Source of the DNA: Cryobacterium sp.
GTDB taxonomy: Bacteria; Actinomycetota; Actinomycetes; Actinomycetales; Microbacteriaceae
Length of the DNA stretch: 34,453 nt
Assembly (NCBI RefSeq): GCF_026786305.1
Contig: NZ_JAJAYI010000029.1
Location: 1 to 34,453, forward strand
Reading direction: 5' to 3'
Part shown: positions 1 to 34,453 of the stretch, piece by piece
How the letters are laid out: each line of letters begins with the position of its first letter
Position numbering within the stretch: position 1 is the first letter of the stretch
Translations under genes and position numbers: made by a program
Notes under the pieces: generated by a model
Told to the model about the DNA's origin: nothing
Databases searched by the model: none
What the model saw: only the letters and a program-made list of their open reading frames with translations

Positions 1-1319
1 CCCTGTGACCGGCCACCCGGCGAGCGACCGCCCTGCGACCGGCCGCCTTGGGACCCGCCACCCTGGGACCGGCCACCCTGGGACCGGCCACCCTGCGACT
101 GGCGCTGTTGCTGCGGCGCTTCGACGCGGGGAAGCGGCTTGACGTAGGCGGCAACATCGCCGACAAGGGCGTCGACGGCGGGGGAGGAGGAATCCACGCG
201 CTGCGGGCTCACCTTGATGGCGGCCTTGCGCAGCAGGGCGTCGGTGTCGCGCTTCTGCTCGGGGAGCACGACGGTGACGACGTCACCGGCGCTGCCGGCA
301 CGCGCGGTACGGCCCGAACGGTGCAGGTACGCCTTGTGCTCGGCCGGCGGGTCAACGTGAATGACGAGTTCGATGTCGTCGACGTGCACGCCGCGAGCCG
401 CGACATCCGTTGCAACGAGAACCTTGACGGTGCCGGCGCTGAACGCGGCGAGATTGCGGTCACGCGCCACCTGCGAGAGGTTTCCGTGCAGGTCGACGGA
501 GGGGATGCCGGCGTCGGTGAGGCTCTTGGCGAGCTTCTTGGCCTGGTGTTTGGTGCGCATGAACAGGATACGACGGCCCGAGCCGCTCGCCAGCTTCTGC
601 ACGAGTTCCTTCTTGGCGTCGACGCCGGACACCTCGAACACGTGGTGGGTCATGGCCGAGACGTGGCTGTTGGCCTCGTCGACCGAGTGCATCACCGGGT
701 CGTGCAGAAAACGCTTGACGATCTTGTCTACGCCGTTGTCGAGCGTGGCGGAGAACAACATGCGCTGGCCGTTGCCAGGCGTCTTGTCGAGAATACGGGT
801 GACGACGGGTAGAAAGCCGAGATCGGCCATGTGGTCGGCCTCATCGAGCACGGTGATCTCTACGGTGTCGAGGTTCACAAAGCCCTGCTTCATGAGGTCT
901 TCGAGCCGGCCGGGGCAGGCCACGACGATATCGACGCCGGCCTTGAGCGCGGCGACCTGACGGCCCTGCGAGACCCCGCCGAAGATGGTGGTCGAGTTGA
1001 GGCCGTAAGCCTCGGCAAGCGGGGTGATGGCATTGCTGATCTGCGTGGCCAGCTCACGGGTCGGCGCGAGGATCAGGCCGAGCGGGCGCCCCGGGCGACG
1101 CTTGCCGCCGGCGAGGTTGCCGCCGAGGCGGGACACCATCGGAATGGCGAAGGCCAGGGTCTTGCCCGAGCCGGTCTTGCCGCGGCCGAGCACGTCCCGG
1201 CCGTTCAGGGTGTCCGGCAGGGTGTCGACCTGGATGGGGAAGGCGGTGTCGATTCCCTGTGACGAGAGAACCTTGACCAGGGGAGCCGGCACGCCGAGCG
1301 TGCTGAAGGTTGTAGACAA
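1..1319 (-). CDS. DEAD-box ATP-dependent RNA helicase (3' end outside window)
   Basis: Cytoplasmic RNA-unwinding ATPase of the RhlE/DeaD type, expected to act in RNA remodelling, ribosome assembly or cold adaptation (family knowledge). The reverse-strand translation shows the helicase motifs in order: Q-motif (FPIQ), Walker A (GKTGSGKT, about residues 46-54), PTRELA, CPGR, DEAD (VLDEADHMADLGF, near residue 160), SAT, then ATDVAARG and HRSGRTARAG in the second RecA lobe. The C-terminal tail is a low-complexity Gly/Arg/Ser/Gln stretch built from GGRSQ repeats, typical of RNA-binding tails; it is still running at the window edge, so the stop is not seen. The start chosen is a TTG preceded by GAAAGG eight bases upstream; no ATG fits. 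It diverges from the 28-codon ORF on the other strand. Confidence 0.93.
   Translation of the reverse strand, partial: MSTTFSTLGVPAPLVKVLSSQGIDTAFPIQVDTLPDTLNGRDVLGRGKTGSGKTLAFAIPMVSRLGGNLAGGKRRPGRPLGLILAPTRELATQISNAITPLAEAYGLNSTTIFGGVSQGRQVAALKAGVDIVVACPGRLEDLMKQGFVNLDTVEITVLDEADHMADLGFLPVVTRILDKTPGNGQRMLFSATLDNGVDKIVKRFLHDPVMHSVDEANSHVSAMTHHVFEVSGVDAKKELVQKLASGSGRRILFMRTKHQAKKLAKSLTDAGIPSVDLHGNLSQVARDRNLAAFSAGTVKVLVATDVAARGVHVDDIELVIHVDPPAEHKAYLHRSGRTARAGSAGDVVTVVLPEQKRDTDALLRKAAIKVSPQRVDSSSPAVDALVGDVAAYVKPLPRVEAPQQQRQSQGGRSQGGRSQGGGSQGGRSQGGRSPGGRSQ
6..100. repeat. 15-bp tandem repeat encoding GGRSQ units
   Basis: The helicase tail is encoded by about six head-to-tail 15-bp units (core GGACCGGCCACCCTG on the plus strand), giving GGRSQ repeats with small variations (GGGSQ, GGRSP). 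The two units around 65-95 are identical, so copy number probably varies by slippage. Confidence 0.8.
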
Positions 1320-1396
1320 AGTGGTGCCTTTCGGGGCATCAGTCTCCCCGCTCATTCGGTTTACCGCACAGCGGCAATCGAACCAGGAGGATTCAC

Positions 1397-1483
1397 ATGG
1401 CGAAGGTGCCGAAGGGCACATCCGTTCGCCGTAAGAATGTTTCATTCGAAAAATCAGGTCAGCCCTGGTGGGCCGCCGGATAG
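1397..1483 (+). CDS. Small 28-aa basic protein, unknown function
   Basis: A 28-codon ORF preceded by a perfect AGGAGG Shine-Dalgarno six bases before its ATG, the strongest ribosome binding site in this part of the window. The product begins MAKVPKGTSVRRKNVSFEK and ends GQPWWAAG. The N-terminal half is strongly basic (K/R-rich), like ribosome- or nucleic-acid-binding small proteins, and the C-terminal end carries a Trp-Trp pair. I do not recognise the family. It diverges from the helicase gene with only 77 bases between the starts, so the promoters must be close or overlapping. The ribosome binding site and sensible amino-acid composition support a real gene, but shortness leaves doubt. Confidence 0.55.
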   Translation: MAKVPKGTSVRRKNVSFEKSGQPWWAAG

Positions 1484-1581
1484 AGAAGAGGGCGTTCTAC
1501 GACGCAGCAAGCGCAACTACGCACTCGCAAGCTCCAATTCTAGCGGATGCTGTCAAATCGTCCGGTGTCGGCGCCTCGCGG

Positions 1582-2220
1582 CTACGAGTGGTCACCGTGG
1601 TACAGCTCTCCGACGGGCACCTCGACGTCGATGATGTTGCCGCGCTGCGGCAGCGGACAGGCCCACATCGGGTCGTACGCGCAGGAGGGGTTGTAGGCGA
1701 AGTTGAAGTCGAGAATGAGGCTGTCATCACCCAGGCCCGGGCCGAGGTCGGCGCCCTTGACAGTGTCGAGCAGGTAGCGTCCGCCGCCGTAGGTACCGTC
1801 GTCTTTGCCGGCCAAGGCATCTTTCAGTGGCATGAACAGTCCGCCGCCGTAACTCGCGAGCCGCCACACATCGAGTGAACCGAGATACGGCAGCCGCACG
1901 GTGCCGACCAGGTCGAACGGCACGGTGCCGTCGGTTCCGGTCTCGACGACCATGCGATACGGCTGCTCGGCCCGGTGCACCTCGACCTCGAACCGCCAGT
2001 CGGGGTCGTAGGCGGCGATCGGCAGCCCGGTGAACGCCGAACGGTCATCGGGCAGCAATGGCGACGACGGATGTCCGGCGAACAGCTCGTCCCGCCCGGA
2101 ACGCCACAGCTCGTGCCCGCTCTTCGGGCTGCTCGCGCTCAACTGGCGCACTCCCGCATACAGTCCGGTTACGCGACGACGCCAGTCGGCGATCTGCAAG
2201 GCTGCGAGGGAAGAACTCAT
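1582..2220 (-). CDS. DUF1684 domain-containing protein
   Basis: A 212-aa cytosolic protein of the DUF1684 family, whose biochemical role is unknown. The family hallmark is at the C-terminal end: FNFAYNPSCAYDPMWACPLP followed by a short acidic strand. The central part holds the conserved GGGLFMPLKDALAG and YGGGRYLLDTVKG segments, and the N-terminal part has W-R-x-G and PDDRSAFTGLP elements. No signal peptide or membrane segment is seen. The start chosen is the ATG before SSSLAALQIADWRRRV. A GTG twelve codons upstream is possible, and neither has a clear ribosome binding site. It lies 80 bases downstream of the SRPBCC-like gene in the same direction and may be co-transcribed with it. Confidence 0.85.
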   Translation of the reverse strand: MSSSLAALQIADWRRRVTGLYAGVRQLSASSPKSGHELWRSGRDELFAGHPSSPLLPDDRSAFTGLPIAAYDPDWRFEVEVHRAEQPYRMVVETGTDGTVPFDLVGTVRLPYLGSLDVWRLASYGGGLFMPLKDALAGKDDGTYGGGRYLLDTVKGADLGPGLGDDSLILDFNFAYNPSCAYDPMWACPLPQRGNIIDVEVPVGELYHGDHS

Positions 2221-2300
2221 GGTGGCTACGCTACCGCCGCCGGGCACGGTGCGCACGGGTCGAGGCGCAGCGGGCTTCGCGGCCGACGTCGGAGCATCGG

Positions 2301-2852
2301 CTAGTTGTCTCCGGTCTCGGTGGGTGCCGCGCGCGGCGACAGCGGTACGAAGGTGGGGTCGTCGATTCCAACGTCATGCTGCCAGGTGGGGGCGAGGCGC
2401 TTCAGGCGCAGCATCCGCCACTGCCAGAACGCCCAAAAGGTCGGCCAGAGGGCGAGTGTGGCCGGTCGGCCGCGAAAAATGAGCTGGTCCCGGTACAGCG
2501 TTTTGCCGGTGCCGGCCGGGTCTGGCGCGATGGCCATGCGGTGATCCCACAGCGTGACCGCGCTCAGCGCACCGGACACCCCGCGACCGGTATCGCGCAG
2601 AATGCGCACTCCGTCGGGCCGATGCGTCGAGTTGGCGAGCCGAATGATCTGGGTTCCCATCGGCACCAGGCCGAGCAAGGAGAACACCGCGGGGTGTTCA
2701 CCGGGCTCCCAGTGGGTGGGAAACCCGTCGGCCTCCAGCGACTCCACCGCCATGAAGGGGGAACTCACCTCGCGAAACACGGCGGGGCTGTGGATGGCGT
2801 GCCAGGCGGCATCCGGTGTGCAGTTCAGGATCTCTTTCAGCAGTACTCGCAT
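2301..2852 (-). CDS. SRPBCC-like (START/polyketide-cyclase fold) protein
   Basis: A 183-aa soluble protein that resembles small actinobacterial SRPBCC-superfamily proteins, which form a hydrophobic ligand-binding cavity. The ligand cannot be predicted. Supporting pattern: an N-terminal strand (MRVLLKEILNCTPDAAWHAI), a substrate-like loop (WEPGEHPAVFSLLGLVPMG), later strands LWDHRMAIAPD and LYRDQLIFRG, and a long aromatic C-terminal helix (WPTFWAFWQWRMLRLKRLA). The assignment rests on this layout, not on a catalytic motif. The start chosen is the ATG before RVLLKEIL. An ATG nine codons upstream (2879) is also in frame but would sit inside the putative EVE-gene promoter, so the shorter form is preferred. 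Its neighbour downstream is the DUF1684 gene. Confidence 0.65.
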   Translation of the reverse strand: MRVLLKEILNCTPDAAWHAIHSPAVFREVSSPFMAVESLEADGFPTHWEPGEHPAVFSLLGLVPMGTQIIRLANSTHRPDGVRILRDTGRGVSGALSAVTLWDHRMAIAPDPAGTGKTLYRDQLIFRGRPATLALWPTFWAFWQWRMLRLKRLAPTWQHDVGIDDPTFVPLSPRAAPTETGDN

Positions 2853-2861
2853 CTGCTCAGT

Positions 2862-2889
2862 TTGGTCTGACGAAGGCATGCGGTACAAC
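2862..2889 (+). promoter_or_regulatory. Candidate promoter for the EVE gene (leaderless)
   Basis: TTGGTC and TACAAC are separated by 16 bases. TACAAC ends six bases before the GTG start, so transcription would begin at or within a base of the start codon. The absence of a Shine-Dalgarno sequence is consistent with leaderless translation, which is common in actinobacteria. Confidence 0.4.
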
Positions 2890-2895
2890 TGAAAC

Positions 2896-3336
2896 GTGGC
2901 AATTCGGTTCTGGCTCGGCGTTGTGCACCGCGAGCACGTGCTGCGCGGGGTCGATTTGGGCATTGCCCGCGCCAATCGCGGCGCCGGTGACCTACTCAAG
3001 CAGATGGGTGAAGCCGACGGCATCGTCTACTACTCGCCGAAGACCGCGATCGAGGGTGATCCACTCAGGGAGTTCACCGCGATCGGCCGCATAGCCGATA
3101 TCTATGCCTACCAGGTGGGCGACCCCGGCAACGAGTTTCGGCCGTGGCGACGCCGGGCCGACTACGATCTCGATGCCTGGCCCACGAGCATCCGCCCGCT
3201 GTTGTCGGTGCTGGAGCTGACTCGGGGCAACCCGGACTGGGGCTTTGCGCTGCGGCGCGGCGTGCTCGAAATCTCGCGGCACGACTTCGAAATGATCCGG
3301 CAGCAGATGCGCCGGCCCTCCGCCGACGACCGGTAA
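2896..3336 (+). CDS. EVE domain-containing protein (UPF0310)
   Basis: A 146-aa soluble protein made almost entirely of one EVE domain, a PUA-like fold. EVE domains bind modified bases in DNA or RNA, and stand-alone bacterial members are of unsettled function (family knowledge). Seen here: the opening strand FWLGVVHREHV, a Gly/Arg-rich turn (GIARANRG), the conserved GDGIVYYSP-like segment (ADGIVYYSPKT), the FTAIGRIADIYAYQV strand and the FRPWRRRADYD segment, all in the order expected of UPF0310 proteins. The length is normal for the family. The GTG start has no clear Shine-Dalgarno sequence but lies just after a -10-like box. No restriction-modification gene is nearby, so a defence role is not supported by context. 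Confidence 0.88.
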   Translation: MAIRFWLGVVHREHVLRGVDLGIARANRGAGDLLKQMGEADGIVYYSPKTAIEGDPLREFTAIGRIADIYAYQVGDPGNEFRPWRRRADYDLDAWPTSIRPLLSVLELTRGNPDWGFALRRGVLEISRHDFEMIRQQMRRPSADDR

Positions 3337-3366
3337 CGGTGCGGGCACTCACCCAGCAACCTAAAT

Positions 3367-3372
3367 TAGACT
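3367..3372 (+). promoter_or_regulatory. Candidate -10 box for a leaderless transcript
   Basis: TAGACT ends seven bases before the ATG of the coiled-coil gene, so transcription would start at the A of the start codon. No convincing -35 box or ribosome binding site is visible. This is weak evidence on its own. Confidence 0.3.
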
Positions 3373-3379
3373 CGAGCCT

Positions 3380-4645
3380 ATGAATGGCGATCTCTGGTGG
3401 GTACCCTCGGTCATCGTTATCGGCCTCGTTGTGGCCGGAGTCTGGGTGTTGGTGAGCGCCTCGCGGCGGCGCACCCGAGCTCGGCTCGGGCAGGTGAGCG
3501 CCGCGGCCGCCGAACTGGCCCGCGGTGCCGCGATCAGCCTCGTTCGCGCCGACGATCTGGTTCAGGACACCACCGATGAGCTCGGCTTCGCTATCGCGCA
3601 GTTCGGCGAAACCGCGACGCGGGCGTTCGCGAGCGCGCTCGCGACCTCGCGGCGGCAGCTGAGCGACGCGTTCGCGCTGCAGCAGAAGCTTGACGATGCC
3701 GTGCCGGACAGCGCTGCGGAGCGCACCCGCTGGAACCAGCAGATTGTTCAACTCGCCGACGAGGCGACCGCCCGGCTGACCAACCAGGCCCGCGATTTCA
3801 CGGCCAAACGCGGCGTGGAGCGCAATGCGCCGCAGCAGCTCGACGAACTGCGGCGCCGACTCGACCGGGTCTTTGACCGGGTCGCGGGCGGCGCGAGCAC
3901 CCTTACGCGGCTGGGCCTGAGCTATAGCAGGTCGGCGCTCGCACCGATCATCGGCAACGTCGACCGGGCCCGCGCAGCTCTCGAAGCGGCGGTGGCGAGC
4001 GTGGACGCCGCAGCCAAGCGCCTCACCGAGGCATCCGCTGAACCGGTCGGCGAGCAGTTGCAGGCCGCCGAGCACAATCTGTTCCAGGCCACACAACTGC
4101 TCGACGCGATCGAAACGGGCGAAGACCAGCTGCACCGCGGCTTCGCCAACCTGCAAAAGGCGCTGGATGCTGCCGCCTCGGAACTCGCCGAAGCTCGGGC
4201 CCTGCGCGATGGTCACGAAGAATCCGACACGAGCGCCAACCTCAACGGTGTGATCACAGTTGCGGCGTCTGTGCAGGCGTCGCTGCGCGAGCCCGGGCGG
4301 CCGAGCGATCCCGCCGCCGACCTGGTGACTCTCGAGGAGGCCATGAACGGGCTGGACAGCATCCGTTCCGAGGCGCGCAACCGCCAGCTGCGCCTCGATA
4401 ACGCGCGCACGGCCCTGGCCGGAGCGCTGCTCACCGCGCGCAGCCAGATCACCGTCACCCGCGACTTTGTGGCCGCCCATCGCGGCCGGGTGCAGGCCGC
4501 CGCCCGCACCCGGCTGGCCGAGGCGGAACGGCAGTTGGCGCTCGCCGCGGCGGAGAGTGACCCGGTTACCGCCCTCGATACCTCCCGCCGCGCCATGACG
4601 CTGGCAACGGATGCCGACGCCCTTGCCCGCTACGACACGCACTGA
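3380..4645 (+). CDS. Membrane-anchored long coiled-coil protein (TPM-protein C-terminal-like)
   Basis: A 421-aa protein with one N-terminal membrane helix (about residues 8-28) followed by an Arg-rich stop (ASRRRTRAR). The rest is almost entirely Ala/Arg/Leu/Glu/Asp-rich helix, so the body should form long coiled coils in the cytoplasm. The segments AERTRWNQQIVQLAD, SALAPIIGNVDRAR, AEHNLFQATQLLDAIETGEDQL and the C-terminal FVAAHRGRVQAAARTRLAEAERQL resemble the coiled-coil region normally found after an extracellular TPM domain in actinobacterial TPM proteins. Here no TPM domain is present, so this looks like a stand-alone version of that region. The role is unknown; an envelope-associated scaffold is an inference. 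It converges with the SprT-like gene, with 18 bases between the stops and no clear terminator. Confidence 0.75.
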   Translation: MNGDLWWVPSVIVIGLVVAGVWVLVSASRRRTRARLGQVSAAAAELARGAAISLVRADDLVQDTTDELGFAIAQFGETATRAFASALATSRRQLSDAFALQQKLDDAVPDSAAERTRWNQQIVQLADEATARLTNQARDFTAKRGVERNAPQQLDELRRRLDRVFDRVAGGASTLTRLGLSYSRSALAPIIGNVDRARAALEAAVASVDAAAKRLTEASAEPVGEQLQAAEHNLFQATQLLDAIETGEDQLHRGFANLQKALDAAASELAEARALRDGHEESDTSANLNGVITVAASVQASLREPGRPSDPAADLVTLEEAMNGLDSIRSEARNRQLRLDNARTALAGALLTARSQITVTRDFVAAHRGRVQAAARTRLAEAERQLALAAAESDPVTALDTSRRAMTLATDADALARYDTH

Positions 4646-4663
4646 TCGGCGTGCACTGCGCAA

Positions 4664-5158
4664 CTAGTGGCCGGCCGATGCCGCGGCCCGGCGCCGGATC
4701 GCCGGCGTGATCTCCCGCCGCAACCAGGCGATCGCGTGCGCCTGATCAAACCGGCGTGCGCAGAGCCCGCAGGCCAGGGGTCGGGTGGGTTGCCGATACC
4801 GAAAGTGCACGTGCCCGGCAGGGCAGGTGCCCACCCAGGGCGCGAGCTCATTGGCAATTTCGCCGTCGTGGGTGCGCTTGCCGTCGTAACCAAGGTCGTG
4901 CGCCATCTTTTTCCAGCGGGGGCCGTGCCCGGCGCGCGGGCCGACCAGGGCGTGCGCGAGCTCGTGCAACAAAATTTGGTGCACGTCGTCGTCGGTATAG
5001 CGCGAGGCGAGGTAGCGCGACACGGTGATGTGCTTCTTGCTGAAATTGCACAGACCGGCCCGCTTCTTGGCGTTGTCGAAGCCGAAGGTCCAGCTGGGGT
5101 CGAGGTGCAGCACCATCAGTGCGTCAGCCCAGCGCCGCACCTGGTGCAGGTCGGCCAT
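4664..5158 (-). CDS. SprT-like zinc metalloprotease domain protein
   Basis: A 164-aa soluble protein of the SprT-like family. These are zinc-dependent peptidase-fold proteins related to Spartan, which cleaves DNA-protein crosslinks; bacterial substrates are mostly unknown. The zinc site is visible: HELAH at residues 65-69 supplies two His and the catalytic Glu, and H78 in the following GHGPRWKKMA segment is the likely third ligand. A C-terminal zinc-ribbon-like pair (CPAGH and CGLC) is typical of the family. The sequence TGATG at its start makes the ATG share one base with the stop of the upstream sugar dehydrogenase gene, so the two are translationally coupled despite having no obvious functional link. 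Confidence 0.88.
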   Translation of the reverse strand: MADLHQVRRWADALMVLHLDPSWTFGFDNAKKRAGLCNFSKKHITVSRYLASRYTDDDVHQILLHELAHALVGPRAGHGPRWKKMAHDLGYDGKRTHDGEIANELAPWVGTCPAGHVHFRYRQPTRPLACGLCARRFDQAHAIAWLRREITPAIRRRAAASAGH

Positions 5159-6330
5159 CAGGGTGCCACCGACACCTGGTAGAGCCGGTCGTCGTCGGCC
5201 GCCGGGGAGCCCCGGCCATCAGTATTATTACTCACAAACCACAGTGTGCCATCCGGCCCCGACACCACGTCGCGAAGTCGCCCGTAACTGTTCACAAACC
5301 ACTCGGTGGGCTCCCCTGTGGAGGAGTCTTCGAGGATCGGGATACTCCACAATCGGCTGCCGCGCAGGCTGGCCATGAAGATGGTGTCGGACACGATTGC
5401 AATGCCGCTCGGGCTCGCATCCGCGGTGGACCATTGTCGGAGGGGATCGATGAAGTTCGCGTCGCCGGCCTGCCCCTCGACCAGGGGCCAGCCATAGTTG
5501 CCGCCGGGCACGATGCGGTTGAGCTCGTCCCAGGTGTTCTGGCCGAACTCGCTCGACCACAACTGCCCGCCGGAGTCCCAGGCGATGCCCTGCGGGTTGC
5601 GATGCCCGTACGAGTACACCAGAGTGTCGAAGGGATTGGCCTCGGCGCCGGTTGGCACCTCCCCGGTGGCGGTCATGCGCAGAATCTTGCCGCCGAGCGA
5701 ACCGAGATCCTGCGCGTTAGCAGGGTTTCCGGCGTCGCCAGCCGTGGCGTAGAGCAGCCCGTCGGGGCCGAAGGCGATACGGCCGCCGTTGTGATTGCTC
5801 GCGTGCGGTAGACCGGCGAGCACGAGGGTGGGCGCCCCAAGAGTGTGGCTGCCGGTGGGGCCAGCCAGCGACATCCGCTCAATTCGGTTGTCGCTGTCGG
5901 TCGATAGGTAGGCGTAGACCCAGCCGATGCCGCCGTCAGCGTTGTCGTCGGTGAGAAAGGCCAGGCCCAGTAGTCCGGCCTCGCCGTTCGGGCGCGCGCT
6001 CGCAACCGAACCCGCTTCGCGCAGGCCACCGTCGGGTAGCAGCTCGCGCACGAGGGTCGTGTCGCGCTCGCTGATGAGGGTGCCGCCGCCCGGTAGACGC
6101 AGAATCGACCAAGGGGCGTCGAGCCCCGAGGCGATGACGACAGGGTCGCCGACCGGATGCACCGGTGCCGGTGGCCCGGACGGAGCCTGGGTCTGCGACG
6201 GGCTCTGGGTCGCCGGAGGTTCGGTCTTCACGGTGGCCCGTGGGTCGTTTGGGGCGCACGCGGCGAGTGTGACCAGCACGAGCGTGGCCAGACCGACGCG
6301 GATCCCGCGCTTCACAGTGCGAAATCTCAT
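5158..6330 (-). CDS. PQQ-dependent sugar dehydrogenase-like lipoprotein
   Basis: A 390-aa exported protein of the soluble glucose/sorbosone dehydrogenase (GSDH, YliI-like) family, a six-bladed propeller that oxidises sugars with a quinone cofactor. The substrate is unknown. It begins with a lipoprotein signal peptide: basic n-region, hydrophobic stretch, lipobox LAAC with C25 as the lipidated residue. The mature part has the family segments in order: PWSILRLPGGG, GLLGLAF, NHNGGRIAFGPDGLLYATAGD (its His is the expected catalytic base), YSYGHRNPQGIAWD, SEFGQNTWDELN, GGNYGWP and RLRDVVSGPDGTLWF. It should sit on the outer face of the cytoplasmic membrane. The ATG has a GGGG-type ribosome site. 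It is the first gene of a two-gene unit with the SprT-like gene. Confidence 0.9.
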   Translation of the reverse strand: MRFRTVKRGIRVGLATLVLVTLAACAPNDPRATVKTEPPATQSPSQTQAPSGPPAPVHPVGDPVVIASGLDAPWSILRLPGGGTLISERDTTLVRELLPDGGLREAGSVASARPNGEAGLLGLAFLTDDNADGGIGWVYAYLSTDSDNRIERMSLAGPTGSHTLGAPTLVLAGLPHASNHNGGRIAFGPDGLLYATAGDAGNPANAQDLGSLGGKILRMTATGEVPTGAEANPFDTLVYSYGHRNPQGIAWDSGGQLWSSEFGQNTWDELNRIVPGGNYGWPLVEGQAGDANFIDPLRQWSTADASPSGIAIVSDTIFMASLRGSRLWSIPILEDSSTGEPTEWFVNSYGRLRDVVSGPDGTLWFVSNNTDGRGSPAADDDRLYQVSVAP

Positions 6331-6468
6331 GCTGGTTCCCCGCCTCGTCTGGTGGCCCGTCGAAGTCCAACTGGTTGACGTGTCAGCCCTAGCATGCCGC
6401 AGAACTCGTGCGCGGGCGAGGGCTGGCCCGGCCTGGTTCGGCCTGCGGGAGAGCTCGAGTGCGGCTCA

Positions 6469-6574
6469 GCGTATAACTTCAGCACGTTGGCGTGTAACTC
6501 CTGCACGTTGTCGAAAACAGGGCTGAAATCGGCCGGTACCGCCCGGTAACGCGCAGATTGCAGGAATTATGCGC
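6469..6574. repeat. Three-copy 21-bp repeat (two direct, one inverted)
   Basis: Two adjacent 21-bp copies (6469-6489 and 6490-6510) differ at three positions and share the pattern GCGTRTAACTYCWGCACGTTG without its last base variation. A third, more diverged copy lies inverted at 6554-6574 (TTGCAGGAATTATGCGC core). In RNA read from the plus strand, 6490-6505 could pair with 6559-6574 over 16 positions with one mismatch and two G-U pairs; the first direct copy could pair with the same arm less well. The element fills most of the 278-base gap between the dehydrogenase start and the TPR-gene stop, which otherwise shows no gene. Confidence 0.75.
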
Positions 6575-6608
6575 CACTCCACGCCATGAGACGACTCTGC
6601 GGGGCCGG

Positions 6609-7136
6609 TCAGGGCTTCGCGGTGCGTTCGGCGATGTGCGACTCCACGACGGCCACGGCGAGCAGCGAGCTGTCGAGTTCGTCGGCGTCTGCGCCGTCTT
6701 TCTCCCGCAGAAACACGGCAGCGGTGAAGTCCGCGAGCGCGCCGTCGAGGTTGCCTTGGTCGAAGTACACCTTGCCGCGGTGCTGCCGGGCGTAGGCGGC
6801 GAGGCGGGTCCACTCGTGCACCTCGGAGTCGAGGATGCAGTGGGTCAACTCGCTCGCAGCCTCGTCGAGCTTGCCCTGAAACTGCAAGACCTGGGCCCGA
6901 CGGATGCGACTGGCCACCGCCTGCTCGCGGTTACCGGTGAAGCGCGATTGACGCAGCGCCTCGTTCGCGATCTCCCAGGCCTCCTCGAGTCGACCGACCA
7001 GGCGCAGCAGGGCGACCTTCTCGTTCAGTGCGGCCAGGCTGCGCAGGCTACCGAGCTCAGCGAGCCGCTCGCCAGCGGCCAGAAGGTCTACTTTTTCGCG
7101 CAGGGTGATGGGGTCGTAACCGATGATGAAACTCAG
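6609..7136 (-). CDS. TPR-like repeat protein with apparent CTG start
   Basis: A 175-aa soluble, helical protein with tetratricopeptide-like repeats: KVALLRLVGRLEEAWEIANEAL, RRAQVLQFQGKLDEAASEL and HRGKVYFDQGNLDGALADFTAAV each have the paired-helix spacing of TPR units. Such repeats mediate protein-protein contacts; the partner is unknown. The shorter GTG-initiated reading (102 aa, from 6917) would cut into the first repeat. Coding character extends upstream to SFIIGYDPITLREKVD. The only start there is a CTG, preceded by AGGA eight bases upstream, and no ATG, GTG or TTG lies just before it. I therefore assign CTG, with moderate confidence in the exact start. The 3' end faces the 21-bp repeat element. 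Confidence 0.7.
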   Translation of the reverse strand: MSFIIGYDPITLREKVDLLAAGERLAELGSLRSLAALNEKVALLRLVGRLEEAWEIANEALRQSRFTGNREQAVASRIRRAQVLQFQGKLDEAASELTHCILDSEVHEWTRLAAYARQHRGKVYFDQGNLDGALADFTAAVFLREKDGADADELDSSLLAVAVVESHIAERTAKP

Positions 7137-7356
7137 GGTGTGTTCCTGTAATGACGAAGGCGGCCGCAGCCGCAGAGGATAGACGGGTGCACCCAGAGTA
7201 CCGCCGCCGGTGCGAATCCGGCCGCAGCCGCCGCCGTGGCGAATTCAGGAAAAAACCACCTGACCCGCTCGTCGTCGCCGCCAGAAAACGAGTGCAGCGC
7301 CCCGCTCGCCCCCGCATCTCCTGAATCAGCCACCAATCGATCGCGACCTCGGGCGA

Positions 7357-7398
7357 GTGGCCGATCTGCTCGTGCCCGATCTGCTAGTGCCCGATCTG
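7357..7398. repeat. 15-bp tandem repeat at the stop of the spermidine-synthase-like gene
   Basis: About 2.8 copies of a 15-bp unit (core GTGCCCGATCTGCT) cover the last codons and stop of the gene and continue past it. Downstream the same reading frame would spell further QIGH units, so the end of the protein appears to have been duplicated into the 3' flank. The remaining 220 bases up to the TPR gene show no convincing gene. Confidence 0.65.
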
Positions 7399-8274
7399 AA
7401 AGACGGTACGGCCGGGAAGCGGCGACTGCGTCGACGTCTCGTCGGTCGCGACGAGCGAACCGGCCATGAACTGCCTGAGTTCGGTGCCCTCGATCACCTT
7501 CGCCGGGTGCGGTCCGTTCGCGAGCAGCCGCGGAATCCAGTTGAGATCGATCGGCGTGTGCGCCGCGACGAACACGATGTTGCCAAAGCGGCGGCCCTTG
7601 AGCACCTGCGTCTCGGCGAATCCGATCACGTGTTCGAACACCGCCGAAAGGGTTGCCGCCTGGCCGCGAGCGAACGCGAGGCCGGGGCCATCCGCTACGT
7701 TGACCGCGAGCACTCCGCGCGGCGACAACAATGGAGCCGTGAGCGCGAAGAACTCGCGGCTCGTCACGTGCTTGGGAGTGCGCGCCCCGGAGAAGATGTC
7801 GACCACGACGAGGTCGACCGCGCCGTGCAGTCCGGCCGGCAGCTTGCCGAGAACCTCGCGGGCATCGCCGTGGCGCACTCGCAGCTGGGCGCGCTTGTTC
7901 CACGGCAGCGCCGACCGCACCAGGTCGATCAGATCGCTCTCGATCTCGACGACCTGCTGGCGTGAGCCCGGCCGTGTCGCCTCGACGTAGCGGGGCAGCG
8001 TGAGCGCGCCGGCCCCGAGGTGCACGGCGGTGATCGGCTCGTGCGGTTCGCCGAGCAGGTCGATCACGTGCCCAATGCGCTGGATGTACTCGAAGAACAG
8101 CTCGTCGGGGTGGTCGATGTTCACGTGAGACTGCGGCGTGCCGTCGACGACGAGTTGAAAACTGCCCGGGGTGAACCGATCGGGTTCAATCACCGCCGTG
8201 TGTCCGCTCAACCTCAACACGACAGACGGATTGCCCCCGTCGTTTTCTCCTGCATCCTTGCGCCCGGTACTCAT
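7384..8274 (-). CDS. Spermidine synthase-like protein
   Basis: A 296-aa soluble protein with the Rossmann-like fold of polyamine aminopropyltransferases and related methyltransferases. The nucleotide/SAM-type site is visible as VHLGAGALTLPRYV (motif I), an acidic strand end VVEIESDLIDLV, RVRHGDAREVL, and VDLVVVDIFSGARTPKHVTSREFF. These are typical of the actinobacterial spermidine-synthase-like group, which is usually not shown to make spermidine, so the substrate is open. The ATG before STGRKDAGEND is preferred over in-frame upstream starts. A strong promoter lies about 80 bases upstream on the same strand and is divergent from the rpoB promoter. The stop lies in a 15-bp tandem repeat. Confidence 0.85.
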   Translation of the reverse strand: MSTGRKDAGENDGGNPSVVLRLSGHTAVIEPDRFTPGSFQLVVDGTPQSHVNIDHPDELFFEYIQRIGHVIDLLGEPHEPITAVHLGAGALTLPRYVEATRPGSRQQVVEIESDLIDLVRSALPWNKRAQLRVRHGDAREVLGKLPAGLHGAVDLVVVDIFSGARTPKHVTSREFFALTAPLLSPRGVLAVNVADGPGLAFARGQAATLSAVFEHVIGFAETQVLKGRRFGNIVFVAAHTPIDLNWIPRLLANGPHPAKVIEGTELRQFMAGSLVATDETSTQSPLPGRTVFQIGH

Positions 8275-8354
8275 GCCCCCAGTCTGCGCCCTCCCTACCC
8301 GCCCCGATCGCGGCATTCGCTCGTTACCCGCCCGCTGGCGGCAGGCCACACCGG

Positions 8355-8383
8355 GTTATACCTGAGAATTTGATTCTTGGCAA
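8355..8383 (-). promoter_or_regulatory. Promoter for the spermidine-synthase-like gene
   Basis: On the reverse strand TTGCCA (-35, 5 of 6 consensus bases) and TATAAC (-10, 5 of 6) are separated by exactly 17 bases. Transcription would begin near 8348, giving an untranslated leader of about 74 bases. The -35 box lies inside a perfect 15-bp palindrome. Confidence 0.7.
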
Positions 8384-8387
8384 GAAT
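8373..8387. promoter_or_regulatory. Perfect 15-bp palindrome, likely operator
   Basis: ATTCTTGGCAAGAAT has seven-base perfect arms around one central base. An additional half site, AGAAT, lies four bases to the left at 8365-8369. It covers the -35 box of the leftward promoter and ends four bases before the -35 box of the rpoB promoter. A one-base centre cannot form a stable RNA hairpin, so a dimeric protein site is the likely meaning. The regulator is unknown. Confidence 0.6.
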
Positions 8388-8391
8388 GTGG

Positions 8392-8420
8392 TGGACATCG
8401 GCGGTGAGGGGGCATACACT
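8392..8420 (+). promoter_or_regulatory. Likely rpoBC promoter
   Basis: TGGACA and TACACT are separated by 17 bases. TACACT is a common actinobacterial sigma-A type -10 box. Transcription would start near 8427, leaving a leader of about 155 bases before rpoB. That leader contains only a small hairpin (8477-8490, five base pairs) and no recognised riboswitch or leader peptide. Confidence 0.6.
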
Positions 8421-8582
8421 TGACCCTTGCGCTCCCAGACAAACCTTGCCTTCATATTGCGGTCGGCTTTGCGTGTTCAAGCCACCTTGAGGCACCTTTC
8501 CTACGAGTTTCTTTCCTAGGGTCTGCGGAGTCATCACCAATAACAGTAACTAGACCTGACGGGGTCCACGGAGGTTATTTCC

Positions 8583-11500
8583 TTGGCTGCTGCGCGCAAC
8601 GCAACCACCAACTCACCCAAGAACGGCCGCTCAGCTGAGCGTCTGTCGTTCGCAAAGATCAGCGACCACTTGAATGTTCCGGATCTGCTTGCCTTGCAGA
8701 CCGAGAGCTTCGACTGGCTCGTCGGCAACGACATCTGGAAGGCTCGCGTCGCCGAGGCCCAGAAAGCCGGACGCCAGGACCTGCCGAATCGCACCGGACT
8801 CGATGAGATCTTCGAGGAGATCTCTCCCATCGAAGACCTCGGCGAAACGATGCAGCTGTCCTTCACCAACCCGGAGCTCGAGCCGGAGAAGTACACCATT
8901 GACGAGTGCAAGGAAAAGGGTAAAACCTACTCCGCACCCCTCTACGTGAACGCTGAGTTCATGAACCACCTCACCGGTGAGATCAAGACTCAGACCGTGT
9001 TCATGGGCGACTTCCCCCTGATGACCCCCAAGGGCACCTTTGTGATCAACGGCACCGAGCGTGTCGTCGTGTCGCAGCTGGTGCGCTCCCCGGGCGTCTA
9101 CTTCAACCGCGAGCAGGAGAAGACGTCTGACAAGGACATCTACTCCGCCCGGGTCATCCCGAGCCGTGGTGCCTGGCTTGAATTTGAGATCGACAAGCGC
9201 GACCAGGTCGGCGTGCGCATCGACCGCAAGCGCAAGCAGTCCGTGACCGTGTTCCTGAAGGCCCTCGGCCTCACCAGCGAGCAGATCCTCGAGGAGTTCA
9301 AGGGCTATGCGTCCATCGAGCTCACCCTCGAGAAGGACAACATTCTCACCAAGGAAGAAGCCCTCAAGGACATCTACCGCAAGCTTCGTCCCGGCGAGCA
9401 GGTCGCCGCCGAGGCTGCGCGTGCGCTCCTCGACAACTTCTTCTTCAACTCCAAGCGCTATGACCTGGCCAAGGTTGGTCGTTACAAGATCAACCGCAAG
9501 CTCGGCCTCGAAGCCCCGCTGAGTGACTCCGTACTCACGCTCCAGGACATCCTGGCCACCATCAAGTACCTCGTCGCCCTGCACGACAACCAGACCTCCC
9601 TGAAGGGTCTGCGCGACGGCAAGATGACCGACATCAACATTGACATCGACGACATCGACCACTTCGGTAACCGTCGTATCCGTGCCGTTGGCGAGCTCAT
9701 CCAGAACCAGGTGCGCACCGGTCTGTCCCGCATGGAGCGCGTCGTTCGCGAGCGCATGACCACGCAGGACATCGAAGCGATCACCCCGCAGACCCTGATC
9801 AACGTGCGCCCCGTCGTTGCCGCGATCAAGGAGTTCTTCGGTACGTCTCAGCTGAGCCAGTTCATGGACCAGAACAACCCGCTCGCTGGCCTCACGCACA
9901 AGCGTCGCCTGTCTGCGCTGGGCCCGGGTGGTCTGTCCCGTGACCGCGCCGGCGTCGAGGTGCGAGACGTGCACCCCTCGCACTACGGCCGCATGTGCCC
10001 CATTGAGACCCCGGAAGGCCCGAACATTGGCCTGATCGGATCGCTCGCCTCGTTCGCCCAGATCAATGCGTTCGGTTTCATCGAGACGCCGTACCGTCGT
10101 GTGCTCAACAACAAGGTCACCGAGACGATCGACTACCTCACCGCGAGCGAAGAGGACGACTTCATCGTCGCACAGGCCAACGCGCCGCTCACCAAGGACT
10201 CGCACTTCGCCGAGGCCCGCGTGCTCGCCCGTAAGAAGGGCGGCGAGGTCGACCTCGTTCCTTCTGAAGACATCGGCTACATGGATGTCTCGCCGCGCCA
10301 GATGGTGTCGGTCGCGACCAGCCTCATCCCGTTCCTCGAGCACGACGATGCAAACCGTGCGCTCATGGGCGCCAACATGCAGCGTCAGGCGGTGCCGCTG
10401 CTCCTCAGCGACAGCCCCCTCGTCGGAACCGGCATGGAGGTCTACACGGCCATCGACGCCGGTGACGTGCTCACCGCGCAGAAGCCCGGTGTGGTTTCCG
10501 AGGTGTCGGCCGACGTCGTCACCATTCAGCTCGATGAGGGCGGCACGCAGGACTACTACCTGCGCAAGTTCTCGCGCTCCAACCAGGGCACGAGCTTCAA
10601 CCACCGTGTGATCGTCAACGCCGGTGAGCGCATCGAAGCCGGCGAGGTTATCGCCGACGGACCCGCCACCGACCAGGGCGAGCTCGCCCTCGGAAAGAAC
10701 CTGCTCGTGGCATTCATGCCGTGGGAAGGCTACAACTTCGAGGACGCGATCATCCTGAGCCAGAACCTGGTCAAGGATGACACCCTCTCCTCGATTCACA
10801 TCGAAGAGTACGAAGTGGATGCCCGTGATACCAAGCTGGGTAAGGAGGAGATCACTCGCGACCTGCCCAACGTGTCGCCGGACTTCCTCGCCGACCTCGA
10901 CGAGCGTGGCATCATTCGCATCGGAGCCGAGGTTCGCCCCGGCGATATCCTCGTCGGCAAGGTCACGCCCAAGGGTGAGACCGAGCTCTCTGCCGAGGAA
11001 CGCCTGCTGCGCGCTATCTTCAACGAGAAGAGCCGCGAAGTTCGCGACACCTCCCTCAAGGTTCCCCACGGTGAGCGCGGCACCATCATCGGTGTCAAGG
11101 TCTTCGACTCACAGGACGGCGACGACGAGCTCGGTTCGGGCGTCAACCAGCGGGTTGTCGTCTTCATCGCCCAGAAGCGCAAGATCACCGAGGGTGACAA
11201 GCTCGCCGGCCGTCACGGCAACAAGGGTGTCATCTCTCGCATCCTGCCGATCGAGGACATGCCGTTCCTCGCCGACGGGACCCCGGTTGACATCATCCTC
11301 AACCCGCTCGGTATCCCCGGCCGCATGAACTTCGGTCAGGTGCTCGAAACCCACCTCGGTTGGATTGCGAAGCAGGGCTGGAACGTCGAGGGCAAGCCGA
11401 AGTGGGCTTCCCGCCTGCCGGAGCACGCCTTCAGCGCTGCTCCCGGCACCAAGGTTGCCACCCCGGTATTCGACGGTGCGCTCGAGATCGAGATCGAGGG

Positions 11501-12074
11501 TCTGCTGGACTCCACGACCTTGACCCGTGACGGCGACCGCCTCATCGGTTCCTCGGGCAAAACCCAGCTCTTCGACGGCCGCTCCGGCGAGCCGTTCCCG
11601 ATGCCGGTGTCCGTTGGATACATGTACATCCTGAAGCTCCACCACCTCGTCGACGACAAGATCCACGCTCGTTCGACGGGTCCGTACTCCATGATCACGC
11701 AGCAGCCGCTGGGTGGTAAGGCGCAGTTCGGTGGACAGCGTTTCGGTGAGATGGAGGTGTGGGCGCTCGAGGCATACGGAGCCGCTTACGCCCTGCAGGA
11801 ACTCCTGACCATCAAGAGCGACGACATCCTCGGCCGCGTCAAGGTGTATGAAGCCATCGTCAAGGGTGAGAACATCCAGGAACCCGGCATTCCCGAGAGC
11901 TTCAAGGTTCTTATCAAGGAAATGCAGTCGCTGTGCTTGAACGTCGAGGTGCTCTCGGCCGATGGCACCGCAGTCAGCCTGCGCGACACGGATGACGAGG
12001 TGTTCCGCGCTGCGGAAGAGCTCGGCATCAACATTTCCACCCGGTTTGAGTCTTCGACCATCGACGACATCTAA
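8583..12074 (+). CDS. rpoB: RNA polymerase beta subunit
   Basis: Beta subunit of the core RNA polymerase, which forms one side of the catalytic cleft and the rifampicin pocket. The 1163-aa length is normal for actinobacteria. The rifampicin region [20 protein letters not shown] begins at G420 minus one and carries the unmutated D429, H439 and S444 (E. coli D516, H526, S531), so the allele looks rifampicin-sensitive. Other conserved parts seen include [37 protein letters not shown], the [17 protein letters not shown] segment and the C-terminal [20 protein letters not shown]. The start is TTG with GGAGG eight bases upstream. rplJ and rplL are not adjacent. It is co-transcribed with rpoC. Confidence 0.99.
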
Positions 12075-12116
12075 GCCCGGTCCAAAGAAACTTCGAAAAC
12101 TTTCCAAGGAGAGAAA

Positions 12117-16040
<3,924 letters not shown>

Positions 16041-16054
16041 CCTGACCGTTCTGC

Positions 16055-16088
16055 ACGGATGGCCCCTGCTTCGGCAGGGGCCATCCGT
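16055..16088 (+). terminator. rpoBC intrinsic terminator
   Basis: A perfect 15-base-pair inverted repeat (ACGGATGGCCCCTGC and its complement) closed by a TTCG tetraloop starts 14 bases after the rpoC stop and is followed by a short T run. This is the clearest terminator in the window and separates rpoBC from the kinase operon. Confidence 0.93.
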
Positions 16089-16140
16089 CGTTTAAGAGGT
16101 GCCAATGGATGCCGAGGGCCGGCTGTCCCGGCCGTCGCGC

Positions 16141-16185
16141 GCCGCCGGGTGAGATGCCGCCGGGTGAGATGCCGCCGGGTGAGAT
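16141..16185. repeat. Three perfect 15-bp tandem repeats upstream of the kinase operon
   Basis: GCCGCCGGGTGAGAT occurs three times head to tail without a mismatch and is followed by GCGGC, the beginning of a fourth unit. It lies between the rpoC terminator and the kinase promoter region. No ORF with coding character covers it, so iterated protein binding or recent slippage are the options. Confidence 0.85.
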
Positions 16186-16217
16186 GCGGCACGTCGCTCT
16201 ACACAGGAGCCAAGCGA

Positions 16218-16236
16218 CACCCCCATAATGGGGGTG
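16218..16236. promoter_or_regulatory. 19-bp perfect palindrome, operator-like
   Basis: CACCCCCATAATGGGGGTG has nine-base perfect arms around a single central A. The C-tract/G-tract layout resembles operators of the CsoR/RcnR/FrmR family, but no such regulator gene is in the window. It sits about 20 bases upstream of the candidate -35 box of the kinase operon, where an activator or repressor could act. Confidence 0.55.
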
Positions 16237-16245
16237 CCCCATATT

Positions 16246-16283
16246 CCCGTACGGGTTACGCTGACGGGCGCTCTCGTTAAGAT
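16246..16283 (+). promoter_or_regulatory. Candidate kinase-operon promoter with adjacent palindrome
   Basis: The palindrome CCCGTACGGG (16246-16255) directly abuts TTACGC (16256-16261), and TAAGAT follows after 16 bases (16278-16283). TAAGAT is a plausible -10 box; the -35 match is poor, which would suit an activated promoter or an alternative sigma factor. The rest of the 318-base gap between rpoC and the kinase shows no gene. Confidence 0.4.
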
Positions 16284-16358
16284 TGAACCTGAGACCAGCT
16301 GGGCCTTCGCGAGTCACGACGAAGACGCATCATGGAACTAACGCAGGTCGGGGGAGCA

Positions 16359-17504
16359 ATGGGCAGGCGACTCCCTTCTGCGCCGCCCATTTTGTCGGGG
16401 TATACCTATGTGCGGCCCCTCGGCACGGGCGGATTCGCCGACGTTTTTCTGTTCGAACAGAACATGCCTCGCCGTTCCGTGGCGGTCAAGGTGCTGCTGC
16501 AGGACATCGTCGACGATGACGTGTTGCGCGCGTTCAACGCCGAGGCGGATGTCATGGCGCGGCTCAGCTCACATCCGTCAATTCTGACCGTGTACAACGC
16601 GAGCATCTCGGCCGATGGTCGCCCGTACCTCGTCATGGAATTCTGCCCCGGGTCGTACTCCTCCCGCGAGCGTGCGGAGCAGCTGCCCGTGGCGACCGTG
16701 CTCAACGTTGCCGTGAGAATCGCCTGCGCCCTCGAAACAGCGCACCGCTCCAAGGTGCTGCACCGCGACATCAAACCATCAAACATTCTCACCAGCACCT
16801 TCGGCGGCCCGGTGCTCGGCGACTTCGGCATCGCCGCGTCCCTCGACGGCGGCGCCCGCGACGAACTGTTCGCCATGTCGCTGCCGTGGAGCGCCCCCGA
16901 AGTCGTCGACGGGCGCACCACCGGCACGGTCGCGACCGAGGTCTGGTCGTTCGGCGCCACCCTCTACTCGCTGCTGGCCGACCGGTCCCCGTTCGAACTG
17001 CCCGCGGGCTCCAATCGTTCGCGCGTGCAGCTGAAACAGCGCATCAACCGCGCGGAGTACACCACCATTGGGCGAGCGGATGTCTCCACCCCCCTCGAAA
17101 GCGCCCTCGCGCGCATGATGAGTCGCGACCCGGCCGCCCGCCAGGTGAGCCTGCTCGAATGCGCCCTCGACCTGCAGCGCGTAGAGCGGGACCTCGGACT
17201 GCCCGTCACCGCGCTGGAGGTGGCCGACGAAGCCTGGGCATCCGCTGGTGCGCCCGTCGATTTTGACAATCATGAGTCGCGTGGCGCCGTCAGCTCTGAT
17301 GTCATCATTCCCGCGCTGCGCCCCGCCACTAGAAGAAGCGCCCGCCGCCCGGCATCGCACACCCGCGAGGGCACCCTGCCCGACGGGGGCAATATCGGAC
17401 GTCGGCGACTTTCCCCGCTCGTGCTGGGTCTGCTCCTGACCGGCGCGGTCGTTGTCGGCGGCGGCGCCACGGTCGGCGCGCTGCGGATAGCCGGGCTGAT
17501 CTGA
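16359..17504 (+). CDS. Membrane-anchored Ser/Thr protein kinase (Hanks type)
   Basis: A 381-aa eukaryotic-like kinase that should phosphorylate Ser/Thr residues on cytosolic domains. All catalytic elements are present: Gly-rich loop GTGGFADVF (residues 22-30), VAVK with ATP-binding K44, HRDIKPSN with catalytic D137, DFG at 155-157 and APE at 179-181. After the kinase domain comes a basic, Pro/Arg-rich linker and one C-terminal membrane helix (LSPLVLGLLLTGAVVVGGG) with almost nothing outside. It therefore lacks the PASTA or other sensor domain of PknB-like kinases. The start chosen follows GGGGGAG; an ATG nine codons upstream (16332) is also in frame. Its stop overlaps the next gene's ATG (TGATG), which argues that the giant surface protein is its functional partner. 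Confidence 0.93.
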   Translation: MGRRLPSAPPILSGYTYVRPLGTGGFADVFLFEQNMPRRSVAVKVLLQDIVDDDVLRAFNAEADVMARLSSHPSILTVYNASISADGRPYLVMEFCPGSYSSRERAEQLPVATVLNVAVRIACALETAHRSKVLHRDIKPSNILTSTFGGPVLGDFGIAASLDGGARDELFAMSLPWSAPEVVDGRTTGTVATEVWSFGATLYSLLADRSPFELPAGSNRSRVQLKQRINRAEYTTIGRADVSTPLESALARMMSRDPAARQVSLLECALDLQRVERDLGLPVTALEVADEAWASAGAPVDFDNHESRGAVSSDVIIPALRPATRRSARRPASHTREGTLPDGGNIGRRRLSPLVLGLLLTGAVVVGGGATVGALRIAGLI

Positions 17505-20500
17505 TGGCCGACAAACGGGCTCGCCGGCGACTGCCGGTGCTCTCGAAAGCCCGCCGCAGCGTCATTCGCATTGCCGCGGTTGCCGCGATCGGTGCCGTGC
17601 TGGCCACGGTAGCTATCGTCGTCGATGGTTTCGACGTGAAGCAGATTCCGGTCAACGCGAGTTCGATCTGGGCCCTCCAGAGCGGTGACGGCAATCGGTA
17701 CGCCCGCATCAACACCGACCTGGGCGAACTCGACACCGTGAAGACCGTGCCGGCACCGAGCGAACTGGTGCAGACCGCTTCCACGGTGCTGCTCTACGCG
17801 CAGAACAACGAGAAGGTCGTCGACGTGAGCCTCGCGGCGCCGATCGACCTGGGTGATGACGCGGCCGACTACGACAACACGCCGGCCGGTACCCGAACCA
17901 TCGTGTCGTCGAGCTCCTGGGTCGGTTACCTCACGAGCGCGGGAACGGTCTTCGCCGGCGCTGTGGACGGGGCCGCTGCACCCCGCCCGGTGAACCAATA
18001 CGCCGACGATGAGGTGGTCGACGGTGACACCCGGCGCGTCTACCGCTCCGACGCCATCGCCATCACGCCCGACGGTGTGCTCTACAGCTACTCCAGCGAG
18101 GCCAAGAGTGTGCTCCGCTATTCCATTGCGGACGACAGAATTCTCGGTGAGGACGCCGTCGCCGACGGTCCGGCCGAGCCCGGTAGCCAGCTGAGCGTCG
18201 TCGGCGACAGCTGGGCGCTACTCGGCGTGGCCGGCGACGAACTGTGGCTGGCCGGCCAGACCGAACCGGTTGCGACGAACATGAGCGAACTGGCCGTGCT
18301 GCAACGCCCGAGCGCTTCCACCGACGACGTGCTCATTGCCGACCAGACCGGCCTGGTTGCCTTTGCGCTCACCGACGGCGCCCGCACCGAGCTGGTCGGC
18401 GACTCCGGGGTAGTGCTCGGGGCCCCCGCCGCGCCGACCCCTTTTAAAGGGGAACGCTACGCCGCCTGGCTGCCCGCCTCCGGTACCGGCGGCACCCTGT
18501 TCAGCGAGGGCGCGGGCGAATCGACCCTCAGCTACGGCCAGGTCGCGCCGAACGGCGACGCAGCCCCTGCGTTTCGCGCCAACGAATCGCTCATGATTCT
18601 CAACGACACCCGGAGCGGATGGGTGTGGACCGTTCCCGGCGGCGCCCTTGTCGCCAGTTCCCAGGACTGGTCTCTGGCCGCCGCCGAGCAACCACAGCGC
18701 CAGGAGGACATGGAAGAAGCCTCCGAGGTCGTTGAACCGAAGGCTCCCGTGGCCGTCGCGGATACCTTTGGCGTGCGTCTCGACCAGCTCGTGATGCTGC
18801 CGGTCCTGCTCAATGACCATGACGCCAACGACGACGTGCTCAGCGTCGTGCCCGCCTCGGTCACCGGGCTCGACCCCGCGTTCGGCACGGTCACCGTCAT
18901 CGATCACAACCAGGCGCTCGCCGTTCAGGTGGCTCCCGGCGCCCGCGGAGTGGCAACCTTCAGCTACGCCATCACCGACGGCTCGCGCACCGATGGGCTC
19001 GATTCTCCCTCGACCCTTGTCACGCTCACCGTGCACGGCGCCGACGTGAATTCTGCACCGGTCTGGTGCGGCACCGACGGTTGCCTGCAGGACTGGCCGA
19101 GCCCCGAGGTGCAACCGGGCGGCACCGTGACCGTTCCAGTGTTGCCCGGCTGGGTCGATCCCGACGGTGATCCGATCTTCGTCTCATCCGCTCTGAACAC
19201 CACCGATATCGGCTCGGTCAGTGTGACTCCCGCGGGCGTACTCGTTTATAAGCACCCCAATGCGGCCGAGCAGGCCGTGCAGTCGGCCACGGTTCTGGTG
19301 CGCGTCTCGGACATTCACGGTGCCTCGACCGAGAAGGTGCTCACGATCGTGGTCACGCCGACCCCCCGGCTCAGGGCCCTGCCGTTCGCGCTGCTCGCCT
19401 CGGTGAACGAGCGCCTCACGGTGAACCCGGCCGAGTACGTGTCCGGCGCCGCCGGCCTGTACCGCATCACGTCGGCCACGACCCCGGCCAGCGCCGAGGG
19501 GTCCACGGTGAGCATTACGGCCAACGGTACCGCCTTCGACTTTGCCGCGACCGTGGTCGGCAACTTCACGGTCAGCCTCACGATCGCCGACGACGTGAGC
19601 GAGGTGGTGTCGCTCGTGCGCATTTCGGTGGTATCAGCGGATGCCCAGGCGCTCACGACCTCCCCGGTGACGGTCTTCGTGCGGCCCCGGGCCGACACGA
19701 GTGTTGACGTTTTTACCGCCGTCTCCAACCCGGCCGGACGGGTGCTGCTGCTCGGCGAAGCCATTCCCGAAACCGTTCTCGGCGCCTCGCTCAGCGTCGA
19801 CGTCGTCGGGCAGAACATCTTGCGCGTACGCGGCTCCACTCTGGATGAACGGCCGGGCAAGCTCGGCACCGTGCGCTACACCGTGTCGGACGGCACCGAA
19901 AACCCGCTCTACACCGTGCGCGGCGAGGCCACCGTGTACCTGCTCGAGGCCTCCGTGCCGCAGGTGCCGATCGCCATGAACGACAGCGTGTCGGTGCGTG
20001 TGGGCGCCCAGATCAATATTCCGGTGCTCGCCAACGATGTCGCGCCGGGCGGCAACCGAGTGATGCTCAATGCCGAATCAGTGCAGAATCGACAGCAGCA
20101 GGGTCTTGCCTTCGCGGCCGGCACTCAACTGCGCTACCTCGCCCCCAACGAACCGGGCAGCTACGAGCTCGCCTACAGCGTGTACACCGCGGGCGCGCCC
20201 GATCTCATCGACTCGGCCGTGGTCTCGGTCGAGGTGCTCGCCAACGGCGACAACACGGCGCCGCAGCCGCGCACCCTCTACGGTCGGGTGTTGTCGGGCG
20301 AGACCATCGTGATTCCTTTTGACAGCTTTGGCACCGACCCCGACGGCGATACCGTCGTGCTCGATCGGGTGCTCACTCAGCCGGCGCGCGGAACGGCCTC
20401 GATCAATGCCACCGGCGACGCCATCGTGTTCGCCAGCCCTCTCGACTATCACGGCGCCATCGAATTTCAGTATCGGGTGCGCGACAGCATCGGGGCCACG

Positions 20501-23500
20501 GGCCTCGCACTCGTGCGCATCGGTGTGCTCGACCAGCGCTCCAACCCGAGCCCGATCACCTTCAGCGACTACGTCGAGGTGCAGGCCGGAGCCGACAACC
20601 AGGTGGCTGTCTTTCCCACTGCCAACGACATCGAGCCCGGCGGCGGCAGGCTGACCCTGACCGCGGTCACCCCCGACGCGGCGCCCGGCACCGCCGAGTT
20701 CGACGCGCTGCAGCAACGCATCGACTCCGTCACCGACGAACGAGTGGTGTTCACGGCCGGCACGGAGCCCGGCCTGCTCACCTTCGTGTACTCGGTGACC
20801 AACGCCAACGTCGACGTCGGCCAGGGCCTCATCGTGGTCAAGGTCGTGCGTTCCTCCGTTCCCGACTATCCGGTCGTGATCGACACGACGCTGGCCCTCG
20901 ATGAACGTGACGCGTTCCCGACGGGCGTCGACGTCGTCACCGACAAGGTGTCCTGGAACTCCGGTGACGTCAGAGACCTCACCCTGACCCTGTGGGGCAG
21001 TCATCCCGGGCTCGTGGTGACGGGCTGGAAGATCAGCGGCGATGTTCCCGACGAGGGACTGCTTGCCCCGTTCGCCCTGACCGGGCCGAATTTTCAGGGT
21101 GTCGACGTGACGACCTACGGGTTTCTGCGCATTCCGGCGAAGGATTCGATCATCATCGCGTTGAAGAAGAGCAACATCGACCAGAACGTGCACGAAGACG
21201 CCTCCGTCACATTCGATCTCAAGAGCCTCGTGTCGATTCCTCGCGGAACGACCCTGGAACTGCAGCGCACCGGCATCCGTTCGTCGGGGGAGCGCGACAA
21301 CGCGACCTGCACGTTCGACTCCGGCACGACGGTCACCTACGCGGCCGGGTCGGACGCGCCGTGGACCGACTCCTGCACGGTGCCAGCGCGCATCGACGGG
21401 CAGGAGGGTTATACCCAGCTGGTCGTGCCGATCGTGGTCGAGCCGCTCGACCCGCAACCGGAACTGCGCCCGGCGGCGCTGACCCAAAGCCCGGGGGCCG
21501 ATGCCATCCGCTACGACCTCAGCCATATGGTCGACTGGCAGGGCACGGGCGCGGTGCCGGCGTTGACCTTTGCGATCGAGTTCTCCTCCGACCAGTTCAC
21601 CGTGACGCAGGACGGCGCGATTCTCACGATCGGTGTTGCCGACAACGCCGTGGCCGGCCGTGAGGCGGCAGTGACGGTGAGCCTGTCGAGCCACCGCGAA
21701 ACGGTTGCGGCAGTGCTCGCGCTCAAAGTCGGCCCGGCGCCGAGCGAACTGCCCAAGGGCGGCACCGTCGCGACGACCTGCACCCAGTCGTCGGGCTCCA
21801 GTTGCTCGATAACGGTCGTCGGCGCGGCGGGTGAGGTCAACCTCTACCGTGGCACCCCGCTCGCTCTTGTCTCCGTCACCGCACCCGGCACCTGCGCTGG
21901 TGTGTCGTTCGTGGTCGTGAATTCCCGCAACGTCAAGGCCACCTGGTCGGGCGACACCGCCGGCGGCGTCTGTGAGGCAAGTTTTGTGGTGCGCGACGCG
22001 CAGGGCAGGCTCAGCGCCGGAAGCCGCAACGGCTCGATCACGGTCGATCTGCAGGGCTACCCGAAAGCGCCGAATGCCGTGACACAGATTGCCTACGGCG
22101 ACCGCTCGGTAACCCTCGCGGTCAGCTCCGGCGGCGCCAACGTTGCCTACCCGGCGCTCGAGGGATTCAACCTGTACCGCAACGGCGCCTCGGTAGCCCG
22201 CTGCGACCCGTCGGGCAACTGCGGCGTGATTCGAACGACTGAGAACGGTGACAAGGCTCTCTACGAAGCCCGGGCCGTCAATGCCGTCGGCGAATCGCGC
22301 AGCGCGGTCAGCGTCACAGCCTGGTCGTATGCCACCCCGGGCATGGGGCGACTCACGGCCGAACCGGTCTTTCGGAAGGGCACCACGAGCGCCTCGACCG
22401 GTGCCGTCACCCTGACCATCGAGAACAATGACCGATCGACCAACCGCTACAGCGTGAACGGCACCGAACAACCCGTCACGACGCCCGGCACCGGAAAGAC
22501 CCAAATGACCCTCGCGCTCGGTGTGGGCAACCAGACCGTCACGGTGACCCCGCTCAGCCGGGACGACCAGCCAGCGGGCAGCGGTCCGACCGAGGAGACG
22601 ACGTCACAGGCCGTGCTCGTGGCCGGATCGCCCGCGATCACGAGCGCCGGTTCGCTGAGTTCGCAGAACCGGTCGATCACCGTGGCGGGCACCGGGTTCA
22701 ACCCGAACTTCAGCACGCTGCCGGTGCAGGTGCTCTACGTCGCCTCGCTCACCGAGGGCGCAACCTGCACGCTGACCCCGGCGGGTTTCACCCCGGAGGG
22801 TGCGGCCTCATCGAGGGACCTCTCGATCGGCGGCCTGACCAAGCACACCAAGTACTTCGTGTCGGTCTGCTATTCCAACGGCTACGGGGTCACGATGGCC
22901 AACGCCGGTTCGATCACCACCTGGCAGCAGCCGGCTGCCCCGGGCGACGACGAATATACCTACACGATGTCGGCACCGACGGGCGGGGATTACCGAATCA
23001 CCGAGCCCACGTCGTCATCAACCAGGCCAGACGTCGGCTTCGAGGCGAACTTCGAGAACTTTGATGCCAACACCGGGTCTGACATTTTCGGCGCCGATCC
23101 CCGCATTCGGGTGCGGTACTGCATGACGGAAGACCCCACTCTCTGTAGCGACTGGTCGAGGGTGGCGGCGGCTGATGCGACACGGGCCTGGCAGGTCACG
23201 TATGCGGTGACCGGCCTCACGACTGCGGGCTGCGTCATCGACGGCACGCTTGCGGTCGCCGTCGAGGCGACCTCCGGACTTGCCACAGCGATTGTCACCG
23301 GCGCTGACTACCTCTCTCTCAACGCCCAGGGCAGCGCGACGTGGCAGAGAGTCGAGGGCAGCACGGTTGCCAGCGGCGCGACCGAGGTCAAGAACGTGAC
23401 GTGGCAAATCATCTGGTCGGGCGACAATACGTCTGGCCTCGACCCGGTAACCGGCATCACCCAGACCACGGCCACCGGCTGCACCCCGGCCTCCCAGTAA
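17504..23500 (+). CDS. Giant membrane-anchored Ig-like/FnIII surface protein (1998 aa)
   Basis: A very large extracellular protein with a short basic cytosolic N-terminus, one membrane helix (about residues 21-41) and an outside part of nearly 1950 residues. Residues 45-400 contain repeated short strands of the type ITPDGVLYSYSSEAKSVLRYS that suggest a beta-propeller. From about 410 to 1110 come several tandem cadherin-like/Ig-like modules (Big_9-type), recognisable by PVLLNDHDANDD, PGWVDPDGDPI, PVLANDVAPGG, GTDPDGDTV and TANDIEPGG turns. A less typical region (1120-1500) with paired Cys follows, then FnIII-like modules (about 1519 onward, EGFNLYRNGASVARC) and more beta domains to the end. 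No LPXTG signal or C-terminal helix is present, so anchoring is only N-terminal. It is probably an adhesin, wall-bound structural protein or extracellular sensor paired with the kinase. Function is inferred. Confidence 0.88.
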   Translation: MADKRARRRLPVLSKARRSVIRIAAVAAIGAVLATVAIVVDGFDVKQIPVNASSIWALQSGDGNRYARINTDLGELDTVKTVPAPSELVQTASTVLLYAQNNEKVVDVSLAAPIDLGDDAADYDNTPAGTRTIVSSSSWVGYLTSAGTVFAGAVDGAAAPRPVNQYADDEVVDGDTRRVYRSDAIAITPDGVLYSYSSEAKSVLRYSIADDRILGEDAVADGPAEPGSQLSVVGDSWALLGVAGDELWLAGQTEPVATNMSELAVLQRPSASTDDVLIADQTGLVAFALTDGARTELVGDSGVVLGAPAAPTPFKGERYAAWLPASGTGGTLFSEGAGESTLSYGQVAPNGDAAPAFRANESLMILNDTRSGWVWTVPGGALVASSQDWSLAAAEQPQRQEDMEEASEVVEPKAPVAVADTFGVRLDQLVMLPVLLNDHDANDDVLSVVPASVTGLDPAFGTVTVIDHNQALAVQVAPGARGVATFSYAITDGSRTDGLDSPSTLVTLTVHGADVNSAPVWCGTDGCLQDWPSPEVQPGGTVTVPVLPGWVDPDGDPIFVSSALNTTDIGSVSVTPAGVLVYKHPNAAEQAVQSATVLVRVSDIHGASTEKVLTIVVTPTPRLRALPFALLASVNERLTVNPAEYVSGAAGLYRITSATTPASAEGSTVSITANGTAFDFAATVVGNFTVSLTIADDVSEVVSLVRISVVSADAQALTTSPVTVFVRPRADTSVDVFTAVSNPAGRVLLLGEAIPETVLGASLSVDVVGQNILRVRGSTLDERPGKLGTVRYTVSDGTENPLYTVRGEATVYLLEASVPQVPIAMNDSVSVRVGAQINIPVLANDVAPGGNRVMLNAESVQNRQQQGLAFAAGTQLRYLAPNEPGSYELAYSVYTAGAPDLIDSAVVSVEVLANGDNTAPQPRTLYGRVLSGETIVIPFDSFGTDPDGDTVVLDRVLTQPARGTASINATGDAIVFASPLDYHGAIEFQYRVRDSIGATGLALVRIGVLDQRSNPSPITFSDYVEVQAGADNQVAVFPTANDIEPGGGRLTLTAVTPDAAPGTAEFDALQQRIDSVTDERVVFTAGTEPGLLTFVYSVTNANVDVGQGLIVVKVVRSSVPDYPVVIDTTLALDERDAFPTGVDVVTDKVSWNSGDVRDLTLTLWGSHPGLVVTGWKISGDVPDEGLLAPFALTGPNFQGVDVTTYGFLRIPAKDSIIIALKKSNIDQNVHEDASVTFDLKSLVSIPRGTTLELQRTGIRSSGERDNATCTFDSGTTVTYAAGSDAPWTDSCTVPARIDGQEGYTQLVVPIVVEPLDPQPELRPAALTQSPGADAIRYDLSHMVDWQGTGAVPALTFAIEFSSDQFTVTQDGAILTIGVADNAVAGREAAVTVSLSSHRETVAAVLALKVGPAPSELPKGGTVATTCTQSSGSSCSITVVGAAGEVNLYRGTPLALVSVTAPGTCAGVSFVVVNSRNVKATWSGDTAGGVCEASFVVRDAQGRLSAGSRNGSITVDLQGYPKAPNAVTQIAYGDRSVTLAVSSGGANVAYPALEGFNLYRNGASVARCDPSGNCGVIRTTENGDKALYEARAVNAVGESRSAVSVTAWSYATPGMGRLTAEPVFRKGTTSASTGAVTLTIENNDRSTNRYSVNGTEQPVTTPGTGKTQMTLALGVGNQTVTVTPLSRDDQPAGSGPTEETTSQAVLVAGSPAITSAGSLSSQNRSITVAGTGFNPNFSTLPVQVLYVASLTEGATCTLTPAGFTPEGAASSRDLSIGGLTKHTKYFVSVCYSNGYGVTMANAGSITTWQQPAAPGDDEYTYTMSAPTGGDYRITEPTSSSTRPDVGFEANFENFDANTGSDIFGADPRIRVRYCMTEDPTLCSDWSRVAAADATRAWQVTYAVTGLTTAGCVIDGTLAVAVEATSGLATAIVTGADYLSLNAQGSATWQRVEGSTVASGATEVKNVTWQIIWSGDNTSGLDPVTGITQTTATGCTPASQ

Positions 23501-23536
23501 AGCCCGCCACAGTCTTCCAGTAAAGCCCGCCACAGT
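23494..23536. repeat. 23-bp tandem duplication spanning the stop of the giant gene
   Basis: The 20-base block CCAGTAAAGCCCGCCACAGT occurs at 23494-23513 and again, perfectly, at 23517-23536. The first copy contains the TAA stop; the second lies in the gap before moxR and brings a second CAG-TAA. The spacing of 23 bases is not a codon multiple. Perfect identity indicates a recent event. Confidence 0.9.
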
Positions 23537-23551
23537 GAAAGAGCCACACAC

Positions 23552-24517
23552 ATGACAATCACCCCGGAGCAGTCAGACTGGTTTGCCACGACCTTCACGA
23601 TGATGGTCGACAACGTCGAACAGGTTGTTCTCGGTAAGCGCCACGTGATCGAACTCGCCTTCACCGCGATGGTCAGCGAGGGCCACCTGCTGCTCGAGGA
23701 CTACCCGGGCACCGGAAAGACCTCGCTCGCCCGCGCCATGTCCCAGACCGTGCAGGGTGTTTCCACCCGCATTCAGTTCACCCCCGACCTGCTGCCCGGC
23801 GACGTGACCGGCATCACCGTCTACGACCAGAAGACCGGAGAGTTCGAGTTTCACAGCGGACCGATCTTCGCCAACGTCGTGCTCGCCGACGAGATCAACC
23901 GGGCCAGCCCGAAGACCCAATCGGCTCTGCTCGAAGCGATGGAAGAGGGCAACGTCACCATCGACGGTGTCACCCGCTCCACCGGTGTGCCGTTTCTCGT
24001 CATCGCCACCCAGAACCCGATTGAGCAGGCCGGCACCTACCGGCTGCCCGAGGCCCAGCTCGACCGGTTCATGATGAAGGCGTCGCTCGGCTACCCCGAC
24101 CTCGCAGCGACCATCCGCATTCTCGAGGGCACCGCCGACGTTCGCCACGAACTCGCCCCGGTCATCACCCCGCAGACGCTCCTGAGCATGAGCGACATCG
24201 CCCGCGGCGTGTTCGTGAATCCGCTCGTCTATGACTACATCGGTCGTCTGGTCGAGGCGACCCGCGACGCTCGCCAGGTGCGCATGGGCGTCAGCGTGCG
24301 TGGCGCTCGCAGCCTCACCAAGGCCGCCAAAACCTGGGCCGTCGCCCACGGCCGCACCTTCGTCACCCCCGACGATGTCAAGGCCCTCGCCAACCAGGTG
24401 CTCGCCCACCGCATGGTGCTCGACCCCGAGGCCGAATTCGACGGCGTCACCGCGAGCGCCGTCATCGGCCAGATTCTGCTCGACATCGTACCGCCCAGTC
24501 GGATCGACCTGGCGTGA
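23552..24517 (+). CDS. MoxR-family AAA+ ATPase
   Basis: A 321-aa cytosolic AAA+ ATPase of the MoxR class. These act as chaperone-like machines that help mature or activate partner complexes, usually with VWA or DUF58 proteins encoded next door. Walker A is YPGTGKTS (about residues 51-58), Walker B is VVLADEIN, and the MoxR signature ASPKTQSALLEAMEE follows. Sensor and arginine-finger elements are in ATQNPIEQAGTYRLPEAQLDRFM, and the lid domain carries VRMGVSVRGARSL. It starts 51 bases after the giant gene, beyond the 23-bp duplication. Its GTGA overlap with the DUF58 gene is consistent with the classic MoxR-DUF58 pairing. Confidence 0.96.
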   Translation: MTITPEQSDWFATTFTMMVDNVEQVVLGKRHVIELAFTAMVSEGHLLLEDYPGTGKTSLARAMSQTVQGVSTRIQFTPDLLPGDVTGITVYDQKTGEFEFHSGPIFANVVLADEINRASPKTQSALLEAMEEGNVTIDGVTRSTGVPFLVIATQNPIEQAGTYRLPEAQLDRFMMKASLGYPDLAATIRILEGTADVRHELAPVITPQTLLSMSDIARGVFVNPLVYDYIGRLVEATRDARQVRMGVSVRGARSLTKAAKTWAVAHGRTFVTPDDVKALANQVLAHRMVLDPEAEFDGVTASAVIGQILLDIVPPSRIDLA

Positions 24518-25884
24518 GTTCTCATACCGAATCGCGCCTGACGCGTCGCGAAACCCAGACCAGGTCTGCAACGCACACCCGGTATGCGAGCACGCGCACG
24601 AGCCAGTCAACGACGTTGACCCTTGTGGGCGCGGTCGTGCTGTGGATGCGGGTCTCGCGGGCTGTGCGAAACGGTGTGAAGGCATCCGTCGAATGGATCG
24701 GCGAAACGGTCAGACCGGCCGGCTGGGTGGTGGTCGCGGCCGCGATCGTGCTGCTGCCGCTCGGCCTCGTCTTCGGCTGGACCGAACTGATAGTGGCCGG
24801 CTGCGTGGCGGTCGCCCTCATTCTCATCTCGCTGCCGTTTCTGGCCGGTGGTCGCGCCTACAGCGTCGACTTCGTGCTGCCGGTCGATCGGGTCGTTGCC
24901 GGTTCCGAGGTGCTCGGCGCCCTCACCGTCACCAACGTCTCGACGCGGGTTCAGCTGCCGGGTCGCGTAGATGTTCCCATTGGCAAGGGGCTAGCGGATA
25001 TCTACGTGCCGCTCCTGCGCGCCGGCCACGTGCATGAGGAGCACGTTCGCGTACCGGCCCACCGGCGCGGCGTTATCGATGTGGGCCCGGTCACGACCGT
25101 GCGCAGCGACCCGCTCGGGGTGCTCGGCCGCGAAGTGGCCTGGGCCGACGTCAACCGCCTGTTCGTGCACCCGGTGACCGTGTCGATTCCGAGTACGAGC
25201 GCCGGTTTCGTGCGCGACCTCGAGGGCAACCCGACGCGCGACATCGTCGACTCCGACATCTCTTTTCACGCCATTCGCGAGTACGCCCCCGGCGATGGGC
25301 AGCGGCACATTCACTGGAAGTCCACCGCGAAGACCGGCAGACTCATGGTGCGCCAGTTCGAAGAAAGCCGGCGCTCCCGCCTGGCCATCGTGCTGAGCCT
25401 GAACGCGGCGGAATACGCCTCCGACGACGAGTTCGAGATGGCGGTCAGCGCGACCGGGTCGCTCGGTGTGCGCGCCATTCGCGACGGGCGAGACCTGGCC
25501 GTCGTGGCGAGCGAGGAGGTTCCCGATATCGTGCGCAGCAGCATCCGTTCGGTGCACAGCCTGAGTGTCGTCTCGACGCGCACCCTGCTCGATGATCTCA
25601 CCGCGATCGAGGTGAGCCCGCACGCCATGAACGTTGAAGACGTCTGCGTGCTCGCCGCCCAGGTGGTGCCCGATATTTCGATCGCGTTCGTGGTGTGCGG
25701 CAGCGCGATGACTGTCCGGCGCCTGCAGGCGCTCACCCTGAAATTTGCCGGTAGTGTGCAGGTCGTCGCCGTTCTGTGCAATCCCAACGAACAGCCGAGC
25801 TTTCGCGACCTCGCGGGCACGAGCGTGCTGACCATCGGCGTGCTCGACGACTTACGTTCCCTGCTCAGCCGGCGGGCCTCATGA
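24514..25884 (+). CDS. DUF58 domain-containing membrane protein
   Basis: A 456-aa membrane protein with a Thr/Arg-rich cytosolic N-terminus, two close membrane helices (about residues 69-87 and 90-110) and a soluble domain. The DUF58 signature is clear: DSDISFHAIREYAPGDGQRH followed by IHWKSTAKTGRLMVRQFEE. The C-terminal half is VWA-like, with the strand LAIVLSLNAAEYASDDEFE; VWA domains bind a metal and a protein partner. DUF58 proteins are the usual clients or partners of MoxR ATPases. The GTG start overlaps the moxR stop by four bases and the stop overlaps the next gene by four bases (ATGA), so the three products are probably made in fixed ratio and may form one membrane complex. Confidence 0.93.
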   Translation: MSSHTESRLTRRETQTRSATHTRYASTRTSQSTTLTLVGAVVLWMRVSRAVRNGVKASVEWIGETVRPAGWVVVAAAIVLLPLGLVFGWTELIVAGCVAVALILISLPFLAGGRAYSVDFVLPVDRVVAGSEVLGALTVTNVSTRVQLPGRVDVPIGKGLADIYVPLLRAGHVHEEHVRVPAHRRGVIDVGPVTTVRSDPLGVLGREVAWADVNRLFVHPVTVSIPSTSAGFVRDLEGNPTRDIVDSDISFHAIREYAPGDGQRHIHWKSTAKTGRLMVRQFEESRRSRLAIVLSLNAAEYASDDEFEMAVSATGSLGVRAIRDGRDLAVVASEEVPDIVRSSIRSVHSLSVVSTRTLLDDLTAIEVSPHAMNVEDVCVLAAQVVPDISIAFVVCGSAMTVRRLQALTLKFAGSVQVVAVLCNPNEQPSFRDLAGTSVLTIGVLDDLRSLLSRRAS

Positions 25885-28508
25885 GCGCGCCCCAAACGCC
25901 CTGTGCTGGCCGACCCGTGACAGGTGCCCTGCCGACGATTCGGTCGCGCCGTGCGCCCGGTGGCCGACGCCGCGCCCGCGTGATCAACGCCCTGTTCGTC
26001 CTGGCGATGATGCTCGTCGCCACCTGGGCGGCCTGGCCGATCTACCAGGACACCAGCTACCTGGTGATGGCGGCCGGAGCGATCGCGGCCGGGCTGGCCC
26101 TGGCCTGGATCGGCGCCCGGCGTGGTTGGTCCTGGTTCACCGTGCTGCTGGCCACCCTCGGCGCCTACCTGCTGCTGGGCGTTCCGCTCGCGGTGCCGAC
26201 CACCCTCACGAGCGTGCCGACGAGCATACAAAGCGTGTTCGGCGGGCTGCTCGATCTGGTGACCGCGACGGTGTTCAGCTGGAAGGAGCTCGTCACCATC
26301 CAACTGCCGGTCGGCTCGTACCAGACCCTGCTCGTGCCGGCCTTTTTGCTGTTTCTCGGCGGCACCACGGTCGCCCTGTCGCTGGCCTGGCGCGGCGCCC
26401 GGCTCTACGCCCTCGCCGTGCCCCTCATCTTTGCCGTGCAACTGTTCGGTCTGATCTTCGGGTCGAGTGCCCTGAGCATTCCGCTGACCGTGTTCGGGGT
26501 CAGCGTACCGGCACCGCGCGAGAGCCTGATCGGTCTCGCCGCCCTGCTGCTCGCCTTCGGCTTTCTGTCCTGGCGAACCCACCTGACTCGCAGTGAGGCG
26601 CTTGATCTGGCCGGCCGCACGACCGGGGTGCGGCGCACCCCCGGCGGCCTCGGCGGTCGTCTGCGCCGGGCCGCCCTCGCCGGGGGCGTGCTCGTGATCG
26701 CCAGTGGCGTCACGCTCGGCGGGCTCTCGGCCGTCGCGGCGATGCCGGACCGTCAGGTGCTGCGCAGCAGCATCGACCCCGCCGTCGACCTGCGCGAGTA
26801 CGTCAGCCCGCTCAGCCAGTACCGCAGCTACTTCAGCGCCGAGCGGTACGACGCCGAGCTTTTCACGGTGACCGGCGATGCTGTCGAAGAGGGCGCCGCG
26901 GCGCGAGTGCGCCTCGCCGTGCTCAGCTACTACGACGGCGAAGTCTTTCGGGTCGTGAACCCTGCCGCGAGCGAGCGCGACCAGGCCACCGCCTTCGCCC
27001 GGGTGCCGCACACCCGCGGGTCGACCGGTGGACGCGTCACGACCGGGTTCGCCATAGCCGGGTACACCGGCGTCTGGATGCCGGGCGCCGGCGCTCTCTC
27101 GAGCATCCGCTTCGCCGGTGACCGCGCCGCTGACCTGAGCGATGGCTTTTTCTATAACGCGGGCACGGCATCTGGAATTCAACTCAACACCCTCAAAAAC
27201 GGTGACCGCTACACGATCGTCTCGCAGCAGCACACGGATGCGACGGACCTGGCCGGCCTCGCCCGCCCGGCCGGCGACGCGATTGACGATTCGCTCACTC
27301 CACAGAGCCTCGGCGACTGGGTAGACGCCCAGGCGGTCACGCACGATGGCGCCGGACTTGCCGAACTCGTCACGCGTCTGCGCCAGCGCGGCTACCTCAG
27401 CCACGCCCTGACCGTGCCGGCGGTGGACTCCTGGACCGCCGACCTTGGCGACTACCGGTTCTCTCCGAGCCTGTCTGGGCACTCGGTCGCCCGCATCGAC
27501 GCCCTCTTCACCGCCCTGCTCGACAAGCAGAACAGCACGAGCGCCACCGAGAATTCCCAGCTGGTGGCCGCCATTGGTGACGACGAACAGTTCGCCGTCG
27601 CGACCGCGCTGCTCGCCCGCCACCTCGGGTTTGAGTCTCGCGTGGTGGTGGGATTCACCCTCGGTGCGGCATCCGCTGATTCGAGTGCTCCCGGCTCCTG
27701 CGTGCAGGGCGTCTGCTCGGGGCGAAACCTCGCGGCCTGGGTCGAAGTGGCCGGCGGCGACGGCAGCTGGGTGACCGTGGACGCGACCCCGCAGTTTCAG
27801 AACCCGCTGTCGCCCATTGATGACACGACCCGCGACCCGCAATACAACACCGAGGTCATCGCGGAGGGTGCCACCGAGCAGCGAGCCCCCGAGGCCAATC
27901 CGACCAGCAATGAGGACCAGCCCGAACAGGAACCGGTCACCGGCCCCGACCTGGCCTGGCTGTTCGCGACCCTCAAGATTGCCGGCATCAGCCTGGCCGC
28001 ACTGCTCGCGATCAGCACGCCGTTCCTGGTGATTCTCGGCGCCAAACTCAAGCGCCGCCGTGACCGGGCGCGTGCCGTTGACGTGGCGGCGCGGTTCGCC
28101 GGCGGCTGGGACGAATACATCGATACCGCCGTCGACCGCGGTCTGGCCGACCAGGGCAGCATGACCCGGGTCGAAATCGCGTCGCACTACCAATCGGTGG
28201 GCGGCACACAACTCGCGACCCTCGCCGACCGAGCCGTCTTCGGCCCGAACCCGCCGCAGGCTGCCGAGAGCGACACCTTCTGGGCACTCGTCACGGCCGA
28301 ACGTGCCGTGCTCGCTGCGAGTGGCACCCGGCGCGAACGCCTGTGCGCCGCCATCTCACTACGCTCCTTTTCTCGGCTAGCGGATGCCCGCCGGCTCGTA
28401 GCTTTTCGACGACGCTCATCTCGTTACGACGTCACCACCGTACGCCTGAACCGGCGCGACACCAGCAGAATGGGGGAGCGGCCGCCCACCAGCGGCCGCG
28501 AATCATAA
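25881..28508 (+). CDS. Multi-TM transglutaminase-fold protein, catalytic residues replaced
   Basis: An 875-aa membrane protein: six or seven N-terminal membrane helices (roughly residues 34-285), an extracellular region (290-688), one more helix (about 690-720) and a basic cytosolic tail. The layout is that of the TgpA-like transglutaminase proteins found beside MoxR and DUF58 genes. The extracellular transglutaminase fold is recognisable in GDDEQFAVATALLARHLGF, SRVVVGFTLG, NLAAWVEVAGGDGSWVTVD and ATPQF. The nucleophile Cys expected in G-x-C-x-x-F-A is D568 and the His expected in H-A-W is A618; only the third-position Asp remains. It is therefore probably not an active peptidase or crosslinker but a binding domain. 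The ATG overlaps the DUF58 stop by four bases; a longer frame-open region upstream lies inside DUF58 and was not used. Confidence 0.88.
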   Translation: MSAPQTPCAGRPVTGALPTIRSRRAPGGRRRARVINALFVLAMMLVATWAAWPIYQDTSYLVMAAGAIAAGLALAWIGARRGWSWFTVLLATLGAYLLLGVPLAVPTTLTSVPTSIQSVFGGLLDLVTATVFSWKELVTIQLPVGSYQTLLVPAFLLFLGGTTVALSLAWRGARLYALAVPLIFAVQLFGLIFGSSALSIPLTVFGVSVPAPRESLIGLAALLLAFGFLSWRTHLTRSEALDLAGRTTGVRRTPGGLGGRLRRAALAGGVLVIASGVTLGGLSAVAAMPDRQVLRSSIDPAVDLREYVSPLSQYRSYFSAERYDAELFTVTGDAVEEGAAARVRLAVLSYYDGEVFRVVNPAASERDQATAFARVPHTRGSTGGRVTTGFAIAGYTGVWMPGAGALSSIRFAGDRAADLSDGFFYNAGTASGIQLNTLKNGDRYTIVSQQHTDATDLAGLARPAGDAIDDSLTPQSLGDWVDAQAVTHDGAGLAELVTRLRQRGYLSHALTVPAVDSWTADLGDYRFSPSLSGHSVARIDALFTALLDKQNSTSATENSQLVAAIGDDEQFAVATALLARHLGFESRVVVGFTLGAASADSSAPGSCVQGVCSGRNLAAWVEVAGGDGSWVTVDATPQFQNPLSPIDDTTRDPQYNTEVIAEGATEQRAPEANPTSNEDQPEQEPVTGPDLAWLFATLKIAGISLAALLAISTPFLVILGAKLKRRRDRARAVDVAARFAGGWDEYIDTAVDRGLADQGSMTRVEIASHYQSVGGTQLATLADRAVFGPNPPQAAESDTFWALVTAERAVLAASGTRRERLCAAISLRSFSRLADARRLVAFRRRSSRYDVTTVRLNRRDTSRMGERPPTSGRES

Positions 28509-29714
28509 ATGGATGAATCATCTGGAGCGATCATCGCGGTCATCGTGGTGATCGTGCTGCTCGGCATCGGCGTGTACGTGTTCTCGTCGATCGCCCTCGG
28601 CACGATCTTTGTGAAGCTTGGGGAACAAGCCTGGAAGGGCTGGGTGCCGATCGTCAACACCATCACCCTGTTTGAACTTGGGCGATATTCGGCACTGTGG
28701 GCGATCGGCCTCTTCATTCCGGCCGCAAACCTCATTGCCTTCATCATCTTCATCATGGCGGTCAACAACGTCAACCGACGGTTGGGTCGCGGCGGCGGAT
28801 TCACCCTGCTCTACCTCGTCTCCTTTCCCATCTGGGCCGGCGTGCTCGGGTTTGGAAAGTCCTTCAACACGGGCTGGATGCCGGAAATGTCCGCGACCGG
28901 GTACGTTCCGTTCGCTCCGGTGAGGCCGTTGTCGATGTTGTCGATGATGTCGGCGGCACCCGTGCCGGTCGCCGGGCCGCCCGCAGGCCAGAGCGCTATG
29001 CCGACGGCCCCGTCGGCCCCGCCAGCGCCGCTGGTTTGGACGCCCATGCCCCTGGCCCCGCCCGCAGCATTTCTGGCGACGGCACCGACTGCGACTCCGT
29101 CACCACCTGCACCGACTGCACCGATTGCACCGACTGCGCCTCCGGCACCACCTGCCGTGCGCGGTCTGCCCATCGGACCGCCGCCCTTCTACGTGAGCGT
29201 CCCGCCGACGCCCCCGGTGATTTCCGCCGTGGTTCCCACGGTCACTCCCACAGCGATTGTCTCAGAGGTGTCTGCGGTGATTGCGGCAGGCGTCAGCGAG
29301 GCGGCCGAACCCGAATCAGACGCCGAGCCCGAATCAGACGCCGACGACGACCTCGACGAGACCATGATCGTCGTGCGTCGTATGAAGCCGTGGACGCTCG
29401 AAACCGAACACGGCCTCAAGGTCTCGCTCACCAAACCGGTCGTGCTGCTCGGGCGCAACCCTGCGCGTGACAGCGCACATCCGGACGCGCAGTTGGTGCC
29501 CGTGCACGATCCAGATAAGACGGTGTCGAAGACGCACGCCCGCCTCGACTTTGTCGAGGGCGCCTGGGGCATCAGCGACCTGCACTCCACCAACGGCGTC
29601 GTGCTGATCGACGGCGGTGGCATTGAGAACGAGCTCGATGCGGGTGCGAGCGCGCCCCTGACCGATCGGTTCCTGCTGGGGGAGCTCGCGGCGCGCATCT
29701 ACTTGGAGGCCTGA
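28509..29714 (+). CDS. DUF5684 membrane domain - FHA domain protein
   Basis: A 401-aa protein with three parts. Residues 1-120 form a membrane domain with three to four helices and the DUF5684 pattern (GEQAWKGWVPIVNTITLFEL, RYSALWAIGLFIPAANL). Residues about 140-240 are a Pro/Ala/Thr-rich linker made of PTAPP-like units. Residues 300-401 are an FHA domain, a phospho-Thr reader, with VLLGRNP, SKTHARLDF and DLHSTNGV carrying the expected Arg, Ser, His and Asn binding residues. Immediately before the FHA domain lies LDETMIVVRR with T285, placed like the phospho-Thr motif that controls the FHA proteins GarA and OdhI. The ATG directly follows the upstream stop (TAAATG). It probably carries the kinase signal to the membrane complex. 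Confidence 0.92.
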   Translation: MDESSGAIIAVIVVIVLLGIGVYVFSSIALGTIFVKLGEQAWKGWVPIVNTITLFELGRYSALWAIGLFIPAANLIAFIIFIMAVNNVNRRLGRGGGFTLLYLVSFPIWAGVLGFGKSFNTGWMPEMSATGYVPFAPVRPLSMLSMMSAAPVPVAGPPAGQSAMPTAPSAPPAPLVWTPMPLAPPAAFLATAPTATPSPPAPTAPIAPTAPPAPPAVRGLPIGPPPFYVSVPPTPPVISAVVPTVTPTAIVSEVSAVIAAGVSEAAEPESDAEPESDADDDLDETMIVVRRMKPWTLETEHGLKVSLTKPVVLLGRNPARDSAHPDAQLVPVHDPDKTVSKTHARLDFVEGAWGISDLHSTNGVVLIDGGGIENELDAGASAPLTDRFLLGELAARIYLEA

Positions 29715-29717
29715 GCC

Positions 29718-30590
29718 ATGACCTGCCCCGTCGACCAGCGGGCGACCAGCCCAGGGGTGTCGCTGCGGTGCGGCTCGCGCACCGATATCGGCCGCAAGCG
29801 GAAGGAGAACGAAGACTCCCTGCTGGCGGCGTCGCCGGTGTTCATCGTCGCCGACGGCATGGGTGGGCTCGAAGCCGGCCACCGGGCCAGCGCCGCCGTG
29901 ATCGCCGAATTTCAGACCTGCGTCGGCCGTACCGGCGTGCCGGCCGGTGACGTGGTGTCTGCGGTCCAGCGCGCCCACATGATGGTGCGCACAGTGTCGA
30001 ATTCGACCGGGCGCGGTGCCGGCAGCACCCTGACCGGACTCGTTCTCATCGATCACGAAGATTCCCCGCAATGGCTCATCGTGAACGTGGGTGACTCCCG
30101 CGTCTACCGCCTGCACGAAGGCGAATTTCACCAGCTCACCGTCGACCATTCCCTCGCTCAGGAACTCATCGACGACGGCACTTTGCTCAAAGAGGATGTC
30201 GCCACCTTCGCCCGCAAAAACGTCATCACCCGGGCCATGGGCGCCGACAACAGCAGCGCGGACTACTGGCTGCGCCCGGTCGTGACCGGCGAACGCCTGC
30301 TCGTGTGCTCCGACGGACTCAGCGGAGAACTCTCCGACGAGAGCATCAAGGCCGCCCTGACCCTCGGTGGCACGACCCAGCAGACGGCCGACCTGCTGCT
30401 CGCCGGCGCCCTCGAACACGGTGGCCGCGACAATATCTCGGTGATCGTGATCGATGTCATTGCCGGCGGATTCAGCTCCTGGCACGGCGGTGCGATCGAC
30501 GACGACGACGACGACCAGTCCGACACCATTGACACCCGCACCGAAGATACTCGACCGGTGCAACGAGTGGCCCGCAATGCAGCCGACTGA
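29718..30590 (+). CDS. PP2C-type Ser/Thr protein phosphatase
   Basis: A 290-aa cytosolic metal-dependent phosphatase that should reverse the operon kinase. The PP2C metal sites are all present: RKENEDS, VADGMGG, VNVGDSRVYRL, LVCSDGL and GRDNISV. The catalytic domain ends near residue 240. The tail that follows is unusual for a simple PP2C: a run of six Asp, then DTIDTRTEDTRPVQR, in which T278 fits the acidic-Thr-x4-Arg pattern seen in its two neighbours. There is no membrane helix. It starts three bases after the FHA gene and overlaps the next gene by 14 bases, so it belongs to the same translationally coupled run. Confidence 0.95.
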   Translation: MTCPVDQRATSPGVSLRCGSRTDIGRKRKENEDSLLAASPVFIVADGMGGLEAGHRASAAVIAEFQTCVGRTGVPAGDVVSAVQRAHMMVRTVSNSTGRGAGSTLTGLVLIDHEDSPQWLIVNVGDSRVYRLHEGEFHQLTVDHSLAQELIDDGTLLKEDVATFARKNVITRAMGADNSSADYWLRPVVTGERLLVCSDGLSGELSDESIKAALTLGGTTQQTADLLLAGALEHGGRDNISVIVIDVIAGGFSSWHGGAIDDDDDDQSDTIDTRTEDTRPVQRVARNAAD

Positions 30591-31392
30591 CCCGGCGCAG
30601 GTGGTCCCGGAGCGAGGGCACGGCGGGGCCGACGAGTTTGACGATGTACCCGATGACGAGGTAACCCGTATTATTCGCCGGCACGCGCCGCGCCACGCCG
30701 CCGCAGCTCCGGCGCTGACCGCCAGCAACAGGCTCGAGCTGCCCGGCGAGATCGGGGAGACCGACGGGCTCGAGCTGCCCGAGCTGCCCCAAGTGCCCGA
30801 GCTGTCCCACGTGCCCGAGCTGCCCGACGACGATGACACGCGCAGCGAGCACCGCGACAGTGATGAACGCACCCGCATCGTTGCGCGCACCGCTGATGAC
30901 AACACCCGAATTGGGGCACGACGGCAGCTGGGAAACCGCCCTGCAGTGCACTCGGAACCAGATTCTGACAACGCACCGGCAGGCTCCGACCCGACCGATG
31001 AGGCCACCGTGCGGTCCTCGCAGCGCAGTAAGGCCGACGATACGCTCCTGAGCAGTCGACGGGCGGCCGCTCCAGCGCACCCTCCCGTCGTCGATGCGCT
31101 GCAACGCCGGTATGAGCCGCCGCAGGTGCAGAGCGGCGCGAGTGTGCGCTACTCTGCACGGCCGATACCGGCGGTCGTAGAGCCGAAGGCGTCAGCGCCC
31201 GTGCCCGTGCCCGACGTGCAGTCCGATCCGGCCCGCATCCGTCTGGCCGACGCTGCCACCGAGATTCGAGAGCGTGCGGCGGCAACAGCCCGTCGTCGCC
31301 GCCGATTCACCCTGGTCGCGATCATCTCGAGCACCGTCCTGGTGGTGCTCGCCGCAGCCGTGTTCGTCGTCTTCACCGTTCTCACCTGGTGA
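30577..31392 (+). CDS. Tail-anchored acidic protein with repeated Thr motifs
   Basis: A 271-aa protein of no recognised family. The first 235 residues are Pro/Asp/Arg-rich and look disordered, and a single membrane helix at the extreme C-terminus (RRRRRFTLVAIISSTVLVVLAAAVFVV) would leave the body in the cytoplasm. Six Thr residues (30, 88, 99, 110, 144, 156) are preceded by Asp/Glu and followed by Arg five or six residues later, as in DDEVTRIIRR and DERTRIVAR; three of them are spaced exactly 11 residues apart. Between them is an ELP/VPEL repeat (residues 65-83). I infer a multisite kinase substrate and FHA docking platform at the membrane. The ATG lies inside the PP2C gene's last codons; the ribosome site is weak. 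Confidence 0.75.
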   Translation: MQPTDPAQVVPERGHGGADEFDDVPDDEVTRIIRRHAPRHAAAAPALTASNRLELPGEIGETDGLELPELPQVPELSHVPELPDDDDTRSEHRDSDERTRIVARTADDNTRIGARRQLGNRPAVHSEPDSDNAPAGSDPTDEATVRSSQRSKADDTLLSSRRAAAPAHPPVVDALQRRYEPPQVQSGASVRYSARPIPAVVEPKASAPVPVPDVQSDPARIRLADAATEIRERAAATARRRRRFTLVAIISSTVLVVLAAAVFVVFTVLTW

Positions 31393-31480
31393 GTGCCGTG
31401 CGGCCGGCCGCCGCGCGCGCCACGCCACATATGTCACCCTTCCGCCAGCACCGAATAACCAGGAGCTTTATTCTCTTGAC

Positions 31481-31493
31481 AGATGTCACATCT
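31481..31493. promoter_or_regulatory. 13-bp palindrome upstream of the GGDEF-EAL gene
   Basis: AGATGTCACATCT has six-base perfect arms around one C. It directly follows TTGACA (31476-31481, sharing its last A), a perfect -35 consensus, but no good -10 box is found at 16-18 bases (CGATCG there). A related ATGTCAC lies at 31431-31437. A repressor or CRP-like site is possible. Alternatively TTG at 31476, preceded by AGGAG, is an upstream start codon of the next gene. Confidence 0.35.
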
Positions 31494-31595
31494 CCCCTCG
31501 ATCGGGAAGCCGCCAACCCGGCCACCCCGCACGCCCGGCGGCCCGGTAGTCTGGTCATGACGACCGGCGCTCCTGCTAATCGGGAGCAGAGGAAT

Positions 31596-34453
31596 ATGGT
31601 GCGCTTGGCCAGTCGCGTCGGTGCGGCACTGATCGGCGTCCTGGGCGTCATCGTGATCACCGGTTGGTACGTTGGAATCGACACCCTACCCTCGATTATT
31701 TCAAGCCTGTCGCTTCTGAAGCCCATGACCGGGGCGGCATTCATACTGTTGTCCGTTGCAGTGCTGGTGTTTGATCGCCGCCGCGTGACGCTGGTCCTGG
31801 GTCTTGCTGTCGCGGTCATCGGGGCCCTCACCCTCACCGAGTACGTTCTCGGGTTGCCCCTCGGTGTCGATGAACTGCTTCCGGGAATCGACTTTGCCGG
31901 TCACCCTCCCCGGATGGCGCCGGCCACGGCTGTGTCTGTTACCCTGCTCGGGGCATCCGTCGTCACCAGCCGGCTTGCCCGGCCGGCCTGGATGCTCGGT
32001 CTTGCCCTGGGTGCCCTCACCATCAGCCTGATCGCGGTCCTGGGCTACGCCTACGGCGTCTCCTCGCTGTACACCGTCGGAGGATTCACGAGCATGGCGC
32101 TGCCCACGGCGCTGGGACTGGCCGTGTCGTCGGTGTCGATCCTGCTGCAGCGTCCTTCCTCGGGGCTGATCGCCGTCCTCCGCGACCAGGGCAGTGCCGG
32201 GCAGCTTCTGCGCCCGGTCATTCCCACCCTGTTCCTTGGCCCGTTCGTGCTGGGCTGGCTCGATATCTTTGGCAGGCGCCTGGGCTGGTACGACGCGGTG
32301 TTCGGTGTCGCCATACTGATCGCGGCCATGACGGTCCTGGGGGTTGGACTGACCTGGATCGCGGCACGCAGGTTGCGCGAGCTCGATCGTCAGCGGGATG
32401 CGGGAACCCGGGCTCTGGCCGAGGCCAATCACACGCTCGAGGCGACCGTCGACAGTCGCACCCGACAGCTGGCAGAAACGGCCGACACGCTGCACACGTT
32501 GATCAAGATCGCACCGGTGGGCATCGTGCAGCTGGATGCCGCGGGGGGCCTCGTCTCCGCCAATGACCAGTGGCTGGCCCTCAGCGGCTTCACCAAGAAC
32601 GAGTCGCTGCGCGACGGCTGGGCCGCCGCCATCCACCCCGACGATTCCGAGCGGGTGCTCCGCGAATGGGAGCAGAGCGCGACCGCCGGAACGGCCTATG
32701 AGACCACGTTGCGTTTCCGCACTCCAACCGGGCAGGTGAACTGGGTAAAGGTGAGCACCGCTCCGATGCTGGATGCGAAGGGTGTGATCGGGCACCTCGC
32801 CAGCGTCACCGACGTGACCGCGTTGCGCGTGGCCGAGGATGCGGCGGCGGCGGCCGCCGCCCGGTTCGAGGCCGCCTTCGCCTCATCCCCGCTGGGAACG
32901 GCGATCGTGACGCTCGACGGCCAGGTGGTGGCAGCCAACAGACGGCTCTTGGATCTGGCGGGGCACAACACCTCGATGGTCGACGAGCACATCGAGACGA
33001 TCTTCATGCCCGCAGAAAACGGCGACGACAAGCAGGCGGAGGGCACGGGGCACGATGGACCGTCCACCCGCCAGCGCATGGACCGCCGGATGCGACACGG
33101 CGGCACCCAGGAAACCTGGGTCAAGGTCAGTATCGCCGAGATCATCGAGGGGGAGCAGGCCGGGGGACTGCTCTACCAACTGGAGGACATCACCGCCCGG
33201 CGCCTGGCCGAAGCGCGGGTGGAGCACCTGGCCTTCCACGACCCGCTGACGAACCTGCCCAACCGTCTCCTCCTCCTCGACCGGCTGAAGCAGGCGCTCC
33301 TTCAGGCGTCGCGCCAGGGACGCGGCGTGGCGGTACTGTTCATCGACCTCGACCGGTTTAAATTCGTCAACGACAGCCTCGGGCATCACGCCGGGGACAC
33401 GGTGCTGACCGAGGTCGGCATTCGTTTGCTCCAAAACATTCGGTCTGGCGACACGGTGTCCCGCATCGGGGGCGACGAGTTCGTCGTGATCTGTCCGGAT
33501 ATCGTTGGTAACACGGAAGTGCACCGGATTGCCGATTCGATTCAGGCGGCGATCGCCCGGCCGATTCTGGTCGGCGACCAGATCGCATCGGTCGACGCGA
33601 GCATCGGCATCGCCTTCGGGCTCGGCCACGACGATGCGGAGCTGCTCCTGCGCAATGCGGACCAGGCCATGTACTTGGCGAAGGGCCGCGGCCGGGCGCG
33701 CTACGAGGTGTTCGACGACGACCTGCGGGGTCGGATCGAGCGCAGGCTCGACACCGAGCTGGCTCTGCGAGACGCGGTGCAACTGGGCGAGATCGAGACC
33801 TGGTTCCAGCCGATCGTCGACCTGCAACAGCGCACCGTGGTCGCAACCGAGGCGCTCGCCCGTTGGAGACGCCCGGAACGGGGCCTTGTCTTTCCGGGGG
33901 AGTTCATCGCGATCGCCGAGGAGGTCGGCCTGATCAAGGGGATCGGCACCACGGTGCTCGGCCAGGCCTGTCGGGCTGCCGTGGCCCTGGACGGCCGCAT
34001 GGCGGTCAGCGTGAACGTGTCGCCACGGCAGTTCGTGCAGGACGACTTCGGGGCCGTGGTGAAACGCGCCCTCAGCGCGAGCGGCCTTCCGCCGGACCAG
34101 CTGTGGCTGGAACTCACCGAGAGTGCCGTGCTCGATGCGATCGACTCCGCCGCCCGCACCTTCCAGGAACTGCGCTCCCTCGGGGTGCGCCTGGCTATCG
34201 ACGACTTCGGCACCGGCTACTCCTCCTTCACCCATCTGAGGGCGTTCACCGTTGACCTGCTCAAGATCGATCTCACCTTCATCCGCGACCTCGAGCGTTC
34301 GGACCATGACCGGGCGATCGTCGATGGCATCCTGCGCCTCGCCGACTCCCTCAACCTCGACGTCGTCGCAGAGGGCATCGAAACGAGCGGGCAGCGAGAC
34401 CTACTGACCGAGATGGGCTGTCGCTACGGCCAGGGCTATCTCTTCTCGAAGCC
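31596..34453 (+). CDS. Membrane PAS-PAS-GGDEF-EAL c-di-GMP enzyme (3' end outside window)
   Basis: A bifunctional-type c-di-GMP protein; 952 residues are visible and it stops within the EAL domain's QGYLFSK segment, so only a short end is missing. It begins with six to eight membrane helices (residues 10-270) forming a MASE-like sensor, then a short coiled coil, two PAS domains (about 300-410 and 425-535), GGDEF (motif at 625-629) and EAL (motif at 752-754). Both active sites look intact: GGDEF has the upstream RSGD inhibitory site five residues before it, and EAL has NVSPRQF, ELTES, DDFGTGYSS, LKID and AEGIE. It could make or degrade c-di-GMP. ATG at 31596 follows GGGAGCAGAGG; in-frame ATG 31557 and TTG 31476 are alternatives. 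It is probably transcribed separately from the kinase operon. Confidence 0.93.
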   Translation, partial: MVRLASRVGAALIGVLGVIVITGWYVGIDTLPSIISSLSLLKPMTGAAFILLSVAVLVFDRRRVTLVLGLAVAVIGALTLTEYVLGLPLGVDELLPGIDFAGHPPRMAPATAVSVTLLGASVVTSRLARPAWMLGLALGALTISLIAVLGYAYGVSSLYTVGGFTSMALPTALGLAVSSVSILLQRPSSGLIAVLRDQGSAGQLLRPVIPTLFLGPFVLGWLDIFGRRLGWYDAVFGVAILIAAMTVLGVGLTWIAARRLRELDRQRDAGTRALAEANHTLEATVDSRTRQLAETADTLHTLIKIAPVGIVQLDAAGGLVSANDQWLALSGFTKNESLRDGWAAAIHPDDSERVLREWEQSATAGTAYETTLRFRTPTGQVNWVKVSTAPMLDAKGVIGHLASVTDVTALRVAEDAAAAAAARFEAAFASSPLGTAIVTLDGQVVAANRRLLDLAGHNTSMVDEHIETIFMPAENGDDKQAEGTGHDGPSTRQRMDRRMRHGGTQETWVKVSIAEIIEGEQAGGLLYQLEDITARRLAEARVEHLAFHDPLTNLPNRLLLLDRLKQALLQASRQGRGVAVLFIDLDRFKFVNDSLGHHAGDTVLTEVGIRLLQNIRSGDTVSRIGGDEFVVICPDIVGNTEVHRIADSIQAAIARPILVGDQIASVDASIGIAFGLGHDDAELLLRNADQAMYLAKGRGRARYEVFDDDLRGRIERRLDTELALRDAVQLGEIETWFQPIVDLQQRTVVATEALARWRRPERGLVFPGEFIAIAEEVGLIKGIGTTVLGQACRAAVALDGRMAVSVNVSPRQFVQDDFGAVVKRALSASGLPPDQLWLELTESAVLDAIDSAARTFQELRSLGVRLAIDDFGTGYSSFTHLRAFTVDLLKIDLTFIRDLERSDHDRAIVDGILRLADSLNLDVVAEGIETSGQRDLLTEMGCRYGQGYLFSK

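Follow-up and report, generated by a model that had tools for sequence, protein, structure and literature searches.

A conserved acidic threonine tag shared by three proteins of a Cryobacterium PFNA-type operon suggests a membrane-bound phospho-threonine circuit

A short tag, in which a Thr stands behind an acidic residue and is followed by Arg at position +5, is shared by an FHA protein, a PP2C phosphatase and a tail-anchored protein (TAP) encoded together in Cryobacterium sp. (contig NZ_JAJAYI010000029.1; the whole stretch of 34,453 nucleotides analyzed is called the window). The tag is specific for Thr and for position +5 and is conserved, and a kinase, a phosphatase and an FHA domain with their signature residues are co-encoded with it. 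On this basis we consider it likely, with some reserve, that the operon constitutes a membrane-bound phospho-Thr circuit with a Thr-specific code for phosphorylation and FHA docking, in which the TAP acts as a multivalent platform. The sequences suggest that the tag is probably both the writing site of the operon kinase and the binding site of the FHA reader. From them we infer that the tag Thr is phosphorylated, that the operon kinase is responsible and that the operon FHA domain binds the product, and also that clustering and competition take place. PFNA-type operons are present in many Actinomycetales; the literature searched (chiefly outside the subscription journals) yielded no description of the tag or the TAP, and no account of how the kinase, FHA and PP2C proteins of such operons communicate.

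Operon layout

The operon is of the PFNA type (kinase, FN3/Ig protein, MoxR, DUF58, transglutaminase, FHA, PP2C) with the TAP in addition, and all genes lie on the forward strand. Pfam matches reproduced the PFNA core order, beginning with a Ser/Thr kinase of 390 aa, the presumed writer (16332–17504; PF00069, E 3.2e-39), and a large Ig/cadherin-domain protein in the FN3 position (17504–23500; PF17963 Big_9, PF17892 and PF17803; N-terminal membrane span at residues 23–41), in which Pfam gave no FN3 domain at E 0.001. These are followed by a MoxR-type AAA ATPase (23552–24517; PF07726, E 6.5e-61), a DUF58 protein (24514–25884; PF01882) and a transglutaminase-like membrane protein (25776–28508; PF01841), whose start codon is uncertain and may lie further on. 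FHA and PP2C genes are found downstream of the core in some PFNA members; here they are present in the order FHA, PP2C, encoding a membrane FHA protein, the presumed reader (28509–29714; PF18936, i.e. DUF5684, and PF00498), and a PP2C phosphatase, the presumed eraser (29718–30590; PF13672). The last gene encodes the TAP, a multisite protein of 271 aa and the presumed docking platform (30577–31392). In the window the operon has rpoB/rpoC and a PAS-GGDEF-EAL gene as neighbours, and the nearest named relatives are actinobacteria.

The tail-anchored protein and its tags

The TAP start at 30577 lies within the 3' end of the PP2C gene; the ORF start at 30454 was not used. An acidic low-complexity N-terminal part is followed by a C-terminal membrane span (residues 247–265, positions 31315–31371, from hydropathy) with RRRRR just before it. 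The topology, a cytosolic part with a C-terminal anchor, is a prediction, consistent with a more positive charge before the span than after it in 63 of 65 TAP representatives. These representatives were obtained by choosing, by position and without use of the motif, the ORF that follows PP2C/FHA and has a C-terminal span, which picked a TAP in 93 of the 118 loci considered; clustering at 60% identity reduced the 93 to 65 (loci L051–L068 and L089–L098 repeat the same genomes in part, and counts were made without a tree). No TAP was picked in 25 loci, 13 of which are of other families. The TAP is placed elsewhere in the locus in L073/L100, in L117 and perhaps in L070. The 27 TAP-type proteins listed, the window's own included, are hypothetical or uncharacterised wherever named, and PF28211, which is given for some TAP relatives, had no match in Pfam at E up to 10 in three such relatives and the window's TAP.

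All Thr and Arg positions claimed in the original prediction are present. In the TAP they are T30 (EVTRIIRR, codon 30664–30666), T88 (DDTRSEHR, 30838–30840), T99 (ERTRIVAR, 30871–30873), T110 (DNTRIGARR, 30904–30906) and T156 (DDTLLSSRR, 31042–31044), each with Arg at +5, and T144 (EATVRSSQR, 31006–31008), with Arg at +6. The orthologue alignment that the prediction had called for, comprising 18 Cryobacterium TAPs, bore it out: the six columns contain Thr in 96 of 97 letters and Ser in none, and Arg follows at +5 after 92 of the 96 Thr. By column, Thr was found in 10/10 letters with 8 gaps (T30), 18/18 (T88), 15/15 with 3 gaps (T99), 18/18 (T110), 17/18 (T144; of these 17 Thr, 16 are followed by Arg at +5) and 18/18 (T156). 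Acidic residues also precede Thr 62, 140 and 228, which are outside the tag set; one of them, T228 (EIRER), is followed by Arg at +5, but just 9 of the 18 sequences have Thr in that column.

The tags are far more frequent than composition predicts. Five acid-T-x4-R matches occur in the window TAP compared with a shuffle mean of 0.59, a count reached in 0 of 500 shuffles, and the 65 diverse representatives contain 370 compared with 55.6 in shuffles. Taken singly (500 shuffles each), 50 of the 65 exceeded the 1% level and 57 the 5% level; the 8 without significant excess include L081 and L169, which have no copy at all, and several TAP copies in L086, L075 and L078 are without the +5 Arg. Arg occupied +5 after 59% of acid-Thr and 11% of acid-Ser in the 65 TAPs, against a background Arg content of 11.8% and 8–28% at other positions; the corresponding values after acid-Thr were 6.9% in the transglutaminase, 6.5% in the remainder of the FHA protein and 7.7% in a genome sample (343 ORFs picked mechanically from 20 stretches, each of 20 kb, of another Cryobacterium genome). 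The narrow consensus occurred once in 7 and twice in 0 of these 343 ORFs, compared with at least one copy in 59 and at least two in 46 of the 65 TAPs; of the copies in the window TAP itself, only two fit it. The looser acid-T-x4-R was present at least once in 116 of the 343 ORFs, and two or three times in 32, so that a lone match has little meaning. EPGTQLTMR in RpoC (the window's gene, with the same letters in other loci) and TVIIGR in an FHA strand (L070, L087) were put down to chance.

Position +3 of the tag varies (Ser, Val, Ala, Thr). The code is therefore not defined by the classic FHA rule on +3, which the original prediction had cited. Tags of a TAP and an FHA protein were more alike within their own operon (0.253 vs 0.197), a difference that kinship could cause and that was therefore kept out of the argument. 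Some TAPs carry near-identical tandem copies (DEDERTVIVDRG in L083, DDETVVTGR in L085, DDTRIVRR in L068).

The FHA protein and its pre-FHA tag

The FHA protein consists of a DUF5684 membrane part, a long Pro/Ala linker and a C-terminal FHA domain, and has three hydrophobic segments (those of the 80 FHA frames were counted from stop to stop, and some may be extra). The proposal that the TAP recruits this protein to the membrane is thus not supported: having its own membrane domain, the FHA protein need not be recruited, and the TAP would instead cluster or switch partners that are membrane-bound already. The FHA domain shows the typical strand sandwich, with the pThr-site residues Arg, Ser, His and Asn conserved; AlphaFold2 modelled it with a pLDDT of ~97, the stretch before it having low confidence. 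A fold search with the FHA part returned FHA matches in the PDB, where a sequence search with the same part gave no match.

The pre-FHA tag LDETMIVVRR (29352–29381; T285, codon 29361–29363) has its Thr conserved before the FHA GR. From 117 proteins not running off their locus, 80 FHA representatives were derived; 70 have a Thr 29–32 residues ahead of the GR and 10 do not. These 70 Thr have an acidic residue at −1 to −3 in 66 cases, a hydrophobic residue at +2 in 63 and Arg at +5 in 59. The patterns S-x-[TNS]-H and NG occurred together in 68 of the 79 representatives having GR. Across 32 chosen FHA sequences (the window's and those of 31 of 41 eligible named loci) the pThr-binding signature GR, S, H, NG and the pre-FHA Thr were invariant, which is valid for that set only, since L106, L108 and L113, left out earlier along with L103, L128 and L164, are without Thr at 29–32.

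Arg at +5 was found in 50 of 54 pre-FHA motifs from loci with a TAP (L070, L073 and L100 having been added by hand) and in 0 of 10 from loci of other families, a comparison in which a few FHA starts were placed wrongly and L124 and L158 were counted as without Thr though Thr is present. As judged from these sequences, the acidic Thr has the wider distribution, recurring before FHA domains of other families, and the +5 Arg the narrower. The earlier idea of a dedicated code is supported as regards a conserved, Thr-specific tag in the FHA protein, the PP2C tail and the multisite TAP, with the qualification that its +5 Arg has a narrower range than its acidic Thr.

The PP2C tail and the kinase

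The PP2C tail carries the tag EDTRPVQR (30543–30566; T278, codon 30549–30551). Acid-T with Arg at +5 was found in 23 of 33 PP2C tails (those of TAP representatives with a recognised tail start), compared with a mean of 4.5 and a maximum of 12 in 1000 shuffles, and the equivalent for Ser in 0 of 33. The PP2C domain (PF13672) scored above the cut-off, with the residues of its metal-binding Asp motif judged by eye. Many Microbacterium loci keep FHA and TAP with no PP2C gene found, so the eraser need not be local.

Ile at DFG+1 is usual in bacterial kinases. The operon kinase has HRD and DFG with Ile at DFG+1, an activation segment (DFGIAASLDGGARDELFAMSLPWSAPE) without Thr, and a single membrane span (residues 363–381) close to the C-terminal end with almost no sequence beyond. 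DFG+1 was Ile or Val in 68 of 68 kinases examined, and these residues have been linked to a preference for Thr (PMC3898841). The kinase itself was rejected as a tag carrier and is not counted in the code, because acid-T-x4-R follows the core in just 4 of the 68.

Alternative explanations

The tag might simply be the consensus of the operon kinase, perhaps also of housekeeping PknA/B-like kinases, with the TAP a multisite phosphoprotein acting through its change of charge (in membrane binding or autoinhibition), while the FHA domain would read something else. A Thr-preferring kinase alone also yields Thr-only motifs, so the Thr/Ser contrast by itself is no proof of FHA binding; Ile/Val at DFG+1 would account for that preference, the mixed +3 residue agrees, and the mycobacterial phosphoproteome has acidic residues round its sites and an excess of pThr (PMC6554272). 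We nevertheless regard this explanation as unlikely: the same tag stands at a near-fixed distance right before the FHA domain, is conserved there like the pThr-binding residues in the 32 aligned sequences, and FHA and TAP are still adjacent where no PP2C was found.

Clearly less probable is a short linear motif independent of phosphorylation, an acidic-Thr-hydrophobic-Arg strand docking by beta addition or charge on an operon partner (kinase, MoxR or the FHA surface). In its favor, hydrophobic residues predominate at +1 and +2 of the pre-FHA tag, conservation of the +5 Arg is strong, and there is a precedent: work by Nott et al. from 2009 reportedly describes phosphate-free interactions of the M. 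tuberculosis FHA protein GarA. However, the residue kept is Thr and not Ser, within an operon of kinase, phosphatase and FHA protein. That repetitive DNA multiplied the tag in low-complexity acidic sequence with no selection on it, as the tandem copies in L083, L085 and L068 could suggest, is very improbable, since the tag recurs with differing spacers among representatives below 60% identity, the single-copy FHA and PP2C sites are kept, and Ser is followed by no excess of +5 Arg.

A proposed phospho-threonine circuit

In the phospho-Thr circuit that we favor, the kinase would phosphorylate the Thr of [D/E]-x-T-[V/R/I]-[I/V/L]-[V/S/A]-x-R, a tag found several times in the predicted cytosolic part of the TAP and once each in the PP2C tail and just ahead of the FHA domain. 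This domain would bind phosphorylated tags, making the TAP a multivalent platform on which FHA proteins gather, and the PP2C could be drawn by its tail tag into the same membrane patch, which may adjoin the MoxR/DUF58/transglutaminase machinery. The tag of the FHA protein itself would compete with the TAP for the same pocket, leaving the FHA domain closed on itself, as in OdhI/GarA, or FHA proteins linked mutually, as in MDC1. In the model T285 lies only ~10 residues ahead of the first FHA strand, so self-binding of the OdhI/GarA type is no more likely than binding in trans.

A bolder version, possible but rather doubtful, is a count-based, Thr-only membrane switch: the number of phosphorylated TAP tags would set how many FHA proteins gather, the PP2C would be drawn by its own tag, one linear code with lineage-tuned spelling would serve writer, eraser and reader, and the patch would gate the PFNA MoxR/DUF58/transglutaminase export or assembly machinery. 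If the circuit is true, it represents a bacterial membrane scaffold in which a protein other than the kinase offers several sites for phospho-Thr docking, and a motif for finding further clients of such kinases. A conserved tag of 6–9 residues in three proteins opens peptide-scale tests of kinase-FHA-phosphatase cross-talk.

Comparison with known systems

GarA has an ETTS motif, whose first Thr we take to be Thr21. By inspection of the peptide SDEVTVETTSVFRADFL printed in PMC8546545, this Thr is preceded by Glu and followed by Arg at +5. As proposed for the operon, several phospho-Thr in a disordered region, there of PknG, dock an FHA protein (GarA/OdhI) that itself bears a phosphorylated Thr on the N-terminal side of its FHA domain. 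In contrast, it is the kinase PknG that carries the docking sites, where the operon has a separate TAP, and GarA/OdhI is a small regulator of enzymes, where the operon's FHA protein has a membrane domain (PMC8546545). The window's protein, with its DUF5684 membrane domain and the motif DETM, falls outside the OdhI/GarA family of small proteins without a membrane domain and with ETTS; a conserved Thr N-terminal to the FHA domain is present as in that switch, self-binding being putative.

In the T6SS Thr phosphorylation pathway (PpkA-PppA-Fha, TssL; PMC3953482), kinase, phosphatase and FHA protein act jointly, and Fha binds phospho-Thr in the cytosolic region of TssL, an inner-membrane protein; one site (Thr 14) was found there, against several tags in the TAP. 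The operon's neighbours in the window, named above, do not place it with T6SS genes. One FHA domain binds several phospho-Thr linker motifs and brings a phosphatase in SLMAP-MST2, an analogy only, the system being eukaryotic with another kinase and phosphatase (PMC5663475). The repeated tags give the TAP the sequence pattern of a multivalent phospho-Thr scaffold, with phosphorylation and FHA binding putative. Going by structure titles, the FHA domains of MDC1 (with its own phospho-T4 peptide; 3unn, 3uot) and DgcB (with its phosphorylated N-terminal peptide; 6hc1) bind a phospho-Thr that lies N-terminally in their own chain; at 17–23% sequence identity they are structural precedents only.

The Bifidobacterium PFNA operon comprises pkb2, fn3, aaa-atp, duf58 and tgm, followed in some species by prpC, a hypothetical gene and fha, and Pkb2 is reported to phosphorylate the MoxR protein; the available part of this source makes no mention of a shared Thr tag (PMC8430577). 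On that description, the five core genes are the same as here and stand in the same order, with PP2C and FHA genes downstream in both. The Bifidobacterium gene of unknown function was dropped as a TAP candidate, since its counterpart in L183, a locus called Bifidobacterium-like from gene order only, lies between PP2C and FHA and encodes LRV_2 domains, in contrast to the TAP here. The L183 FHA protein has the acidic Thr (DWDSTVLS) without the +5 Arg.

Conservation and specificity of the threonine tag

The last gene of the operon (30577–31392, forward strand) encodes a 271-residue tail-anchored protein (TAP) with a C-terminal membrane span, for which the original prediction had listed Thr residues 30, 88, 99, 110, 144 and 156, each preceded by an acidic residue and followed by Arg at +5 (in one case +6). 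With the gene read from 30577 all of these positions were correct, as were T285 just ahead of the FHA domain and T278 in the PP2C phosphatase tail. A detectable TAP relative was present in 19 of 57 genomes of the genus Cryobacterium, the window's own counted. We aligned the window's TAP with those of 17 Cryobacterium genomes (18 sequences in all), and Thr occupied the six tag columns in 10/10, 18/18, 15/15, 18/18, 17/18 and 18/18 letters, respectively, with eight gaps in the first column and three in the third. Ser was found in none of these columns, and Arg stood at +5 after 92 of the 96 column Thr, so that the orthologue conservation on which the prediction had staked itself was borne out. 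The four other columns with Thr in at least half of the sequences before the juxtamembrane RRRRR kept it in only 12, 13, 12 and 9 of the 18 proteins.

Of 557 loci, 80 named ones were kept (Cryobacterium, Homoserinimonas, Leifsonia, Microbacterium, Microterricola, Ruicaihuangia, Demequina and several other assemblies). Because selection by motif was to be avoided, the TAP was defined by position and span: the ORF downstream of PP2C (or FHA) was taken if it carried a hydrophobic span at its C-terminal end. Of 118 loci, 93 yielded a TAP by this definition, and 13 of the 25 without a pick belonged to other families. The TAP lies between FHA and PP2C in L073/L100 (five tags) and farther downstream in L117 (six tags); a 383-aa ORF farther downstream in L070, with nine tags, is a candidate TAP nominated by its tags and not by a span.

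Collapsing the 93 TAPs at 60% identity gave 65 representatives, in which Thr with an acidic residue at −1 to −3 and Arg at +5 occurred 370 times, against 55.6 expected from shuffles. Arg was present at +5 of 59% of acid-preceded Thr (370/627), compared with 19% at +4, 28% at +6 and 8–16% at the other positions to +12, and acid-preceded Ser had Arg at +5 in 29/263 cases (11%), near the background Arg content of 11.8%. The tag is therefore specific both for Thr and for +5. The excess fell short of 5% significance in eight of the 65 TAPs; those of L081 and L169 had no copies, and those of L086, L075 and L078 had several acidic-Thr-hydrophobic copies without the +5 Arg. The residue at +3, selection for which formed the core of the original argument, was mixed among the 370 tags (Ser 133, Val 99, Ala 54, Thr 26), and the classic FHA preference at +3 therefore does not define the code.

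In controls, the share of acid-Thr with Arg at +5 was 6.9% for the transglutaminase, 6.5% for the remainder of the FHA protein and 7.7% for a genome sample of 343 ORFs from a Cryobacterium genome. A narrow consensus of the tag occurred once in seven of the 343 sample ORFs and twice in none, compared with at least once in 59 and at least twice in 46 of the 65 TAPs. The loose pattern, acid-T-x4-R, was found at least once in 116 sample ORFs and two or three times in 32. Matches in RpoC and in FHA strands were false hits, and single matches call for caution. Judged at the sequence level, the tag is a real, conserved and Thr-specific code.

In the Cryobacterium TAP of L066 (15349–16251), a long Ser-Ala/Ser-Val stretch, likely a variable tandem repeat, separates the tags from the membrane span.

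The tag in the FHA protein and the phosphatase

Of 80 FHA representatives, 70 had a Thr 29–32 residues ahead of the domain's "GR" (exactly 30 in 46), and the other ten had none in this interval. Among the 70, an acidic residue was present at −1 to −3 in 66, a hydrophobic residue at +2 in 63 and Arg at +5 in 59. The pre-FHA Thr was invariant in a 32-row C-terminal alignment, a chosen set from which three sequences without the Thr had been excluded beforehand, as were the pThr-holding FHA residues (G-R, S, H, N-G); the +5 Arg reached at least 90%. In the AlphaFold2 model, pLDDT was about 97 for the FHA domain and about 54 for the stretch before the Thr, and the first FHA strand begins 10 residues past it. 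The best PDB matches were FHA domains, including those of OdhI, GarA, DgcB and MDC1, the last in complex with a pThr peptide from its own N-terminus.

The pre-FHA +5 Arg was present in 50/54 motifs at loci with a TAP found and in 6/17 at loci without, nine of the 80 representatives having yielded no acid-Thr for this comparison (at least two through a misjudged FHA start). The six comprise five Microbacterium loci and one other assembly, and L148 among them is cut off by the contig end before a TAP could be seen. In ten loci of other families (L170–L183) the acidic Thr was still present and the +5 Arg was found in none. Of the two features, the acidic Thr is thus the more widespread, and the +5 Arg accompanies TAP-bearing lineages, kinship being uncorrected.

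Of 33 PP2C tails, 23 contained acid-Thr with Arg at +5, against 4.5 in shuffled tails (never more than 12 over 1000 rounds). When Arg at +6 was accepted as well, the number rose to 30, against 7.9 in shuffles (never more than 16); the Ser equivalents numbered 0 and 6, respectively. No PP2C gene was found between FHA and TAP in L109, L115, L125, L132, L138, L151 and other Microbacterium loci, where kinase, FHA and TAP are present; these lineages may have lost the local eraser or let the housekeeping one take its place.

The kinase and a proposed mechanism

The first operon gene (16332–17504) encodes the kinase, which in the window has one span at residues 363–381 of 390. Among 68 kinases, HRD, in the form searched, was found in 67 and DFG in all; DFG+1 was Ile in 63 and Val in five, residues associated with Thr preference (PMC3898841). 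The activation segment, P+1 loop excluded, was without Thr in the window kinase and in 40/68, and the P+1 loop of most resembles AMS-x-PWSAPE, with MS replacing the usual GT.

Membrane spans occur in kinase, FHA protein and TAP alike. The original prediction had the TAP recruiting the FHA protein to the membrane, which is unnecessary because the latter itself has a DUF5684 domain and three hydrophobic segments in the window; at least three such segments precede the FHA domain in 64/80 representatives. By analogy with known systems, the kinase would phosphorylate the tags, the FHA domain would bind them once phosphorylated, and the TAP would act as a many-site platform. The phosphatase, whose tail carries the tag, may be kept in the same patch, and T285 would compete for the FHA pocket. 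As precedents, several phospho-Thr of PknG are described as docking GarA/OdhI (PMC8546545), pThr 14 of the membrane protein TssL as bound by Fha (PMC3953482), several MST2 linker sites as bound by the SLMAP FHA domain (PMC5663475), and PstP as targeting pThr near acids, also in membrane proteins (PMC6554272). The system appears to vary a kinase-phosphatase-FHA theme by a separate multisite membrane protein with a putative docking role.

Operon setting

The window operon encodes, in order, the kinase, a 1998-aa Ig/cadherin-domain protein, MoxR, DUF58 (nearest named relatives Cryobacterium, identity up to 91%), transglutaminase, the FHA protein with DUF5684, PP2C and TAP. The first five match the gene order of the Bifidobacterium PFNA operon as described in PMC8430577, where some species have three more genes downstream, for PP2C, a hypothetical protein and FHA. 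The gene between PP2C and FHA is reported to be of unknown function in Bifidobacterium. In the Bifidobacterium-like locus L183, so called from gene order, the gene at this place (14428–15237) has two LRV_2 (leucine-rich repeat variant) stretches.

The operon sits within a run of housekeeping genes, since rpoB and rpoC precede it in the window and, by eye, ribosomal protein and elongation factor genes lie 3′ of it in Microbacterium L132 and L138 (about 16150–19840). Downstream in the window, a PAS-GGDEF-EAL protein (31389–34451) continues past the window end. In L137 (Demequina, 17339–21352) and L151 (Microbacterium, 17528–21313), a type VII secretion-like ATPase that combines FHA and FtsK/SpoIIIE domains is encoded downstream, and L151 has an RDD protein in addition. 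Second FHA proteins near PP2C in L170 (15550–17610), L172 (15264–17042) and L087 (15352–16746) contain, by eye, LW[DEG]xTV and HDG[HQA]T stretches, which might provide additional Thr sites; L070 (15306–16316) also encodes a second FHA-like protein, but one that lacks these stretches.
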